The notes below the pieces were generated by a model. It was given only the letters and a program-made list of their open reading frames with translations. It had not been told where the DNA came from and searched no databases. From assembly GCA_021770445.1 (NCBI GenBank), contig JAETQY010000002.1, positions 1 to 64,000 on the forward strand: 64,000 nt of DNA. The letters are read 5' to 3'. Source of the DNA: Bacillota bacterium. Lineage in GTDB: Bacteria > Bacillota > Clostridia > Oscillospirales > Oscillospiraceae. The position numbers and the translations under genes are program-made. Shown here piece after piece: positions 1 through 64,000 of this stretch (the stretch's first letter is position 1; each line of letters begins with the position of its first letter).

Positions 1-36
1 GGGATTGCTCAGGACCGCCTTGATCACATAGCTCAT
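1..36 (-). CDS. Start of a truncated mobile-element gene
   Basis: A minus-strand ATG at 36 overlaps the stop codon of the upstream gene in an ATGA arrangement. Only twelve codons (MSYVIKAVLSNP) are inside the window. Overlapping stop and start codons indicate translational coupling and support a real gene. The fragment is too short to assign a family. Confidence 0.4.
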   Translation of the reverse strand, partial: MSYVIKAVLSNP

Positions 37-215
37 ACGCCGCCTCCCTTGATCTCCCATTCACGGGGGCGCGGCTTGACGGGCTGGCTGCGGGGCGGCT
101 TCTTCTGGGGCCTCTTCTTCCGGGTGTCGGTACGGGTGGGCGGCGTTCTGGACGGGTCCATCATCATCCGCTCCAGCCCCGCCAGACGGGTATCGCCCAT
201 AAAATATCTTGCCAT
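33..215 (-). CDS. Small basic hypothetical protein of the mobile element
   Basis: A 60-residue protein starting MARYFMGDTRLAGLERMMM and ending in a Lys/Arg/Pro-rich tail. The start at 215 is chosen because AGGAGG lies upstream on the minus strand; an earlier in-frame ATG at 266 lacks a site. The stop overlaps the start of the next gene, so the two are co-translated. The basic tail could bind nucleic acid, but no family is recognised and no function is claimed. A hairpin (271-292) separates it from the 236-residue gene upstream. Confidence 0.5.
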   Translation of the reverse strand: MARYFMGDTRLAGLERMMMDPSRTPPTRTDTRKKRPQKKPPRSQPVKPRPREWEIKGGGV

Positions 216-270
216 GATCTTTTTGTCCTCCTGCATTGTTATTTGCGGTTCCCGAAAAAAGGACAAAAAG

Positions 271-292
271 AAAAAGGGCGCTGCCCTTTTTT
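271..292 (-). terminator. Hairpin terminator after the 236-residue gene
   Basis: AAAAAGGGC, loop gct, GCCCTTTTTT gives a hairpin with a T-run on either strand. It lies just downstream of the stop at 329 and probably ends that minus-strand transcript. Confidence 0.5.
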
Positions 293-328
293 CAGGGAAA
301 CGGCCTTAAATGGAACAATTATTGATTT

Positions 329-1039
329 TTAGCTGAACTGCATCCCGCCATTTTCAGGAGATTCCGAAGCTTCAAGCTCCTGTTCCTGATCGAGTAGCTC
401 ACCCAGGTTGGGGATGCTGCATTCGATTTGACTGATGATGGATTGCAGGCACTTTTGCTGCTTATCTGTGATAGGATATATGCCAGCCAATGCCTCAGTG
501 CTGCAATGATAGATTTCGATCAGCTGTTCCTGGTTAAAAAGGGCGCTGCGGGGAACGAGGCCGGAGCGGGCAGCGAAGTTCCGCTTGGCAGCGGTGTAGC
601 TGTCTGTGCCGCTCTCGGGACCGTAATAGTTACCCTGATACAGCGCGGTGTGGTCCTGCACCCATTCCCATGTAACGAATTGAATTCCGTACTTGGAGGG
701 GTGACCCGCCAGAACTGTGTCATTAAATTCAGCCAGCAGCCTGTAGTCTCCTGTCAGACCGCTGGCTGTCAGCTGGGGCGCCGCCTCCATCTGGCGCATA
801 TACTCTGCGGTGATTTTGGCGACGTCGGTCGCCCTGTCCAGGGCGGCGCTCCTGCGGTCGTCAGCCGCATCCTCCCTCCAGTACCTTATCGCACCGCTAT
901 CCAGTGCGAGGCAGAGACGCTGTCCATCCAGTTCCACCAGCAGAAGCCCCTCCTCCGTTTCCGGTTTAACGGTGAGGCCCTCATGCCGGAGATTGCGGGA
1001 CAGCTCTTGAAAATACCTGTTTTTTTCGTCTGCGTTCAT
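329..1039 (-). CDS. Conjugative-element hypothetical protein, 236 aa
   Basis: An acidic, soluble protein of 236 residues with no signal peptide or membrane segment. The N-terminal ~75 residues look like a small alpha/beta domain (residues of the type TEEGLLLVELDGQRLCLAL). The middle carries a motif-like stretch GIQFVTWEWVQDHTALYQGNYY, which I associate with accessory proteins of Clostridia conjugative elements. The C-terminus is acidic and probably disordered. The start ATG at 1039 follows AGGAGG in the minus orientation. It is the gene nearest the element end. Function unknown. Confidence 0.55.
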   Translation of the reverse strand: MNADEKNRYFQELSRNLRHEGLTVKPETEEGLLLVELDGQRLCLALDSGAIRYWREDAADDRRSAALDRATDVAKITAEYMRQMEAAPQLTASGLTGDYRLLAEFNDTVLAGHPSKYGIQFVTWEWVQDHTALYQGNYYGPESGTDSYTAAKRNFAARSGLVPRSALFNQEQLIEIYHCSTEALAGIYPITDKQQKCLQSIISQIECSIPNLGELLDQEQELEASESPENGGMQFS

Positions 1040-1387
1040 TTTGATCCTCCTCGTTTATCAGTCTAATTAATTGCAACTTTTTACGTTGAAAAAGCCAGTG
1101 CCCTTTTTGATTCTGCCACTTTTCAAAACAGGCGCTGGACACTTCACGAATTTTTGCCGCCCGGTTTGTTACCCTTGGCATTCTCTCTGGAAAAGCAAAA
1201 AGAGCGCCGGTCTGTTCAGCCCTGTTAAAGCTGACGGATCGACGCCCAAAATGCAGGCGCTTCGGTTAGCGCCCTTTTTCAATTGTCTGCCACGAGGGTT
1301 CGACTCCCGCCAGTTGCTTGAAAACCCTCATTTACATCTCTCATTTGACTGGTGAAAAATTGGGGGGCAAAAACCCCGGAAACCACT
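1040..1387. other. Non-coding end of the integrated element
   Basis: No convincing gene. Two similar direct repeats are visible: AGTGCCCTTTTTGATT followed by CTGCCAC (1097-1119), and a related copy at 1267-1293 sharing GCCCTTTTT and TGTCTGCCAC. A T-arm-like motif GGGTTCGACTCCC lies at 1296-1308. Such repeats near an element end could be recombinase arm sites, but this is inference only. Confidence 0.3.
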
Positions 1388-1416
1388 GATGCCGTAGGCG
1401 TTCAGCCTACGGCATC
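1388..1416 (-). terminator. ssrA terminator hairpin
   Basis: A perfect 12-bp stem, GATGCCGTAGGC and its complement around a 5-nt loop, lies 18 nt past the CCA end of the tmRNA in its direction of transcription. It is followed by a moderately T-rich stretch. Confidence 0.6.
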
Positions 1417-1434
1417 TAAAGTGGGCATTTGCTT

Positions 1435-1780
1435 TGGTGGAGGCGGGGAGAGTTGAACTCCCGTCCGAAAGCACTTCCACAGGAACTTCTCCGAGCGCAG
1501 ACGATCCTTTACATTCCCTCACTCAAGCGTGGGTCGTCACACTATTGAGCTTGGTAGAGTCATAATGCGTGGAACGGTCAACTCTTTCCGAACGCACGGG
1601 CACCACTAAGGCTACGCCCAGACCCGGCTCGTGGTCCTTCCGGGCAGGACGGCCGCTTTAAGCAGCGGCGAGAACGTATTCGTTATCGTTCTTTAATTTA
1701 TAAGTGCCCATTTTTAGGATGTTAGGCGCATCCGCTCGCTATTCCTGCTTCTATGCCCCCGTCGAAACCGGTACGCCCCC
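1435..1780 (-). ncRNA. ssrA: Transfer-messenger RNA (tmRNA)
   Basis: Rescues stalled ribosomes together with SmpB. The 5' end at 1780 reads GGGGGCG and pairs with CGCCTCC before the A-CCA 3' end at 1435, giving a 7-bp acceptor stem with one G-U pair. A T-arm with the loop TTCAACT precedes the acceptor. The 5' part contains the typical GGTTTCGACGGGGG block. The internal reading frame ends in NEYVLAAA and a stop, a typical hydrophobic degradation tag with a charged N-terminal part. Length 346 nt is normal. smpB lies 600 bp upstream on the same strand, and the 3' end abuts a mobile element. Confidence 0.95.
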
Positions 1781-1827
1781 GTCGAGGCCGCCGTAGGCGG
1801 CCGAGACGGCGTTATCCGTCGGGGAGA

Positions 1828-2349
1828 TCAGGCCTTTTCCGGCTCAGGGTAGTCCACGCCGAAGGTGTCTACGGTGACCTTCTTCATCACCTGCTTCTGC
1901 CGGGGGCGGTCCTGCCAGTCGGTCTTGCCGGAGACGATGGCGTCGGCGGTCTCCATGCCCTCGATGACCTTGCCGAAGGCGGCGTAGCCGCCGTCCAGGT
2001 GGGGGGCCTTGTCCACCATGATGAAGAACTGGCTGCCGGCGGAGTTGGGGTCCATCGCCCGGGCCATGGACAGCACGCCCCGGTCGTGGGCCAGGTCATT
2101 GGCAAAGCCATTCTGGGCGAACTCGCCCTTGATGGAGTAGCCCGGGCCACCCATGCCAGTACCCTGGGGGCAGCCGCCCTGGATCATGAAGCCGGGGATG
2201 CAGCGGTGGAAGATGAGGCCGTCGTAGAAGCCCTTTTTGATAAGGGAGATGAAGTTGTTTACGCTGTTGGGAGCTTTTTCGGGGTAGAGCTCGGCCTTGA
2301 TGAGGTCACCGTTTTCCATCTCAATGGTGACAATGGGGTTTTGCGCCAT
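1828..2349 (-). CDS. Cyclophilin-type peptidyl-prolyl cis-trans isomerase
   Basis: A 173-residue single-domain cyclophilin that catalyses prolyl cis-trans isomerisation in protein folding. No signal peptide is seen, so it is probably cytoplasmic. Hallmarks are FHRCIPGFMIQGG (catalytic Arg and Phe/Met/Gln strand), a GSQFF segment, and GGYAAFGKVIEGM near the C-terminus. The ATG at 2349 is preferred over the one at 2358 because AAAGG is spaced correctly only for the former. It lies between smpB and ssrA and is probably co-transcribed with smpB from the promoter at 2868-2896. Confidence 0.93.
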   Translation of the reverse strand: MAQNPIVTIEMENGDLIKAELYPEKAPNSVNNFISLIKKGFYDGLIFHRCIPGFMIQGGCPQGTGMGGPGYSIKGEFAQNGFANDLAHDRGVLSMARAMDPNSAGSQFFIMVDKAPHLDGGYAAFGKVIEGMETADAIVSGKTDWQDRPRQKQVMKKVTVDTFGVDYPEPEKA

Positions 2350-2373
2350 ATCGATCATCCTTTCTTGGAGGCG

Positions 2374-2835
2374 TTACCGGTTCCGGGTTTTCATCACCCG
2401 GTCCATCTCCCGTTTGGCATCCCGCCGGGCGGAGGACTCCCGCTTGTCGTAGAGCTTTTTGCCCTTGGCCAGGCCGATCTCCAGCTTGACCCGAGGGCCC
2501 TTGAAGTAGACGGACAGCGGGATGAGGGAGTAGCCGTCCTGCTTGATGCGGCCGAACAGCCGCATGATCTCCCGCTTGTGCATCAGCAGCCGGCGGGGGC
2601 GGCGGGGGTCCTTGTTAAAGATGTTGCCCTTCTCGTAGGGGCTAATGTGCATCCCCAGAACGGAGATCTCCCCGTCCTTGATGAGGCAGAAGGAGTCCTT
2701 CAGGTTGACGTTACCCAGACGGATGGATTTTACCTCAGTGCCCGCCAGCTCGATGCCGGTCTCGTACTTCTCCTCGATAAAATAATCGTGATAGGCCTTG
2801 TTGTTCTTGGCGACGATCTTCACCGCCTCGCCCAT
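2374..2835 (-). CDS. smpB: SsrA-binding protein SmpB
   Basis: The tmRNA partner: it binds the tRNA-like domain and takes the place of the codon-anticodon helix in the stalled ribosome. The 153-residue length and conserved blocks are typical: [10 protein letters not shown]-like strand near residue 11, GTEVKSIR (33-40), the SPYEKGN strand (about 65-71), and a basic C-terminal tail [10 protein letters not shown] followed by arginine- and lysine-rich residues that enters the mRNA channel. It is the first gene after a strong promoter and sits close to ssrA, its RNA partner. Confidence 0.97.
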
Positions 2836-2867
2836 GGCGGACGCCTCCTTCCCTCGGGGGTCAGACC

Positions 2868-2896
2868 ACTATACCACAGGATGCCCGAAAAGGCAA
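2868..2896 (-). promoter_or_regulatory. Sigma-A-type promoter of smpB
   Basis: On the minus strand TTGCCT (2891-2896) and TATAGT (2868-2873) are separated by exactly 17 bp, about 30 bp upstream of the smpB start. Confidence 0.7.
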
Positions 2897-2916
2897 GAGG
2901 AAAACTGTCTGTTGAC

Positions 2917-2947
2917 GTGTTTCCCCCGCCGGAAGCGGGGGGAACAC
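2917..2947 (-). terminator. Hairpin terminator of the ABC transporter operon
   Basis: GTGTTTCCCCCGC paired with GCGGGGGGAACAC around a short loop, directly after the stop codon at 2955 of the last permease gene. The T-run is weak. Confidence 0.45.
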
Positions 2948-2954
2948 AGGAATT

Positions 2955-3749
2955 CTAGGACCGCACCACCGCGTGGAGCAGCGACCAGATCGACCAGAGG
3001 AAGCCGGCCGCGAAGATCACCGCCAGCCCGGGGATGATCCAGGCAGTGTCCAGCCGCTCCCAGGGGATGAGCTGCTGCAAAATCACAGGGCCGACGCAGA
3101 TGCCCCAGAGAATCCAGCCGCCCTTGGAGCCGAAGCGCTGAATCAGCGCCCCCGCGATCAGCCCCCCGCCCACGGCCGCGGCGAAGATGAGCAGCCACCA
3201 GTACCAGTCCAGGGTGAAGGTCGCAATGATCAGGGTCTTCTCCGGGACAGGGACCAGCTCCCCGGCCATGTTTTCAAAGAAGCTGCCTGTGGGGACCTCA
3301 ATGCCCTCCAGGTGGGGAGGCGGCGGTGCCGGTGCTATAACCCCTGACTGTCCCAGCACCCAGCCGTTCATCCCGGCCAGCTTGGCCCACAGCGGCACAC
3401 AGAGAAAGCGCTCCACGGCAGCCAGCAGGCCGCCCAGGGCCAGGGCAAAAGCGGCCTGGAAGGACATCAGCCCCAGGGTCAGTCCCAGGGCCCGCTTCCG
3501 GGTCTGGCCGAAGCGCAGGGCCTGGTCAAAGCTGATGCTCACATGAGCGATGCCCGCCACCAGGGCGGTGAATCCGCCCACGATGGGAAAAATGACACAG
3601 GCCACGGTGACGCTGGTGTCCGGCCGGCCGAAGTGCATCACGCACCCGATGATAATTTGGATCAGGAGGAACAGTCCGCCCTCCACCCCCAGATAGAGGA
3701 GCAGATCGTCCAGATTCAGTTTTACCAGCTTTTTAAAGGTTGGAAACAT
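2955..3749 (-). CDS. ABC transporter membrane subunit
   Basis: A 264-residue integral membrane protein with about six hydrophobic segments (roughly residues 16-36, 45-68, 88-112, 176-196, 200-218, 235-258) and a ~60-residue extracytoplasmic stretch in the middle. It has no enzyme motif. It is the last gene of an operon starting with a GntR-type regulator and an ABC ATPase, so it most likely forms the channel with the neighbouring membrane protein. Substrate unknown; bacitracin/antimicrobial-peptide or lipid export is typical for YtrA-type operons, but this is inference. Confidence 0.75.
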   Translation of the reverse strand: MFPTFKKLVKLNLDDLLLYLGVEGGLFLLIQIIIGCVMHFGRPDTSVTVACVIFPIVGGFTALVAGIAHVSISFDQALRFGQTRKRALGLTLGLMSFQAAFALALGGLLAAVERFLCVPLWAKLAGMNGWVLGQSGVIAPAPPPPHLEGIEVPTGSFFENMAGELVPVPEKTLIIATFTLDWYWWLLIFAAAVGGGLIAGALIQRFGSKGGWILWGICVGPVILQQLIPWERLDTAWIIPGLAVIFAAGFLWSIWSLLHAVVRS

Positions 3750-3755
3750 TTCATC

Positions 3756-4451
3756 TCACCTCACAATATAGCGCTGGATGGTCCGCCAAATGAGAAGCTC
3801 TCCCCCCGCGGCGCCCACGGCCAGCACCGCGGTCATCACCTTGGGCAGGGCAACCCACAGCCAGGCCCACTCCGTTTCCAGAAGAAACACCATTATATTG
3901 GTATCTGCGGAGAGGAGCATAAACACGGTGACGCCCATCATCACAATGACGGACACCGTGACCAGAATGGCGCCCAGGACCTTGTTTTTCACCACGACCA
4001 TTCCGCTGAGACAGCCCAGCACCATCAGCACCAGACACACCAGCGGAAAGACCCACACCCGGCCGCCGAACAGATCCAGGAGGGCCCAGCGGTCCCGGAC
4101 CTCCCAGTTGGCGATAGCGGGGAAGGCGGACATGAACAGCTGGAGCAGCCAGCAGACGACTGAGTAGAAGGCCATGATGCCCTGGAGGGCCCAGAAGAAG
4201 TCGGCCCGCCGGGCCCCCATGGACAGGCCCAGGTTTAGGTTGTTGGTACATAGGGCGAAGGCGTAGAGAAATACGAACAGCAGGAGCATGGTGGGGAACA
4301 TGGCGTAGTAGGTCTCAAAGAGGTTGCCGTTTTCGGCGTTATTGGGCACGCCGCTGAGGTAACAGCCGGCAATGACGATGGCGGCGAAGCCGAAGATGGC
4401 GCCCAGGTTGGCCCAAGCGAAGTTGAGGAGAAAGCGAAAGGATTTTCCCAT
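3756..4451 (-). CDS. ABC transporter membrane subunit
   Basis: A 231-residue membrane protein with about six transmembrane segments, the first at residues 12-33. The N-terminal part has the ABC-2 flavour MGARRADFFWALQGI after two helices, where a cytoplasmic coupling helix is expected. The start at 4451 is chosen because AAGGAGGGG precedes it; the longer frame reaching 4499 would overlap the ATPase gene. It lies 13 bp after the ATPase and 6 bp before the second membrane gene. The two are similar in topology but not obviously recent duplicates. Confidence 0.78.
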   Translation of the reverse strand: MGKSFRFLLNFAWANLGAIFGFAAIVIAGCYLSGVPNNAENGNLFETYYAMFPTMLLLFVFLYAFALCTNNLNLGLSMGARRADFFWALQGIMAFYSVVCWLLQLFMSAFPAIANWEVRDRWALLDLFGGRVWVFPLVCLVLMVLGCLSGMVVVKNKVLGAILVTVSVIVMMGVTVFMLLSADTNIMVFLLETEWAWLWVALPKVMTAVLAVGAAGGELLIWRTIQRYIVR

Positions 4452-4464
4452 TGTGCTCCCCTCC

Positions 4465-5352
4465 TTATTGGGCGTCCCCGTGGCCGCACAGGGACACAAA
4501 GACGTTTTGCAGATTCATGGGGGCGATATCCACATCGGCCTCCCGGGCGGCCTCCAGCTTGACCATATCCCCCCGGACAGCCGCCGTCTTGTGCCGGCCC
4601 ATCTGGTGGGTGGACAGCACCTCCAATCCGTTGCACACCTGGTCCACCACGTCGTCCCGGCCGGAGACATAGCGGAACTGGCCGATCAGCTCCTCGGTTT
4701 CGGTGTTCTCAATAATGCGGCCCTCGTCCAGGATGATCACACGCTCAAAGACGGAGGCGGCCTCCTCGATGATGTGGGTGGAGACGATGAAGGTGCGGCC
4801 CGTCTGGGCGAAGTCCTCCAGGAGGAGCTGGTAGAACCGCTCCCGCATGACCACGTCCAGCCCGGCGGCGGGCTCGTCCAGGATCGTCACTGGGGCCCGG
4901 CTGGCTAACGCAATCAAGATTGTCACCATGGACATCTGGCCCTTGGACAGCTGGGAGATCTTCTTCTTGGTCTCCAGCTTGAACTCGTCCAGCAGGCGCA
5001 GGGCGTAGTCGAAGTCCCAGTTGGGGTAGTAGATGGCGGCGGACTTGAGGTAGTGCTTCACCTTCAGGTTGTTGGGCCCGGAGAACAGGGTGGGCTGGAG
5101 CTCCCGGGAAAAGCAGATATCGTTGAGGGCCTTCTGGTTTTCCCACACCGGCTGGCCGTCGTAGGTGACCAAGCCGCTGTTTTTGGTGTTCTGGGCGGTG
5201 AGGATGCCCAGCAGGGTGGTCTTGCCCGCCCCGTTTCGGCCGATGAGACCGTAAATTTTACCCGGCTCGATGGTCAGGTCCAGGTTGTGAAGGACCTCCT
5301 TGTCCTTGTAGGATTTGCACAGGCCTTCGGCCTTTAAAATACCAGCGTTCAT
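4465..5352 (-). CDS. ABC transporter ATP-binding protein
   Basis: A 295-residue ATPase that powers the two membrane proteins encoded downstream. Walker A GRNGAGKT is at residues 38-45, the signature LSKGQ at 135-139, Walker B VTILDE at 155-160, and a switch histidine in VSTHIIEEA follows. The signature is LSKGQ rather than LSGGQ, common in this exporter subgroup. After residue ~225 there is a C-terminal extension with no clear domain. The start overlaps the stop of the gntR gene by 4 bp (ATGA), showing tight coupling to the regulator. Confidence 0.93.
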   Translation of the reverse strand: MNAGILKAEGLCKSYKDKEVLHNLDLTIEPGKIYGLIGRNGAGKTTLLGILTAQNTKNSGLVTYDGQPVWENQKALNDICFSRELQPTLFSGPNNLKVKHYLKSAAIYYPNWDFDYALRLLDEFKLETKKKISQLSKGQMSMVTILIALASRAPVTILDEPAAGLDVVMRERFYQLLLEDFAQTGRTFIVSTHIIEEAASVFERVIILDEGRIIENTETEELIGQFRYVSGRDDVVDQVCNGLEVLSTHQMGRHKTAAVRGDMVKLEAAREADVDIAPMNLQNVFVSLCGHGDAQ

Positions 5353-5729
5353 TTGTTATTCTCCTCTCCAATGGCCTGCTCGATCATGGCCAGCAGTTCT
5401 TCCCCGGTGAGGGCCAGGGAGGCCCCCTCCTTTACCAGGGGTTTCACATAGCCGTCGTAAAAGGCGGCTTTTCGCTTCTGTTTCACGGTCTCGCCCGCTC
5501 CTTTCGCCACAAACATGCCGATGCCCCGGCGCTTGTACAAAATTCCGTCCGCCACCAGCAGATTGATGCCCTTGGCCGCCGTGGCCGGGTTGATGTTGTA
5601 CCCCCGGGCCAGTTCATTGGTGGAGGGCACCTGTTCCTCCTCCCGGTAGACGCCCCGGAGGATGTCGTCCTCCAGCATCCGGGCGATCTGCAAATAGATC
5701 AGGGACTGGTCGTTTAAGGTTCCACGCAC
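5349..5729 (-). CDS. GntR-family (YtrA-type) transcriptional regulator
   Basis: A 126-residue protein with a winged helix at residues ~10-75 (IYLQIARMLEDDILRGVY, then VPSTNELARGYNINPATAAK) and a short C-terminal helical tail instead of a large ligand domain, as in the YtrA subfamily. Such regulators repress their own ABC transporter operon. This fits the layout here: it is the first gene, it overlaps the ATPase gene, and a palindrome sits on its promoter (5764-5787). The inducer is unknown. Confidence 0.92.
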   Translation of the reverse strand: MRGTLNDQSLIYLQIARMLEDDILRGVYREEEQVPSTNELARGYNINPATAAKGINLLVADGILYKRRGIGMFVAKGAGETVKQKRKAAFYDGYVKPLVKEGASLALTGEELLAMIEQAIGEENNK

Positions 5730-5763
5730 TGGATCACCTCCTAGGTCAGTTCGCTTGTTTATT

Positions 5764-5787
5764 GGTTAATTACTTGTGTAACTAACC
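5764..5787. promoter_or_regulatory. Palindromic operator for the GntR regulator
   Basis: GGTTA-A-TTAC, spacer TTGT, GTAA-C-TAACC: a nearly perfect dyad with a single mismatched pair. It overlaps the end of the -10 element and the start site of the gntR promoter, so binding would block transcription. Assignment to the GntR protein is an inference from position and from the GTTA/TAAC half-site style of YtrA-type operators. Confidence 0.7.
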
Positions 5788-5813
5788 ATAGCACCGATGA
5801 GGGGCTGTGTCAA
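5785..5813 (-). promoter_or_regulatory. Promoter of the gntR-ABC operon
   Basis: A consensus TTGACA (5808-5813 on the minus strand) and TATGGT (5785-5790) lie 17 bp apart, about 55 bp upstream of the gntR start. Confidence 0.8.
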
Positions 5814-5875
5814 GAGTTTTTTTCGTTTTAATAAAAAAATTTCCCCGCGTCAGGAGCGGGGGAGAGCGGGCCGCC

Positions 5876-5904
5876 TTTACCTTTCCGGTGAAATATGGTA
5901 TGAT
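5876..5904 (+). promoter_or_regulatory. Promoter of rlmD
   Basis: TTTACC (5876-5881), 17-bp spacer, TATGAT (5899-5904), 28 bp before the rlmD start codon. Confidence 0.65.
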
Positions 5905-5932
5905 TACCTGACTTGAAAAGGGGGCGTGTCCT

Positions 5933-7567
5933 ATGGCTGATATCAAAAAGAACACCGTCCACACCCTGGACATCACCGGCTATACCGCCGAGGGGATGGG
6001 AGTGGCCCGGCTGGAGGGGCGGGTGGTCTTTGTGCCCTGCACCATCCGGGGGGAGCGGTGGAAGGTCCGCCTGGAGAAGGTGAACAAAAATGTGGCCTGG
6101 GGCAGGGGAGTGGAGCTGATCGCCCCCTCCCCGGAGCGGGTAGAACCCGACTGCCCCCTCTTTGACAGATGCGGCGGCTGTCAGTTCCGGCACATGACCT
6201 ACGCGGAGGAGCTGCGGGCCAAGAGACAGCGCATCGCTGATGCTCTGGAGCGGGTGGGGCACATAGTAGATCTGGACCTGCCCCCTGTGCTGGGGGCGGA
6301 GGACCCCCTTCGCTACCGGAATAAGGTGCAGTTTCCTGTGTCTCAGGGGAAGCGGGGGCTGTCGGTGGGCTACTACCGGGGCAGGAGCCACGACGTTTTA
6401 GATGCCCCGGACTGCCCTCTCCAGCCCGAGATAGTCACCCGGCTGCGGGCAGCTTTCAAGAGCTGGATGGAGGAGTATGCCCTCCCCGCCTACGACGAGG
6501 GGACAGGCAAGGGGCTGATCCGCCACCTCTATGTCCGCACCAATAGCCGGGGGGAGAGTCTGGTGTGTGTGGTGGCCAACGGGGACAAGCTCCCCCACAG
6601 CGGTGAGCTGGCGGAGGCCCTGCGCCGGGCGGAATCCGGACTGGCGGGGCTGGTGCTCAGCACCAACACCCGGGACACCAATGTGATTTTGGGGGAGCAA
6701 TACACTACCCTCTGGGGCCAGGACTGGCTGGAGGAGGAATTGTGTAACCTTGATTTCCGCCTTTCAGTGCCCTCCTTCTTCCAGATCAACCGGGCTCAGA
6801 CAGAAGTGCTGTATGGCATCGCCCAGGATTTTGCCGGGCTCACCGGGGCGGAGACCGTCCTGGACCTGTACTGTGGCATCGGTACCATCTCTCTGTCCCT
6901 GGCCCGGCGGGCCCGGCGGGTCATTGGGGCGGAGATTGTCCCCCAGGCTATTGAAGATGCGAAGGAGAATGCCTGCCGAAATGGCATCGGGAATGCGGAA
7001 TTCTTCTGCGGCGACGCCGGGGCGGTGGCCCAGAAGCTGGGAGATGAGGGTGTCCGGCCCCAGGTGATCTGCGTGGACCCGCCTCGGAAGGGCCTTGCCC
7101 CCCAGGTGCCCGCGATTCTAGCCGGCATGGCCCCAGAGCGGATTGTATATATCTCCTGCGACCCGGCCACTCTGGCCCGGGATGTGGACCGCTTCGCCCA
7201 ACTGGGCTACCGGGCGGTGAGAGCCCAGGGTGTGGACCTCTTTCCCAGAACGGCCCATGTGGAGACGGTAGTACTTTTGTCCAAACTCAACACCAAGCAG
7301 CATATCGAGGTGGAGTTGAATCTGGACGAGCTGGATTTGACAGCGGCGGAGAGCAAGGCTACCTATGAGGAAATCAGAGAGTATGTGCTGGAACATACAG
7401 GGCTGAAAGTCAGCCACCTCTATATCGCTCAGGTCAAGCAGAAGTATGGCATTATTGAGCGAGAAAACTATAATAAACCGAAGTCTGAGAATTCCAGACA
7501 GCCGAAATGCCCACCGGAAAAGGAAGCGGCAATTACAGAGGCGCTAAAGCATTTTGGAATGATTTGA
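5933..7567 (+). CDS. rlmD: 23S rRNA (uracil-C5)-methyltransferase RlmD/RumA family with an exchanged C-terminal tail
   Basis: Uses S-adenosylmethionine to methylate C5 of a uracil in 23S rRNA. A TRAM domain occupies residues ~5-60. Iron-sulfur cysteines C74, C80 and C83 follow, with a fourth in the APDCPL segment. The methyltransferase has FFQINRAQ, DLYCGIGT (motif I), DPPRKG and catalytic C409 in YISCDPATLARD. After HVETVVLL (442-449) the family normally ends within a few residues, but here ~90 more residues follow. These are in clearly lower-GC codons (KATYEEIREYVLEHTG ... KHFGMI). The extra tail and the genes behind it look acquired. The core is complete and should be active. Confidence 0.9.
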   Translation: MADIKKNTVHTLDITGYTAEGMGVARLEGRVVFVPCTIRGERWKVRLEKVNKNVAWGRGVELIAPSPERVEPDCPLFDRCGGCQFRHMTYAEELRAKRQRIADALERVGHIVDLDLPPVLGAEDPLRYRNKVQFPVSQGKRGLSVGYYRGRSHDVLDAPDCPLQPEIVTRLRAAFKSWMEEYALPAYDEGTGKGLIRHLYVRTNSRGESLVCVVANGDKLPHSGELAEALRRAESGLAGLVLSTNTRDTNVILGEQYTTLWGQDWLEEELCNLDFRLSVPSFFQINRAQTEVLYGIAQDFAGLTGAETVLDLYCGIGTISLSLARRARRVIGAEIVPQAIEDAKENACRNGIGNAEFFCGDAGAVAQKLGDEGVRPQVICVDPPRKGLAPQVPAILAGMAPERIVYISCDPATLARDVDRFAQLGYRAVRAQGVDLFPRTAHVETVVLLSKLNTKQHIEVELNLDELDLTAAESKATYEEIREYVLEHTGLKVSHLYIAQVKQKYGIIERENYNKPKSENSRQPKCPPEKEAAITEALKHFGMI

Positions 7568-7568
7568 G

Positions 7569-7823
7569 GTGACGAATTTGGAGCACTTGATTTCTTGTGA
7601 GTTCAATATCGACACTGCTTGTGTAGAGCTTAAATTTGCTGATAGCAGCATTATTTCTATTGACTGCACCGCAGTCGAAAACGAGATTTCAAGCAATATG
7701 TATCAGCGTTCTGAATTAGATTACTTGATTTTCAATGATCCGGTTGCCTATGCTGACTTAATTCTCAATGGGACCCCGGAAGTTTACTTGAAAACCGTCA
7801 CAGAGGATAAGCCTCTGGACTAA
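7569..7823 (+). CDS. Small DUF6061-like protein
   Basis: An 84-residue acidic protein. It shows a beta-rich N-terminal part (CEFNIDTACVELKFADSSII), the phrase MYQRSELDYLIFNDPVAYA and a short C-terminal tail. I recognise the pattern as that of DUF6061, small proteins of unknown function common on Clostridia mobile elements; this is from memory and unverified. The TTG/ATG choice is uncertain: the frame begins at 7569 with a non-ATG codon, one base after the rlmD stop, suggesting coupling to rlmD. A strong terminator follows at 7826. Confidence 0.6.
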   Translation: MTNLEHLISCEFNIDTACVELKFADSSIISIDCTAVENEISSNMYQRSELDYLIFNDPVAYADLILNGTPEVYLKTVTEDKPLD

Positions 7824-7825
7824 CT

Positions 7826-7881
7826 AAAATCCGCCAGTACCGATAATCTTAAAGTTTCGGTGCTGGTGGATTTTGTTTTTT
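7826..7881 (+). terminator. Strong terminator after the rlmD/DUF6061 unit
   Basis: An ~18-bp stem with G-U pairs only as imperfections: AAAATCCGCCAG... pairs with ...CTGGTGGATTTT, followed by GTTTTTT. It isolates the R-M genes from rlmD transcription. Confidence 0.85.
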
Positions 7882-7982
7882 ACCTCTATTTATGGCTGTT
7901 CCTTTTTACACACCTGTAAATAATTACAGCTGTACATATTTGCCTGTTGCGCTATAATTATATTACAGAGGAGGGCTATAGT

Positions 7983-8240
7983 ATGAGCGAACCTTTTGAC
8001 TATGGACATTTTGATATCGTTTTGGCTGAGTATTTACAGGAGAAAAAAGTCAGCAAAAATCGTTTGGCTGAGGAAGCAAACCTACAACGGACACAACTGA
8101 ACGCTTATTGTAAGAATGACATCAAGAGACCAGACCTCGATGTTTTAGCTCGTATTTGTTATGCTCTTAACTGTGATTTGGCGGACATAATCCGTTATGT
8201 ACGCCCTTCCCATGAGAACGGAGGAAGCAGTAATGGCTGA
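7983..8240 (+). CDS. XRE/Cro-type HTH controller of the R-M genes
   Basis: An 85-residue DNA-binding protein. The helix-turn-helix is at residues ~17-55 (SKNRLAEEANLQRTQLNAYC, then a DVLARICYALNCDL helix). The ATG at 7983 follows AGAGGAGG at good spacing; the earlier ATG at 7947 has no site. Its stop codon overlaps the methylase start by 8 bp. This suggests a controller protein that times or limits R-M expression, as C proteins do; the role is inferred from position. Confidence 0.85.
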   Translation: MSEPFDYGHFDIVLAEYLQEKKVSKNRLAEEANLQRTQLNAYCKNDIKRPDLDVLARICYALNCDLADIIRYVRPSHENGGSSNG

Positions 8241-10254
8241 CACAAAGGTAATTGTCATTCCAGATGGTAAAATCTGCGACTATATTGACAGCAAGTTCAG
8301 AAACGATACTCCCGAAGAGTATGTTCGTCAGACAATAGAAAAACGTCTTGTGAACGAACACAAATATCTCACATCGCAGATCAAAATCGAGTTCACTCTT
8401 CAAGTTGGCTCAAGAAAACCTCGGGCAGACATTGTAATCTGGGACAAAGATGCCCCAGAGCAAACACAGGGCACAATTAAGATTATTATTGAGTGCAAAA
8501 AGGAAACCGTCGATGCCAGAAACGCCAAGGATGGAATAGCACAATTGCAGTCCTATATGTCTGTATGCCCGAACTGCGAATGGGGTATGTGGACAAATAG
8601 CATTCAAAAGTTTGTCTTCCGTAAATATACAGATGGTGCTGGGAATATTTGCTTTATGGAATACAACGATATTCCTTCTGCGGATGGCAATTTAGATGAG
8701 GTAAACAGACCTAGCCGGAAAAATCTGCGCAATGCTTCGGATGATAATCTGCTGTTTGTGTTTAAAACCTGCCATAATCACATTTATGTGAATGATGGTA
8801 TGCAGAAACAACCTGCATTTTTTGAGTTGCTAAAAGTCATTTTTTGCAAGATCGAGGACGAGCGAAATATACCAAAGCCTCTGGAATTTTTTACAACGTC
8901 TGAGGAGCGTTCAAATCCGGATGGGCAACTGACTGTACAGAAACGCATTTCCCAAATCTTTCAGCGCGTAAAGAAGCGTCATGGTAAGATTTTTGACGCA
9001 AATGATGAGATCAAGCTGACGCCTCGCAGCTTAGCGTATATTGTCAGCGAATTGCAGCGGTACAGCCTGCTCAGCACGAATATCGACATCAAGGGAAAAG
9101 CCTATGAAGAAATTGTAGGAGCCAATCTCCGCGGCGACAGGGGCGAGTTTTTTACGCCCAGAAATGTTATGAAGATGGTTGTGGAGATGATAAATCCTCG
9201 TATTGACGAGCGTGTCCTGGACAGCTCCTGTGGTACTGGCGGTTTTCTTGTACAGGCAATGACACATGTTATTGCCCAGCTTGAAGCAGAGTTTTCTGCC
9301 AGCATGGGAATTCCTAAAAAAGATTGGGATGGCGACACCGTAAAAGTATTTCAAGATCGGATTTCCGAGATGGCTTCGACCAGTTTCTTTGGTTTTGATA
9401 TTAATCCTGATTTAGTCAAGGCAACCAAGATGAACATGGTCATGAACAATGATGGTAGCGGAAATATTCTGCAAACAAATTCCCTCCTGCCTCCGCACGA
9501 ATGGACAGATGAGTTCAAGACACGGCTTGCGGAGGCACTACATATCAAGAAGTCAGAAATTCGCAACCATGAAAGTATTGCGTTCTTTGATGTAATTGTA
9601 ACAAATCCCCCATTTGGCAGTAAAATTCCTATCAAGGACAAAAACATCCTTGAACAGTTTGAACTTGCCCACATTTGGGAAAACGACAAGACAACCGGCA
9701 CTTGGAGGATGACTGAGCGTTTGCAATCATCTGTCCCGCCTGAAATTCTATTCATTGAGAGATGTTCACAGTTTCTCGTTCCAGGTGGGCGCATGGGAAT
9801 AGTTTTGCCGGATTCCATCCTTGGATCACCGGGATTGGGGTACATTCGTGAATGGCTGATTCAGAATCATAGGATTATTGCCAGCGTTGATCTCCATGTA
9901 GATACTTTTCAGCCCCATAACGGCACACAAACATCGGTTCTATTTCTTCAAAAGAAAACAGCAGCACAAAAGGGCAAAGAAGCGGCTACAGGACAAATGG
10001 CCGACTATAATATCTTTATGGCAATGGTTGAAAGGGTAGGACATGATAAGAGAGGCAATCCCATTTTCAAGCGTGATGTAGAAGGTAATGAAATCCTTGC
10101 CCCGGATACGGATAACATCATGGTTCTCGGTGAAACCGGGGAGGGTGATCGCACTGTCTCTCACGAGCGCAAGAGCAAGGTGCCTGACGATCAGACCACT
10201 GCCGTACCAGCAATCTTTGACGACTGGAAGCGAAGGGAGGGCATTGCATGGTAG
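8233..10254 (+). CDS. Nuclease-methylase fusion subunit of a BcgI-like / type I-like R-M system
   Basis: A 673-residue protein. The N-terminal ~170 residues look like the HsdR N-terminal nuclease fold, with candidate catalytic residues D66 and E87-x-K89 (PRADIVIWD then IIIECKKE). An HsdM-like N6-adenine methyltransferase follows: helical bundle at ~220-300, motif I DSSCGTGG from residue 330, and NPPF (458-461) as the catalytic motif. It therefore could both cut and methylate, with the S subunit choosing the site. No helicase motor is present here or nearby. The start at 8233 follows GGAGGAAG. Loss of the nuclease and a solitary methylase role cannot be excluded, but the D...ExK pattern looks intact. 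Confidence 0.85.
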   Translation: MADTKVIVIPDGKICDYIDSKFRNDTPEEYVRQTIEKRLVNEHKYLTSQIKIEFTLQVGSRKPRADIVIWDKDAPEQTQGTIKIIIECKKETVDARNAKDGIAQLQSYMSVCPNCEWGMWTNSIQKFVFRKYTDGAGNICFMEYNDIPSADGNLDEVNRPSRKNLRNASDDNLLFVFKTCHNHIYVNDGMQKQPAFFELLKVIFCKIEDERNIPKPLEFFTTSEERSNPDGQLTVQKRISQIFQRVKKRHGKIFDANDEIKLTPRSLAYIVSELQRYSLLSTNIDIKGKAYEEIVGANLRGDRGEFFTPRNVMKMVVEMINPRIDERVLDSSCGTGGFLVQAMTHVIAQLEAEFSASMGIPKKDWDGDTVKVFQDRISEMASTSFFGFDINPDLVKATKMNMVMNNDGSGNILQTNSLLPPHEWTDEFKTRLAEALHIKKSEIRNHESIAFFDVIVTNPPFGSKIPIKDKNILEQFELAHIWENDKTTGTWRMTERLQSSVPPEILFIERCSQFLVPGGRMGIVLPDSILGSPGLGYIREWLIQNHRIIASVDLHVDTFQPHNGTQTSVLFLQKKTAAQKGKEAATGQMADYNIFMAMVERVGHDKRGNPIFKRDVEGNEILAPDTDNIMVLGETGEGDRTVSHERKSKVPDDQTTAVPAIFDDWKRREGIAW

Positions 10255-11732
10255 CAGGTAACTTGGCCCACAAAATGAATACCGCGCCTGAAATAGAAGT
10301 TCATATTCTGGAAAGCCCTATAAAGTGGTGTTCGGTCTCCCTCTCCGATATGATTTCCCGTGGGAAGCGGCTGGAGGCTAGCGTATTTGATGTGGAGGCA
10401 AAACAAGCGCGGGAGAGTGTTTATAAAGGGAAATATGGAACTGTTATTCTCTATGGTGATAGCGGCTTGATTGAAACTGCCTATTATCCTGGCTGGATGC
10501 AGCGGAGCCGGCTCAAGAGGATATGGTGTGATAAGCCATATGGAGAGGGGTTCTATCTTCCTTCACAGATGACCGATCTCTATCCTGTTCCAGAAAAACA
10601 TATATCTCGGTTGGCAGATTGTGATATGGATGAACTCCGCTTAAAGGAAAACACTTTATTGCTGACGCGCAGCGGTACAATAGGCAACATCTCATATGTA
10701 TCAAGAACCTTGGCCGGTCGTGTTTTTTCTGATGACGTAATTCGTGTTACCTTCAAAAAAGAATATGACTTGGGATATGTTTATACCTATCTCAAATCAA
10801 AGGTGGGCAGTTTAATTTTACAAACCAATGGCTATGGTTCAGTAATTACCCATGTTGAGCCGGACCACTTATCAGAAATCCCGGTTCCCGATGCTCCTGT
10901 GGAGTTGCGGCAGCGTATACATAATTTGATTGCACGCTCCTATGCTTTGCGGGACGAGTCCAATGAAATGATTGATAAGGCTACAGGCCTGTTGATAGCG
11001 GAACTTCACCTGCCAGCTATACATGAGTTTCAAAAGGTGGCCGCCCCTGTGAGCACATTCGATGTAAAACTAAGCAATATGAACCTGCGGCTTGATGCTT
11101 CCTACCATGTTCCGGCGGCAGATGCAATTGTTGCCCACCTCAAAGAGAACGCTGCCGAATTAACAACCGTAGGCGACAGCCAGATAAGCAGATCAGTTAT
11201 TCTACCAGGCAGATTTAAGCGTGTTTATGTAGATGAAGGGCATGGCCGAGGTTTTATCGGTGGAAAGCAACTTGGGGAATTGGATCCTTCCAATAAAAAG
11301 TATTTATCGTTGGCCCATCATGGTGAGCGGATAGATGAGCAGTTGGAATTGCACGAAAACATGACATTAATTACAAGAAGTGGAACTATCGGAAAAACAG
11401 CTTTAGTACCTAAACACTGGGAACATTGGGTAGCAAGTGAGCACATCATTCGTGTAACCCCCGCCAATTCCCAAATAGCCGGATATCTGAATATTTTTCT
11501 TGCTTCCGATTATGGGCATCAACTAATTACTCGTTTCACATATGGCTCTGTGGTTGATGAGATTGATGATGATCATGTTCGGCAAATTCCTATCCCACTG
11601 TTGCGTAATCAAGAGATGCAGCAACAAATCAACTCCCTAGCACTTGAATCGAACGTCAGGAGATATGAGGCCTACAAGCTGGAGCAAGAAGCCCTTCGCA
11701 TTATGAACGAGGAGGTTATTTTTGCAAAATAG
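10248..11732 (+). CDS. Specificity (S) subunit with two target-recognition domains
   Basis: A 494-residue HsdS-like protein that should recognise a split DNA target. It has two halves of similar design. Half 1 has LLLTRSGTIGNIS, then GSVITHVEPDHLSEIPVPD; half 2 has LITRSGTIGKTA, then GSVVDEIDDDHVRQIPIP. Each is followed by a helical conserved region (~220-250 and ~460-490). The start overlaps the methylase stop by 7 bp, so the subunits are translated together. Low-GC codons differ from the flanks. The N-terminal half is the more divergent one, as expected for a variable recognition domain. Confidence 0.88.
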   Translation: MVAGNLAHKMNTAPEIEVHILESPIKWCSVSLSDMISRGKRLEASVFDVEAKQARESVYKGKYGTVILYGDSGLIETAYYPGWMQRSRLKRIWCDKPYGEGFYLPSQMTDLYPVPEKHISRLADCDMDELRLKENTLLLTRSGTIGNISYVSRTLAGRVFSDDVIRVTFKKEYDLGYVYTYLKSKVGSLILQTNGYGSVITHVEPDHLSEIPVPDAPVELRQRIHNLIARSYALRDESNEMIDKATGLLIAELHLPAIHEFQKVAAPVSTFDVKLSNMNLRLDASYHVPAADAIVAHLKENAAELTTVGDSQISRSVILPGRFKRVYVDEGHGRGFIGGKQLGELDPSNKKYLSLAHHGERIDEQLELHENMTLITRSGTIGKTALVPKHWEHWVASEHIIRVTPANSQIAGYLNIFLASDYGHQLITRFTYGSVVDEIDDDHVRQIPIPLLRNQEMQQQINSLALESNVRRYEAYKLEQEALRIMNEEVIFAK

Positions 11733-11810
11733 ATGTCAGCTTGTAAGACCCATTCGACTGACATATGACAGCTCCATGGACTTATGAAGGCAAAATCGAT
11801 GAGCAGTTTT

Positions 11811-12356
11811 CTATTCAGTATCACTGGTATATTGCCGCTCCAGCCTTTCTGGAGTAGCTGGGTTGAGAATAGTAATCTTCCTCCCCAGCTTCCTGGCATA
11901 CCTCACTGTCATAGCCGTCCCGCCCCGCCACTCGCCGTTGTAGACGGCCAGCAGATAGGCAGAATGCTCAACCAGATAGCGATTGCGTTTCAACATACAT
12001 TCTTTATTGTACTTCCGGTTTACATACACAATTGAATCCGCCTGCTTCAAAATAGAATAATAAAGTTCCCGCGCCGAAGCCGACCACTGATCCGCCTGTC
12101 CCTCGCAGGGAAGGACACAGTGGAGCTTTAGCGCGGGATTTTCTTTTTTCAAGGCAAAAACGGCCAGCGCTGCCCAAGTGTCGGACCCCTCCGCCATGCC
12201 AGAAAGAAAGTCGGTATACCCAGCGCCCACCAGTGTGGCAATTTGTTTTGAGAGCATTCTTTTTAGAGTAACACATCTAGCATCTGTTTCATCATAGCCC
12301 CAGGGAAATTTCTTCGGGCGGTGGCCTGTGAACGCACAGCACCTTTCAATCATCAT
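11811..12356 (-). CDS. SLOG-family (DUF1273-like) nucleotide-binding protein
   Basis: A 181-residue single-domain protein. It opens with CCAFTGHRPKKFPWGYDE and has FLSGMAEGSDTWAALAV in the first half, the signature of SLOG Rossmann-like proteins related to DprA/LOG and YspA. These are proposed to bind nucleotide-derived ligands and often occur in mobile elements and defence loci. The start ATG at 12356 has GGAGG at 6-nt spacing. It is divergent from a small HTH gene across a long palindrome. Precise function unknown. Confidence 0.8.
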   Translation of the reverse strand: MMIERCCAFTGHRPKKFPWGYDETDARCVTLKRMLSKQIATLVGAGYTDFLSGMAEGSDTWAALAVFALKKENPALKLHCVLPCEGQADQWSASARELYYSILKQADSIVYVNRKYNKECMLKRNRYLVEHSAYLLAVYNGEWRGGTAMTVRYARKLGRKITILNPATPERLERQYTSDTE

Positions 12357-12380
12357 GATCTGCCTCCGATTTTTAATTTT

Positions 12381-12429
12381 AGTATGGGGGTTATATCCCC
12401 TTAATAAGGGAGATTATAACCCCCATACT
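12381..12429. promoter_or_regulatory. Long palindrome between divergent SLOG and HTH genes
   Basis: Fifteen-base arms AGTATGGGGGTTATA (12381-12395) and TATAACCCCCATACT (12415-12429) are perfectly complementary. The 19-bp centre TCCCCTTAATAAGGGAGAT is itself nearly palindromic. Located between two divergent starts, it is most simply a double operator for the adjacent HTH protein. No AT-rich tract makes it look like a terminator. Confidence 0.65.
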
Positions 12430-12455
12430 AGTTGGTGTCAATCGGGGGTGAGTGT

Positions 12456-12662
12456 GTGATCGTCTTTGATAAATTGTGGGGTGTCATGAAGGAAAAGGGA
12501 GTCTCCACATATCTGCTGCGAGAGAAGTGCGGTATCGACAGTAAAACCATCCGTCGGCTACGGGCAAACGACAATATGGAGACAAAGACGCTAAATAAAC
12601 TGTGCGCGGTACTTGATTGTCGCCTGGAGGATATTGCTGAATATCTTCCAGACGAGCAGTAA
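12456..12662 (+). CDS. Small XRE-type HTH regulator
   Basis: A 68-residue protein consisting almost entirely of one helix-turn-helix domain (YLLREKCGIDSKTIRRLR followed by KTLNKLCAVLDCRLEDIAEY). The GTG at 12456 is chosen because GGGGGTGA lies just upstream and homologous proteins start at this point; an upstream TTG at 12432 would run into the palindrome. It probably controls the divergent promoters at 12381-12429. A 17-bp hairpin begins at its stop codon. Confidence 0.75.
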   Translation: MIVFDKLWGVMKEKGVSTYLLREKCGIDSKTIRRLRANDNMETKTLNKLCAVLDCRLEDIAEYLPDEQ

Positions 12663-12702
12663 CAGCTCTACGGTTCTATGTGTGCAGAACCGTAGAGCTG
12701 TT
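12661..12702 (+). terminator. Perfect 17-bp hairpin after the HTH gene
   Basis: AACAGCTCTACGGTTCT and its full complement around an 8-nt loop, followed by AGTATTTT. Likely a terminator that separates the regulator from the oriT region. Confidence 0.65.
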
Positions 12703-13056
12703 AGTATTTTCGGAGCGAGGTGTTCAGACTGCGTTTTAGCAGTATTTGCACTCCAGGCTCCGAAAATGTAGGGGGAATCCAAGGGGGGATACTTCCTCTC
12801 TTGGCACACGACTTTCCCTCGGAAAGTCTAGTGTGTTATACCTTTGCTTCCGGCTGACGCCGGGAAGGGGCTGACTGCGGCATCTGCGACTTGGGCAGAT
12901 GGGCAGCGGGCAGACACTTTTCGGTGGCAGTAGGACAGGCGGATTTTGTACGGACACGGACGAAATCAGGATTTGCTCACAGGGCAAAATCCGCCTGCCC
13001 GGAAAAGGAAGCAGAGGTATATCAACTCCCGTCCCGCCGCAGCGACAGCACCCTCG
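12703..13056. other. Non-coding transfer region with inverted repeats
   Basis: No gene is credible here. It contains oriT (next entry) flanked by two inverted repeats. ATTTTCGGAGC (12706-12716) pairs with GCTCCGAAAAT (12757-12767). CAGGCGGATTTTG (12936-12948) pairs with CAAAATCCGCCTG (12985-12997). A GC-rich hairpin CCGGCTGACGCCGG follows the nick region. These may be relaxosome protein sites or terminator-like insulators. Confidence 0.5.
12805..12845 (+). other. oriT: Origin of transfer (oriT), pMV158/MobV type
   Basis: CACAC-G-ACTTTCC, loop ctc, GGAAAGT-cta-GTGTG forms the hairpin, followed by TTATACCTTTGC. The stretch TAGTGTGTTATAC (12829-12841) matches the conserved nick region of pMV158-family origins, where MobV relaxases cut TAGTGTG/TTA. 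The predicted nick is between 12835 and 12836. The element encodes a MobV relaxase at 17606, 4.8 kb away; the relaxase gene itself has no such sequence in front of it. Confidence 0.8.
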
Positions 13057-13968
13057 TTAGTTCGTTTCCCCCTTGGATTTCTCGCGGCTTTTGTAGACAT
13101 TATATTGATTCTTACACCGGGCACTGCAAAATGCAGCGTTGGAGCGACTGCCCAGGAACACCTTCTGGCAGTGCTTACACAATCGCAGGGGCTGCTCATC
13201 GTCCACCAGCATGAAGCTGAACATCATCTGAATACCCAGTAGCAGCGAATGAAAGTCCCAATAAATGGTTGGCTTATCCAGCAGTTCGATGTGGTAGCTG
13301 GGGGCGATCCCGCCAAAGGCAGCCATGGCCTTGCTGTACAACCCCCGTGTGTCCTCGTCGATGGAATCATAATCTTTGTAGTACAGGATTGAGGTAGACA
13401 GGGTGAATGCCCAGTCCTTGAACTGCTGGGCAACCCAGTCGTAGGGTTCCGCATATTCCCGCTGGAAGCTCATATTCTTCGCCATCGGCTCGTCCATGAA
13501 GGTCATGGTCAGGGCAACCATCGTCCGGTCACCGGACACGTTCCATGTGGATGTAATGCCTTTCTTCACCAGGTCCAGCTGGTCAAAGGGGTAAAACAGG
13601 GACAGATATTTGTCTGCCGCCATGGATTCTTCCTTGATAAAATGGTTTTTCGGCAGGTACACCGCCTCATAGTCCATAAAGGACGGCGTGGTGGGCAGAG
13701 CGGTCATCAGCCCCAGCAGGCCGTACCGGGTGATAAACTCCATGATCGCCTTTTCCACTTCTGCTTCCGGCTTGCGCCCCATCATCAGCATCCCCACATT
13801 CAGGGCATCCAGCACAATGTTGGGGACCTCTTTCAGCGGATTGTAGACATCCGGCTTTGCATTTTTGCCGGGGGTGATGTACCGCCTGCCGTCCCCGGCT
13901 GTTTTCAGTTCGTAATGGTCGTACCGCACCCAATGGGAACGGGACTGTTCAAATAAATTTTTCATCAT
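13057..13968 (-). CDS. DUF6076-like protein with C-terminal zinc-binding cysteines
   Basis: A 303-residue protein of unknown function found on Clostridia mobile elements (I recognise it as DUF6076-like, from memory). The first ~250 residues have no catalytic motif. The C-terminus has CKHCQKVF then FCSARCKNQYN, a four-cysteine zinc knuckle resembling those of CGNR-type DNA-binding proteins. The start at 13968 (tandem ATG ATG) follows AAGGAGAAAGGG. It lies 31 bp downstream of the sigma-like gene on the same strand and is probably co-transcribed. Confidence 0.65.
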   Translation of the reverse strand: MMKNLFEQSRSHWVRYDHYELKTAGDGRRYITPGKNAKPDVYNPLKEVPNIVLDALNVGMLMMGRKPEAEVEKAIMEFITRYGLLGLMTALPTTPSFMDYEAVYLPKNHFIKEESMAADKYLSLFYPFDQLDLVKKGITSTWNVSGDRTMVALTMTFMDEPMAKNMSFQREYAEPYDWVAQQFKDWAFTLSTSILYYKDYDSIDEDTRGLYSKAMAAFGGIAPSYHIELLDKPTIYWDFHSLLLGIQMMFSFMLVDDEQPLRLCKHCQKVFLGSRSNAAFCSARCKNQYNVYKSREKSKGETN

Positions 13969-13999
13969 ACACGCCCTTTCTCCTTAATCGTCCCAATTA

Positions 14000-14851
14000 T
14001 CAGGGGCGGTTTTTCTTTTTTCTGCGCTTGGTCTTGTTCTCCCGCCGGATCACGGCGTCTTTGCCCTGTTTCCTTGCGATTTTCGAGTATTCCTCCAAAA
14101 ACTGACGTTCCCGCAAGGTCAAGCTGCCGCCATGCTCCTGTTTTCTGCACAGATGGTCATACATCTGGCGCTGCAATTTTTTGTGGATGGTCTTTCGCAG
14201 CTTGCGGATGTTGCGGTCAGACTGCCCACGCACAGCGGCAAGCTGGGTGGTGCTGTACAACCGCAAAGAGAGGAAATACAAAACCTCCTTGTGTTCCTCG
14301 CTCAGTTCTTCCACCATGCGGGAAATAAAGGCGTCGGCAGTGAGGTTGTGCATCTCATAGGGGCAGTCAAACAGGATGTCCAGAAAGTTCCCGGCCATCA
14401 TCTGCCGGTATGCGGGGTTGTTCATCCATCGGGGAATGAACTTCGGTTCCGGCACCGCCTGATATTCCAGCGGCACATCCCCACGAAGGTTTTCATGGTC
14501 CCGTTCCCGGCGCTCCCGATTCTGATCCAGCTTGTCCCATTCCCCTACGACGACCCGGAAGTCCTTTTCGGTGCGGGCCGCTTCCTCCAGCCGACGCACG
14601 GCTTCGGCCCGGATCTCCCGTTTCAGCCGCTTTTCGCTGACTGGGGCGGCTTCTTCTTCCTCGGTTTCTAGTTCCGCTTCATAATCGACGGGATGCTCGT
14701 CCTGCTCCAACTCGCTTTCCAGCTCTGCCAGACGTTCTTCCGCAAGTGCCTGCTCCAGCGTTTCCCCCGCCGCACCAGCGCCTGTCCCATCGTCCCATCC
14801 GGTGAAGCCACCCTCGGTATCCAGAAGCTCATCATCAGACAGATACGCCAT
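14000..14851 (-). CDS. Sigma-70 region-4-like protein of the element
   Basis: A 283-residue protein. Residues 1-~65 are very acidic, the middle is charged and helical, and residues ~180-240 resemble sigma region 4: LSEEHKEVLYFLSLRL, then TQLAAVRGQSDRNIRKLRKT as the putative HTH. The C-terminal 40 residues are strongly basic. The ATG at 14851 has GAGAGG upstream; the longer frame to 14890 is less likely. It may direct RNA polymerase to element promoters or act as a DNA-binding regulator. There is no clear region 2, so full sigma function is doubtful. Confidence 0.65.
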   Translation of the reverse strand: MAYLSDDELLDTEGGFTGWDDGTGAGAAGETLEQALAEERLAELESELEQDEHPVDYEAELETEEEEAAPVSEKRLKREIRAEAVRRLEEAARTEKDFRVVVGEWDKLDQNRERRERDHENLRGDVPLEYQAVPEPKFIPRWMNNPAYRQMMAGNFLDILFDCPYEMHNLTADAFISRMVEELSEEHKEVLYFLSLRLYSTTQLAAVRGQSDRNIRKLRKTIHKKLQRQMYDHLCRKQEHGGSLTLRERQFLEEYSKIARKQGKDAVIRRENKTKRRKKKNRP

Positions 14852-14935
14852 GACCTCACCTCTCTCAAAAAATATTTTGTGATTTTTCAAAAATGGTTCC
14901 GTTTTGCACCCCGGATTTCTCCTATTAGCGAAAGG

Positions 14936-14961
14936 GTAATCTAAAATCAGATTACTTTTTT
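14936..14961 (+). promoter_or_regulatory. Hairpin/dyad between divergent element operons
   Basis: GTAATCT, loop aaaatc, AGATTAC then TTTTTT. It reads as a small intrinsic terminator on the plus strand, or as an operator between the divergent sigma-like and primase operons. A second dyad GGTTCCG (14895-14901) / CGGAACC (14962-14968) encloses it. Confidence 0.4.
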
Positions 14962-15068
14962 CGGAACCACATCAACATTATACAACGACTGCGCCGGAAG
15001 CGCAAGAAAGAGAGGTTCTATGGTAAAAAACGGCACCCAGGATTTTTTTCGGAAGGGAGTGAGCGACA

Positions 15069-15689
15069 GTGACACTGTTTGAACTGGTAAAACAAGCTGT
15101 TTGTGTTCCGGAGGCGGCGACCTATTATGGGCTGCAAGTCAGTCGAAACCGCATGGTCTGTTGTCCGTTCCATAATGACCGACACCCCAGCATGAAACTG
15201 AACGAGCGTTATTTTTACTGCTTCGGCTGCGGAGTAACCGGTGATGTGATTGACCTTGTGGCGAGGTTATTTGACCTGAGTAGTTACGAGGCAGCGCAGA
15301 AGCTGGCTTATGACTTCGGGATTGACCCGGACAAACCACCGGCAGCAATCGCTCTGCCCAAACCGGAACGTCCTCTGCTGAAAGCATACCGGCAGGAGGA
15401 AGTGCGCTGCCTGCGGGTATTGTGCGATTATCTGCATCTTCTGGAAAGCTGGAAGGTGCAGCACACACCCAAGACACCGGAAGATGTTCTGGATGACCGG
15501 TTTGTGGAAGCCTGCCAGATGCTGGACTATGTGGAGTATCTGGCAGATTTGCTCATTGCCGCCGAGCTGGAACAACGGGTAAAAATCGTAGAAATGCTGA
15601 ACAAGGATGGTCTGATCACAGGTTTGGAGGAACGGCTGGAGAGTTTGGAAAAGGAGGAACAGAGAGATGAAAAAGAACAAGCAGCCTGA
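15069..15689 (+). CDS. CHC2 zinc-finger primase-like protein
   Basis: A 206-residue protein with a DnaG-type CHC2 zinc-binding domain at residues ~24-75: CCPFHNDRHPSMKL then YFYCFGCGVTGDVIDLVA. The primase catalytic (TOPRIM) domain is missing, so it is a stand-alone zinc domain with a helical C-terminal half. It probably works with the helicase encoded by the next gene to start element replication. The GTG start at 15069 follows AAGGGAG. The next gene starts 23 bp before its stop codon. Confidence 0.85.
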   Translation: MTLFELVKQAVCVPEAATYYGLQVSRNRMVCCPFHNDRHPSMKLNERYFYCFGCGVTGDVIDLVARLFDLSSYEAAQKLAYDFGIDPDKPPAAIALPKPERPLLKAYRQEEVRCLRVLCDYLHLLESWKVQHTPKTPEDVLDDRFVEACQMLDYVEYLADLLIAAELEQRVKIVEMLNKDGLITGLEERLESLEKEEQRDEKEQAA

Positions 15690-17025
15690 CGGGATGCCCG
15701 TCTGGTTTGATGGAAAAAGCATCAACGAAGCCCTGTTTTGTGATGAGTTCTTGCAGACACACAAGATCATCTTCACAAGTGGGGCTTTTTTCACGCCCGA
15801 AGGCCGTGTGACCGATGAACTGCCCCTGCGGGGAGAGATTTTTGAGGAGCTGAAATGCTGTGCGGTCAGCAATATTCCCCGCAAAATCAGCAACATTGTG
15901 GAGCTGATGAAGCTGGCGGCGCTGGTGGAGGAATTTCCTCCGGAGCCGGACCGGATTCACCTTTCCAACGGTACACTTTTTCTGGACGGAACCTTTGTGG
16001 AGGGAAAGCCGAAAATCGTCCGCAACCGTTTCCCCGTGTCCTACAATCCCAACACCCCGAAACCTGTTCTCTGGCTGCAATTTCTGGATGATCTGCCCTA
16101 CCCGGAGGATATTCCCACCTTGCAGGAATATATCGGCTACTGCCTGATTCCCAGCAACAAGGGGCAGCGGATGATGGTCATTAAGGGCAGCGGCGGCGAA
16201 GGAAAGTCGCAGATCGGCGCTGTGCTGGGAACTTTGTTCGGTTCCAACATGAAGGACGGCAGCATCGGGAAAATATCCGAAAACCGGTTTGCCCGTGCGG
16301 ATTTGGAACACATTCTCCTGTGTGTGGATGACGATATGCGGATGGAGGCCCTGTGCCAGACCAACTATGTGAAATCCATCGTCACTGCCCAGGGTAAGAT
16401 GGATTTGGAGCGCAAGGGCAAGCAGAGCTATCAGGGATGGATGTGCGCCCGGCTGCTGGCTTTCTCCAACGGAGATTTGCAGGCGTTGTTTGACCGGAGC
16501 GATGGATTTTACCGCCGCCAGCTGGTGCTGACTACGAAAGAAAAACCGGCTGGCCGTGTGGATGATCCTGACCTTGCCGAGAAGATGAAAGCCGAGGTGG
16601 AGGGTATTCTGCTGTGGGCTTTTGAGGGATTGCAGCGGCTGGCCGCAAACAACTTCAAGTTCACCGAGAGCCAGCGCACCAAAGACAACCGGGAAGCAGT
16701 CAAACGGGACAACAACAATGTCTATGATTTTCTGGATTCTGACGGGTATGTTCGCCTGAAAGCCGATCTGTCCGCCAGCTCCAAAGAGCTATATGAGGCA
16801 TATCAGATTTACTGCGCCGAAAACAACCTGCCTGCCCTGAAGCCCCGCAGCTTCAGCGAAGCCCTGATTGCCTGCCAGAGCCGCTACAATCTGGAATACT
16901 GCAACAATGTGACCAATGCTGCCGGACGGCGAGTGCGTGGCTTTCTGGGAATTGAGGTGCTGGTGAGAAACAATATGTCGGTGTTTTCTGGTGATTTGAT
17001 GTGTACGTACGTACGCAGTGATTGA
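15667..17025 (+). CDS. P4-type primase C-terminal / SF3 helicase
   Basis: A 452-residue replication protein of the D5/P4 group. It has a D5-N-like region at ~90-170, Walker A GSGGEGKS near residue 175, Walker B ILLCVDDD near 217, and a helicase SF3 segment through ~300. The C-terminal 100 residues look like the winged-helix domain of phage/plasmid primases. It would unwind DNA at the element's origin. It overlaps the CHC2 gene by 23 bp; the pair reconstitutes the two halves of a primase-helicase. The 3' end of the gene contains GTACGTACGTAC. Confidence 0.85.
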   Translation: MKKNKQPDGMPVWFDGKSINEALFCDEFLQTHKIIFTSGAFFTPEGRVTDELPLRGEIFEELKCCAVSNIPRKISNIVELMKLAALVEEFPPEPDRIHLSNGTLFLDGTFVEGKPKIVRNRFPVSYNPNTPKPVLWLQFLDDLPYPEDIPTLQEYIGYCLIPSNKGQRMMVIKGSGGEGKSQIGAVLGTLFGSNMKDGSIGKISENRFARADLEHILLCVDDDMRMEALCQTNYVKSIVTAQGKMDLERKGKQSYQGWMCARLLAFSNGDLQALFDRSDGFYRRQLVLTTKEKPAGRVDDPDLAEKMKAEVEGILLWAFEGLQRLAANNFKFTESQRTKDNREAVKRDNNNVYDFLDSDGYVRLKADLSASSKELYEAYQIYCAENNLPALKPRSFSEALIACQSRYNLEYCNNVTNAAGRRVRGFLGIEVLVRNNMSVFSGDLMCTYVRSD

Positions 17026-17387
17026 TCGCTGTTCTCCCTTTTATAGCAATTCGGCGGCTATACCAGTCAGAATCATCGGTCAAATCCCCATGCTAAATCA
17101 AGGCAAGTGGGAATCGGAAAGTATTTGACGGTTGGAAGAAATCATTTTGCGAAACAGTGTTTCTCGCCCCGGTGAACCGGGTGCATGGAACCATGGGAAA
17201 ATGCACGGTTTCAAGCCAAGTCACACGAAACGGAAAAGTTGGAAGGTGCGACCTATGAGCAGGACATCACACCGGCAATTCTGAACGGATTTGTTGACGA
17301 GAGAATTTTTCACGACACAGCGAAGCGGTTATGCCAGAGGGCGTACCGGCTTCGCTTTTTTATCAAGTAAATTTAGGAGGATTTTTT
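17026..17387 (+). other. Leader region of the relaxase operon
   Basis: No convincing gene. It contains CCCGGTGAACCGGG (17168-17181) and a nested dyad CATGGAACCATG near 17184, bounded by TGCAT/ATGCA. These could form a structured leader or protein-binding sites. The region ends in a terminator (17320-17361), so the relaxase operon may be attenuated. Confidence 0.4.
17320..17361 (+). terminator. Terminator upstream of the mob operon
   Basis: GCGAAGC (17320-17326) and GCTTCGC (17349-17355), with further partial pairing inside, followed directly by TTTTTT. Confidence 0.75.
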
Positions 17388-17609
17388 ATGATGACGGTAC
17401 GCAACGAGATTAAGGCACAGATCGTCCGGGCGGGATATACCATGCAGGAGATAGTTGACCGGCTCCATGAGGAATACGGCTGGTCGGACAGTGTTTCCAA
17501 CCTGTCGGCCAAGCTCCAGCGGGAATCCATCCGCTACAAGGAGGTTGTAGAGCTGGCCGACGTGCTGGGCTATGACATTATCTGGCAGAAACGGAGGGAC
17601 AGAGCATGA
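17388..17609 (+). CDS. Small HTH-like accessory protein upstream of mobV
   Basis: A 73-residue protein with the pattern MTVRNEIKAQIVRAGYTMQE, then SVSNLSAKLQRESIRYKEVV, compatible with a short helix-turn-helix (similar in style to DUF6471 and XRE repressors). AGGAGG lies 7 nt before the ATG at 17388. Its stop overlaps the relaxase start (ATGA). It probably regulates the mob operon or joins the relaxosome; this is inference. Confidence 0.7.
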   Translation: MMTVRNEIKAQIVRAGYTMQEIVDRLHEEYGWSDSVSNLSAKLQRESIRYKEVVELADVLGYDIIWQKRRDRA

Positions 17610-18586
17610 GCAAGCCGCAGTATGCCATTCTCCGCTTTGCCAAGTACAAGGGGCCGGAGATCGGGAACATTGAAGCCCACAACGAGCGAACCAAAGAGAA
17701 ATACGCCAGCAACCCCGATGTGGACATCAGCAGGAGCAAGTACAATTTCCATCTGATCGAGCCGCAGCGAAAATATCGTGCAGAGGCGGAGCGGCAGATC
17801 AAAGAAGCCGGTTGCCGTACCAGGTCAGACAGTGTTCGGGTAGTGGAAGCCCTGATAACTGCCACACCGGAGTTCTTTCAGGGAAAGAAAAAATCTGAGA
17901 TCAGAGCCTATTTTCAAGAGGCGCTGACCTTTCTCCAGCAAAACCAAGACCCCAAAACAATCATATCCGCCGTGGTGCATATGGACGAGAAAACGCCCCA
18001 TATGCACCTTTCTTTTGTCCCGATGACTGCGGATGGCAGGCTCAGCGCCAAGGAGATTGTGGGAAATAAGAAAAAGCTGACCCAGTGGCAGGACAAGTTC
18101 TGGGAACACATGGTGCGGAAATATCCCGACCTGGAGCGTGGTGAAAGCGCCAGCCAGACCGGACGTGACCACATCCCGCCCAGAGTGTTCAAAGAGATGA
18201 CCCGCCTGACCAAGCAAAAAGCCAAGCTGGAAGAACTGCTGACCGGTATTGGAGCCTTTAACGCAAAAAGCAGAGCTGCCGAGATTACGGCTCTGCTGGA
18301 TAAGTATATCCCCGCGGTGGAGCAGATGCACAGCACCATGAAGAAGTATCAGGTGGCATTTACGGAAACCACCGTGGAGAACAGAAAGCTGAAACAGGAG
18401 AATGCACAGCTGGAGCAATCCCTAGAGCAAGCAACCCAAGAAAGCACTTTGAAGCAGCTGGCCGATGCAAAGCTGCGGCGGGACTATGCTGACGCTGTTG
18501 CTGTGCTGGATCGCATTCCAAAAGAAGTGCTGGCGGAGTACATGCACAAACCGGACAGACGGAGGATAAATGCCTATGATAGATGA
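17606..18586 (+). CDS. MobV-family relaxase (Pre/Mob plasmid recombination enzyme)
   Basis: A 326-residue relaxase that nicks oriT for mobilization. The defining metal/catalytic motif is HMDEKTPHMH, giving H125, D127, E128, H132 and H134. The N-terminal block AILRFAKYKGPEIGNIEAHN holds the conserved region around the expected N-terminal motif. Residues ~190-300 are coiled coil. The length is at the short end for MobV. It should act on the pMV158-type oriT at 12805-12845. It is preceded by a coupled HTH-like gene and followed by a small overlapping ORF. Confidence 0.92.
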   Translation: MSKPQYAILRFAKYKGPEIGNIEAHNERTKEKYASNPDVDISRSKYNFHLIEPQRKYRAEAERQIKEAGCRTRSDSVRVVEALITATPEFFQGKKKSEIRAYFQEALTFLQQNQDPKTIISAVVHMDEKTPHMHLSFVPMTADGRLSAKEIVGNKKKLTQWQDKFWEHMVRKYPDLERGESASQTGRDHIPPRVFKEMTRLTKQKAKLEELLTGIGAFNAKSRAAEITALLDKYIPAVEQMHSTMKKYQVAFTETTVENRKLKQENAQLEQSLEQATQESTLKQLADAKLRRDYADAVAVLDRIPKEVLAEYMHKPDRRRINAYDR

Positions 18587-18752
18587 GTGGAACGGCTTCG
18601 CCGTTTTACTGGCAAATATGATTGAAAAATATGCTGGGGAGCTGGATTTAGATTCTTTGCCTGATCCGGTGTTCCACGAGGATAAAATCACAAACCACGG
18701 CACAGATAAAAATGTTTGCAAAGAAAATGTTGAAACGCTAAAAGCAGCATGA
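18570..18752 (+). CDS. Small hypothetical protein after mobV
   Basis: A 60-residue acidic protein (starts MPMIDEWNGFAVLLANMIEK) overlapping the 3' end of mobV by 17 bp. It has GGAGG just before its ATG, which suggests real translation coupled to mobV. No family recognised. Confidence 0.5.
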   Translation: MPMIDEWNGFAVLLANMIEKYAGELDLDSLPDPVFHEDKITNHGTDKNVCKENVETLKAA

Positions 18753-18784
18753 TACAATAATCGTGAGATAAGTGTCCAAACATA

Positions 18785-18815
18785 TTTCCAAGGGAAGCAT
18801 TTCTTCCCTTGGAAA
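18785..18815 (+). terminator. Perfect hairpin between the mob operon and the recombinase
   Basis: TTTCCAAGGGAAG and its exact complement around a 5-nt loop; AT-rich ends on both sides allow it to act in either direction. Confidence 0.6.
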
Positions 18816-18856
18816 ATACATAAGGAAATGTTGAGCAGTATTAGCGAGGAAGGACC

Positions 18857-20536
18857 ATGGTGAAAGAAAAGATAAAAGTTTATACCTATACGCGAGTGTC
18901 TACCGCCATGCAGATTGACGGCTACTCGCTGGATGCCCAGAAATCCCGCATGAAAGCCTTTGCAGAATTTAATGATTATGAGATTGCTCATGAATATGAG
19001 GATGCAGGAAAATCTGGTAAATCGATTGAAGGCCGTACGCAATTTAACCAGATGATGGAGGACATCAAAACCGGCAAGGATGGCGTTTCCTTTGTTCTGG
19101 TATTCAAGCTGTCCCGTTTTGGCAGAAATGCGGCGGATGTCCTTTCCACCTTACAGGTCATGCAGGATTTTGGCGTCAATCTGATTTGCGTGGAGGATGG
19201 CATTGATTCCTCTAAAGATGCAGGAAAGCTGATGATTTCCGTCCTATCGGCAGTGGCGGAAATTGAGCGTGAAAACATCCGTGTCCAAACCATGGAAGGT
19301 CGTATCCAAAAGGCCAGAGAAGGCAAGTGGAACGGTGGCTTTGCCCCCTACGGCTATAAACTGGTGGATGGCAAGCTGGAAATCAACGAGGAGGAAGCTC
19401 CGGCGATTCGCACCATCTATGAGCAGTATGTTACAACCGATTCCGGCGCAAATGGGATCGCAAAATATCTTGAAAATCAAGGGATCAGTAAAGTCCAGCG
19501 CCAGAACGGGAAAAATCCTCTTTTTGATGCTCGTCTGATCCGCATGATTCTGAAAAATCCGGTTTACTGCGGCAAGATTGCCTATGGCAGGCGAAAAACC
19601 GAAAAGGTGCATGGAACCAGAAACGAGTACCGTTTGGTAGAACAGGAAAACTTTTTGTTGGTGGATGGTCTGCATGAGGCCATTATCCTCGAGGATGTAT
19701 GGCAGGCAGCGCAGGTCAAGTTGGCTGCTCAAGCCAAACGGTATGAACACGTCAACAAAGGGAAAAACGAATGCACACACCTGTTGTCCGGCATTGTAAA
19801 ATGTCCCATATGCGGTGTTGGAATGTACGGTAATAAGTGCGTAAAACGGAAAGCAGACGGCAGCAAATACAAGGATTTCTACTACTATGGCTGCAAACAT
19901 CGCTCTATGACCCGTGGACATAAATGCGATTACAAGAAGCAAATTCGGAAAGAGCTGCTGGACGATGCTGTGGCGGAGGTGATCTGCAAGCTGGTCAGCA
20001 ATCCCAAATTTGCGGTGATGATGCAGGAAAAGATCAACATGAAAGTCGATACCACGGCGATTGAGCAGGAAATCAGCAACTATGAAAAGCAGCTTCGTCA
20101 GGCTTATTCCACCAAATCCAAGCTAATTGAAGAAATCGACTCTCTTGACCCAGATGACCGGCATTACAGCAGGCGGAAATCAGACCTTGATGATCGGCTC
20201 TATGGGATGTATGATAAGATTGAAGAATTAGAATCCCTGCTGATTACAGCCAGAGCCAAGAAACAGACCATTGAGGCAGAAAAGCTGACCGGCGATAATA
20301 TCTACAAGGTCCTGATCTACTTCGATCAACTCTATGGAAAGATGAACGACAGAGAGAAACGGCAGCTGATTGAGGAACTGATCTCTGAAATACAGATTTA
20401 CCCGGAGCGTCAGCCCAATGGCCAGTGGCTGAAATCCATCAAGTTCCGGTTGCCTATCATCGAGGAAGATATGAATATCAGTTTGGACAATGAACAGCAA
20501 GTTGAAACGGCGTGTCTTCTGATTCGGGAAGAGTAA
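18857..20536 (+). CDS. Large serine recombinase
   Basis: A 559-residue site-specific recombinase that would integrate and excise the island. The N-terminal resolvase domain has YTRVST with catalytic S15, then FKLSRFGRNAADV and AEIERENI. The recombinase domain (~160-270) and a zinc ribbon (CPICGVGM ... GCKHR ... HKC, residues ~315-355) follow, with a coiled-coil C-terminal region (~400-500). GAGGAAGG precedes the ATG. It is the last gene of the island, ending 86 bp before sigK. Large serine recombinases of this class move Tn5397/Tn4451-type elements and the sigK-interrupting skin elements. Confidence 0.93.
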   Translation: MVKEKIKVYTYTRVSTAMQIDGYSLDAQKSRMKAFAEFNDYEIAHEYEDAGKSGKSIEGRTQFNQMMEDIKTGKDGVSFVLVFKLSRFGRNAADVLSTLQVMQDFGVNLICVEDGIDSSKDAGKLMISVLSAVAEIERENIRVQTMEGRIQKAREGKWNGGFAPYGYKLVDGKLEINEEEAPAIRTIYEQYVTTDSGANGIAKYLENQGISKVQRQNGKNPLFDARLIRMILKNPVYCGKIAYGRRKTEKVHGTRNEYRLVEQENFLLVDGLHEAIILEDVWQAAQVKLAAQAKRYEHVNKGKNECTHLLSGIVKCPICGVGMYGNKCVKRKADGSKYKDFYYYGCKHRSMTRGHKCDYKKQIRKELLDDAVAEVICKLVSNPKFAVMMQEKINMKVDTTAIEQEISNYEKQLRQAYSTKSKLIEEIDSLDPDDRHYSRRKSDLDDRLYGMYDKIEELESLLITARAKKQTIEAEKLTGDNIYKVLIYFDQLYGKMNDREKRQLIEELISEIQIYPERQPNGQWLKSIKFRLPIIEEDMNISLDNEQQVETACLLIREE

Positions 20537-20622
20537 CAGGAAAATATCCAGCCTCGTGAGACGGGGAGGTGGGGCATAGGGACGTGCCGGGCGTGAATAG
20601 GGTAAGGCGGAGGTGTTATAAA

Positions 20623-21318
20623 ATGCTGTCGCCGGTAATCTATCTGATGATGAACGGACTGTTCTTTACCCTGCGCCTGTCTGGGGGAGGGGGGGCCTTT
20701 CCCAGACCGCTGAAAGCCGCGGAGGAAAAGGAGTACCTGGAGCGGTGCGCCCAGGGGGATTTGGAGGCCAGAAATATCCTGGTGGAGCATAACCTGCGCC
20801 TGGTGGCGCACATTGTTAAAAAGTATTATGCCCAAACTGGAGACCAGGACGACCTGATTTCCATTGGGACCATTGGGCTGATCAAGGGGATATCCACTTT
20901 TAAAGCGGACAAAAATGTGCGGCTGGCCACCTACGCCAGCCGGTGCATTGAAAATGAGATATTGATGTATTTTCGATCTCAGCGGAAGCTTCAGGGTGAG
21001 GTCTCGCTGACCGACACCCTGGAGGCGGCGGGGGACGGGGGGACGCTGTCGCTGATGGATGTGATTGCGGTGGACGACCACATGCTGGAGGACCTGGACA
21101 CCCGGGACGCCTGTGTGAAGGTACGTCAATGCGTTCAAACCTGCCTCACCCCAAGGGAGCGGATGATCATTACCATGCGCTATGGACTGGACGACAGGCC
21201 GCCCCGTACCCAGCGTGAGATCGCGGGCCAGTGCGGGATCAGCCGGTCGTATGTATCCCGAATCGAAAAAAAGGCGCTGGAAAAGCTACAGATAGGGATG
21301 GAGGGCTGGTCGCCCTGA
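20623..21318 (+). CDS. sigK: Pro-sigma K, sporulation sigma factor
   Basis: The late mother-cell sigma factor. The 231-residue protein has an N-terminal pro-sequence rich in hydrophobic residues (MLSPVIYLMMNGLFF) that is removed by SpoIVFB-type proteolysis. Region 2 is EHNLRLVAHIVKKYY, then DLISIGTIGLIKGI; region 4 is TQREIAGQCGISRSYVSRIEKKAL. The reading frame is continuous through the site where skin elements split sigK in Bacillus and C. difficile. The ATG at 20623 has GGAGGT at 8 nt; the longer frame from 20569 is unlikely. The upstream 86 bp adjoin the serine recombinase. Confidence 0.93.
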   Translation: MLSPVIYLMMNGLFFTLRLSGGGGAFPRPLKAAEEKEYLERCAQGDLEARNILVEHNLRLVAHIVKKYYAQTGDQDDLISIGTIGLIKGISTFKADKNVRLATYASRCIENEILMYFRSQRKLQGEVSLTDTLEAAGDGGTLSLMDVIAVDDHMLEDLDTRDACVKVRQCVQTCLTPRERMIITMRYGLDDRPPRTQREIAGQCGISRSYVSRIEKKALEKLQIGMEGWSP

Positions 21319-21353
21319 TTTGATTTTGTGGTATTTCAACAAATAGCAGCTTT

Positions 21354-21381
21354 TTGCCCCAAGATATTGGGGCAATTTTTT
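21354..21381 (+). terminator. sigK terminator
   Basis: TTGCCCC, 8-nt loop, GGGGCAA followed by TTTTTT. Confidence 0.8.
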
Positions 21382-21393
21382 CTGCGGTTGCTG

Positions 21394-21422
21394 TTGACTT
21401 CTGCGAACTATTGCACTACTAT
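21394..21422 (+). promoter_or_regulatory. Promoter of the his operon
   Basis: TTGACT (21394-21399), 17-bp spacer, TACTAT (21417-21422). The leader then contains CCGCACC (21442-21448) / GGTGCGG (21456-21462), a hairpin that ends right at the hisZ ribosome binding site. Confidence 0.6.
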
Positions 21423-21475
21423 GATAAAGAATAAAACAACGCCGCACCTCTCCGGGGTGCGGAAGGAGGAACTGC

Positions 21476-22540
21476 ATGGGACAGACACAGAGCGAGCAGG
21501 CGGTGCAGCGACTGCGGGAGTTGTACCGCCGTTACGGATATATTCCCTATAAAATGAGTAAGTTCGAGCCCTATGATCTCTATGTCCACAACAAGAGCTT
21601 TCTGGTCAGCGAGGACATTCTCACCTTTACAGACGCGGATGGGCGCCTGATGGCGCTGAAGCCCGACGTGACTCTCTCCATAGTAAAAAACGCCAAGGAG
21701 GGGGCGGGGCTGCAGAAGGTCTACTACAGCGAGAACGTCTACCGCACCTCCCCCATGACCCGGGGGTTCCGGGAGATCATGCAGACGGGGCTGGAGTGTG
21801 TGGGAGAGATCGACCTGGTGGCCATGGGCGAGGTGCTGATGCTGGCGGCCAGGAGCCTGGAGCTTATCAGCGGGGACTACCTGCTGGACGTAAGTCACCT
21901 GGGCTTTGTGGCCGGGCTGATGGACAGCGGAGGTGCGCCAGAGGAGTGCCGGACCGAGCTGCTGAAGCGGATGGGGGAGAAAAATGTGGCCGCTCTGGGT
22001 GGGCTGTGCCGGGAGCTGGGCCTGGACCCGGAGATGGCGGAGGACTTGTGCCGGCTTACTTCCCTCTATGGCCCGCCGGCCCAGGTGCTGCCCCAGCTGG
22101 AGGAGATGGTCCGGGGGGAGCGGATGGCCTCCGCCCTGGCTGAGCTGCGGGATGTGTGCGCCCTGGTGCCGGGGGGGAATCTCCGGCTGGACTTCTCTGT
22201 GGTCAACAATATGGACTACTATAACGGCCTCATTTTCCAGGGCTATCTGCCCGGCCTGCCCAGCGGGGTGCTGTCCGGCGGGCGGTATGACAACCTGCTC
22301 CACCAGATGGGCCGGGGGGACGGAGCCATCGGCTTTGCCGTGTATATGAACCTGCTGGAGCGCCTGGAGCACCCAGAGGAGACCTTCGACGCGGATATCC
22401 TGCTGCTGTATGACGACGCAACGCCCGCCAGCGCCGTCCTGCGGGAGGCCGAGGACTGCCGCCGGGCCGGTCAGACCGTCCGGGTGGAGCGCCGCAGGCC
22501 GGAGGGACTGTCCTTCCGGGCGGTGCGGAAGGTGGGGTGA
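21476..22540 (+). CDS. hisZ: ATP phosphoribosyltransferase regulatory subunit HisZ
   Basis: A histidyl-tRNA synthetase-like paralogue without tRNA-charging function that activates short-form HisG and confers histidine feedback. The 354-residue protein has class II synthetase motif 2 traits (YSENVYR ... GFREIMQTGLE), FSVVNNMDYYNGLIFQGYL and SGGRYDNLL. It lacks the anticodon-binding domain of HisS. GGAAGGAGGA precedes the ATG. First gene of the operon, 6 bp before hisG. Confidence 0.95.
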   Translation: MGQTQSEQAVQRLRELYRRYGYIPYKMSKFEPYDLYVHNKSFLVSEDILTFTDADGRLMALKPDVTLSIVKNAKEGAGLQKVYYSENVYRTSPMTRGFREIMQTGLECVGEIDLVAMGEVLMLAARSLELISGDYLLDVSHLGFVAGLMDSGGAPEECRTELLKRMGEKNVAALGGLCRELGLDPEMAEDLCRLTSLYGPPAQVLPQLEEMVRGERMASALAELRDVCALVPGGNLRLDFSVVNNMDYYNGLIFQGYLPGLPSGVLSGGRYDNLLHQMGRGDGAIGFAVYMNLLERLEHPEETFDADILLLYDDATPASAVLREAEDCRRAGQTVRVERRRPEGLSFRAVRKVG

Positions 22541-22546
22541 GGGGCC

Positions 22547-23179
22547 GTGATCAATGTTGCCCTGCCCAAGGGGCGCCTGGGGGAGAAGGTCTATCAGATC
22601 CTGGAGGAGGCCGGCTACCCCTGTCCCGCCATCCGGGAGGAGAACCGAAAGCTGGTCTTTGAGAATGAGGCGGCCGGGGTGCGCTATTTCTGGGTCAAGC
22701 CCAGCGACGTGGCCATCTATGTGGAGCGGGCCGCCGCCGATGTGGGCATCGCGGGGAAGGACATCCTGCTGGAGTATCAGCCCGAGATTTACGAGCTGCT
22801 GGACCTGGGTATCGGGAAATGCCGGATGTGCGTGGCCGGGGGAGTGGACTTCCGGGACCGCCGGGACCGGACCCTGCGGGTGGCCACCAAATTTCCTAAG
22901 ATCGCCAAGGGCTACTACAGCGCCCAGAGCCGGGATATCGACATTATCAAGCTCCACGGCTCCATCGAGCTGGCCCCGCTGCTGGGACTGAGCGACGTGA
23001 TCGTGGACATTGTGGAGACGGGGAAGACCCTGGCGGAGAACCACCTGGAGGTGAAGGAGACCATCGTCCCCATCAGCGCCCGGCTGATCGCCAACAAGGT
23101 GAGCTACAAGTTCAAGTATGAGGAGATCACCCGGCTGTGCCGGCGGGTGGACGAGCAGAGAGAGGAGGCGGCGCAATGA
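22547..23179 (+). CDS. hisG: ATP phosphoribosyltransferase, short form
   Basis: First step of histidine synthesis: ATP + PRPP to phosphoribosyl-ATP. The 210 residues correspond to the short form without the C-terminal regulatory domain, consistent with the adjacent hisZ. Recognisable: ALPKGRLGEK at the start, ADVGIAGKD, and the PRPP-binding stretch DVIVDIVETGKTLAEN. The GTG start at 22547 gives MINVALPKG. The stop overlaps the hisC start. Confidence 0.96.
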   Translation: MINVALPKGRLGEKVYQILEEAGYPCPAIREENRKLVFENEAAGVRYFWVKPSDVAIYVERAAADVGIAGKDILLEYQPEIYELLDLGIGKCRMCVAGGVDFRDRRDRTLRVATKFPKIAKGYYSAQSRDIDIIKLHGSIELAPLLGLSDVIVDIVETGKTLAENHLEVKETIVPISARLIANKVSYKFKYEEITRLCRRVDEQREEAAQ

Positions 23180-24252
23180 GCCGGTATATGAGTTCCCGCT
23201 TCGACGCCCTGGAGGCCTATGTGCCGGGGGAACAGCCCCAGGATAAGCGGTATGTGAAGCTGAACACCAACGAATCCCCCTTCCCGCCCTCCCCGGAGGT
23301 GCTCTCCGCAGTGAACGCCGCCGAGACGGAGCGGCTCAACCTCTACCCTGACCCGGAGGGGAAGGCCCTGCGGGAGAAGCTGGCGGATATGTACGGCGTG
23401 GGACCGGAGAACGTCTTTCTGGCCAACGGCTCCGACGAGCTGCTGTTCTTCGCAGTGATGGCCTTCTGCGATAAGGGGCGGCCGGTGGCCTTCCCCAATA
23501 TCAGCTACGGCTTTTACCCGGTGTACGCCCAGCTGCTCCAGATGCCCTATACCGAAATTCCCCTGCGGGAGGGATTTGTCCTGGAAGCGGCGGACTACTG
23601 CGGGCTGAATCAAAATATTATCATCGCCAACCCCAACGCCCCCACCGGACGGGCCATTGCGGTATCTGACATTGAGGAGATCGTACGCACTAATCCGGAC
23701 CGGGTGGTCCTCATCGACGAGGCCTACATCGACTTCGGCGGGGAGAGCTGCCTGCCTCTCATCCAAAAATACGACAACCTCCTCGTCTGCCAGACCTTCT
23801 CCAAGTTCCGCTCCCTGGCCGGGGGCCGGCTGGGCTTTGCTTTGGCGGACAAGGGCCTCATCGCGGACCTGGAGAAGATCAAATACTCCACCAACTCCTA
23901 CAACATCAACCGGCTGACCAACGCCGCCGCCCTGGCCACCCTGGACAGTAACGACTACTACGTTGCCAACAGCAAAACAATTCAGGAAAACCGGGCCTAT
24001 ACCACCACGGAGCTGGCAAAGCTGGGCTTTGAGACCCTCCCCAGCCTGACCAACTTTATCTTCACCCGCTGTCCCGTGGCGGAGGGCGGGGCCCTCTACC
24101 GAGGGCTGAAGGCCCGGGGCGTGCTGGTCCGACACTGGGACAAGCCGGCCATTTCCGACTGGCTCCGGGTGACCATCGGTACCCGGGAGCAAATGGACAT
24201 TTTCCTGGACAAGGTCCGGGAGATCGTAAAGGAGGCGGGGGCCGATGCGTAA
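23176..24252 (+). CDS. hisC: Histidinol-phosphate aminotransferase
   Basis: A PLP enzyme converting imidazole-acetol phosphate plus glutamate to histidinol phosphate. The 358-residue fold type I aminotransferase has [27 protein letters not shown] and the Schiff-base lysine K210 in [14 protein letters not shown]. The ATG at 23176 overlaps the hisG stop; an upstream frame is spurious. Followed with overlap by hisB. Confidence 0.95.
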
Positions 24253-24832
24253 GGCGGAGCTGGAGCGCAGGACGGCGGAGACGGACATACAGCTCTCTCT
24301 GGACCTGGACGGCGAGGGAAAGAGCGAGATCGACACCGGCTGCGGCTTTCTGGACCACATGCTTACCCTCTTTGCCCGCCACGGGCGGTTTGATCTAAAG
24401 GTCTCCTGCAAGGGGGATACCTATGTGGACGACCACCACACGGTGGAGGATATCGGCATCTGCCTGGGGGACGCCTTCGCCCGGGCCCTGGGGGACAAGC
24501 GGGGCATCGTCCGCTACGGCTCCTGCACCCTGCCCATGGACGAGGCCCTGATCCTCACCGCCGTGGATATCAGCGGCCGGGGGATGCTGTGCTGCGCCCT
24601 GGATATCCCCGCCCAGAAGGTGGGCACCTTTGACACGGAGCTGACAAAGGAATTTCTTATCGCCTTCGCCCGGCGGGCGGACATGACCGTCCACATCCGC
24701 CAGCTGGCCGGGGAGAATAGCCACCACATCATCGAGGGGGCCTTCAAGAGCCTGGCCCGCTCCCTCCGGACGGCGGTGGCCATCGACGGCCGGTTTGCCG
24801 GGGAGATCCCCTCCACCAAGGGGGTGCTGTGA
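24245..24832 (+). CDS. hisB: Imidazoleglycerol-phosphate dehydratase
   Basis: Dehydrates IGP to imidazole-acetol phosphate. At 195 residues it is the single-function form, without a phosphatase domain. The metal-binding histidine-rich repeats are present: [37 protein letters not shown]. The start overlaps hisC by 8 bp and the stop overlaps the hisH start. Confidence 0.96.
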
Positions 24833-25449
24833 TGCTGGCCGTGGTGGACTACGGAGTGGGCAACCTGTTCTCCCTGACCTGTTCCCTTAGGGCCATCGGC
24901 GCAGAGGCGGTGGTCACCGGGGACGAGGGGGTCTTGGCCCGGGCGGACCGGGTGATTCTCCCCGGGGTGGGGGCCTTCGGCGACGCGGCGGAGGCCCTGC
25001 GGGCCTCTGGTTTGGACCGGGTGGTCCTCCGGGAGGCGAAGGCAGGAAAACCGCTGCTGGGGATATGCCTGGGGATGCAGCTTCTGCTGGACTACGGTAC
25101 GGAGTACGGGCGACACCAAGGCCTGGGATTGATCCCGGGGGCAGTCCGGGCCATCCGGCCGGTGGTTCCCCCAGCGTACAAGGTGCCCCACATGGGCTGG
25201 AACGCCCTCCATTTTCCCAAGGACAGGCCGGTCAGCCCTTTATTCCGGTACATACAGGAGGGGGACTGCGTGTACTTTGTCCACTCCTACGCCGGGATGG
25301 ACTGCGGGGAGCACACCATCGCCGCGGCGGAGTACGGCCCAGAGCTCACCGCCGCAGTGGCCAGGGACAACGTGTACGGGGTCCAGTTCCACCCGGAGAA
25401 AAGCGGTCCGGTGGGGCTGAACATATTGAAAGCGTTTTGTGAACTGTAA
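24832..25449 (+). CDS. hisH: Imidazole glycerol phosphate synthase, glutaminase subunit
   Basis: Class I glutamine amidotransferase that feeds ammonia to HisF. The 205-residue protein has nucleophile C79 in LLGICLGMQ and the His-Glu pair in VQFHPEKSG. The ATG at 24832 (overlapping the hisB stop) is favoured over a GTG three bases earlier. The HisF partner is encoded two genes downstream. Confidence 0.95.
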   Translation: MLAVVDYGVGNLFSLTCSLRAIGAEAVVTGDEGVLARADRVILPGVGAFGDAAEALRASGLDRVVLREAKAGKPLLGICLGMQLLLDYGTEYGRHQGLGLIPGAVRAIRPVVPPAYKVPHMGWNALHFPKDRPVSPLFRYIQEGDCVYFVHSYAGMDCGEHTIAAAEYGPELTAAVARDNVYGVQFHPEKSGPVGLNILKAFCEL

Positions 25450-25469
25450 ATATTGAAGGAGGAAAAATT

Positions 25470-26189
25470 ATGTTGATTATTCCCGCCATTGATTTGAAGG
25501 ACGGCAAGGTAGTGCGGCTCTTAAAGGGCGATTTCAACACGGTGCAGCAGGTGGCCGACGACCCAGTGGCCACCGCCAAGGCCTTCTACGAGGCCGGGGC
25601 CCGGTATCTCCACATCGTGGACCTGGACGGCTCCAAGGACGGGGTGCGCAAGAACTCGGACCTGGTCAAGGCTGTTATTCAGGTGGGCCTGAAAACCGAG
25701 CTGGGGGGCGGCATCCGCTCCATGCAGGACCTGGAGGAGGTCCTTTCCTTGGGGGTGTGGCGCGCCATCATCGGCTCCGCCGCCGTCAGCGACCCGGACT
25801 TTGTCAAGGCGGCCCTGGAGAAGTACGGCCCGGAGCACATCGCTGTGGGCGTGGACGCCAAGGACGGCCTGGTGCGCACCGCCGGCTGGGTGAAGGAGAG
25901 CGGGGAGAACTACCTGGACTTCGCCAAGCAGATGGAGGAGCTGGGCGTCACAAACATCATCTTCACCGATATCGACACCGACGGCATGCAGACCGGCCCC
26001 TCCTTTGCCCGCCTGCAATTCCTCCGGGACAAGCTGGACTGCTCCATCATCGCCGCCGGCGGCGTGTCCTGCAACGCGGACATCGAGGCCCTGAAGCGGA
26101 TGGGGGTGGAGGCAGTGATTGTGGGCAAGTCCTGGTACATGGGGGCCCTGGACTTGAAGCAGGCCATTGCAGAGGGCGGCCCCCAGTGA
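25470..26189 (+). CDS. hisA: ProFAR isomerase HisA
   Basis: Phosphoribosylformimino-5-aminoimidazole carboxamide ribotide isomerase, a (beta/alpha)8 barrel of 239 residues. PAIDLKDGKVVRL carries the first catalytic aspartate. GGGIRSMQDLEEVL and IAAGGVSCNADIEAL are the phosphate-binding loops, and the barrel's second catalytic Asp sits in FTDIDTDGM. GGAGG precedes the ATG. It overlaps hisF by 4 bp. Confidence 0.96.
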   Translation: MLIIPAIDLKDGKVVRLLKGDFNTVQQVADDPVATAKAFYEAGARYLHIVDLDGSKDGVRKNSDLVKAVIQVGLKTELGGGIRSMQDLEEVLSLGVWRAIIGSAAVSDPDFVKAALEKYGPEHIAVGVDAKDGLVRTAGWVKESGENYLDFAKQMEELGVTNIIFTDIDTDGMQTGPSFARLQFLRDKLDCSIIAAGGVSCNADIEALKRMGVEAVIVGKSWYMGALDLKQAIAEGGPQ

Positions 26190-26944
26190 TCGCCAAGCGG
26201 ATCATCCCCTGCCTGGACGTACGGAACGGCCGGGTGGTGAAGGGGGTCAACTTCCAGGAGCTGGCCGATGTGGATTCCCCGGTGGAGCTGGCCAAATTCT
26301 ACAGCGGCTGCGGGGCGGACGAGCTGGTCTTTTACGACATCACCGCCTCCGCCGAGGGGCGGGCCCTGTTTACCGACATCCTCCGGAAAACCGCCGAATG
26401 CGTCTTTATCCCCCTCACCGTGGGGGGCGGCATCCGCACCGTGGACGACTTCGACCGGGTGCTCAAGTGCGGCGCAGACAAGGTGAGCGTCAACTCCGGG
26501 GCAGTGATGGACCCCTCCCTCATCTCCCGGGCCGCCAAGCGCTACGGCGACCAGTGCGTGGTGCTCAGTGTGGACGCCAAGCGGGTGGACGGGCAGTTCC
26601 GGGTTTTCGCCAAGGGGGGCCGGGAGGACACTGGCCTGGACGCTATCACATGGATCAAGTCCGGGGTGAAGAACGGCGCGGGGGAGATCGTCCTGAACAG
26701 CATCGACACTGACGGGGTGAAGGACGGCTTCGACCTGGAGATGCTGTCCGCCGTCTGCGACGTGGTGGACGTGCCGGTGATCGCCTCGGGGGGCGCGGGG
26801 TGCGTCGAGCACTTTGTCACCCTCTTTGAGACCCTGCCCAAGGTGGACGCCGGCCTGGCCGCCTCCATCTTCCACTTCGGGGAGGTGTCCATCCCGGAGC
26901 TGAAACGGGCCCTTGGGGAGAAGGGGATACCAACCAGATTATAA
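26186..26944 (+). CDS. hisF: Imidazole glycerol phosphate synthase, cyclase subunit
   Basis: Forms IGP and AICAR from PRFAR with ammonia from HisH. The 252-residue barrel starts MIAKRIIPCLDVRNGRVVKG with catalytic D11, and the second Asp is in VLSVDAKR. TVGGGIRTVDDF and ASGGAGCVEHF are the phosphate-binding loops. A GTG at 26186 overlapping the hisA stop is the start; the open frame extends much further upstream, but only as a shadow of hisA. Confidence 0.96.
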   Translation: MIAKRIIPCLDVRNGRVVKGVNFQELADVDSPVELAKFYSGCGADELVFYDITASAEGRALFTDILRKTAECVFIPLTVGGGIRTVDDFDRVLKCGADKVSVNSGAVMDPSLISRAAKRYGDQCVVLSVDAKRVDGQFRVFAKGGREDTGLDAITWIKSGVKNGAGEIVLNSIDTDGVKDGFDLEMLSAVCDVVDVPVIASGGAGCVEHFVTLFETLPKVDAGLAASIFHFGEVSIPELKRALGEKGIPTRL

Positions 26945-26948
26945 AAAA

Positions 26949-26970
26949 GGGGCGGCGTTCTCGCCGCCCC
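26949..26970 (+). other. GC hairpin between hisF and hisIE
   Basis: GGGGCGGCG, loop ttct, CGCCGCCCC, five bases after the hisF stop. No T-run follows, so it is probably an mRNA stability or partial attenuation element rather than a full terminator. Confidence 0.5.
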
Positions 26971-26995
26971 ACATTTTGACGGAAAGTGTGATACC

Positions 26996-27643
26996 ATGCT
27001 GAGGATCGACCAACTGAAATTTGACGAGAAGGGGCTTATCCCCGCCATTGTGGTGGACGCGGGCAGCGGGAAGGTGCTCACCCTGGCCTACATGAACCGG
27101 GAGAGCCTGGAGATATCCATGAAGGAGAGCCGCACCTGCTTCTGGTCCCGGTCCCGGCAGGAGCTGTGGCGCAAGGGGGAGACCAGCGGCAACGTCCAGC
27201 ACATTGTGGACATCACCGCCGACTGCGACCGGGACGCCCTGGTGGTCCGGGTGAACAAGGAGGGCCCCGCCTGCCACCTGGGCACCGACTCCTGCTTCAA
27301 CGACAAGGTGTTCGCGGGGAAGGAGAAGGAGCCCTTCTCTGTGGAGGGGCTGTACGCCCTGCTGGAGGGGCGCAAAAAAGACCTGCCCGAGGGCTCCTAC
27401 ACCACCTACCTGTTCCGGAAGGGTATGGACAAGATCCTCAAGAAGGTGGGGGAGGAGTGTACCGAGGTCATCATCGCCGGCAAGGCGGGGGACAAGCGGG
27501 AAACTGTTTACGAAATCGCCGATCTGATGTATCATATTATGGTACTGATGGTGGAGATGGGCATTTCGGTGGAGGATGTGCGCACCGAGCTGGCCTCCCG
27601 CCATGTGATCGACCATAAAGTGAAACAGGAGAAGATGACATGA
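26996..27643 (+). CDS. hisIE: Bifunctional phosphoribosyl-AMP cyclohydrolase / phosphoribosyl-ATP pyrophosphatase
   Basis: Catalyses steps 2 and 3 of histidine synthesis. In the 215-residue fusion, HisI occupies ~1-110 (LAYMNRESLEIS, FWSRSRQELWRKGETSGN, then the metal-binding D-x-D-x-D ITADCDRDAL and CH residues). HisE occupies ~115-205 (SYTTYLFRKGMDKILKKVGEE, then YEIADLMYH). The stop overlaps the next start. Confidence 0.96.
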   Translation: MLRIDQLKFDEKGLIPAIVVDAGSGKVLTLAYMNRESLEISMKESRTCFWSRSRQELWRKGETSGNVQHIVDITADCDRDALVVRVNKEGPACHLGTDSCFNDKVFAGKEKEPFSVEGLYALLEGRKKDLPEGSYTTYLFRKGMDKILKKVGEECTEVIIAGKAGDKRETVYEIADLMYHIMVLMVEMGISVEDVRTELASRHVIDHKVKQEKMT

Positions 27644-28449
27644 TTCAGAATCTGCACAGCCACACCACCTTCTGCGACGGCAAAAACACCCCCGAGGAGA
27701 TGGCCAAAGCGGCAATCGAGCTAGGGATGGACGCCCTGGGCTTTTCCGGCCACGGGCCCAACCGCGCCCCCGACGACGCCGCTATGGCGCAGGAGACCGT
27801 CCCGGCCTACCGGGAGGCGGTCCTCCAGGTCAAAGAAAAGTACGCCGGCCGGCTGGACATTTTCCTGGGGATCGAGCGGGACTGCTTCTGGGCCCCCGAC
27901 GGGGGAAACTGGGACTATGTGATCGGCTCTGTCCACTATGTGGAGAAGGACGGCGCGTACCTGGGGGTGGACCACTCGGAGGCGGTTTTCCTCCAGAATG
28001 TGGAACTCCACTACGGCGGGGACTGCCTGTCCTTTGCCGAGGACTACTACCGGTTGGTAGGGGAGGTGCCGGAGCGGACTGGCTGTCAGATCGTGGGCCA
28101 CTTCGACCTGATCACCAAGTTCAACGAGGGGGATAAGCTCTTCGACACGGAACATCCCCGGTATGTCTCCGCCGCCCTGTCCGCCCTGGACCGGTTGGCC
28201 GGAAAGGGTGTGATCTGCGAGATCAACACCGGGGCCATGTCCCGGGGCTACCGGAGCGCCCCCTATCCCGCCCCCGCCCTCCTGCGGGCCATGCGGGAGC
28301 GGAACATCCCCATCTGCATCACCGGCGACAGCCACAATGTGGATGCCCTCCTCCACGCCTTCCCCCAGGCGGTGGAGCTGGCCCGGTCCTGCGGCTATCG
28401 GGAGCAGATGGTCCTCACCAAGGAGGGCTTTGTGCCCGTTGCGCTGTGA
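27640..28449 (+). CDS. hisK: PHP-family histidinol-phosphatase
   Basis: Dephosphorylates histidinol phosphate to histidinol. The 269-residue PHP domain has metal ligands in LHSHTTFCDG, FSGHGPN, GIERDCF, GSVHYV, GHFDLITKF and ITGDSHNV. It is translationally coupled to hisIE, which supports a histidine role over other PHP functions. It ends the operon; histidinol dehydrogenase (hisD) is not present here. Confidence 0.9.
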   Translation: MIQNLHSHTTFCDGKNTPEEMAKAAIELGMDALGFSGHGPNRAPDDAAMAQETVPAYREAVLQVKEKYAGRLDIFLGIERDCFWAPDGGNWDYVIGSVHYVEKDGAYLGVDHSEAVFLQNVELHYGGDCLSFAEDYYRLVGEVPERTGCQIVGHFDLITKFNEGDKLFDTEHPRYVSAALSALDRLAGKGVICEINTGAMSRGYRSAPYPAPALLRAMRERNIPICITGDSHNVDALLHAFPQAVELARSCGYREQMVLTKEGFVPVAL

Positions 28450-28464
28450 GCACGGATTTTCCCC

Positions 28465-28493
28465 TTTACGCCAGTCATCGGATATGATATAAT
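28465..28493 (+). promoter_or_regulatory. Promoter of dapL
   Basis: TTTACG (28465-28470), 17-bp spacer, consensus TATAAT (28488-28493), 30 bp before the start codon. Confidence 0.75.
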
Positions 28494-28522
28494 CCCCCAA
28501 ACGGCAAAGGAGCTGGTTATCC

Positions 28523-29743
28523 ATGGTAAAGGTAAACGAAAACTTTTTAAAGCTGCCCGGCAGCTATCTGTTCTCTGAGGTGGCCCGGCGCATCCGGGTC
28601 TATCAGGAGGCCCACCCGGAGGCGGAGATCATCAAGCTGTCCATCGGCGACGTGACCCGGCCCCTGGTGCCCGAGGTGGTAGCGGCGATGCACGCCGCCG
28701 TGGACGAGATGGGCACAGCGGAGGGCTTCCACGGCTACGGCCCGGAACAGGGCTATGAGTTCCTCCGGGAGGCCATCGCCCAGGGGGACTACGCCGCCCG
28801 GGGGGTGGACATTCAGCCCAATGAGATTTTTGTCTCCGACGGCGCCAAGAGCGACTGCGGCAACATCGGCGACATCTTCGGGGTGGACAACGTGGTGGCG
28901 GTGTGCGACCCGGTGTACCCCGTCTATGTGGACACCAACGCCATGGCCGGCCGGGCCGGGGAGTATCAGGAGGAGCTGGGCAAGTGGAACCGCCTTGTTT
29001 ACATGCCCTGTGTGGAGGAAAACGGCTTCTCCCCCCAGCCCCCCGAGGAGATCCCCGACATCATCTACCTGTGCTCCCCCAATAACCCCACCGGCGCGGT
29101 GCTGACGAAGGACCAGCTGAAGGTCTGGGTGGACTACGCCAACGCCCACGGGGCGGTCATCCTGTATGACTCGGCCTACGAGGCCTTCATCACCAGTGGG
29201 GACGTGCCCCACACCATCTTTGAGGTGGAGGGGGCCCGCACCTGCGCCATCGAGTTCCGGTCCTTCTCCAAGACCGCCGGCTTCACCGGCAACCGCTGCG
29301 CCTACACCGTGGTGCCCATGGAGCTGGAGCGGGGGGGCGCAAAGCTGAACACCATGTGGAACCGCCGCCAGTGTACCAAGTTCAACGGCGTGCCCTATGT
29401 GGTCCAGCGGGGGGCGGCCGCCATTTACACCCCCGAGGGCCGTGCCCAGATCATGGCCAACATCGACTACTACCGGGAAAACGCCCGGGTCATCCGGGAG
29501 GGCCTCACCGCCGCGGGGTTGGAGTGCTTCGGCGGGGTGGACGCCCCCTATATCTGGCTCAAGACCCCCGACGGCGTGGGCTCCTGGGACTTCTTCGATC
29601 AGGTGCTGGACCGGGCCAATGTGGCCACCACCCCCGGCGCCGGCTTTGGCCCCAGCGGGGAGGGCTATATCCGCCTCACCGCCTTCGGCGACGCCCAGGC
29701 CACCAGAACTGCCGTGGAGCGGGTGGCGAACATGTTCCGATAA
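28523..29743 (+). CDS. dapL: LL-diaminopimelate aminotransferase
   Basis: Converts tetrahydrodipicolinate directly to LL-diaminopimelate, the short lysine/meso-DAP route. The 406-residue fold type I enzyme has IIKLSIGDVTRPL, HGYGPEQGYEFLR, SPNNPTGAV, DSAYEAFI and PLP lysine K250 in SFSKTAGFTGNRC. That last block is typical of DapL rather than aspartate aminotransferases. It has its own promoter and a bidirectional terminator, so it is monocistronic. The product feeds the MurE encoded at 54.8 kb. Confidence 0.95.
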   Translation: MVKVNENFLKLPGSYLFSEVARRIRVYQEAHPEAEIIKLSIGDVTRPLVPEVVAAMHAAVDEMGTAEGFHGYGPEQGYEFLREAIAQGDYAARGVDIQPNEIFVSDGAKSDCGNIGDIFGVDNVVAVCDPVYPVYVDTNAMAGRAGEYQEELGKWNRLVYMPCVEENGFSPQPPEEIPDIIYLCSPNNPTGAVLTKDQLKVWVDYANAHGAVILYDSAYEAFITSGDVPHTIFEVEGARTCAIEFRSFSKTAGFTGNRCAYTVVPMELERGGAKLNTMWNRRQCTKFNGVPYVVQRGAAAIYTPEGRAQIMANIDYYRENARVIREGLTAAGLECFGGVDAPYIWLKTPDGVGSWDFFDQVLDRANVATTPGAGFGPSGEGYIRLTAFGDAQATRTAVERVANMFR

Positions 29744-29750
29744 GAGCAAT

Positions 29751-29786
29751 AAAAAACCTCCCGTGCCAAGCACGGGAGGTTTTTTA
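29751..29786. terminator. Bidirectional terminator between dapL and rpmB
   Basis: AAAAAACCTCCCGTGC, loop caa, GCACGGGAGGTTTTTT: a perfect 16-bp stem with A/T tails, serving both convergent genes. Confidence 0.92.
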
Positions 29787-29793
29787 TGTTCCA

Positions 29794-29982
29794 TTACACA
29801 GCGCGGGTGACCTTACCGGAACGGAGGCATCTGGTACAGACGTAGACGTGAGTGGGGGTTCCATTCACGATTGCCTTGACCCGCTTCACGTTGGGCTTCC
29901 AGGCGCGGTTGGAGCGGCGGTGGGAGTGGGAAACCTTGATGCCGAAGGTCACGCCCTTGTCGCAGAATTCGCATTTGGCCAT
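29794..29982 (-). CDS. rpmB: 50S ribosomal protein L28
   Basis: A 62-residue large-subunit protein: MAKCEFCDKGVTFG, then SHSHRRSNRAWKPN and RCLRSGKV. Two C-x-x-C pairs (CEFC and CTRC) make this the zinc-binding type. GAGGAGG precedes the ATG at 29982; the much longer open frame upstream is spurious. Confidence 0.97.
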   Translation of the reverse strand: MAKCEFCDKGVTFGIKVSHSHRRSNRAWKPNVKRVKAIVNGTPTHVYVCTRCLRSGKVTRAV

Positions 29983-30055
29983 GTTGCTAACCTCCTCGCT
30001 ATGAGAATATATGAAACCTAACGGAATAACCTGCGGACGGGAGGAGACTGCATCT

Positions 30056-31009
30056 ATGTCCGAGCAGAAAAAGAGTGTAAAACTGGGGGAGATCATCCAA
30101 GAATTCAATCTGGAGATCCTGCGCGCGGCCCCCGACTGTGAAAACGTACCCCTCCGGGCTCTGGACATCAACCGGCCCGGGCTGCCTCTGACGGGCTTTT
30201 TCGAGCACTTCGACACCGAGCGTCTGCTGCTCATCGGACTGACAGAGCACGCTTTCCTGGACGACCTGACCTCCGAGCAGCGGCGGGAGAGCTTCGACCG
30301 TCTGCTGTCCTATCCGGTGCCGGCCCTGATCCTCACCCGGGGCCTGGAGCCCTACCCGGAGTGCCTGGAGATGGCGGACAAGCACGGACGGACGGTGCTG
30401 CGCTCCACCCAGCGCACCTCGGTGTTCATGAGCGCCCTCATCAGCAGTCTGTTCAACCACCTGGCCCCCCAGATTACCCGCTCCGGCGTGATGCTGGAGG
30501 TCTACGGCGAGGGTGTGCTGATTCAGGGGGAGTCGGGCGTGGGCAAGAGCGAGGTAGCCATCGAGCTGCTGAAGCGGGGCCACCGCCTGGTGGCCGACGA
30601 TGCGGTGGAGATCAAGGTCACCAGCCACGACACCCTGATCGCCACCGCCCCCAACCTGATTCGGGGCTATATGGAGCTGCGGGGCATCGGCGTCATCGAC
30701 ATCAGCCGTCTGCTGGGCATGGGCGCCATCAAGCTGGTCCAGCAGGTGGACATGGTGGTCAACCTGGAGCCCTGGGACGACTCAGCGGTGTATGACCGCT
30801 TCGGCCTGGAGTCCCACTTTACCGAGATTCTGGGCGTAAAGGTGCCCGCCGCCACCATTCCGGTGAAGCCGGGGCGCAACCTGGCCAGCATCGTGGAGGT
30901 GGCAGCCATGAACAACCGCAACCGGAAGATGGGCCACAACGCAGCCCAGGAGCTGACAAACCGGATGGATAAGCTATTTGCGGAGCAGATGGAAGGGGGA
31001 GCAAACTGA
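30056..31009 (+). CDS. hprK: HPr kinase/phosphorylase
   Basis: Phosphorylates and dephosphorylates Ser46 of HPr, the switch of carbon catabolite control in Firmicutes. The 317-residue protein has an N-terminal domain (1-~130), a P-loop GESGVGKS at 158-165, DDAVEIK after it, and the HPrK signature around MELRGIGVIDISRLLG. The ATG at 30056 after GGGAGGAG is preferred to the longer frame. It overlaps the kinase gene that follows. Confidence 0.95.
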   Translation: MSEQKKSVKLGEIIQEFNLEILRAAPDCENVPLRALDINRPGLPLTGFFEHFDTERLLLIGLTEHAFLDDLTSEQRRESFDRLLSYPVPALILTRGLEPYPECLEMADKHGRTVLRSTQRTSVFMSALISSLFNHLAPQITRSGVMLEVYGEGVLIQGESGVGKSEVAIELLKRGHRLVADDAVEIKVTSHDTLIATAPNLIRGYMELRGIGVIDISRLLGMGAIKLVQQVDMVVNLEPWDDSAVYDRFGLESHFTEILGVKVPAATIPVKPGRNLASIVEVAAMNNRNRKMGHNAAQELTNRMDKLFAEQMEGGAN

Positions 31010-31965
31010 TGTATTATATCGGAATCGACGTGGGCGGCACCAACCTGGTGGCCGGCCTGGTCAACGAGCTGGGGCACATCTTCAACAAGGTGACCACCCC
31101 GGTGTCCAAGGACCTGACGGCGGAGCAGTTCGGCGCGGAGCTGGTGCGTATGTCCCGGCGGCTGTGCGAGGTGGGAGAGATCGACCCGGCCAAGATCCAG
31201 TCGGTGGGCATTGGGCTGCCTGGCGTGGTGGACAACAAGGCCGGGCTCTTCGTCCAAAACCCCAACATGCCTTTTAAGGATAAGAACGTCCCTCTGCGGG
31301 AGATGTTCCATAGGGAGTGGGACATCCCGGTCTACCTGGGCAACGACGCCAACTGCGCCGCCGTGGGCGAGTACTGGGCGGGTGCGGCCAAGGGCTGCGA
31401 CCCGGCAGTGATGGTCACCCTGGGCACCGGCATCGGCGGCGGCATGATCCAGGGGGGTAAGCTGTTTACCGGCTTTGCCAACTCCGGCATGGAGATCGGC
31501 CACATGATCATCAAGCCCAACGGTGCCCTGTGCGGCTGCGGCAGCCGGGGCTGCTGGGAGCGGTACGGCTCGGCCACCGCCCTGATCCAGCTGGCCCAGC
31601 TGGAGATGGAGCGGGACCGGGGCAGCGAGATGTGGGTCATCGTGGACGGGGACAGCCACAAGGTCAGCGGCCGTACCCCCTTCCAGGCGGCCCGGATGGG
31701 CGACCCCGCCGCCAAGCGGGTGCTGCACAACTACCTGGAGGGGCTGTCCATCGGTATGATTAACCTGGTGAACATCCTCCAGCCCGAGATCATCTGCCTG
31801 GGCGGCGGTGTAAGCAACGCCGAGGACGACCTGCTGCTGGACCCCCTGCGGGAGCTGGTCTGGCGGGGCAGCTTTGACAAGAGCTCCAAGGTCCGCATTG
31901 AGCGGGCCTCTCTGGGCAACAACGCCGGCGTAGTGGGTGCGGCCCTGCTATGCAATCTGGTATAA
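31009..31965 (+). CDS. ROK-family glucokinase
   Basis: Probably phosphorylates glucose with ATP. The 318-residue ROK protein has DVGGTNLVAGLV (ATP phosphate loop), LPGVVDNKAG, GNDANCAAVGEY (catalytic Asp in NDAN), TLGTGIGGGMI, EIGHM and the zinc motif CGCGSRGCWE. The start overlaps the hprK stop, linking sugar phosphorylation to HPr control. The exact sugar cannot be read from sequence. Confidence 0.9.
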   Translation: MYYIGIDVGGTNLVAGLVNELGHIFNKVTTPVSKDLTAEQFGAELVRMSRRLCEVGEIDPAKIQSVGIGLPGVVDNKAGLFVQNPNMPFKDKNVPLREMFHREWDIPVYLGNDANCAAVGEYWAGAAKGCDPAVMVTLGTGIGGGMIQGGKLFTGFANSGMEIGHMIIKPNGALCGCGSRGCWERYGSATALIQLAQLEMERDRGSEMWVIVDGDSHKVSGRTPFQAARMGDPAAKRVLHNYLEGLSIGMINLVNILQPEIICLGGGVSNAEDDLLLDPLRELVWRGSFDKSSKVRIERASLGNNAGVVGAALLCNLV

Positions 31966-31973
31966 ATAGAGGT

Positions 31974-32003
31974 AAGGCCCGGACGAAAGCCCGGGCCTTA
32001 TTT
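31974..32003 (+). terminator. Terminator of hprK-glucokinase
   Basis: AAGGCCCGG, loop acgaaagc, CCGGGCCTT then ATTTTG. Confidence 0.75.
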
Positions 32004-32040
32004 TGATTCTACCTCGTCCGAGGCAGCTTTTAACATATCC

Positions 32041-32069
32041 TTGCGCAAGGGCGGCGGGCGTGGTATGAT
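32041..32069 (+). promoter_or_regulatory. Promoter of the pyrophosphatase gene
   Basis: TTGCGC (32041-32046), 17-bp spacer, TATGAT (32064-32069). Confidence 0.55.
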
Positions 32070-32119
32070 GGTAAAAAATATCATTCCGGCCCTGTCGGGC
32101 GGGAGAAATGAGGAATATT

Positions 32120-33790
32120 ATGAGCATTCAGACCAGACCCCTGCGCGCTATCAAGGTGATCGGACACAGGAACCCGGACACGGACTCCATCTGTTCGGCC
32201 ATCGCCTACAGCAACCTGAAAAATATCCTGGACCCGGAGCACCCCTGTAAGCCCTGCCGGGCCGGTCTGCTCAACCGGGAGACGGAGTTTGTGCTGGACT
32301 ACTTCAAGGTGCCCCTGCCCCAGCTCTACACCGATGTCAGCCCCCACATCCGGGATGTGGACATCCGGCCCGCCAAGGGGGTGGACGGAGAGACCAGCCT
32401 GCGCCGGGCCTGGATGACCATGCGGGACCAGGAGCTGGACACCCTGTGCATCGTGGACGGGGAGCAGAACCTTCTGGGGGTCATCACCGTCAAGGATGTG
32501 GCCACTGCCAACATGGACGGTATGGACCCCCACACTCTGGAGATCGCCAAGACCAGCTACCAGAACCTGATCGACATTCTGGACGGCACCGTGTTGGTAG
32601 GCGACGTGACGGACAAGACGGTGGAGGGGCGCATCATCATCGGCTCGGGCAGCGCTGAGCAGATTGAGGCCTCCATCTCCCCGGGGGACGTGGTGGTGGT
32701 GAGCAACCGGGCGGAGAGCCAGCTGGCCGCCCTGGAGATGGACGCGGGCTGCATCATCGTCTGCGCCAGCAGCAAGGTGTCCCGCACCATGCAGATGCTG
32801 GCCGAGGAGAAGGGCTGCATCGTCATCAGCACCCAGAACAGCACCTATGTCACCGGCCAGATGCTCAGCCAGGCGGCCCCCATCCGCCACTACATGACCA
32901 CCGGCAAGCTGCTGACCTTCACCCTCCACACCCCTGTGGAGGAAGCCACCCGGGTGATGGCCTCCGTCCGCTTCCGCTACTTTCCCGTGCTGGACGACGA
33001 CGGCAGGTATATCGGTGTGGTCTCCCGCCGGAACCTGCTCAATCTGCACAAGAAGCAGCTGATTCTGGTGGACCACAACGAGAAGAGCCAGGCCGCCGAG
33101 GGGATCGACGAGGCCGAGGTGCTGGAGATCATCGACCACCACCGCATCGGCACCATGGAGACCGACGGCCCGGTGTATTTCCGCAACGTGCCCGTGGGCT
33201 GTACCTGTACCATTGTCTACCAGATGTACCGGGAGAACGATGTGGAGATCAGCCCCACTATGGCTGGGCTGATGCTGTCCGCCATTCTGTCAGACACCCT
33301 CATGTTCCGCAGCCCCACCTGCACCCCCGTGGACGAGAAGGCTGCCCGGAAGCTGGCCGAGCTGGCCGGGGTGGAGCTGGAAAAATACGCCGACGAGATG
33401 TTTGCCCACGGCGGCGACGTGTCCGGCAAGACGGCAGCGGAGGTTTTCAACGGGGACTATAAGATCTTCACCAGCGGCGAGGTGCGCTTCGGCGTAGGCC
33501 AGGGCAGCTACATGACCGAGAAGAACCGCAAGGCCGCCCAGGCCCTGGTAGGCCCCTACCTGCCCGAGGCCCGGACCAAGCAGGGGCTGGACTACATCTT
33601 CTATATGTTTACCGACGTGCGCAACTCCGGCACCGAGCTGCTGATGGCGGGCCCGGGAGCGGAGGAGCTGGTGGAAAAGACCTTCGGCGTTGAGGTGAAG
33701 GACGGTATGGCCGTTCTGCCTGGAGTGGTCAGCCGGAAGAAGCAGATGATTCCCCGGCTCATCAACGCCATCAAGCAGGAGCAGGAGTAA
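32120..33790 (+). CDS. Manganese-dependent inorganic pyrophosphatase with CBS and DRTGG domains
   Basis: Hydrolyses pyrophosphate; the DHH-family catalytic halves are split by a regulatory insert. The 556-residue protein has GHRNPDTDSICSAIAY at the N-terminus. CBS domain 1 is at ~65-120 (LRRAWMTMRDQELDTLCIVD, ITVKDVA), a DRTGG-like domain at ~135-245, and CBS 2 at ~250-305. The DHH core with EIIDHHRIGTM and the C-terminal DHHA2 domain complete it. CBS domains of this class bind adenine nucleotides and regulate activity. GAGGAATATT supports the ATG at 32120. Confidence 0.92.
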   Translation: MSIQTRPLRAIKVIGHRNPDTDSICSAIAYSNLKNILDPEHPCKPCRAGLLNRETEFVLDYFKVPLPQLYTDVSPHIRDVDIRPAKGVDGETSLRRAWMTMRDQELDTLCIVDGEQNLLGVITVKDVATANMDGMDPHTLEIAKTSYQNLIDILDGTVLVGDVTDKTVEGRIIIGSGSAEQIEASISPGDVVVVSNRAESQLAALEMDAGCIIVCASSKVSRTMQMLAEEKGCIVISTQNSTYVTGQMLSQAAPIRHYMTTGKLLTFTLHTPVEEATRVMASVRFRYFPVLDDDGRYIGVVSRRNLLNLHKKQLILVDHNEKSQAAEGIDEAEVLEIIDHHRIGTMETDGPVYFRNVPVGCTCTIVYQMYRENDVEISPTMAGLMLSAILSDTLMFRSPTCTPVDEKAARKLAELAGVELEKYADEMFAHGGDVSGKTAAEVFNGDYKIFTSGEVRFGVGQGSYMTEKNRKAAQALVGPYLPEARTKQGLDYIFYMFTDVRNSGTELLMAGPGAEELVEKTFGVEVKDGMAVLPGVVSRKKQMIPRLINAIKQEQE

Positions 33791-33804
33791 AGGAGGCGTG
33801 GACG

Positions 33805-34572
33805 ATGAACCGACCGCTGATCGAGGGGTGCGTAGACTCCTACGCCTCCGCCATGGCCGCCGCCCGGGGCGGGGCGGACCGACTGGAGCTGTGTGCCAAC
33901 CTGTCCATCGGGGGGACGACCCCCTCCCACGCCCTGTTCCGCCAGGTCCGGCGGGACTGCGGAGCGCGGATCAACGTGCTCATCCGTCCCCGGTTCGGCG
34001 ATTTCCTCTATACCCCAGAGGAGCTGGAGGAGATGGAGGAGGAGATCGCCCGGTTTAAAGAGCTGGGGGCCGATGGCGTGGTAATCGGCGTGCTCACCCC
34101 CGACGGGGAGCTGGACACGACCCGGCTGGCCCGGCTGATGGAGCAGGCCAGCGGGATGGAGGTCACCCTCCACCGGGCCTTCGACATGACCCGGGATCCC
34201 TTCACCGCCCTGGAGGCGGCTGCCCGGCTGGGCGTGACGACTATCCTCACCTCGGGCCAGGCCAGGAGCGCCCCGGCGGGAAAGGAGCTGCTGCGGGAAC
34301 TGACCGCCCGGGCGGCGGGGCGGATCGACATTATGGCGGGGGCCGGTGTGAACCAGGCCAATATCCGGATGCTGTATGAATATACCGGCGTGACTAGCTT
34401 CCACACCTCCGCCCGGCGGGGGGCAGTGGACAGCGGGATGCGCTACCGCAAGGAGGGGGTGTCCATGGGCCTGCCCTCCCTGTCGGAATATGAGATATGG
34501 CGGACGGACGAGGAGGAGTTCCGGGTCTGCGCCCAGATCGTCCACTCCCTAACAGGGGAGGAAGAAACGTGA
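33805..34572 (+). CDS. cutC: CutC-family protein
   Basis: A 255-residue TIM-barrel protein of the CutC family, historically linked to copper homeostasis though the biochemical role is unsettled. Family blocks: EGCVDSYASAMAAARGGADR, RLELCANLSIGGTTPS, VLIRPRFGDFLY, VTLHRAFDMTRDP, TILTSGQ. It is complete. It sits 14 bp after the pyrophosphatase and overlaps the next gene by 4 bp. Confidence 0.92.
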   Translation: MNRPLIEGCVDSYASAMAAARGGADRLELCANLSIGGTTPSHALFRQVRRDCGARINVLIRPRFGDFLYTPEELEEMEEEIARFKELGADGVVIGVLTPDGELDTTRLARLMEQASGMEVTLHRAFDMTRDPFTALEAAARLGVTTILTSGQARSAPAGKELLRELTARAAGRIDIMAGAGVNQANIRMLYEYTGVTSFHTSARRGAVDSGMRYRKEGVSMGLPSLSEYEIWRTDEEEFRVCAQIVHSLTGEEET

Positions 34573-35540
34573 GAGGGGCGCTCAAGGTGCTGGCCGGCGC
34601 CTGCCTGTGCGTTCTGCTGCTGACGGGGACGGCCTCTGCTGCCTTCCCTGACGTGAGGCCCGGGGCGTGGTACACCGAAGCGGTGACCGAGATGGAGGAG
34701 GCAGGCCTCCTCCACGGCTATCCTGACGGCACCTTCCGGCCGGGGGCGCCCATCACGGCGGCCCAATTTGTGGCGGTGACCGCCCGGTGTGCCGGCCTGT
34801 CCCCGGTCCCGGGGCAGACTAACCACTGGGCCGCCGGCCAGCTCCAGGCGGCCCTCCAGGCGGGCTGGTACGACTGGGACGAGATCCCGCCCACCGGGGA
34901 GCGGTTTGACCAGCCCATCACCCGCCAGCTGGCCGTTAAGATCCTGATGCGGGCCCTGCTGCCCCAGATTCGGGGGGACTACAACACGGAGTCCCAGAAG
35001 ATGCGGGACTTTGACCAGCTGGACGGCCGGTACTACGAGATCTGCAACGAGCCCAACGGCAGCGTGACCTGGACAGGGGATGTGAAGCCCTACGCCCAGG
35101 CGGTAATCCCAGTTATCCGGGAGCGGGCACCCAGGTCGGTGATCCTGGTGGGCAGCCCCACCTGGAGCCAGGACATCCATCTGGCCGCCCAGTCCCCGCT
35201 GGAGGGAGAAAATCTCATGTATACTCTCCACTTCTATGCGGGCACCCACGGGGCGGATCTGCGCCGGCGGATCGACGATGCTCTGGCCGCCGGACTGCCG
35301 GTGTTCGTCTCCGAGTGGGGGACCAGCCGGGCCGACGGAAGCGGCGGCGTGTTCCTGAAGGAGGCGGGGGAGTGGCTGGACTTTTTGAAGGAGCGGGGCA
35401 TCAGTTGGGCCAACTGGTCCCTGTGTGACAAAAACGAGACCTCCGCTGCCCTCCGGGCGGGCACCTCCCCAGAGGGCACCTGGAACGAGGCCGACCTGAG
35501 TGAATCGGGCAGATTTGTCTTTTCCAGGTTTGCAGATTGA
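34569..35540 (+). CDS. Secreted SLH-domain / truncated GH5 glycosidase chimera
   Basis: A 323-residue protein. The signal peptide (1-24, ending TASA) is followed by SLH repeats: residues 25-80 (FPDVRPGAWY, GYPDGTFRPGAPIT) and ~85-140. At about residue 155 the SLH-type phrase FDQLDGRYYE runs straight into YYEICNEPNG of a GH5 cellulase. The rest (156-323) is the C-terminal half of a GH5 barrel with acid/base E161 and nucleophile E249 (VSEWGTS). The first ~120-150 residues of the barrel are missing, so activity is doubtful. A GTG start at 34569 overlaps the cutC stop. SLH repeats would anchor it to the cell surface. Confidence 0.8.
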   Translation: MRGALKVLAGACLCVLLLTGTASAAFPDVRPGAWYTEAVTEMEEAGLLHGYPDGTFRPGAPITAAQFVAVTARCAGLSPVPGQTNHWAAGQLQAALQAGWYDWDEIPPTGERFDQPITRQLAVKILMRALLPQIRGDYNTESQKMRDFDQLDGRYYEICNEPNGSVTWTGDVKPYAQAVIPVIRERAPRSVILVGSPTWSQDIHLAAQSPLEGENLMYTLHFYAGTHGADLRRRIDDALAAGLPVFVSEWGTSRADGSGGVFLKEAGEWLDFLKERGISWANWSLCDKNETSAALRAGTSPEGTWNEADLSESGRFVFSRFAD

Positions 35541-35609
35541 CAATTTATTCCACTGTAGAAGGCAAAATGACTGGTTTAGACGAAAATTGAAAAAGTTGTT
35601 TTGGGCATA

Positions 35610-35638
35610 TTGACTTTTTTCCTCTAAAGTTTTACAAT
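35610..35638 (+). promoter_or_regulatory. Promoter of the ABC importer operon
   Basis: TTGACT (35610-35615), 17-bp spacer, TACAAT (35633-35638), 70 bp before the lipoprotein start. Confidence 0.7.
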
Positions 35639-35707
35639 AGGAAAGTCCTGAGGGCGGGAAACATTCCGCCCCATACCGGGACAAAATCAGAAATGGAGGA
35701 ATGAAAC

Positions 35708-36885
35708 GTGAAGAAACTGTTATCCGTGCTGCTGGCCTCCGCCATGGTGCTGTCTCTGGCCGCCTGCGGCGGCGGCGACAAGCCCCAGGGCGGGCAGTCC
35801 AGCGGACAGCCCAGCACCGGTGGCCAGAGCAGCTCTCAGCAGGGCGGCTCCAACACCCCGCCGACCCCATGCAGGAGCTGATCGACGCCGCCAAGGCCGA
35901 GGGCGAGCTGGTGGTCTACGGCTCCTGCGAGGAGGATTACCTGTCCGCAGCCTGCGCCAAGTTTGAGCAGCTCTACGGCATCAAGACCACCTTCCAGCGC
36001 CTGTCCACCGGCGAGGTCCAGGCCAAGATTGAGGAAGAGAACGGCAACCCCTCCGCCGACGTCTGGTTCGGCGGCACCACCGACCCCTACAACGTGGTAG
36101 CGGCCGAGGGCCTGCTGGACCCCTATGAGGCCATCAACGCCTCCCACATCACCAAGGACGTGTATAAGCACGCCGACAACATGTGGCACGGCATCTACAC
36201 CGGCATCCTGGGCTTTATGGTCAACAAGGACGAGCTGGACCGTATGGGTCTGGAGGCCCCTCAGGACTGGCCCGACCTGCTCAAGCCCGAGTATAAGGGC
36301 CTGATCTGGCTGTCCAACTACAACACCGCCGGCACCGCCAAGCTGGTCATCAACACCATGATCCAGAAGTACGGCCATGACGAGGGCATCCAGTACCTGG
36401 TCGACCTGGACAAGAACATTGAGGTGTACACCAAATCCGGCTCTGGCCCCTCCAAGAACGTGGGCACCGGCGAGTGCACCATCGGCATCGGCTTCCTGCA
36501 CGACGGCATCACCCAGATCCTGGACAATGGCTACGGCAACATTGAGCTGATTATCCCCTCCAGCGGCACCTCCTGCGAGATCGGCGCAACCGCCATCTTC
36601 AAGGGCGCCAAGCACCCCAACGCCGCCAAGCTGTGGATCGAGTACGCCCTGTCTCCCGACTGTGTGAACCAGGCCGACGAGGTGGGCTCCTACCAGTTCC
36701 TGGTCCTGGACAACGCCGAGCAGCCCCAGGCCGCTTATGACTTCGGACTGGACCCCAACAACGTGATGGACTATGACTTCGAGGACGCCACCAAGAACAT
36801 CGGCACCTATGTGGAAGAGGTCATGACCGCTCTGGCTAACGCCGGCGCCAACACCGGCGATACCGGTCGTTTCCAGACAGAGTAA
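35708..36885 (+). CDS. Fe3+-type ABC transporter substrate-binding lipoprotein, frameshifted
   Basis: A substrate-binding protein in two frames. The GTG at 35708 (after GGAGG) opens a lipoprotein signal peptide ending LSLAAC and a Ser/Gly/Gln linker, then hits TGA at 35879-35881. The mature domain, beginning around MQELIDAAKAEGELVVYGSC, lies in the -1 frame and runs to 36885. It looks like an FbpA/AfuA-type binding fold (STGEVQAKIEEE, ADVWFGGTTDPYN, SSGTSCEIGATAI). A one-base loss in the linker near 35858-35866 explains this. The ATG-initiated frame from 35701 encodes nonsense before the mature part. It is either a real frameshift or a sequencing error. Confidence 0.8.
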
Positions 36886-36899
36886 TACACCGCAAAGGC

Positions 36900-36930
36900 G
36901 GGGGACGGCGCACACCGCCGTCCCCCTTTT
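36900..36930 (+). terminator. Hairpin between binding protein and permease genes
   Basis: GGGGGACGGCG, loop cacac, CGCCGTCCCCC then TTTT. Its position inside the operon suggests partial termination, giving more binding-protein than permease mRNA. Confidence 0.8.
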
Positions 36931-36958
36931 CTAATCTGAAGAAAAGGAGGGCTTCTCC

Positions 36959-38722
36959 ATGGCAAAAAGCCAGAGCGCGGCGCTGGACCGGAAGAAGCTG
37001 ATGGCCGATCCCATCATGGTGGGCACCATCATTGTCCTCATCGCGTTTTTGACCCTGTTTATCCTCTACCCTTTGGCCATCCTGCTGGTAGACAGCTTCT
37101 ACGGCGGAACCGGCTTTACGCTGGACACCTTTAAGCGCATCATGGCCATGCCCACCTTTATCACGGCCATCGGCAACACCCTGAAGGTGGGCTTCCTGGT
37201 GGGCATATTGTCCACCATCGTGGGCCTGCTCTTCGCCTATGTGGAGGTCTATGTCAAGATGTGGCGCTTTGTGGGCGGCCTGTTCAAGGTGGTGTCCATG
37301 CTGCCCGTGGTGTCGCCCCCCTTTGTGCTCTCCCTGTCCATGATTATGCTCTTCGGCAAGGCTGGCATTATTACCCGGCAGTGGCTGAAAATCTATGACA
37401 ACAGCGTCTACGGGTTCTGGGGCATTGTTATCGTCCAGACCCTTACCTTCTTCCCGGTGTGCTACATGATGCTCAAGGGCCTGCTCAAGAACATCGACCC
37501 CTCCCTGGAGGAGGCCGCCCGGGATATGGGGGCCAGCCGGTGGAAGGTCTTTGCCACCGTCACCTTCCCGCTGCTCCTCCCTGGCCTGGGCAACGCCTTC
37601 CTGGTGACCTTCATCGAGTCCATTGCCGACTTCGCCAACCCCATGATCATCGGTGGCTCCTACGACACCCTGGCCACCACCATCTATCTTCAGATCACCG
37701 GCGCCTACGACAAGGAGGGCGCGGCGGCCATGGCCGTGGTGCTGCTGTGCATCACCCTGGGCATGTTCATTGTCCAGAAATACTACCTGGAGGCCAAGAC
37801 GGCCGCCACCCTGACGGGCAAGGCCTCCCGGGGGCGGATGCTCATTGAGGACAGGAGCGTCACCATCCCGCTGACCATCCTGTGTTCCCTGGCCACCCTC
37901 TTTGTCATTATGATGTACGCCTGCGTGCCCATCGGGGCCCTGTTCCCCACCTGGGGCTACAAGTTCCGGCCCCTCACCTTCAAGTGGTTCGGCCAGGTGT
38001 TCAGCCGGTACCACGGCCTGCAAGCCTTTAGAGACTCCTTCGTGCTGTCCCTCATCGCCGCCCCCATCACCGCCCTGCTGTCCATGATCATCTCCTACCT
38101 GGTGGTCAAGCGGAATTTCAGGTCCAAGGGCTTTATCGAGGCGGTGTCCATGCTGGCCATGGCGGTGCCCGGCACGGTGCTGGGCGTGGGCTACATCCGG
38201 GGCTTCTCCGGCGGCGTGTTCCACACCGGATTCCTGCAAAGCCTCTACGGCAGCGCAGCTATCCTCATCATCGTCTTTATCGTGCGCTCTCTGCCCACCG
38301 GCACGAGGAGCGGCATCTCCGCCCTGCGGCAGATCGACAAGTCCATCGAGGAGTCGGCCTACGACATGGGCGCGGACAGCTTCAAGGTGTTTATGACAGT
38401 CACCCTGCCCCTGATCAAGGACTCCTTCCTCAGCGGCCTGGTGACGGCCTTCGTCCGGTCCATCACCGCCATCTCCGCCATCATCCTGCTGGTCACCCCC
38501 AGCGTCTACCTCATCACCGTGCAGATCAACGAGTTTGCCGAGAAGGGCGCCTACTCCATCGCCTGCGCCTTCGCCACCATCCTGATCCTCATTACCTACG
38601 GCTCGGTGCTGCTGATGAACTTGTTCATCAAGTATTTTGGCACCAGCAGGAAGCTGAAGCCGGAAAAGGTCAAGAAGGCGAAAATCAAACGGATTGATAT
38701 CCGAGTTGTCAAGGAGGGCTAA
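36959..38722 (+). CDS. ABC transporter permease, double-length FbpB type
   Basis: A 587-residue permease made of two fused BPD-type halves with ~12 transmembrane helices. Each half carries an EAA coupling loop: EEAARDMGASRWKVFATV (about residues 183-200) and EESAYDMGADSFKVFMTV (about 465-482). These contact the ATPase. A basic C-terminal tail ends the protein. The architecture is that of ferric iron importers, but the true substrate (iron, phosphonate or other) is not fixed by sequence. Preceded by GGAGGG and followed after 3 bp by the ATPase gene. Confidence 0.9.
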   Translation: MAKSQSAALDRKKLMADPIMVGTIIVLIAFLTLFILYPLAILLVDSFYGGTGFTLDTFKRIMAMPTFITAIGNTLKVGFLVGILSTIVGLLFAYVEVYVKMWRFVGGLFKVVSMLPVVSPPFVLSLSMIMLFGKAGIITRQWLKIYDNSVYGFWGIVIVQTLTFFPVCYMMLKGLLKNIDPSLEEAARDMGASRWKVFATVTFPLLLPGLGNAFLVTFIESIADFANPMIIGGSYDTLATTIYLQITGAYDKEGAAAMAVVLLCITLGMFIVQKYYLEAKTAATLTGKASRGRMLIEDRSVTIPLTILCSLATLFVIMMYACVPIGALFPTWGYKFRPLTFKWFGQVFSRYHGLQAFRDSFVLSLIAAPITALLSMIISYLVVKRNFRSKGFIEAVSMLAMAVPGTVLGVGYIRGFSGGVFHTGFLQSLYGSAAILIIVFIVRSLPTGTRSGISALRQIDKSIEESAYDMGADSFKVFMTVTLPLIKDSFLSGLVTAFVRSITAISAIILLVTPSVYLITVQINEFAEKGAYSIACAFATILILITYGSVLLMNLFIKYFGTSRKLKPEKVKKAKIKRIDIRVVKEG

Positions 38723-38725
38723 GCC

Positions 38726-39802
38726 ATGTCGAAAGAGAAAAAAGGGGTCCGTCTGGACCACATCTCCAAAATCTATCAGGACCCCAAGACGGGCAAGGAT
38801 TTTTACGCGGTGAAGGACACCTCCCTGACCATCGAGCCGGGCTCCTTCGTCACCCTGCTGGGCCCCTCGGGCTGCGGCAAGACCACCACCCTGCGGATGA
38901 TCGCCGGCTTCGAGAGCCCCGACGAGGGAGAAATCTTCCTGGGAAACGAGGCCATCAACGCCCTCACCCCCAACAAGCGGGACACGGCTATGGTGTTCCA
39001 GAGCTACGCCCTGCTGCCCCACTACAACGTGTTCGACAACGTGGCCTACGGCCTGAAGCTGCGCAAGGTGCCCAAGGATGAGATTCAAAAGCGTGTGATG
39101 CGCATCCTGGACCTGGTGGAGCTCACCGGCATGGAGGGCCGCATGACCAACCAGCTCTCCGGCGGACAGCAGCAGCGGGTGGCCCTGGCCCGGGCCCTGG
39201 TCATCGAGCCCAGCGTGCTGCTCTTCGACGAGCCCCTGTCCAACCTGGACGCCAAGCTCCGGGTCTCCATGCGCACTGAGATCCGCCGCATCCAGCAGGA
39301 GGTGGGCATCACCGCCATCTATGTCACCCACGACCAGAGCGAGGCCATGGCCCTCAGCGACAACATCATTATCATGAACAAGGGCGTGGTGGCCCAGATG
39401 GGCTCCCCCCAGGAGATTTACTACCACCCCAACAGCGAGTTCGTGGCCGACTTCATCGGCGAGGCCAACTTCCTCAAGGGCAAGCTGGAAAAGCTGGACG
39501 GTGACCACGCGGTGCTCAACGTAGAAGGCAGCTCCGCCCGGGTACCTGCCAAGGCGGGGATGACCCAGGGGACCGAGTACACCGTGGTGCTGCGGCCCGA
39601 GTCCGCCTCCCTCAGGGACGAGGGCGGCCTGCCCTGTGAGGTGATCCTGTCCTGCTTCATGGGCTCCTATCAGAACTACCACGTAAGGGTGGGGAATACC
39701 CTGGTGAAGCTCACCGACTACAACCCCAAAAACAAGCGCATCTATCAGGTGGGGGAGAAGTGCTGCCTGGCCTTTGACCCAGAGTCGGTACATATTCTGT
39801 AA
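38726..39802 (+). CDS. ABC transporter ATP-binding protein, FbpC/PotA type
   Basis: A 358-residue ATPase of the importer. Walker A GPSGCGKT is at 46-53, Q-loop in VFQSYALLP, LSGGQ at 144-148, Walker B LLFDEP at 165-170, and switch histidine in YVTHDQ. The C-terminal ~110 residues form a TOBE-type regulatory domain (VLRPESASL). It completes a binding protein-permease-ATPase operon. Confidence 0.93.
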   Translation: MSKEKKGVRLDHISKIYQDPKTGKDFYAVKDTSLTIEPGSFVTLLGPSGCGKTTTLRMIAGFESPDEGEIFLGNEAINALTPNKRDTAMVFQSYALLPHYNVFDNVAYGLKLRKVPKDEIQKRVMRILDLVELTGMEGRMTNQLSGGQQQRVALARALVIEPSVLLFDEPLSNLDAKLRVSMRTEIRRIQQEVGITAIYVTHDQSEAMALSDNIIIMNKGVVAQMGSPQEIYYHPNSEFVADFIGEANFLKGKLEKLDGDHAVLNVEGSSARVPAKAGMTQGTEYTVVLRPESASLRDEGGLPCEVILSCFMGSYQNYHVRVGNTLVKLTDYNPKNKRIYQVGEKCCLAFDPESVHIL

Positions 39803-39820
39803 AACCTTACTGCACAGATG

Positions 39821-39858
39821 AAAACCCGCCGTTGGGCTTTTGGCCCGCGGCGGGTTTT
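39821..39858 (+). terminator. Terminator of the importer operon
   Basis: AAAACCCGCCG and CGGCGGGTTTT around a 16-nt loop; the A/T ends make it work in both directions, also for the minus-strand gene ending at 39902. Confidence 0.8.
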
Positions 39859-39901
39859 GCCCGCCCGGAAGGGCGGGGGATATTCAAGTACCTTGCGTGT
39901 A

Positions 39902-40117
39902 TCAGCGCATACGCAGAACGCAGATGGACTGGGCGCTGATCTGGGGCGGGATGCTGGAGGTCATAATGCCGTCAAAGACGATCCGCACCTGATCTCCGGC
40001 GTTCAGATTGCTGGTGGAGTTGTTAGTATTGACCAGAACCTCCTGCCCGTTACTGTTGTCGGTCACCAGCACCTGGGAGCCCCAGGCCCGGACGACGGTG
40101 CCAAGCAAAGTCACCAT
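39902..40117 (-). CDS. Small OB-like hypothetical protein
   Basis: A 71-residue protein, MVTLLGTVVRAWGSQVLV then GDQVRIVFDGIMTSSIPPQI. The short beta-strands and the final GIMTSS-type segment resemble DUF3221-like OB-fold proteins. AGGAGG supports the ATG at 40117 rather than 40147. Last gene of the minus-strand run; no signal peptide. Function unknown. Confidence 0.6.
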   Translation of the reverse strand: MVTLLGTVVRAWGSQVLVTDNSNGQEVLVNTNNSTSNLNAGDQVRIVFDGIMTSSIPPQISAQSICVLRMR

Positions 40118-40176
40118 GGAAGTCACCTCCTGTTGGATCAAATCCATGGTATCCTATGCGCTGGGGAGAGGCGGGG

Positions 40177-40749
40177 TTACTCCCCACGGTATAGCGTGGC
40201 CCACTGCTCCAGGCACTCCTCAATCCCGGCCCCAGTGTCGATGGGGTAGAGGTTGGGGAACCGGGCCAGCCGCTCCTGGGAAAAGTCCTCCTGGTCGGCC
40301 AGAAAGCGGCGGCAGACCTCGGCGTAATCGGGGCGGGCCTGCCGGCTCTCCCGGTCGATATAGCGCAGAAGTCGGGTGCGGTCGTCCACATGGAGGTAGA
40401 CGATGCGGACCTGTTGGGGGCCGTAGCAGTCCATCAGGGCCTGAGCCCCCTCCAGTGTGGTGATAAGCAGGCGGTCGGCATTCAGCTCAAAGCGGAGGGT
40501 GAAGTAGGTCCAGGGTCCCTGGGTGGTGTGGTACACCCGCTTTTCCAGGACCCGGCCCTCCGCCTCGTACCGGCGCAGCTGCTCCTCGGTGACAAAGTGG
40601 TAGGTCTGGCCCTCCGCCTCCCCCGGTCGCATGGGGCGGGTGGTGTGGAGGATGACCGGGACCAGCTCCGGATACCGTTCCAGAATGCAGGTGTAGAGGG
40701 TATCCTTGCCGGAACAGCTCTTTCCGACGATACAAAAAATTCGGTTCAA
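40177..40749 (-). CDS. Guanylate kinase-like P-loop protein
   Basis: A 190-residue nucleoside monophosphate kinase relative: P-loop VGKSCSGKDTL (residues 8-18), then TTRPMRPGEAEGQTYHF as in guanylate kinases. The usual P-loop GPSGxGK is replaced by GKSCSGKD, so it is probably a paralogue, not the housekeeping gmk. The start overlaps the alaX stop by 4 bp. Substrate unknown. Confidence 0.75.
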   Translation of the reverse strand: MNRIFCIVGKSCSGKDTLYTCILERYPELVPVILHTTRPMRPGEAEGQTYHFVTEEQLRRYEAEGRVLEKRVYHTTQGPWTYFTLRFELNADRLLITTLEGAQALMDCYGPQQVRIVYLHVDDRTRLLRYIDRESRQARPDYAEVCRRFLADQEDFSQERLARFPNLYPIDTGAGIEECLEQWATLYRGE

Positions 40750-41906
40750 AGCGAAAGCACCCCATTTTGGAAAAACCCTTCGATCTCTTCCCGGCTGGCC
40801 TGTACGCCCCCCTGGACAAAGTCCGGCTTGCCCCCGCCCCGGCCGCTGAGGGCCTGGTTCAGCTCCTTGACAAGGTCCCGGAGGTCACCGCCGGCCTGGC
40901 CCACGGCGTATTTGTAGCCGGAGCCGTCCTCCCCGGAGAAGCAGGCGCACCGCCCGCCGCAGGAATGGAGTACCGCGTCGCACAGCCGGCGCAGACCGTC
41001 GGAGGACAGGCCGTCCTCGAAAAGGAGCACGTCCCCGGCCCCGGCATACTGCCCGGCCAGAGCGGCAAAGCGCCCCTCCTCCAGAGAAACGATCCGGGAT
41101 TTCAGGGCCTCGTTTTCCTTCAGCAGCCGTTCCGCCGCCGCACCCGTCTCAAAGATCTTGGCGGACAGCAGGTGGGACACCTGGGCATTCTGCTTCAGCA
41201 CTCGGCTGAGGTAGCGGAGGGCCCGGCCGCCGCATACCAGCTCGATGCGCACCCCCTCCCGGAACTTCTGCATGGTGAGCAGCTTCACCAGCCCCACCTG
41301 CCCGGCAGAGCGGACGTGGGTGCCGCAGCAGGCACAGCAGTCCGCCCCAGGGAATTCTACAATGCGCACCTGCCCGGTGAGTTCCTTCTTGCTCCGGTAG
41401 GGGATGTGCTCCAGCTCCTCCCGGGAGGGGTAGGTGATTTCCACCGGGACATCCTCATACACGTACCGGTTGGCCTCCGCCTCCAGTTGGGCGAGCTGGT
41501 CCTGGTCGAGGGGGAGGGACAGGTCAATGGTGACCACCTCCGCCCCCATATGGAAGCCCACGTTCTCGCAGCCCCACAGGGCGTGGGCCAGGCCGGAGAC
41601 GATGTGCTCCCCGGAGTGCTGCTGCATCAGGTCAAAGCGCCGATCCCAGTCGATGGCCCCGGCGACGGTTATTCCCGGTTTCAGGGGGCGGTCGCAGGTG
41701 TGGACGATTTCCCCGTCGTGGCCGTGGACCTCCAGCACCTTCACGTCCCCCAGCGTCCCGATGTCCCAGGGCTGACCGCCCCCCTCGGGGTAGAAGGCGG
41801 TGCGGTCCAGTACGATGCCAAAGCCTTTTTTCCCCTGGACGCAGGAGAGAACCTTGGCCTCAAATTGGGTCAAAAAGGCGTCCTGTTCGTATAGCTTTTC
41901 TGTCAT
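40746..41906 (-). CDS. Alanyl-tRNA editing protein with DHHA1 domain (AlaX-L)
   Basis: Hydrolyses mischarged Ser- or Gly-tRNA(Ala) in trans. The 386-residue protein has an AlaRS-like N-terminal part with GGGQPWD (residues ~43-49) and a zinc site from H97-S-G-E-H101 plus CACCGTH near 190. A C-terminal DHHA1 domain (GAGDVLLFEDGL ... SGRGGGKPDFVQGG) completes it. The start overlaps the gpsA stop. This is the long AlaX form. Confidence 0.92.
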   Translation of the reverse strand: MTEKLYEQDAFLTQFEAKVLSCVQGKKGFGIVLDRTAFYPEGGGQPWDIGTLGDVKVLEVHGHDGEIVHTCDRPLKPGITVAGAIDWDRRFDLMQQHSGEHIVSGLAHALWGCENVGFHMGAEVVTIDLSLPLDQDQLAQLEAEANRYVYEDVPVEITYPSREELEHIPYRSKKELTGQVRIVEFPGADCCACCGTHVRSAGQVGLVKLLTMQKFREGVRIELVCGGRALRYLSRVLKQNAQVSHLLSAKIFETGAAAERLLKENEALKSRIVSLEEGRFAALAGQYAGAGDVLLFEDGLSSDGLRRLCDAVLHSCGGRCACFSGEDGSGYKYAVGQAGGDLRDLVKELNQALSGRGGGKPDFVQGGVQASREEIEGFFQNGVLSL

Positions 41907-42904
41907 AGGTAGCTCTCGTCCATCTCAGACCGCTTGGCCCGCTGCATCAGGTTGGTGATGACGGTGTGGACGTCCCGGCCCTCGTAGAGCACCTCGTAGG
42001 CCGCCTGGGCAATGGGCATCTCCACCCCTGTCTTCTGGGCCAGGGCCCGGGCGTTGGCGGCGGCGTAGTAGCCCTCCACCACCGCGCCGATCTGCTTTCT
42101 GGCCTCGTCCACCGGCACGCCCTGGCCGATGAGGATGCCGCACCGGCGGTTGCGGGAGTGCATGGAGCAGCAGGTGACGATCAGGTCGCCCACCCCGGCC
42201 AGGCCGGTGAAGCTGTCCTTCCGGCCTCCCAGGGCCACCCCCAGCCGGGCCATCTCGGCCAGGCCACGGGTCATGAGCAGGGCCTTGGTGTTGTCGCCAT
42301 AGCCCATGCCGTCGCAGCAGCCGGCGCACAGGGCGATAATGTTTTTCAGGGCGGCGCAGATTTCGGTGCCGATCTTGTCGTCGCTGGTGTATACCCGGAA
42401 GCGGTGGTTCATGAACAGGTCCTGGACTTTCCCGGCCAGTTCCAGGTCGTCGGAGGCCACCACCACCCCCGTGGGGATGTTCCGGCCCACCTCCTCAGCG
42501 TGGGAGGGCCCGGAGAGGACCACCACCGGGCACTTGCCCTGGACCTCCTCCTCGATGACCTGGCTCAGGCGCAGAGAGCTGTTCTTCTCGATGCCCTTGG
42601 ACACCGACACCAGGATGGTGCCCGGGTCGGCCAGCTCCTTGAGCTGCTTTGCCGTGGACCGCACGGCGAAGGAGGGGGTGGCCACCACCACCAGCCCGCA
42701 GCCCTTCACGGCGGCCATGTCGGTGGTGAATTTCAGGCTCTCGGGCAGGGGAACGCCCTTCAGCATGGGGTTCTCGTGGGTCTCCCGGAGGACGGCGGAC
42801 TCCTCCTCGGTGTAGGACCACAGGGTCACGTCGTTGCCGTTCTCCAGCAGCAGCAGGGCCAGGGCCGTCCCCCAGGCGCCGCTGCCAAGGACTGTGATTT
42901 TCAT
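41903..42904 (-). CDS. gpsA: NAD(P)-dependent glycerol-3-phosphate dehydrogenase
   Basis: Makes sn-glycerol-3-phosphate for phospholipids. The 333-residue enzyme has MKITVLGSGAWGTALALLL (Rossmann GxGxxG), KGIEKNSSLRLSQV, SGPSHAEEV, KNIIALCAGCCDG with the catalytic lysine, and GVGDLIVTC. The start at 42904 after GGGAGG is clear; the frame continues upstream only through a repeat. plsY, which uses its product, is the next gene upstream. Confidence 0.96.
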   Translation of the reverse strand: MKITVLGSGAWGTALALLLLENGNDVTLWSYTEEESAVLRETHENPMLKGVPLPESLKFTTDMAAVKGCGLVVVATPSFAVRSTAKQLKELADPGTILVSVSKGIEKNSSLRLSQVIEEEVQGKCPVVVLSGPSHAEEVGRNIPTGVVVASDDLELAGKVQDLFMNHRFRVYTSDDKIGTEICAALKNIIALCAGCCDGMGYGDNTKALLMTRGLAEMARLGVALGGRKDSFTGLAGVGDLIVTCCSMHSRNRRCGILIGQGVPVDEARKQIGAVVEGYYAAANARALAQKTGVEMPIAQAAYEVLYEGRDVHTVITNLMQRAKRSEMDESYL

Positions 42905-42928
42905 ACGTATTACCTCCCAGTTTTCATT

Positions 42929-43041
42929 GGCTCCCTCTTTGAGGGAGCTGTCAGCCCGCAGGGCTGACGGAGGGAGTTTCCGTTGTTGAACTCCCTCCGT
43001 CACCGCCTTCGGCGGTGCCACCTCCCTCAAAGAGGGAGGCT
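42929..43041. repeat. Intergenic palindromic repeat (copy 1)
   Basis: A cluster of hairpins: GCTCCCTCTTTGAGGGAGC, GTCAGCCCGCAGGGCTGAC, GAGGGAGTTTCC.../...GAACTCCCTC, ACCGCCTTCGGCGGT and GCCTCCCTCTTTGAGGGAGG (minus sense). It is related in design to the repeats at 57326 and 59871. REP/MITE-like, no coding potential. Confidence 0.75.
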
Positions 43042-43043
43042 TT

Positions 43044-43709
43044 TTACTCTTTCTTGTGGTGCAGGCTGAATTTGTTTTCTGTGCCGGTGAGTAATCGGTG
43101 GATATTGGCCCGGTGCATGTACAGGATCAGCCCGCCGATGATGATGGACAAAATGAGCAGGACCGCGTCGTGATAGACGAACCAGGTGGCGAAGGGGAAG
43201 GAGGCTCCGGCCCAGCAGGAACCCAGGGAGACGTATTTGGTCAGCACCGCCAGCACCAGGAACCCGCCCCAGACCACCAGGGCGATGCGCCAGTCGATCA
43301 TGATGGCGATGGTTCCCCCGGACAGGATGCCCTTGCCCCCCTTGAAGTGGAACATGCAGGGGAACATGTGGCCCAGCAGACACCACAGACCTGCCCAGTA
43401 TTTGGCATATATTAGGTCAAAGCCAGTGAAGCCAAAGCAGGAGAATATCCACACGCCGAACAGGATGGACACAATGGCCTTCAGCACGTCGCAGGAGATA
43501 ACCCCCAGAGTGAGGGGTCCGCCGAAGGTACGGTAGAAGTTGGTCAGCCCGGCGTTGCCACTGCCGTGGGTACGGATGTCGTCGTGGAGAATATACTTGG
43601 ATACGATGACGGCCCCGTTAAAGCAGCCGCAGAGGTAAGCGACAGCGGCGATGATGACAGAGCTGTAAATCAGGTCCGTCATGACGTCGTATAAAATACC
43701 TGTCAGCAT
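43044..43709 (-). CDS. plsY: Acyl-phosphate:glycerol-3-phosphate acyltransferase PlsY
   Basis: A membrane enzyme transferring acyl groups from acyl-phosphate to glycerol-3-phosphate, the first phospholipid step. The 221 residues form ~5-6 transmembrane helices. They carry the PlsY motifs GCFNGAVIVSKYI, THGSGNAGLTNFYR (substrate loop) and FKGGKGI. It is adjacent to gpsA and 3 bp from der. Confidence 0.95.
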   Translation of the reverse strand: MLTGILYDVMTDLIYSSVIIAAVAYLCGCFNGAVIVSKYILHDDIRTHGSGNAGLTNFYRTFGGPLTLGVISCDVLKAIVSILFGVWIFSCFGFTGFDLIYAKYWAGLWCLLGHMFPCMFHFKGGKGILSGGTIAIMIDWRIALVVWGGFLVLAVLTKYVSLGSCWAGASFPFATWFVYHDAVLLILSIIIGGLILYMHRANIHRLLTGTENKFSLHHKKE

Positions 43710-43712
43710 CCC

Positions 43713-45038
43713 TTACCCCTCCTTCTCGCTCCGCTCCCGGACGGTGAGGCGCACCGGTGTGCCCTCCAGACCGAAGGTGGAGCGAATTTGATTTTCCAGA
43801 TAGCGCTGGTAGGAGAAGTGGAACAGACGGGCGTCGTTGCAGAAGCAGACGAAGTGGGGGGGCTTGATGCCCACCTGGGTCATATAGTAGACCTTGAGCC
43901 GCCGGCCTTTGTCGGTGGGGGGCTGGACTCTTGCAGTGGCGTCGGCCAGCAGGGAGTTGAGCATACCCGTTGTAATGCGCATGGCCGCCTGATTGTTCAC
44001 GTAGTTGATGAGCTCAAAGAGCCGATCCACCCGCTGGCCCGTCAGGGCGGAGATGAACACGATGGGGGCGTAGGTCATATAGGATAAATCCCGCATCACG
44101 TCCTGACGCATCTTGTCCATGGTCTTGCCGTCCTTCTCGATGGCGTCCCACTTGTTGACCACGATGATACACGCCTTGCCCGCCTCATGGGCCAGACCGG
44201 CCACCTTGGTGTCCTGCTCGGTGACCCCCTCCTGGGCGTCGATCATAATGAGGCACACGTCGCTGCGCTCGATGGCCATGGTGGCCCGGAGGACGGAAAA
44301 TTTCTCGATCCGGTCGTCCACTTTCGATTTTTTCCGCATCCCGGCGGTGTCGATGAACAGGAACTTGCCCTTGTCGTTCTCAAAGAAGCTGTCCACCGCG
44401 TCCCGGGTGGTGCCGGCCACGTTGGAGACGATGACCCGCTCCTCCCCCAGAATCTTGTTGATGAGGGAGGACTTGCCCACGTTGGGCTTGCCGATGACCG
44501 CCACCTTGACCACGTCGTCCTCCTCCTCTTCCTCCTCCTCGGGGGGGAAGTGCTGGAAACAGGCGTCCAGCAGGTCGCCGGTGCCGTGTCCGTGGACGGC
44601 GGAGACGGCGATGGGGTCGCCCAGACCCAGGTTGTAGAACTCGTAGATATCCGGGTTCTCCCGGCCGGTCTGGTCGGCCTTGTTTACCGCCAGCACCACC
44701 GGCTTGCCGGAGCGCAGCAGCATGTTGGCCACCTCCTGGTCGGAGGCGGTCATGCCGGTCTTGATGTCGCACACAAAGACGATTACCGTGGCGGTGGAGA
44801 TGGCGATCTCCGCCTGCTCCCGCATGAAGGACAGGATCTGGTCGTCGGTGCCCGGCTCAATGCCGCCGGTGTCCACGATGTCAAAGACCCGGTTTCTCCA
44901 CTCACACTGGGCGTACAGCCGGTCCCGGGTCACGCCGGGGGTGTCCTCCACGATGGACAGCCGCTGTCCGCACAGCTTATTGAACAGCATGGACTTGCCC
45001 ACGTTGGGCCGTCCCACAATAGCGACTAAGGGTTTCAT
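43713..45038 (-). CDS. der: GTPase Der (EngA)
   Basis: A double-GTPase needed for 50S ribosome assembly. In the 441 residues, G1 GRPNVGKS (8-15) with DTPGVTRDR and NKADQTG forms domain 1. An acidic linker with a run of glutamates (~165-175) leads to domain 2: GKPNVGKS, DTAGMRKKSK, NKWD. The C-terminal KH-like domain is present. The ATG at 45038 is used; a GTG three codons earlier is too close to GAGGAA. Confidence 0.96.
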   Translation of the reverse strand: MKPLVAIVGRPNVGKSMLFNKLCGQRLSIVEDTPGVTRDRLYAQCEWRNRVFDIVDTGGIEPGTDDQILSFMREQAEIAISTATVIVFVCDIKTGMTASDQEVANMLLRSGKPVVLAVNKADQTGRENPDIYEFYNLGLGDPIAVSAVHGHGTGDLLDACFQHFPPEEEEEEEDDVVKVAVIGKPNVGKSSLINKILGEERVIVSNVAGTTRDAVDSFFENDKGKFLFIDTAGMRKKSKVDDRIEKFSVLRATMAIERSDVCLIMIDAQEGVTEQDTKVAGLAHEAGKACIIVVNKWDAIEKDGKTMDKMRQDVMRDLSYMTYAPIVFISALTGQRVDRLFELINYVNNQAAMRITTGMLNSLLADATARVQPPTDKGRRLKVYYMTQVGIKPPHFVCFCNDARLFHFSYQRYLENQIRSTFGLEGTPVRLTVRERSEKEG

Positions 45039-45052
45039 AGGTATCACTTCCT

Positions 45053-46429
45053 CTACGGATTATATCGGTAAAATTCCTCGTTTTCCCAGGCGAGACGCTG
45101 GGTCTCGGGGGTGAGCACTACCCCGCAGATGGCGTCCAGCAGCTCGTAGCCGTCCTGGGGAACGGGCACCACAGGCACCCCCAACTCCCGCTCCACGTCA
45201 ACCGTGGTCACGTCGTCCAGAAAGACGTTCTCCCCGGAGCGGAGCATGTTGGCGGGGATGAGCAGGCGCTGTCCCAGCTCCTTCCCCCGGAGCTGGTCGA
45301 TGAGGTCGCCCCCAGTGACCAGTCCGGCCACGGTGATGGTCTCCCCGAAGAAGCGGTTGACGATGGGGTAGACCTGCCCCTCTATTGTACCACATTTTTC
45401 CCGGGCCTGGGCCACTAATTTTGCCAAAAAGGGGGCAGCGGACACCCCGGTGGCGATGGAGAAGGGGGCGGCGCCCTCCAGCTCTTCGGGCTCCATCAGG
45501 TCCAGGGCCCGGCCGAACTCCTTTGTCAACAGGGTGAGCATCCCCACGCCGTTGTCCAGCTGGGTGAAGTCCTCAAAGTAGTCCTCCGGGGGCAGCTCCC
45601 GCCCGGCCAGCAGGTAGAGCTCGTCGGAGCACCACACCAGCCTGGTCCCGTGCTCCTCCAGGTGGCGGGCGGCGAAGGCCTCCACCTGGCCGATGAGGGC
45701 GGCGGCGGTGTCCTGGGTGTAGGTTTTCAGGGGGTGGAGCCCCTCCCGATATTTGGTCACCCCCACCGGCACCACCGAGATGCTGTTTACCGCCGGGAAC
45801 ATGGCCGCCAGGTCGGACAGGGTTTTGTCTAGCGCGGGGCCGTCGTTGATGCCGGGGCAGGAGACGATCTGGCAGTTCATGGTGATTTTTTCCCGGGCCA
45901 GCCGCTCCATGATGTCGATGCCCTCGCCGGCTCGGGGATTTTTCAGCATCTCACACCGCAGTTCCCGGTCGGTGGTGTGGACGGAGATGTTGATGGGGGA
46001 GATGCGCAGGTCGATGATTCGCTGCACCTCCCGGGGGGAGAGATTGGTCAGGGTGAGGTAGTTGCCCAGCAGAAAGGACAGCCGGGCGTCGTCGTCCTTG
46101 AAGTAGAGGGAGGGCCGCATTCCCGGGGGCATCTGGTCCACAAAGCAGAAGATGCAGTGGTTGGCGCAGGACCGGGCCCGGTCCATGAGATAGGTCTCAA
46201 ACTCCAGGCCCAGGTCCTCCCCCTCGGACTTGCGCACCCGCAGGGTGCGGGCCGTCCCGTCCGGGGCCTTCAGAGTCAGCTCCAGCCGGGGGTCGTAGCC
46301 GTAGAACTTGTAGTCCAGCACGTCCACGATGGGGTGGCCGTTGATATGGGTGAGGGTATCTCCCACCCGGACCCCGGCTCGGTGAGCGGGGCTGCGGGGG
46401 TCCACCGATTTCACGGCCGTCATGCTCAT
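45053..46429 (-). CDS. DUF512 radical SAM protein with PDZ-like domain
   Basis: A 458-residue protein. It has an N-terminal PDZ-like domain (VDPRSPAHRAGVRVGDTL), a radical SAM cluster site C88-x3-C92-x2-C95 (CANHCIFC), the GxIxIN-like strand PINISVHT, and a C-terminal DUF512 domain. It is likely an iron-sulfur enzyme; the reaction is unknown. The gene is conserved next to der in Clostridia, suggesting a ribosome- or envelope-related role. First gene of the minus-strand run. Confidence 0.9.
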   Translation of the reverse strand: MSMTAVKSVDPRSPAHRAGVRVGDTLTHINGHPIVDVLDYKFYGYDPRLELTLKAPDGTARTLRVRKSEGEDLGLEFETYLMDRARSCANHCIFCFVDQMPPGMRPSLYFKDDDARLSFLLGNYLTLTNLSPREVQRIIDLRISPINISVHTTDRELRCEMLKNPRAGEGIDIMERLAREKITMNCQIVSCPGINDGPALDKTLSDLAAMFPAVNSISVVPVGVTKYREGLHPLKTYTQDTAAALIGQVEAFAARHLEEHGTRLVWCSDELYLLAGRELPPEDYFEDFTQLDNGVGMLTLLTKEFGRALDLMEPEELEGAAPFSIATGVSAAPFLAKLVAQAREKCGTIEGQVYPIVNRFFGETITVAGLVTGGDLIDQLRGKELGQRLLIPANMLRSGENVFLDDVTTVDVERELGVPVVPVPQDGYELLDAICGVVLTPETQRLAWENEEFYRYNP

Positions 46430-46533
46430 GGACGCCCTCCTCCTTTTTCCTGTTCATAAAGCTGAAAATTTTCTTGTGATTCCCGCCCCCTGCGGGGGCG
46501 GGAACACGAAAGAGAACTGGGAGAAATCATTTC

Positions 46534-46562
46534 ATTGTACTATAAATAGGGAAGCATTGCAA
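46534..46562 (-). promoter_or_regulatory. Promoter of the radical SAM-der-plsY-gpsA run
   Basis: On the minus strand TTGCAA (46557-46562), 17-bp spacer, TACAAT (46534-46539). A GC-rich hairpin (TTCCCGCCCC/GGGGCGGGAA) lies in the leader. Confidence 0.7.
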
Positions 46563-46568
46563 GAGGGG

Positions 46569-46596
46569 ACGGGGAAAGCTTCCAGCGCATAGGATG
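46569..46596 (+). promoter_or_regulatory. Possible mother-cell sigma promoter of the SpoIID/PG-binding cluster
   Basis: AC (46569-46570), 17-bp spacer, CATAGGATG (46588-46596), close to the sigma K pattern AC-N16/17-CATAnnnTA. No good sigma A promoter is seen in front of the gene at 46639. Weak, because the -35 is only two bases. Confidence 0.3.
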
Positions 46597-46638
46597 GGAT
46601 AGGCGGCGGCGCCTGTCCGCCGTTTAGGAGGTACTTTT

Positions 46639-47040
46639 ATGCAAGCAACAGGAACACTATCCGTCCGGGTGTTTACCTCCCAGGCGCAGATTCCCCTGGA
46701 GGGGGCCACTGTGGTGGTGGCCACCGCCGGGGAGGAGGGTAAGTACAAGCTGCTCTCCATACAGAACACCGACAGCAGCGGAAAAACCAGGACAATTACC
46801 ATTGACGCCCCCGCCCTGGGGGAGAGCACCTCCCCGGGGGGCCTACCGGGGCCCGGCGCCCCCTTTGCCCAGTGCAATGTGTGGGCGGAGCAGCCAGGGT
46901 ACGCCATGCTCCAGGTGGAGAACGTGCAGATCTTCCCCGGGATGGAGACGGTGCAGAACATGGAGCTGATCCCTCTGCCCCAGGGGCTGTGTAGCCTCCA
47001 GCAGCGGGACGAGCGGGACATCCCGGCTCAGAGCCTGTGA
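46639..47040 (+). CDS. Beta-sandwich hypothetical protein of the spore/PG cluster
   Basis: A 133-residue protein: TGTLSVRVFTSQAQIPLEGA, then KTRTITIDAPALGES and PGYAMLQVENVQIFPG. This is the style of carboxypeptidase-regulatory-like or CnaB beta-sandwich folds. No signal peptide. GGAGG precedes the ATG. It lies 9 bp before the SpoIID-like gene and probably acts with it as a structural or binding partner. Function unknown. Confidence 0.7.
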   Translation: MQATGTLSVRVFTSQAQIPLEGATVVVATAGEEGKYKLLSIQNTDSSGKTRTITIDAPALGESTSPGGLPGPGAPFAQCNVWAEQPGYAMLQVENVQIFPGMETVQNMELIPLPQGLCSLQQRDERDIPAQSL

Positions 47041-47049
47041 GGTGCCTCT

Positions 47050-48306
47050 ATGCCCGTGATTATTCCATATGTGCCCCGGACCATCACGGTCCATCTGGGG
47101 CTGCCCGACCAGTGGGCGGAGAACGTCACCGTCTCCTTCCCCGACTATGTAAAGAACGTGGCCTCCAGCGAGATCTACCCCACCTGGGAGCCCGCCGCCA
47201 TCCGGGCCAACGTGCTGGCCATCATCTCCTTCGCCCTGAACCGGGTGTACACCGAGTTCTACCCCAGCCGGGGCTACAACTTCCAGATTACCTCCACCAC
47301 CCAGTATGACCAGAAGTTCATCCGGGACCGGAACATCTTCGAAAACATCAGCCAGGTGGTGGATGAGATCTTCAACGACTATATCCGTCGCCAGGGCTAT
47401 GTGGAGCCTCTGGCCGCCAAATTCTGCAACGGCACCACCTCCACCTGCGCCGGCCTGTCCCAGTGGGGCAGCCAGGCGCTGGCCCAGGACGGCCTGAACT
47501 CCATGGAGATCCTGCGCCGCTACTACGGAGACAACATCGAGCTGGTGGTGGACGCCCCCATTCAGGACATCTCCCCCACCTATCCCCAGACGCCCCTGCG
47601 CCTGGGCTCAGTGGGGGAGGACGTGGTGGTGGTCCAGGCCATGCTCAACCGCATCTCCCAGAACTACCCGGCCATCCCCAAGATATCCCCGGCTACCGGA
47701 GTGTTTGAGGAGGACACCCGGGACGCGGTCATCACCTTCCAACGTATCTTCAATCTGGTGCCCGACGGGGTGGTGGGCAAGGCCACCTGGTATAAAATGG
47801 TCTATCTCTATACGGGCATTCTCCAGCTGACCGAGCTGGTAAGCCAGGGGCAGAACTTCGTCACCGTCCAATTCCAGTACGCCGGCCCGCTGACAGAGGG
47901 GGACAGCGGCCCCGAGGTGGGCATCCTTCAGTATATGCTGGCCCTGCTGGCCCAGTTTGACAACTCCCTGTCCCCCATGGCGGTGGACGGCGAGTTTGGC
48001 CCCGCCACCACCCAGGCGGTGCGCACCTACCAGCAGCTGGTGGGCCTCACCCCCAACGGCTATGTGGACGAGACCACCTGGAATTCCATCTACAGCAACT
48101 TCGCCCTGGCCAACTACTATCTCCGCCGGGACACGGTGCGGGCCCAGTCCCTGCGGGAGGACGCCGTGCCGGTGATGGCCGGCGGCCTGCCGGAGGAGGG
48201 GGCAGGCCGGTGGGACGACACCCCCAGGTTGGGCCAGTACCAGGGCCATCCTCTGGAACGGGGCCAGCGGGACGGACAGAACGGACAGAGAGGAGTGATG
48301 GTATGA
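47050..48306 (+). CDS. SpoIID-like protein with two peptidoglycan-binding domains
   Basis: A 418-residue protein. Residues ~30-175 resemble the SpoIID/LytB family of spore peptidoglycan-cutting or amidase-enhancing proteins (SSEIYPTWEPAAIRANVLA, then CAGLSQWGSQALAQDG). Two PG_binding_1 domains follow, at ~188-260 (LRLGSVGEDVVVVQAMLNR ... GVVGKATW) and ~300-365 (GDSGPEVGILQYMLA ... GYVDETTW). No signal peptide or membrane segment is visible. A spore or mother-cell role is inferred. It overlaps the next gene. Confidence 0.8.
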   Translation: MPVIIPYVPRTITVHLGLPDQWAENVTVSFPDYVKNVASSEIYPTWEPAAIRANVLAIISFALNRVYTEFYPSRGYNFQITSTTQYDQKFIRDRNIFENISQVVDEIFNDYIRRQGYVEPLAAKFCNGTTSTCAGLSQWGSQALAQDGLNSMEILRRYYGDNIELVVDAPIQDISPTYPQTPLRLGSVGEDVVVVQAMLNRISQNYPAIPKISPATGVFEEDTRDAVITFQRIFNLVPDGVVGKATWYKMVYLYTGILQLTELVSQGQNFVTVQFQYAGPLTEGDSGPEVGILQYMLALLAQFDNSLSPMAVDGEFGPATTQAVRTYQQLVGLTPNGYVDETTWNSIYSNFALANYYLRRDTVRAQSLREDAVPVMAGGLPEEGAGRWDDTPRLGQYQGHPLERGQRDGQNGQRGVMV

Positions 48307-48884
48307 GGGACACCACAGCGCAGCGGGAGCTGATGGAGCGGGAACTGCTGTCCAGACCGGTGAGCAGTCTGCAATATATGCTCCGACAGCTGTCATCCAC
48401 CTATAAATTCCTGCCGGAGCTGGCGGTGGACGGGGTGTTCGGCGAGCGGACCCTGGAGGCGGTGATGCGCTTCCAGAAAGAGGCTGGCCTGCCCGTCACC
48501 GGGACGGTGGATCGGGCCACCTGGAACGCCATCCGGGACGCCTGGATGGCCCAGCAGTCCAAAACCGGCTACTCCCGGGCCACCCGGATCTTTCCCTCCG
48601 AGGGCATCACAGTCCATGAGGGGGAGACCAAGGAGTATCTGATTGTGCCCCAGACCATGTTCAACATCCTGGCCGGGCACTTTGAGGGTATCATCCTCTG
48701 TGACGCGGACGGCTGCAACGGCCCCGCCACGGCGGACAATATTCGTTGGCTCCAGCGGGCGGCCAGTCTACCCGAGACGGGCTGCCTGGACACCGCCACC
48801 TGGGATGCCCTGTCCCATCTCTATGAGATTTTCGTGGTCCAGGACACCGACTGCGTCCCGGAATTTACCGGCGGCTGGGGGTAA
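48303..48884 (+). CDS. Peptidoglycan-binding domain protein
   Basis: A 193-residue protein with a PG_binding_1 domain at ~18-80 (SSLQYMLRQLSSTYKFL, VDGVFGERTLEAVMRFQ, GTVDRATWNAI). A second degenerate copy spans ~125-180 (DNIRWLQRAASLPETGCLD). It lacks a signal peptide and a catalytic domain. The ATG at 48303 overlaps the previous stop. It is the third gene of the cluster, ended by a strong terminator. Confidence 0.8.
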   Translation: MRDTTAQRELMERELLSRPVSSLQYMLRQLSSTYKFLPELAVDGVFGERTLEAVMRFQKEAGLPVTGTVDRATWNAIRDAWMAQQSKTGYSRATRIFPSEGITVHEGETKEYLIVPQTMFNILAGHFEGIILCDADGCNGPATADNIRWLQRAASLPETGCLDTATWDALSHLYEIFVVQDTDCVPEFTGGWG

Positions 48885-48919
48885 AAAATTTCCCGCCTGA
48901 CAAGGCGGGAAATTTTTTT
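48883..48919. terminator. Bidirectional terminator
   Basis: AAAAAATTTCCCGCCT, loop gaca, AGGCGGGAAATTTTTTT: serves the PG-binding cluster and the convergent small gene. Confidence 0.9.
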
Positions 48920-49103
48920 AACAGGATGCGCTGGGCAGATTGTCCACAAAGGCCCGCAGCTGGGACTGAGTGCTCATCTGCCCCAGCTGGAGCAGGATGG
49001 CATTGCGCTGCTCCGGGGTGCAGCGGTCGTAGTAGGCGGCGGCCTGGGGATTCTTTTGCAGCAGCTCCCCGAAGGTCACCGCCGCGTTCATATTCAAGTC
49101 CAT
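48918..49103 (-). CDS. Small hypothetical protein, 61 aa
   Basis: A helical protein (MNAAVTFGELLQKNPQAAAY then CTPEQRNAILLQLGQMST). GAGGTGAT lies before the ATG at 49103. The second half resembles short helical regions of Clostridia spore or cytoplasmic proteins, but no family is assigned. Confidence 0.6.
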   Translation of the reverse strand: MDLNMNAAVTFGELLQKNPQAAAYYDRCTPEQRNAILLQLGQMSTQSQLRAFVDNLPSASC

Positions 49104-49149
49104 ATGATCACCTCGGAGCCAGTATGCCCCAAAGTCCGGAAATCATACC

Positions 49150-49725
49150 TTAATAAGTGTGATTGCAGATCTCCAGGATTTTGGCCTGGATGGCCTTTAG
49201 GTCCTCAAAGGTCTCCGGGCGGCGGCGGGGGTCCCGGAGGATGGCGGCGGGGTGGAACAGAGCGGTCATCCACACGCCGTTTTTTTCAAACCACTGGCCG
49301 TGCTCCTTGGTGATTTTAAAGTCCTCTTTAATGAGCCGGCAGGCGGCGATGCGCCCCAGGCAGACGATAATCTTGGGCCGAATGAGGGCCACCTGACTGC
49401 GCAGGTAGTCGATGCAGGCCTCCTGCTCGGTGTTCAGAGGGTCACGGTTCTGGGGCGGACGGCACTTGACCATGTTGGCGATGTACACGTTCTTCTCCCG
49501 ACTTAGGTCCACCAGCTCCAGCATGTCATCGAGGAGCTTGCCCCCCCGGCCCACAAAGGGCTGGCCTTGGAGGTCCTCGTTCTCGCCGGGGCCCTCACCG
49601 ATGCACATGACCTCGGCGTCCCGGGGCCCGGTACCGAAAACCACGTTGTGTCGGGTGTCAGCCAGGGCACACTTCTGGCAGGCAAGACAGGCCTGTTCCA
49701 GTGCGGCCCAGTCGTTATAGAGCAT
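49150..49725 (-). CDS. Family 4 uracil-DNA glycosylase
   Basis: Removes uracil from DNA. The 191-residue protein carries the 4Fe-4S ligands typical of family 4 (C16-x2-C19 plus cysteines near 88 and 104), the uracil-binding motif GEGPGENEDLQGQPFVG, NMVKCRPPQNRDP, and the closing motif LFHPAAILRDP. Complete. Confidence 0.94.
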   Translation of the reverse strand: MLYNDWAALEQACLACQKCALADTRHNVVFGTGPRDAEVMCIGEGPGENEDLQGQPFVGRGGKLLDDMLELVDLSREKNVYIANMVKCRPPQNRDPLNTEQEACIDYLRSQVALIRPKIIVCLGRIAACRLIKEDFKITKEHGQWFEKNGVWMTALFHPAAILRDPRRRPETFEDLKAIQAKILEICNHTY

Positions 49726-50041
49726 ATCGCTTCCTCCTTCTTGAACTTAGACGGCTTCAGTATACCATAGCTTCATCCACCGGCAAAGACCTTTTGGTGA
49801 AAAATTCGTCAAAAAATTTTATTTTGAACTTTTTTCCCTACTTTAACTTAAGAGGCCGGGTGGCAGCTTTTTGGGGAGGCACAAGATGTTGAAGGGGATG
49901 CGGGCGGCATAGCGCATATCTTGTGTGAAAAAGGGGGAAAAGAGAAATTATGAACAAAGTAGAACATATGTTTTTCCACGAAAATTGCAAGTTTTTTTAG
50001 GAAAATGCGGATTTTGAAACAATTACCACAGAAAAAAATAC
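49726..50041. other. AT-rich intergenic region upstream of mraZ
   Basis: No gene. The segment is markedly AT-rich compared with its flanks, with A/T tracts (AAAAATTTTATTTT-like near 49815). It may be a promoter upstream element region for the division cluster or the promoter of the uracil-DNA glycosylase gene. No clear structured RNA was recognised. Confidence 0.35.
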
Positions 50042-50070
50042 TTGATTTTTATGTCAACAGGATTTATACT
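50042..50070 (+). promoter_or_regulatory. Promoter of the dcw cluster
   Basis: TTGATT (50042-50047), 17-bp spacer, TATACT (50065-50070). Confidence 0.65.
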
Positions 50071-50079
50071 GAAAAAGCA

Positions 50080-50128
50080 AAGTGGAGCGAAGTGGGGTAA
50101 AATCCCTAAATGTAGCGCCAAAGTGGGG
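50080..50128 (+). promoter_or_regulatory. MraZ-binding repeats
   Basis: AAGTGGAG (50080-50087) and AAGTGGGG (50090-50097) lie exactly 10 bp apart, and a third AAGTGGGG is at 50121-50128. MraZ binds tandem GTGG(A/G)G-type repeats in front of its own gene, so autoregulation is expected. Confidence 0.75.
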
Positions 50129-50142
50129 AGAGGTGAGGGGCA

Positions 50143-50559
50143 GTGACCGGCACATACGAGCACAGCATTGACGCTAAGGGCCGGCTGTTCATCCCCGCCA
50201 AGCTCCGGGAGGAGTTGGGCGTCACCTTCTACCTGGCCATGGGCGTGGACGCCTGTCTGGCCATCTATCCCCAGGCCTCCTGGGACCGCTTCACCGAGAA
50301 ATTCGCCTCTTTGCCCATGAGTCAATCCAAGGCCATGCGCCCCCTGTTTGCCAACGCCGCCAAGTGCGAGCCGGACAGCCAGGGCCGCATTGTCATCCCC
50401 CAGAAGCTGCGCAAGTACGCCGGGCTGGAGAAGGACGCCGTCATTATCGGCGTTCACGACCGGGCGGAGATCTGGTCCGCGGAGGAGTGGAGAGCTCAGG
50501 AGGAGGAAGAGATGACCCCCGAGAAGATGGCCGCCTGTATGGCCGAGCTGGGGTTCTGA
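50143..50559 (+). CDS. mraZ: Transcriptional regulator MraZ
   Basis: A 138-residue AbrB-like regulator that represses the division/cell-wall cluster. Two swapped-hairpin repeats: YEHSIDAKGRLFIPAKLREE at the start and CEPDSQGRIVIPQKLRKY near residue 75. GTG start after GAGGTGAGGGG. First gene of the dcw cluster. Confidence 0.96.
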   Translation: MTGTYEHSIDAKGRLFIPAKLREELGVTFYLAMGVDACLAIYPQASWDRFTEKFASLPMSQSKAMRPLFANAAKCEPDSQGRIVIPQKLRKYAGLEKDAVIIGVHDRAEIWSAEEWRAQEEEEMTPEKMAACMAELGF

Positions 50560-50655
50560 ATTCTTTTTCTTGAAAGAAAAAGAATCAAAAAGAACTTCCC
50601 TGGTTTCCCGCCGGAGGCGGGAAACGGAGAAACGAATGAACGGGGAACGGGTGCC

Positions 50656-51591
50656 ATGAATAAATATACCCACAACCCGGTGCTGCTGGACGAGTGCATT
50701 GAGGCGCTGAACATCCGCCCCGAGGGGGTCTATCTGGACGGTACCCTGGGCCGGGCGGGCCACAGCCGGGAAATCGCAAAGCGGTTGACCACCGGGCGGC
50801 TGATCTGCGTGGACCGGGACCAGGCGGCGCTGGACGCCGCCCGGGAGCGACTGGCCCCCTGGATGGACCGGACCACGCTAGTTCACAGCAACTTCGACCG
50901 GGTGGACGAGATATTGGACGAGCTGTCCCTGCCCGGGATAGACGGGATGCTTTTCGACCTGGGGGTGTCCTCCCCCCAGCTGGACGACGGTAGTCGGGGG
51001 TTCTCCTATATGGCCGACGCCCCCCTGGACATGCGTATGGATCAGGAGGAGGGGGTCACAGCCGCCGACATTGTCAACGGCTGGCCCCAGGAGGAGCTGC
51101 GGAGGATCATATCACAGTACGGCGAGGAGCGCTACGCCTCCCAGATTGCCGGGGCCATTGTCCGCCGCCGGGAGGACAAGCCTGTCTCCACCACCCTGGA
51201 GCTGGTGGAGATCATCAGGGGCGCCATGCCGGCCAAGGCTCTGCGGGAGAAGCAGCACCCCGCCAAGCGTACCTTCCAGGCCATCCGGATTGCTGTCAAC
51301 GACGAGCTGGCCTGCGTGGAGCGGATGCTCCAGCGGGCGGTCCCCCGGCTGGACAAGGGCGGGCGGCTGGCGGTGATCACCTTCCACTCCCTGGAGGACC
51401 GCATCGTCAAGACTGGCCTGGCCGAATTTGCCAGAGGCTGCACCTGCCCCCCGGACTTCCCCGTCTGTGTGTGCGGGAGGAAGCCGGATATCAAATTAGT
51501 CAACAAAAAACCCATCCTGCCCAGTGAGCAGGAGATCGAGGAGAACCCGCGCGCCCGCAGCGCCAAGCTGCGGGTGGCGGAGAAACTGTAG
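50656..51591 (+). CDS. rsmH: 16S rRNA (cytosine-N4)-methyltransferase RsmH
   Basis: Methylates N4 of C1402 in 16S rRNA with SAM. The 311-residue protein has NPVLLDECIEALN, YLDGTLGRAGHS (SAM-binding motif), FDLGVSSPQLDD, RTFQAIRIAVNDEL and the closing KPILPSEQEIEENPRARSAK. Formerly mraW. Two short hairpins lie between mraZ and this gene. Confidence 0.96.
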   Translation: MNKYTHNPVLLDECIEALNIRPEGVYLDGTLGRAGHSREIAKRLTTGRLICVDRDQAALDAARERLAPWMDRTTLVHSNFDRVDEILDELSLPGIDGMLFDLGVSSPQLDDGSRGFSYMADAPLDMRMDQEEGVTAADIVNGWPQEELRRIISQYGEERYASQIAGAIVRRREDKPVSTTLELVEIIRGAMPAKALREKQHPAKRTFQAIRIAVNDELACVERMLQRAVPRLDKGGRLAVITFHSLEDRIVKTGLAEFARGCTCPPDFPVCVCGRKPDIKLVNKKPILPSEQEIEENPRARSAKLRVAEKL

Positions 51592-51605
51592 AGGAGAACA
51601 CCGTT

Positions 51606-52166
51606 ATGGCCGCCAACCGACGCCGTACCACAACTGCATACAGCACATACGGCAGCGCGGCCTATTCCCCCCTCTACGACGGAAACGCCGCCCGGGTCCC
51701 ACGCCGGGAGGAGGAGTATATCCCCGTACCCCAGCCCAAGCGGCGGGAACAGGTACGCCGCCACGAGCGGGCCCGGGTGGAGGTGCGGCAGGCGGGACAG
51801 ATCGCCCCCTTCGCGGTGGTGGGCTTCCTGGCTGTGGCCGTGTTTGCCGTCATGCTGATTACCAGCTATGCCCAGCTGACGGTGGCCAACGACGAGATGG
51901 TATCCCTGCGCCAGGAGCTGTCTCAGCTGAAAGAGGAGAATGTGACCCTGTCCGCCCAGTACGAGAAGGTCTTTGATCTGGCCACTGTGGAGGCGGCGGT
52001 GGGGGACACCATGGTGCGTCCCACGGGGGATCAGATCGTCTATATCGACCTGTCTGAGCCGGACACCGTCATCGTTTTCGAGGAGGAAAAGGGCGTTTCC
52101 GGGCTCCAGACCATTGTAGACGGGGTCGGAAGCATTTTCAGCAGCATTACAGAATATTTCCGCTGA
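51606..52166 (+). CDS. ftsL: FtsL-like division protein
   Basis: A 186-residue bitopic protein: a basic cytoplasmic region (1-~65), one transmembrane helix (~68-90, FAVVGFLAVAVFAVMLI), and an extracellular coiled coil (MVSLRQELSQLKEENVTL) followed by a short tail. Position after rsmH and before the PBP gene identifies it as the FtsL of the divisome, which would pair with DivIB/FtsQ. Sequence itself is poorly conserved, as usual. Confidence 0.8.
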   Translation: MAANRRRTTTAYSTYGSAAYSPLYDGNAARVPRREEEYIPVPQPKRREQVRRHERARVEVRQAGQIAPFAVVGFLAVAVFAVMLITSYAQLTVANDEMVSLRQELSQLKEENVTLSAQYEKVFDLATVEAAVGDTMVRPTGDQIVYIDLSEPDTVIVFEEEKGVSGLQTIVDGVGSIFSSITEYFR

Positions 52167-52284
52167 CCCGTACATACAGTTGATACGGGCGGTTGGGCAG
52201 GCGCGCAAGCTCACCGGTAAATAGAGAATTTCGGGCGCAAGAAATGGTTTCTTGCGCCCTTTTCCGCAAAAGGAGGGAATCTCC

Positions 52285-54735
52285 ATGAGAACCAGAAGGA
52301 AATACGAGCAGGGCCTCAGCTGGGCGGGCGCCCCCACAGGCGCCACCCGGGGCACCCACTCCAAGCGGGCGATTTTCCGGCGCACCATCTTCCTGATGGG
52401 GGTGTGCGGGGTGCTGATGTTCGTCCCGCTGGCCTGGAAGCTGTGGGACATTGCCATCGTCCACCACGACGAGTACCAGAAGATGGCCGCCCAGCAGCAG
52501 ACGAAAGACTATACCATCTCCGCCCGGCGGGGCAACATCTATGACCGGAACGGCAATATGATGGCCATGTCAGCCACGGTGTATAAGCTGATCCTGTCCC
52601 CTCTGGACCTGGTGAAGAGTGTGCCCAACAAGGACGAGAACGGCAAGACCCTGGACGAGGAGGTTTACAACGCCAGAGTGGCCGCCCGCCAGGACCAGAT
52701 GGTGGAGGAGCTGATGGCCCTGGTGCCCACACTGGACCGGGAGCGGGTGGTCAAACAGGTCCACAACACCAAATCGGCCTACTGGGAGATCAGGACCAAC
52801 ATCGAGGAGGAGGAGGCCGAGACCCTGCGCGCCTACATCGCCGAGAACAAGACGTCCTCCTATCTCTATCTGATCAACAGCACCAAGCGTTACTACCCCT
52901 ATGCCGGACTGGCCTCCCAGGCCTTGGGCTTTGTCAACGACAACGGGGGGGCCTACGGCATTGAGGCGGTGTACAACGAGCTGCTGGAGGGCACTGCCGG
53001 CCGGGTGTACACCACCCGCACCGCCGGAGGCACTGAGCGCTTCAATACCTATGCCAGCTATGTGGACGCGGTGGACGGCTACGACCTGACCCTCACCATC
53101 GACACCACCATCCAGTCCTACTTGGAAAAGACCCTGGAGGAGGGGATCGTGGACTTCGACGTCCAGGACGGGGCCTTCGCCATCGCCATGAACCCCAAGA
53201 CAGGGGCGATCTTAGGCATTGCCAGCTCCCCGGAGTTTGACCCCAACGACTACTCCAAGGTCACTGACGAGCTGCTCCTCAGCCAGATGGAGGCGGACAA
53301 GAACGAGATCTACGAGAAGCTAAAGGCAGCCAACACCGAAAATCTTAGCGACAGCGAGCTGATGAGCAGGGCGGAGGCCCAGGCCTACTCCAACGCGGTG
53401 AATACCCAGTGGCGCAGCCGGGCCATCGACTCCCGGTACGAGCCGGGCTCCACCTTCAAGGCCATGGTGCTGGCCGCCGCCCTGGAGGAGGGGCTGGTCA
53501 GCGAAAACGACACCTTCTACTGCTCCGGCCATGTCCAGGTGGCCGACCGGACCATCCACTGCTCCAGGCGGCCGGGCCACGGCCACCAGACCCTGGCCGA
53601 GGCGGTGGGCAACTCCTGCAACCCCGCCTTCATGGAGATCGGCAGGCGGCTGGGCAAGGACCGGTTTTACCAGTATTACGAGGCCTTCGGCCTGATGGAC
53701 AACACCGGCATCGACCTGCCCGGCGAGGCCAGCCTGAAGAACGCCATCTGGACCAAGGACAAGATGGGAGAGGTGGAGCTGGCCACCGCCTCCTTCGGCC
53801 AGCGCTTTGAGGTCACCCCTCTGCAGCTGATCTGCGCTTTCTCCGCCGTCATCAACGGGGGCAATCTGGTGAAGCCCTATGTGGTCCAGACCGTCACCGC
53901 TCAGGACGGCACCGTCATCCAGAACACCCAGACCGAGGTGGTCCGCCAGGTGATCAGCGCCGAGACCAGCCAGCGGGCCGCCGACATCCTGGAAAGGGTG
54001 GTGTCCCAGGGCACCGGTAAGAACGCCTATGTGGCGGGTTACCGCATCGGCGGTAAGACCGGCTCCTCCGAGGTCAAGCAGGAGGAGGACCACACCATCG
54101 TCTCCTTTATGGGCTACGCCCCCGCCGATGACCCCCAGGTGATTGTCCTTATCGCCTACGACCGGCCCCTGCCTAAAGTGCTGGGCGCAAACTGCAACGA
54201 GACTGCCAACGGCGTCTACATCAGCGGCGGCAACATGGCCGCCAAGAAGGCCGGCCCCCTCATCGCCCAGATTTTGGACTATATGGGCATTGAGAAGGTA
54301 TACAGCGCCGACGAGTCGGCCGCGGTGGACGTGTCCATGCCCAAGGTGACCGGCATGTCCCTGTCTGACGCAGAGAGCGCCCTGAAAAAGAAGAATCTGA
54401 AATTCCGCACCATTGGCCAGGGCGACGCTGTCGCACGGCAGGTTCCCTCCGCCAGCACCAGCATCCCCGGCGGCTCCACCGTGATCCTGTACCTGGGCGA
54501 CGCCGCCCCGGAGGAGAGCGCCGCCGTTCCCGACGTTACCGGCATGACCTACGAGGGGGCTAAGAACGCCCTGGAGAAGGCGGGCTTCTTCATGCGGGCC
54601 TCCGGTGTGTCCACCTACTACGGCAACACCACCACCGCCGAGCGCCAGAGCGTGGCGGGCGGCGATGTGGCCGCCATCGGTACCGTGGTGGACGTCCGGT
54701 TCTTCAACGTAGTGGAGGACGGGTATGTAGGATAG
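52285..54735 (+). CDS. spoVD: Penicillin-binding protein 2 / SpoVD-type transpeptidase
   Basis: A class B PBP that cross-links peptidoglycan at division or in spore cortex. In 816 residues: one N-terminal transmembrane helix (~40-60), a dimerisation domain, a transpeptidase domain with S389-x-x-K392 (GSTFK), S444-C-N446 and K591-T-G, then two PASTA domains (~680-745 and ~748-810). The PASTA repeats are typical of SpoVD and related PBPs. Start at 52285 after GGAGGG. Whether it serves vegetative division (FtsI role) or sporulation is not decided by sequence. Confidence 0.88.
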   Translation: MRTRRKYEQGLSWAGAPTGATRGTHSKRAIFRRTIFLMGVCGVLMFVPLAWKLWDIAIVHHDEYQKMAAQQQTKDYTISARRGNIYDRNGNMMAMSATVYKLILSPLDLVKSVPNKDENGKTLDEEVYNARVAARQDQMVEELMALVPTLDRERVVKQVHNTKSAYWEIRTNIEEEEAETLRAYIAENKTSSYLYLINSTKRYYPYAGLASQALGFVNDNGGAYGIEAVYNELLEGTAGRVYTTRTAGGTERFNTYASYVDAVDGYDLTLTIDTTIQSYLEKTLEEGIVDFDVQDGAFAIAMNPKTGAILGIASSPEFDPNDYSKVTDELLLSQMEADKNEIYEKLKAANTENLSDSELMSRAEAQAYSNAVNTQWRSRAIDSRYEPGSTFKAMVLAAALEEGLVSENDTFYCSGHVQVADRTIHCSRRPGHGHQTLAEAVGNSCNPAFMEIGRRLGKDRFYQYYEAFGLMDNTGIDLPGEASLKNAIWTKDKMGEVELATASFGQRFEVTPLQLICAFSAVINGGNLVKPYVVQTVTAQDGTVIQNTQTEVVRQVISAETSQRAADILERVVSQGTGKNAYVAGYRIGGKTGSSEVKQEEDHTIVSFMGYAPADDPQVIVLIAYDRPLPKVLGANCNETANGVYISGGNMAAKKAGPLIAQILDYMGIEKVYSADESAAVDVSMPKVTGMSLSDAESALKKKNLKFRTIGQGDAVARQVPSASTSIPGGSTVILYLGDAAPEESAAVPDVTGMTYEGAKNALEKAGFFMRASGVSTYYGNTTTAERQSVAGGDVAAIGTVVDVRFFNVVEDGYVG

Positions 54736-54793
54736 GGATGCCTGAAAGCGCAGCTTATAGAGAATAAAACTCCGCCCTTTGAGGGGTGACACC

Positions 54794-56284
54794 ATGATCC
54801 TGCGCGACCTTTTGGCCGGCGTCCCCCTCACAGGGGAGGGCAACGGCCTGGATATGGAAATTTATTCCATATCCTACGACACCCGGACCCTTGAGCCGGG
54901 GGCGCTCTTCGTGGCCCTGTCCGGCGACAAGACGGACGGCCATCGGTACATCCAAACCGCCATCGACAGGGGGGCGGCCGCCGTACTGTGTGAGCGGGCC
55001 CCGGAGGGGCCCGGCCCCTGGCTGGTGACGGAGGATAGCCGCCTGGCCCTGGCCCTGGTCTCGGCCAACTGGTTTGGCCGTCCCGGGGACAGTATGACCC
55101 TGGTGGCCGTCACCGGCACCAACGGCAAGACCACCACCACCAGCCTGCTAAAGGAGCTGCTGGAGCGGACGATGGGGGCCAAGGTGGGCCTCATCGGCAC
55201 CAACCGGAATATGATCGGGGGGACGGAGCTGCCTGCCCACCGCACTACCCCGGAGAGCTACGAGCTCCAATCCCTCCTGCGCCGAATGGCCGACGAGGGG
55301 TGTACCCATGTGGTGATGGAGGCCTCCTCCCACGCCCTGGCCCAGCGCCGGACGGCGGGGCTCACCTTTGACGCCGCCGTATTCACCAACTTGACCCAGG
55401 ACCACCTGGACTACCACCACACCATGGAGGAGTACCGGGACGCCAAGGGACGGCTTTTCCGGCAGTGCAAGACAGCCGTTCTCAACCTGGACGACCAGGC
55501 GGGGCGGTGGTATCGGGAGCGGGTGAGCTGTCCGGTCTTCACCTACTCAGAGAACAAGGGCGAGGCCGATCTCTCCGCCGCAAATATCCGCCTGTTTCCC
55601 AGCCATGTGGAGTTTGAGGCCCTGACCCTGGGGAAGCTCAGCCGGGTGTACCTGCCCATCCCCGGGGGGTTCTCCATCTACAACGCCCTGGCCGCCCTGG
55701 CCGCCGGCCTGTGTCTGGGACTGGAGCTGGAGGACATGGCCCGGGTGATGCCCTCTGTCCGGGGGGTGAAGGGCAGGGTGGAGGTGGTGCCCGTCCCCCG
55801 GGCCTACACCGTCATCATCGACTACGCCCACACCCCCAACGCCCTGGAGAACATCCTCACCACCGCCCGGGATTTCACCGCGGGACGGCTGATTTGCCTC
55901 TTTGGCTGTGGCGGCGACCGGGACAGGACCAAGCGGCCCATTATGGGGGCCATCGCCGGGGAGCTGGCGGACGTGGCGGTGGTTACCTCCGATAACCCCC
56001 GCACCGAGGATCCCCGGGCCATCATCGACGACATCCTGGCCGGGGTAGTGGGGGCGGACGCCGCCCTCCACGTGGAGCCCGACCGCCGGGCGGCCATCGC
56101 CTGGGCCCTGGGCCAGGGCAGGCCGGGGGACGTGATCGTGCTGGCGGGCAAGGGCCACGAGACCTACCAGGAGATCGACGGCGTCCAGCACCACATGGAT
56201 GAGCGGGAAATTGTGGCGGACTGGTTCAAACGGACGGATGAGGGACAAAAAATGACTGGAAAAGTTCCGGCAGATATGATATAA
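54794..56284 (+). CDS. murE: UDP-MurNAc-tripeptide synthetase
   Basis: Adds the third residue to the peptidoglycan stem peptide. The 496-residue Mur ligase has the ATP loop TGTNGKTTTT, RTTPESYELQ, and EDPR-type substrate motif DNPRTEDP, which indicates meso-diaminopimelate rather than lysine. The ATG at 54794 follows GAGGGGTG. This agrees with dapL in the same window. Confidence 0.93.
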   Translation: MILRDLLAGVPLTGEGNGLDMEIYSISYDTRTLEPGALFVALSGDKTDGHRYIQTAIDRGAAAVLCERAPEGPGPWLVTEDSRLALALVSANWFGRPGDSMTLVAVTGTNGKTTTTSLLKELLERTMGAKVGLIGTNRNMIGGTELPAHRTTPESYELQSLLRRMADEGCTHVVMEASSHALAQRRTAGLTFDAAVFTNLTQDHLDYHHTMEEYRDAKGRLFRQCKTAVLNLDDQAGRWYRERVSCPVFTYSENKGEADLSAANIRLFPSHVEFEALTLGKLSRVYLPIPGGFSIYNALAALAAGLCLGLELEDMARVMPSVRGVKGRVEVVPVPRAYTVIIDYAHTPNALENILTTARDFTAGRLICLFGCGGDRDRTKRPIMGAIAGELADVAVVTSDNPRTEDPRAIIDDILAGVVGADAALHVEPDRRAAIAWALGQGRPGDVIVLAGKGHETYQEIDGVQHHMDEREIVADWFKRTDEGQKMTGKVPADMI

Positions 56285-56331
56285 TCGCTTGCCTTGTGTG
56301 ATTCAAAAGAGAGAAACCGGGAGGGGTTACC

Positions 56332-57318
56332 ATGACATATATCCTCAGCTTTATTGTGGCCTTTGGCGTGGCCGCCATTGTGGGGCAGCTTCTCATACCC
56401 TTGCTGCGCCGGCTGAAGGCTGGCCAGTCCATCCGGGCCGACGGCCCCACCTGGCACATGTCCAAGCAGGGCACCCCCACTATGGGCGGGATCATGTTCA
56501 TCCTGGCCATCGGCGCGGCCTGTGTGGTGGCTGGCTGGGAGGAGATCGTCGCGGGGAACTTTAACCACCTGTATGTCTTCCTCTTCGCCCTGGTGTTCGG
56601 CGTCATCGGCATGATTGACGACTTCCAGAAGCTGCGCCACCACGCCAACGAGGGCCTCACCGCCGCCCAAAAGTTTCTCCTCCAGCTGGCGGCGGCCATC
56701 GCCTTCACGGTGCTCATGCGGGGGCAGGGCTATCTTACCCCCAACCTGTTCGTCCCCTTCTTCAACGTGACCTTCCCCCTGCCCTGGGTGGTGTATATGA
56801 TCTTTGCCGCCTTTGTCATGGTGGGCACGGTGAACGCCGTCAACCTCACCGACGGCATCGACGGCCTGGCCACCGGCGTCACCATCCCCGTGGCCCTGTT
56901 CTACATGGCGGCCTCCGCCTGGTTCGGCCGGAACGACCTGGCCATCCTCTCCGCCGCCCTGGCAGGGGGGCTGGCCGCCTTCCTCATCTACAACTTCCAC
57001 CCGGCCAAGGTCTTTATGGGTGACACCGGCTCCCTATTTCTGGGGGGGATGGTGTGCGGCCTAGCCTTCGCCCTGGATATTCCCCTGGTGATCCCCATCG
57101 TCGGCCTAGTCTACGTGGTGGAGGTGCTGTCCGACATCATCCAGGTGGTCTATTTCAAAAAGACCCACGGAAAGCGGTTTTTCCGCATGGCTCCCCTCCA
57201 TCACCACTTCGAGATGGGGGGCTGGAGCGAGACCAAGCTGTTCTGCGTCTTCTCCGGCGTCACCCTGGCCTTGTGCTGCCTGGGCTTTTTGGGGGTCATG
57301 TACCGGTACCCTATGTAA
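56332..57318 (+). CDS. mraY: Phospho-MurNAc-pentapeptide transferase
   Basis: Makes lipid I at the membrane. The 328-residue, ~10-helix protein has the family blocks HMSKQGTPTMGGIMFI, GMIDDFQKL (DD motif), NAVNLTDGIDGLATG and FMGDTGSLFLGG, and the histidine loop MAPLHHHFEMGGW. All catalytic aspartates are present. Confidence 0.96.
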   Translation: MTYILSFIVAFGVAAIVGQLLIPLLRRLKAGQSIRADGPTWHMSKQGTPTMGGIMFILAIGAACVVAGWEEIVAGNFNHLYVFLFALVFGVIGMIDDFQKLRHHANEGLTAAQKFLLQLAAAIAFTVLMRGQGYLTPNLFVPFFNVTFPLPWVVYMIFAAFVMVGTVNAVNLTDGIDGLATGVTIPVALFYMAASAWFGRNDLAILSAALAGGLAAFLIYNFHPAKVFMGDTGSLFLGGMVCGLAFALDIPLVIPIVGLVYVVEVLSDIIQVVYFKKTHGKRFFRMAPLHHHFEMGGWSETKLFCVFSGVTLALCCLGFLGVMYRYPM

Positions 57319-57325
57319 ATATTTG

Positions 57326-57487
57326 ACCTCATCAGTCTCGCTTCGCTCGACAGCTTCCCCTAAAGGGGCCTCACCCGCCCCCTTCGGGGGCACCCTCCCC
57401 TAAAGGGGAGGGCTTTCGGGGGCGCGAACTAAAAGCCTTCCCCTTTAGGGGAAGGTGGCTCGGCCGAAGGCCGTGACGGATGAGGTT
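57326..57487. repeat. Intergenic palindromic repeat (copy 2)
   Basis: Between mraY and ftsW. The ends ACCTCATC (57326-57333) and GATGAGGT (57480-57487) are inverted. Inside are hairpins such as CTTCCCCTAAAGGGG, CCCCCTTCGGGGG, CCCTCCCCTAAAGGGGAGGG and CCTTCCCCTTTAGGGGAAGG. MITE/REP-like. Confidence 0.8.
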
Positions 57488-57508
57488 TATGACAGGAGGT
57501 GAGGCCCC

Positions 57509-58738
57509 TTGGCCCGCAAAGCGAAACGCGATCTGACCATGGAGGAACAGCTGGCCCGGGGCCCGCTGGACCTGCCCTTTCTCATGCTGGTGCTGATACT
57601 GCTGGGCATCGGGCTGGTGATGCTCTTCTCCGCCTCCTACTACACCGCCTTCCGGGACTCCAAGCCCCCGGTGAGTAACAATCCCTACTTCTACATCACC
57701 CGTCAGGCCCTCTACGCCGCGGCAGGGGTGGCGGCCATGTATGTGGTGTCCCGCATCAACTACCAGCACTTCCGCTGGATGGCTCCCCTGATGCTGGGGG
57801 TGGCCATCGTTCTGCTGATTATCTGTTACATCCCCGGCCTGAACGCCCCCATCAACGGCCAGCGGCGCTGGCTGAAGCTGTTGCTGGTGGCCGGGCCTAC
57901 CTACCAGCCCTCGGAGATTGCCAAGGTGGCGGTGGTGCTCTTCTTCGCCGCTCGATTGTGCAAGCGGGACACGGAGCACAAAAAGCGTTTTACCAAGCGC
58001 ACCGCCACCGGGCGGACGCTGAACTGGCTGGAGAAGATCGGTTTTCTGGAGCTGGTGCCCTACGGCCTGGTGCTGGTGACGGTGCTGGGGCTGGTGGCCT
58101 TTGAGCGCCATGTCTCCGGAGCCCTTCTGGTGGCGGTGGGCGCCGCCGCGGTGCTGCTGGTGTCCGGCATCAGTCTGTGGTGGTTCATCGGCCTGGGGGG
58201 CGCGGGGGCGGCCCTAGTGGCCCTTATGTATGCGACAACGGGCTATGTGCAGAGAAAGTTTGCCCTCTGGCTGGACCCCTGGTCGGCGGACCCCCAGAAC
58301 GAGGGCTTTCAGTTCCGCCAGGGCATGTACTCCATCGCCTCGGGCGGTCTGCTGGGCCGGGGGCTGGGGGAGAGCAACCAGAAGTACGGCTTCGTCCCCG
58401 AGCCGGAGAACGACATGATCTTCTCCATCGTGGTGGAGGAGCTGGGTCTGGTGGGGGCCTTCCTTGTTCTGCTTCTGTTCGCTCTGCTCATCCTCCGGGG
58501 CTATTGGATCGCCCTCCACGCCCGGGACAAATTCGGCATGCTCACCACCGTGGGCATCATCACCCTGCTGGCCGCCCAGGTGTTTTTCAACGTCGGCGTG
58601 GTCACTGGGCTGATCCCCAACACCGGCATCTCCCTGCCCTTCTTCAGCTACGGCGGCACCGCCCTGATGATACAACTGGCCGAGATGGGCATGATATTGA
58701 GTATTTCACGACAGATACCGGCGCCCAGAAAGGATTGA
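57509..58738 (+). CDS. ftsW: Lipid II polymerase FtsW (SEDS family)
   Basis: A septal peptidoglycan glycosyltransferase working with the PBP encoded upstream. The 409-residue protein has ~10 helices and the SEDS features: GIGLVMLFSASYY, INGQRRWLKL, QPSEIAKVAVVLF, the ENDMIFSIVVEELG loop and GISLPFFSYGGTAL. TTG start at 57509, fixed by AGGAGGTGAG. ftsW rather than spoVE is chosen by position only. Confidence 0.88.
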   Translation: MARKAKRDLTMEEQLARGPLDLPFLMLVLILLGIGLVMLFSASYYTAFRDSKPPVSNNPYFYITRQALYAAAGVAAMYVVSRINYQHFRWMAPLMLGVAIVLLIICYIPGLNAPINGQRRWLKLLLVAGPTYQPSEIAKVAVVLFFAARLCKRDTEHKKRFTKRTATGRTLNWLEKIGFLELVPYGLVLVTVLGLVAFERHVSGALLVAVGAAAVLLVSGISLWWFIGLGGAGAALVALMYATTGYVQRKFALWLDPWSADPQNEGFQFRQGMYSIASGGLLGRGLGESNQKYGFVPEPENDMIFSIVVEELGLVGAFLVLLLFALLILRGYWIALHARDKFGMLTTVGIITLLAAQVFFNVGVVTGLIPNTGISLPFFSYGGTALMIQLAEMGMILSISRQIPAPRKD

Positions 58739-58750
58739 CGAGGTGTTTTT

Positions 58751-59869
58751 ATGAACGTACTGTTTACCTGCGGCGGTACCGCCGGACACGTGAACCCGGC
58801 GGTGGCCCTGGCCCGCATCTTTCAGGAGAGACACCCCGGCTGCCGCGTCCTCTTCGTGGGGGCGGACGGGGGCATGGAGAACAAGCTGGTGCCCAAGGAG
58901 GGCTATCAGATCAGGACGGTGACCATCACCAACTTTCACCGCTCCTTCGCCCCCGCAGAGATTGCCCACAACCTGGGCACTCTGGTCAACCTGGGCAAGT
59001 CCAAAAAGCAGGCCCAGGCCATCCTGGACGAGTTCCAGCCCGACCTGGTGGTGGGCACCGGGGGCTACGCCTCCTTCCCGGTGGTCAACGAGGCCGCCCG
59101 CAGGAAAATTCCCACCGCCGTCCACGAGTCCAACGCCGTCCCCGGCCTGACCACCAAGGCCCTGTCCAAGGTGGTGGACCGGGTGATGGTGGGCTTTGAG
59201 GAGAGCCGAGAGCACTATGAGCACCCGGAAAAGGTGGTGGTCACCGGCACGCCGGTGCGGGGAGACTTCTTCAAGTACACCCGCCAGGAGGCCCGGGCCA
59301 AGCTGGGCTTTGCCGATGACCGGCCCCTGCTGCTGTCCTACTGGGGCTCCCTGGGGGCGGAGGTCATGAACCAGAAGATGGTGGACTTCATCGCCAAGGA
59401 GTGCTACGAGGGCGCCCCCTGGCGGCACATCCACGGCGCGGGCCGGGACTTCCCCTGGATGCAGGAGGAGCTGCTCCGCCGGGGCCTGAAGCTGGGGGAC
59501 AACGGGGTGGAGGTCCGGGAGTATATCTACGACATGCCCCTGGTGATGGCCGCCGCCGACCTGGTCCTGTGCCGGGCGGGGGCCTCCACCATCTCGGAGC
59601 TCACCGCCATCACCAAGCCCGCCGTGCTGGTGCCCTCTCCCAACGTCACCGCCAACCACCAGGAGAAGAACGCCCGGGTACTCTCCGACCAGGGAGCGGC
59701 CGTCCTCCTGCGGGAAGCCGACTGTGTGGAGAACACCCTCTACGACGAGGCCGCCCTCCTCCTCCGGGAGCGGGAGCGTCGGGAGAAGATGGTGATGGCC
59801 CTGAAAGCAATGGCCGTCCCCAACGCCGGGGAGAAGATCTACGAGACCCTGCGGGAGATTATGAAATAA
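58751..59869 (+). CDS. murG: Undecaprenyl-PP-MurNAc-pentapeptide GlcNAc transferase
   Basis: Converts lipid I to lipid II at the inner membrane face. The 372-residue GT28 protein has FTCGGTAGHVNPAVALA at the N-terminus, GTGGYASFPVV, HESNAVPGLTTK, and the UDP-GlcNAc site RAGASTISELTA. It follows ftsW by 12 bp. Confidence 0.96.
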   Translation: MNVLFTCGGTAGHVNPAVALARIFQERHPGCRVLFVGADGGMENKLVPKEGYQIRTVTITNFHRSFAPAEIAHNLGTLVNLGKSKKQAQAILDEFQPDLVVGTGGYASFPVVNEAARRKIPTAVHESNAVPGLTTKALSKVVDRVMVGFEESREHYEHPEKVVVTGTPVRGDFFKYTRQEARAKLGFADDRPLLLSYWGSLGAEVMNQKMVDFIAKECYEGAPWRHIHGAGRDFPWMQEELLRRGLKLGDNGVEVREYIYDMPLVMAAADLVLCRAGASTISELTAITKPAVLVPSPNVTANHQEKNARVLSDQGAAVLLREADCVENTLYDEAALLLRERERREKMVMALKAMAVPNAGEKIYETLREIMK

Positions 59870-59870
59870 G

Positions 59871-59987
59871 ACCTCATCCGTCATTTGCTTCGCAAATGCC
59901 ACCTTCCCCTAAAGGGGAAGGCATAAGAGACGCACCCCTAAAGCCTTCCCCTTTAGGGGAAGGTGCCCCCGAAGGGGGCGGATGAGG
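59871..59987. repeat. Intergenic palindromic repeat (copy 3)
   Basis: Between murG and murA. Starts ACCTCATCCGTC and ends GCGGATGAGG, with internal hairpins CCTTCCCCTAAAGGGGAAGG and its partner CCTTCCCCTTTAGGGGAAGG, and CCCCCGAAGGGGG. Same family as 57326-57487. Confidence 0.8.
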
Positions 59988-60016
59988 GAATAAACCAATT
60001 TCCTCCGTTCCGCATA

Positions 60017-60052
60017 GGATAGCCCAGATTCCAACGATTTGGAGGGCTATCC
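60017..60052 (+). promoter_or_regulatory. murA leader hairpin masking the ribosome binding site
   Basis: GGATAGCCC (60017-60025) and GGGCTATCC (60044-60052) form a perfect 9-bp stem. The Shine-Dalgarno GGAGGG (60041-60046) runs into its 3' arm, 1 bp before the ATG. Translational control is possible. Confidence 0.5.
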
Positions 60053-60053
60053 C

Positions 60054-61313
60054 ATGAGCTATTACGAAATTCAGGGCGGACGGCCCCTGTCCGGCTCTCT
60101 GGCCATCCACGGGGCCAAGAACAGCGTCCTGCCTATTCTGGCCGCCTGTCTGCTCGCCCCCGGGCAGAGCGTGATCCATAACTGCCCCGACCTGTCCGAC
60201 GTGTCCGCTACCCTGGACATTCTGCGCCTGCTGGGCTGCAAAGCGGACCGGGAGGGGGACACTGTCGTCATTGACGCCTCCGCCCTGGGCCGCAGCGATA
60301 TTCCGGAGCACCTCATGCGGGAGATGCGCTCCTCGGTGATCTTCCTGGGGGCGCTGCTGGCCCGGTTGGGGACGGCGGAGCTGTCCTACCCCGGGGGCTG
60401 TGAGCTGGGCCCCCGGCCCATCGACCTGCACCTGTCCGCCCTGCGGACCCTGGGGGCGGAGATTTTGGAGGAGCAGGGGACACTGGCCTGCCGCCGTGGC
60501 CGGGAGGGGCTGAGCGGCCGGGAGATTTGCCTGTCCATCCCCAGCGTGGGGGCCACCGAGAACATTATGCTGGCCGCCTGCGGTTGTCCGGGGGTCACCA
60601 CCATCGTGGGGGCGGCCCGGGAGCCGGAGATCGTCGATTTACAGAATTTCCTCCGGGCGATGGGAGCGGAAGTCGACGGCGCAGGCACCCCGGCTGTTGT
60701 TATCCGGGGAGGCGCGCCCCTCCATCCGGCGGAGTACCGGGTGATGGGCGACCGCATCGCCGCGGCCACCTACCTGTGCGGCGCGGCCGCCGCCGGGGGG
60801 GAGGTAGAGCTCACCGGCGTGGCGCCGGACACCCTGACCGCCGTGCTCTCCTGCCTGGAGGAGACGGGCTGTACCCTACATACCGGCCAGGACCGGATCG
60901 TCCTGAACAGCACTGGGCCGTTGAGAGGCATCCGCCCGGTGCGCACCGCGCCCTACCCCGGCTTCCCCACCGACGCCCAGGCCGTCCTCATGGCCGCCCT
61001 GGCGGGCGGGGAGGGGGCCACCCTCTTTGTGGAAAACATCTTCGACAGCCGCTACCGCCACGTGGATGAGCTGCGCCGTATGGGCGCGGATATCCAGATC
61101 GCCGGGCGGGCCGCCATGGTGTCGGGAGTGGGGAGGCTCCACGGGGCCAGCCTGCGCAGTCCCGACCTGCGGGGCGGGGCCGCCCTGGTGGTGGCCGCCC
61201 TGGGGGCGGAGGGAACCAGCCAGGTGTCCGAGCTGCGCCACATCAGGAGAGGATATCAGGCGCTGGACAAAAATCTCTGTGCCCTGGGGGCGGAGATCAG
61301 AGAGATACCGTAA
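60054..61313 (+). CDS. murA: UDP-N-acetylglucosamine 1-carboxyvinyltransferase
   Basis: First committed peptidoglycan step: adds enolpyruvate from PEP to UDP-GlcNAc; fosfomycin target. The 419-residue EPSP-synthase fold has GAKNSVLPILAACLL (lysine and asparagine of the active site) and catalytic C116 in GGCELGPRPIDLH, so the fosfomycin-sensitive cysteine is retained. ATG at 60054; the frame from 60039 has no suitable site. Confidence 0.95.
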   Translation: MSYYEIQGGRPLSGSLAIHGAKNSVLPILAACLLAPGQSVIHNCPDLSDVSATLDILRLLGCKADREGDTVVIDASALGRSDIPEHLMREMRSSVIFLGALLARLGTAELSYPGGCELGPRPIDLHLSALRTLGAEILEEQGTLACRRGREGLSGREICLSIPSVGATENIMLAACGCPGVTTIVGAAREPEIVDLQNFLRAMGAEVDGAGTPAVVIRGGAPLHPAEYRVMGDRIAAATYLCGAAAAGGEVELTGVAPDTLTAVLSCLEETGCTLHTGQDRIVLNSTGPLRGIRPVRTAPYPGFPTDAQAVLMAALAGGEGATLFVENIFDSRYRHVDELRRMGADIQIAGRAAMVSGVGRLHGASLRSPDLRGGAALVVAALGAEGTSQVSELRHIRRGYQALDKNLCALGAEIREIP

Positions 61314-61323
61314 GGAGAACGCC

Positions 61324-62181
61324 ATGTCACGACGCAGCAGCCGCAGCAGAACACACAGAAGAAACAGAGGCCGATTCGGGCCGCTGTTCAAGCTGCTGTG
61401 CGTGCTGGGGGTAGTGGTGGCGCTGACAGGAGGGGCCACGGTGTTCTTTCGGGTGGAGACGGTGGCGGTCACCGGCAACCAGCGCTACACCCAGGAGGAG
61501 ATCATCGCGGCCTCGGGCATTCAGATGGGCGACAACCTGTACGCCCTGAACAAGGTGAGCATCGACCGGAAGATTCGCACCCAGCTGCCCTATGTGGGGG
61601 AGCTGTCCATCAACCGCTCTCTGCCCAGCACCATCCGGATCGACGTGACCGAGTGGGAGGCGGTGGCCCAGGTGGATGTGCCCTCTGCGGAGCAGGCGGC
61701 CGCCGCCCAGGAGGAGCTGGCTGGGGGTGACAAGTCGGCGGAGCCGGCGGCGCTGGCCCAGGAGCCCTGGCTCATCAGCGTGAAGGGCAAGCTGCTGGAG
61801 CAGGCCCCGGAGGACAGCACGGCCATTGTGGTGACCGGGCTGACCGCCATCGCCCCCCAGGCGGGGGAGCTGCTGAAGGTGCCGGAGGGGGAGACCACCC
61901 GGCTGGAGGCCCTCACGTCCCTGCTGGGGGCGATCGAGAACGCGGACCTGTTCCATGAGGTATCCCGGATTCAGCTGGAGGCCACCCGGCTGACGGTGCG
62001 GTACGCGGACCGCTTCGACGTGAAAATGAGGCTGAACGCCGACTTCAACTACAATATCCGGCTGATGCAGGCCGTCCGGGAGCAGATGGAGGAGAAGTAC
62101 GGTCCGGAGACCGCCGGGACCATCGATCTGACCCGGGAAAAGCATGAGGCAGCTTACTCGCCAGCGAAGCCGGAGGGCTGA
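61324..62181 (+). CDS. ftsQ: Cell division protein FtsQ/DivIB
   Basis: A 285-residue bitopic protein: a basic cytoplasmic N-terminus (SRRSSRSRTHRRNR), a transmembrane helix (~23-43), a POTRA domain with FFRVETVAVTGNQRYTQEE, and NRSLPSTIRIDVTEWEAV at the start of the beta domain. An Ala/Glu-rich insert (~125-150) is unusual. The ATG at 61324 has AAGGAG before it. It should form a complex with FtsL. Confidence 0.88.
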   Translation: MSRRSSRSRTHRRNRGRFGPLFKLLCVLGVVVALTGGATVFFRVETVAVTGNQRYTQEEIIAASGIQMGDNLYALNKVSIDRKIRTQLPYVGELSINRSLPSTIRIDVTEWEAVAQVDVPSAEQAAAAQEELAGGDKSAEPAALAQEPWLISVKGKLLEQAPEDSTAIVVTGLTAIAPQAGELLKVPEGETTRLEALTSLLGAIENADLFHEVSRIQLEATRLTVRYADRFDVKMRLNADFNYNIRLMQAVREQMEEKYGPETAGTIDLTREKHEAAYSPAKPEG

Positions 62182-62227
62182 TCGGTATGAAAAATGTGGA
62201 AACTTTGGTCGGATGTGCGATTTCCTC

Positions 62228-62256
62228 TTGACCAATAGAAAAAACTGCGGTACAAT
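62228..62256 (+). promoter_or_regulatory. Promoter of ftsZ
   Basis: TTGACC (62228-62233), 17-bp spacer, TACAAT (62251-62256), 78 bp before the start codon. Confidence 0.75.
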
Positions 62257-62334
62257 GTAACAAAATCTTGATGAAAGCCGGGAGAGGGCCACAAGACCTT
62301 GAGGCGGCTCCCGATGTACATAGGAGGAAAGGCA

Positions 62335-63498
62335 ATGGCGTTTGGATTGGATATGGGCCCTGACAGCGTGGTCAACATCAAGGTGATCGGCGTGGGCGGC
62401 GGCGGCAACAACGTAGTCAACCGCATGGTCCGCACGGGGACCAAGGGCGTGGAGTTTATCGCCGTCAACACGGATAAGCAGGCGCTGGAGGCCTCCAGCG
62501 CTACCAATAAAATTCAGATCGGTGAGAAGCTGACCAACGGACAGGGTGCTGGCGCCGACCCGGAGGTGGGCCGCAAGTCCGCCGAGGAGAGCCGCAAGCA
62601 GGTGGCGGAGGCCCTGGAGAACACCGACATGGTGTTCATCACCGCCGGCATGGGCGGCGGCACCGGCACGGGGGCGGCCCCCATTGTGGCCGACATCGCC
62701 AAGGAGCAGGGTATCCTCACGGTAGGCGTGGTGACCAAGCCCTTCCGGTTTGAGGGCCCCCGTCGGATGCGCCAGGCCGAGGCGGGTATCGCCGAGCTGC
62801 GCTCCAAGGTGGACTCCCTTGTGATTATCCCCAACGAGCGGCTCAAGCTGGCCAGCGACCAGAAGATCACTATGCTCAACGCCTTTGAGATCGCCGACGA
62901 CGTGCTCCAGCAGGCCGTCCAGTCCATCTCCGACTTGATTAAGAACACCGGCTTCATCAACCAGGACTTCGCCGACGTGTCTGCCGTCATGAAGGACGCC
63001 GGCCGGGCCCACATGGGCGTGGGCCGGGCCGCCGGCAAGAACAAGGCGGAGGAGGCGGCCAGAATGGCCATCTCCAGCCCCCTGCTGGAGACCTCCATCA
63101 ACGGCGCCCGGGGGGTGCTCATCAACGTCACCGGCTCCATGGACATCGGTCTGGAGGAGGTGGAGACCGCCGCCAATCTGGTCCAGGAGGCCGCCTACCC
63201 CGACGCCAACATCATCTTCGGCGCCGCCTTCGACGAGACCCTGGAGGACGAGATCCGGGTCACCGTGATCGCCACCGGCTTTGAGGAGGACCAGTCCGTC
63301 CCCTTCCCCTATATGCAGGAGCAGCCCGTCTACCAGCAGCCTGTGGCCGCGCCGGCCGAGGCGGAGACGCCCGCCCCGGAACCGGAGCCCGAGCCTGAGC
63401 CGGAACCCGAGCCGGAGCCTGTCCCCGAGCCTCCCAAGCCCGCCGTGGCCGACGACGACTGGGATATGCTGGAGCGCATTTTCAACCGGAAGAGATAG
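62335..63498 (+). CDS. ftsZ: Cell division protein FtsZ
   Basis: The tubulin-like GTPase forming the Z ring. The 387-residue protein has [13 protein letters not shown] near residue 20, the tubulin signature GGGTGTG at 107-113, and NADFADV-like T7 loop residues ([11 protein letters not shown]). The GTPase domain ends near 317. A Pro-Glu/Ala-rich disordered linker (330-370) and the C-terminal peptide [15 protein letters not shown] follow; the latter binds FtsA/SepF-type partners. ATG at 62335 after AGGAGG. It has its own promoter in addition to the cluster. Confidence 0.96.
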
Positions 63499-63499
63499 A

Positions 63500-63537
63500 C
63501 AGTTCCCCGCCTGCCGGCGGGGAACTGTTTTGTTTTT
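63500..63537 (+). terminator. ftsZ terminator
   Basis: CAGTTCCCCGCC, loop tgcc, GGCGGGGAACTG then TTTTGTTTTTT. Confidence 0.9.
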
Positions 63538-63573
63538 TGACTGGACCGTCCTGCTGATGGCAGGGCGGCCGTT

Positions 63574-64000
63574 TCATAGAAAGAGCACTAGGATGGAGGT
63601 CAAAATGCCGCAGACGCAGATGGCGATGGAGCTCATGGCCCCCTGGACCGGGCCGATCTCCATGGCCCGGGTGGTGCCCAGGGCGTGGGAGCAGGCCCCG
63701 ATGGCCAGCCCCTCCGCCACAGGGTCGGTGATGCGGAACAGCTTGGCGAAGAGAGGGGCGAACACCGCCCCGGTGAGGCCGGCCACCATCACCGCCGCCG
63801 CGGCGATGCCGCCGATCCCGCCCCGGCTCTCAGCGATGCCGATGGCGATGGCGGTGGTGACGCTCTTGGGCAGGAGGGAGGCGGCCAGGGCGTCATCCAC
63901 ATGAAACACCCTGCACAGCACCAGAACACTGCCCACGCTGGTGAGGCTGCCGGCCAGACAGCCGGCCAGGACGGGGAGGAAGTGCTCCTTCAAAATGGCG
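63574..64000 (-). CDS. lrgB: LrgB-family protein, N-terminus beyond the window
   Basis: The C-terminal ~142 residues of a membrane protein of the LrgB/CidB family, antiholin-like or plastidic glycolate transporter relatives. Seen: SLLPKSVTTAIAIGIAESRG (family signature), GLTGAVFAPLF, ACSHALGTTRAMEIG. The frame stays open to the window edge. Convergent with ftsZ. A neighbouring lrgA is expected outside the window. Confidence 0.9.
   Translation of the reverse strand, partial: AILKEHFLPVLAGCLAGSLTSVGSVLVLCRVFHVDDALAASLLPKSVTTAIAIGIAESRGGIGGIAAAAVMVAGLTGAVFAPLFAKLFRITDPVAEGLAIGACSHALGTTRAMEIGPVQGAMSSIAICVCGILTSILVLFL

What the first reader, a model, noticed from the sequence alone, without database searches (positions are those of the whole stretch)
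7983..11732. Compact BcgI-like restriction system with coupled controller and no motor subunit
A single chain joins an HsdR-type nuclease domain (D66, E87-x-K89) to an N6-adenine methylase (NPPF), paired with a two-TRD S subunit and preceded by a small HTH protein whose stop overlaps the methylase start. No HsdR motor gene exists nearby. This resembles type IIB systems such as BcgI, which cut on both sides of a bipartite site, but the methylase part and HTH arrangement look HsdM-like and may form a distinct branch.
Basis: partly seen in the sequence, partly recalled or inferred. Interest (0 to 1): 0.75.

Follow-up and report, generated by a model that had tools for sequence, protein, structure and literature searches.

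The report
Self-contained restriction enzyme related to MADS
A mobile DNA element in a gut-type bacterium carries a compact two-protein enzyme that probably both marks its host's DNA and cuts unmarked DNA, and its nearest named relative is the DNA-marking protein of a large bacterial anti-virus system (MADS) in which the cutting site has been lost.

Summary
A small HTH gene (7983-8240) overlaps by 8 bp a 673-aa protein joining an HSDR_N_2 nuclease domain (E53, D66, E87-C-K89) to an N6-adenine methylase, followed by a two-TRD S subunit. The best reading is a self-contained restriction-modification enzyme that works like BcgI/BsaXI (Type IIB).

Stand-alone pairs, found in many phyla, keep the four nuclease residues (90 of 91 rows, the other truncated). 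MADS-type MAD2 rows never do (0 of 11). Loci fetched afterwards agree: 19 of 19 against 0 of 5, of which 14 and 4 are new and distinct. A tree suggests one loss, with moderate support.

The HTH gene has a matching double palindrome over its promoter, like a controller protein. The cassette appears to ride a mobilizable element of about 13.3 kb inserted in rlmD. Near-identical copies occur in two MAGs of other genera; in one, TRD2 alone has been replaced, so specificity is being swapped.

It is a new variant of a known kind, with a testable link to the origin of MADS.

The parts
7262..20564 (.). probable integrated mobilizable element (about 13.3 kb) at the 3' end of rlmD; 7-bp repeat GAGACGG at 7262-7268 and 20558-20564
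   Evidence: left end: identity with L006 and L007 starts exactly at 7262. Right end: only the 7-bp repeat and gene content; the right flank was not found beside rlmD in relatives, so an empty site was not shown
7826..7880 (+). terminator-like inverted repeat (arms 7826-7843 / 7857-7874) followed by a T-rich stretch, between DUF6061 and the cassette
7909..7934 (.). candidate operator: two boxes of TACAgCTGTA type, 7909-7918 and 7925-7934, 16 bp start to start, overlapping the place of the -35 element
   Evidence: conserved columns in 10 promoters; pair in 11 of 15 HTH rows; none of 65 other loci as strong
7953..7958 (+). TATAAT, likely -10 element of the HTH-RM-S operon
   Evidence: read directly
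7983..8240 (+). 85-aa Cro/C1-type HTH protein (HTH_26), likely controller
   Evidence: PF13443 E 1.4e-17
8233..10254 (+). 673-aa RM subunit: nuclease domain about 27-148 (E53, D66, E87, K89), then N6-adenine methylase (DSSCGTGGF motif I, NPPF at 458)
   Evidence: NCBIfam MAD2 647 bits, below cut-off 720
10248..11732 (+). 494-aa specificity subunit S, two TRDs
   Evidence: Methylase_S; NCBIfam MAD5 377 bits, below cut-off 400
11225..11537 (+). TRD2-coding block that is replaced (about 65% DNA identity at its centre) in the otherwise near-identical cassette of L007
   Evidence: 105 of 107 differences between 11000 and 11732 lie here
17606..18586 (+). Mob_Pre relaxase
   Evidence: PF01076 E 4.5e-51
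18857..20536 (+). large serine recombinase
   Evidence: PF00239 E 3.6e-37, PF07508, PF13408

Best explanation
A two-subunit restriction-modification enzyme with its own regulator, carried by a mobilizable element. Inferred working: two RM chains sit on one S chain, each RM over one TRD; S reads a bipartite site; each RM methylates an adenine in its half-site. At sites with no methyl group the N-terminal PD-(D/E)xK domains cut DNA at a fixed short distance, without ATP-driven movement, as in BcgI/BsaXI. The HTH protein binds the double palindrome over its own promoter and sets the dose of the enzyme, for instance after entry into a new host. Shown: gene layout, conserved catalytic residues, no MADS effector genes beside nearly all stand-alone pairs examined, operator conservation, recent transfer of the cassette, exchange of TRD2. 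Inferred: complex, cutting, methylation, regulation. The family is the sister branch of the MADS-type MAD2 rows, in which the nuclease residues are gone, so there destruction must rest on other subunits.
For: Domains and motif. Best solved relative is RM.BsaXI, E 6.4e-33, best stretch residues 177-578; in BsaXI E73, D90, E105 and K107 are needed for cutting (PMC11997821, section read), the same order as E53-D66-E87-K89. All four residues in 90 of 91 stand-alone rows (81 clusters at 95% identity; the other row is truncated there), D and E-x-K in 9 of 9 distant rows, and 19 of 19 later rows with the region, 14 of them new and distinct. S match in 78 of 80 loci. Flanks of 86 sequences: no MAD3, MAD4, MAD7 or MAD8, one kinase hit, no match to this genome's two HsdR proteins. 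RM and S fused in 3 loci, as in AloI-type enzymes (PMC3874165, passages). TRD identity follows RM identity poorly (Spearman 0.15, 0.31), the conserved regions well (0.70). TRD2 replacement. Operator.
Against: No cutting, methylation or binding was measured, and no structure could be predicted. The profile of the N-terminal domain found no solved nuclease by sequence, and matched the N-termini of the genome's two HsdR proteins only weakly (P 0.075 and 0.029, hhalign probability under 2%), though with D and ExK in register. The N-terminal part of BsaXI aligned at only 2.2 bits. PADLOC's best profile calls the family a Type II methyltransferase, not a nuclease. The controller gene is present in a minority of the family. 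Only 49 of the 80 loci hold 3000 or more bases beyond the S gene, so effectors further off could be missed.
Confidence: 0.74

Rival explanations
1. Modification-only pair: RM + S methylates a bipartite site as an epigenetic mark and the nuclease-like domain is a structural relic.
For: PADLOC labels the best family MTase_II; the MADS-type relatives show that the domain can persist without catalytic residues.
Against: Strict retention of E53, D66, E87, K89 across phyla in stand-alone pairs, contrasted with loss in MADS-type rows. TRDs vary and are swapped, which does not suit a fixed mark.
Confidence: 0.13
2. A reduced or partner-dependent MADS: a MAD2 + MAD5 core that borrows effectors from elsewhere in the genome.
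For: Nearest NCBIfam models are MAD2 and MAD5. Four stand-alone loci carry a MAD1-like HTH upstream and one (L053) a kinase-like gene.
Against: Scores lie below both cut-offs. No MAD6 over the cut-off in the genome; six weaker matches, best 112 bits against 460. No MAD7/MAD8 in the flanks of 86 sequences. Intact nuclease site. MADS rows are one side of a branch (90/79).
Confidence: 0.07
3. A Type I system whose HsdR is supplied by the separate hsdR on contig C73.
For: An intact hsdR exists in the genome, and 12 of 16 other carrier genomes have some SWI2_SNF2 match.
Against: That hsdR is in its own M-S-R cassette. 4 of the 16 carriers gave no match to either HsdR family, among them G1220 with the near-identical element.
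Confidence: 0.04

Closest known systems
MAD2-MAD5 of MADS (NCBIfam NF047738, NF047740)
   Same: same domain order, 647 and 377 bits, M and S genes together, an HTH upstream
   Different: below both cut-offs; nuclease residues intact instead of lost; no MAD3/4/6/7/8 beside it; HTH of another family
RM.BsaXI + S.BsaXI (Type IIB)
   Same: N-terminal E-D-ExK order, N6A methylase, separate two-TRD S subunit; best solved relative
   Different: 673 aa against 916 aa; the main alignment stops at BsaXI residue 625, before the region that the paper calls knob and paddle
BcgI (Type IIB / multimeric IIG)
   Same: RM + S layout without motor, as described in PMC3874165 (passages)
   Different: the BcgIA sequence was not at hand and no comparison was made; cutting on both sides not shown here
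AloI/CjeI-type single-chain RMS enzymes
   Same: 3 loci of this family (L076, L077, L082) have RM and S fused
   Different: the window version is two chains
Controller (C) proteins of R-M systems
   Same: small HTH gene overlapping the next gene's start, paired operator at its promoter
   Different: boxes TACAgCTGTA lack the GACT/AGTC core of the classical C-box; HsdC of Mollicutes is a described case of controllers with other boxes, also on Type I operons (PMC5282649, passages). Here M and R are one chain

Membership tests
Type IIB (BcgI-like) | nuclease and methylase in one chain plus separate S subunit | tested here: met
   nuclease by domain match and residues only
Type IIB (BcgI-like) | PD-(D/E)xK catalytic residues in the N-terminal domain | tested here: met
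Type IIB (BcgI-like) | nuclease fold by structure | not testable with these tools
   prediction job failed, then tool switched off
Type IIB (BcgI-like) | two TRDs for a bipartite site | tested here: met
   Methylase_S in two stretches; TRDs vary apart from RM; the site itself is unknown
Type IIB (BcgI-like) | no translocating motor | tested here: met
   none beside it; some carriers show no HsdR match; independence not tested biochemically
Type IIB (BcgI-like) | double-strand cuts on both sides of the site | not testable with these tools
   needs purified protein
Type IIB (BcgI-like) | 2 RM : 1 S complex that methylates both strands | not testable with these tools
   needs purified protein or a methylome
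MADS | MAD2 and MAD5 over the curated cut-offs | tested here: not met
   647 against 720 and 377 against 400 bits
MADS | MAD6, MAD7, MAD8 beside the methylase | tested here: not met
   none in the window by tblastn; no MAD6 over the cut-off in the genome
MADS | MAD1 excisionase-type HTH upstream | tested here: not met
   window HTH is HTH_26, NF047737 not among its hits
Type I R-M | HsdR motor-nuclease partner | tested here: not met
   none in the locus; a partner elsewhere is unlikely but not excluded
C-protein control | small HTH gene overlapping the next start, with paired operator at its own promoter | tested here: met
   binding not tested
C-protein control | classical C-box with GACT/AGTC core | tested here: not met
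   boxes are TACAgCTGTA against the core quoted

The most novel reading that the evidence does not exclude
MADS arose from a self-contained BcgI-like restriction enzyme of this family: the RM subunit kept its methylase and S partner, lost its nuclease site once, and handed destruction of unmarked DNA to recruited subunits (the kinase MAD6, MAD7, MAD8). The window holds the still-cutting sister form, mobile and with a dedicated operator-controller pair.
Probability: 0.55. Interest if true: 0.75.

Novelty: new variant of a known kind. Interest (0 to 1): 0.58.

Why it matters
How MADS destroys unmarked DNA is listed as unknown in a 2026 review (PMC12904381, passages). If its methylase is a nuclease-dead sister of a complete restriction enzyme, the search can move to the other subunits, and residue changes in both families become a direct test. 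The family spans many phyla, naturally swaps target domains and may be a source of bipartite-site enzymes.

Tried and rejected
Plain MADS or orphan methylase: rejected as first choice because of the strictly kept nuclease residues and the missing effectors. Partnership with the genome's own Type I hsdR: judged unlikely (own cassette; no match in some carriers). Fixed epigenetic mark: unlikely because TRDs are swapped. A universal HTH partner: rejected. Of 76 loci with enough upstream sequence, 12 have the same HTH ending near the RM start (E 2e-21 or better) and 2 more a weaker one; four others carry a MAD1-like HTH, and of ten upstream ORFs scanned five gave no Pfam match (L017, L020, L023, L034, L035). 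A recurrent third gene: one cluster of 260-266 aa follows S in 7 of 80 loci; Pfam found nothing in the member tested. I saw no member of it in the window's ORF list, but did not search for one. An empty insertion site: not shown; DNA right of the element (20400-24500) had no match in the ten regions fetched from genus relatives. Profile of the N-terminal domain against solved structures: nothing relevant. Against the own HsdR N-termini: weak. Literature: searches for MADS genes did not list the primary MADS paper, and it is not held. I saw it only as cited in two other papers (passages), so I cannot say whether its authors noted the lost nuclease site.
Full report
What is there. The cassette is HTH 7983-8240, RM 8233-10254 and S 10248-11732, each gene overlapping the next. 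RM joins an HSDR_N_2 domain to an N6-adenine methylase; S has two Methylase_S stretches. E53, D66, E87, C88 and K89 are invariant in 44 aligned sequences, the window included. The HsdR-like protein of contig C22 matches the same HSDR_N_2 family (E 5.2e-06), which supports reading it as a nuclease domain.

Nearest families. NCBIfam places RM nearest to MAD2 (647 bits, cut-off 720) and S nearest to MAD5 (377, cut-off 400) of MADS. PADLOC ranks a 'MTase_II' profile first. Among solved structures the best relative is RM.BsaXI, E 6.4e-33, best stretch 177-578; its N-terminal part aligned at only 2.2 bits. In BsaXI four residues in the order E-D-E-K are needed for cutting (PMC11997821, section read).

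A stand-alone pair. A scan of one genome per species found 292 relatives among 294 pattern matches; the best 80 were kept, so the sample leans to close relatives. An S match lies in 78 of 80 (L058 and L059 show none). Neighbours differ; the only cluster that follows S in more than two loci is a 260-266 aa protein in 7 of 80, of no known Pfam family in the member tested. In L076, L077 and L082 RM and S are one chain. Tblastn of MADS proteins against these 80, five further loci and the window gave no MAD3, MAD4, MAD7 or MAD8, one kinase-like hit (L053) and four MAD1-like HTH genes (L033, L036, L040, L075); the same queries found MAD6 and MAD7 in 7 of 7 MADS loci and MAD8 in 6 of 7. The genome's two HsdR proteins had no match in the same 86 sequences. 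Some loci are short: 49 of 80 hold 3000 bases or more beyond S.

How common. In a sample of the window's phylum, matches of 590 bits or more are in 2 of 398 genomes, one being the window's own. In the samples around G003 and G004, which were chosen because they carry it, they are in 4 of 395 (one, G343, is MADS-like by its neighbours) and, below the cut-off and not MADS, in 2 of 377. Matches over the MAD2 cut-off: 0 of 398, 0 of 395 and 5 of 377. In the genus sample only G1188 besides the window has the close form, among 25 genus members.

Nuclease site against context. At positions 53/66/87/89 stand-alone rows read EDEK in 90 of 91, the other being truncated there; the 91 rows form 81 clusters at 95% identity. 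Nine more distant rows read EDEK (8) or QDEK (1). Eleven MAD2 rows read DDVE, DDIF, DEVN and the like, never E-x-K. Ten of these lie beside MADS or MADS-like genes; L128 is counted by its score over the cut-off alone, its contig being too short. I then fetched two sets from a viral collection. Sixteen stand-alone rows with the region and 3 rows with a short S-like gene all read EDEK; the five MADS-type rows read DAQA, DDLR (3) and NDVK. This set is not wholly independent: L193, L195, L197 and L205 repeat earlier rows at 96-100%, and L206/L207 and L211/L216 are near copies, which leaves 14 new rows of the first kind and 4 of the second. For L211 and L216 the contig ends at the gene, so their context is a MAD1-like gene and identity to MAD2 only. 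In a tree of 58 of 112 rows the 9 MADS rows are one side of a branch (support 90/79, not starred), with E-x-K rows on both other sides; long branches make deep joins unsure. One loss is the simplest reading; two are not excluded.

Controller. Promoters of HTH-bearing loci share a double palindrome although the surrounding DNA differs. A pair of TACAgCTGTA boxes 16 bp apart with 17 or more of 20 letters is in 11 of 15 HTH rows. L011 reaches 17 only at another spacing and L030 scores 15; both have the right box intact. L018 and L019, whose HTH is only weakly similar, have none. None of 65 loci without this HTH reaches 17 (in one, L068, the stretch scanned was not an upstream region). The pattern was derived from these same promoters and several rows are near copies, so the contrast with the other loci matters more than the count. 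The right box ends 18 bp before TATAAT and so overlaps the place of a -35 element. The HTH is not essential to the family.

Mobility and specificity. Nine genus relatives match the window's rlmD DNA up to about 7267-7281 and not beyond. L006 and L007, MAGs named as other genera, have rlmD proteins 39% and 48% identical to the window's, yet match the window without a break leftwards to position 7262, at a GAGACGG core that recurs at 20558-20564. A seven-base repeat alone can be chance; L006 and L007 end before the right end, and no empty site was found. Between the repeats lie genes for a DUF5906 protein, Mob_Pre and a serine recombinase. Elements with a single serine integrase in rumA (rlmD), exchanging its 3' part, are known; there one end lies inside the integrase gene, here about 22 bp past it (PMC4701971, passages). 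L006 and L007 each differ from the window at 6 positions between 7262 and 11000. From 11000 to 11732 L006 differs at 1 position and L007 at 107, of which 105 lie in 11225-11537, the TRD2 part. Across 69 rows (68 loci and the window) TRD1 and TRD2 identity follow RM identity poorly (0.15, 0.31), the conserved regions well (0.70); at 65% identity TRD1 falls into 25 clusters and TRD2 into 11. The pairs are not independent.

Motor. The genome's intact hsdR belongs to an M-S-R cassette on another contig, and a second HsdR-like frame ends before a Mu-type transposase gene. Of the 16 carrier genomes that I tested, 12 match SWI2_SNF2 (11 over the cut-off) and 5 match EcoEI_R_C; 4 match neither.

Conclusion. 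A BcgI/BsaXI-like restriction-modification enzyme (0.74) of a distinct branch, sister to the MADS-type MAD2 rows. It works like Type IIB; full membership awaits proof of bilateral cutting.

Noticed in passing
L142:1522-5642 (G836) and L212: Two MADS loci carry tandem MAD2 genes; in both the second copy has NPWF in place of NPPF as well as a lost nuclease site, suggesting a catalytically dead second methylase subunit.
   Followed up: partly
L013, L030, L035, L038, L042, L043, L044 (for example L030:10500-11300): A 260-266 aa protein follows the S gene in 7 of 80 loci; no Pfam match for the one tested. Possible accessory gene.
   Followed up: partly
L005:7882-9534: An HsdR-like frame (HSDR_N_2, ResIII) ends early; a Mu-type transposase gene lies about 1.3 kb downstream.
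   Followed up: partly
L146, L210: MADS-like loci with another gene order (MAD6-MAD7-M-S-MAD8) and an M subunit far from other MAD2 proteins.
   Followed up: partly
L213, L214, L215: Virus-collection contigs with a short S-like gene (278-312 aa) before an RM gene whose nuclease residues are intact.
   Followed up: no
L133: MAD2-like gene of a MADS-like locus is split into two frames.
   Followed up: no
L017, L055, L081, L149: S genes appear in two pieces; assembly errors and real breaks were not told apart.
   Followed up: no
L033, L036, L040, L075: Stand-alone RM-S pairs preceded by a MAD1-like HTH, an arrangement like a MAD1-MAD2-MAD5 core of MADS.
   Followed up: partly
L097: The pair is carried by a Mycobacterium prophage between its terminase/HNH genes and its primase genes.
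   Followed up: no
window 11811-12662: A YpsA-type SLOG protein and a second HTH_26 protein lie next to the cassette.
   Followed up: no
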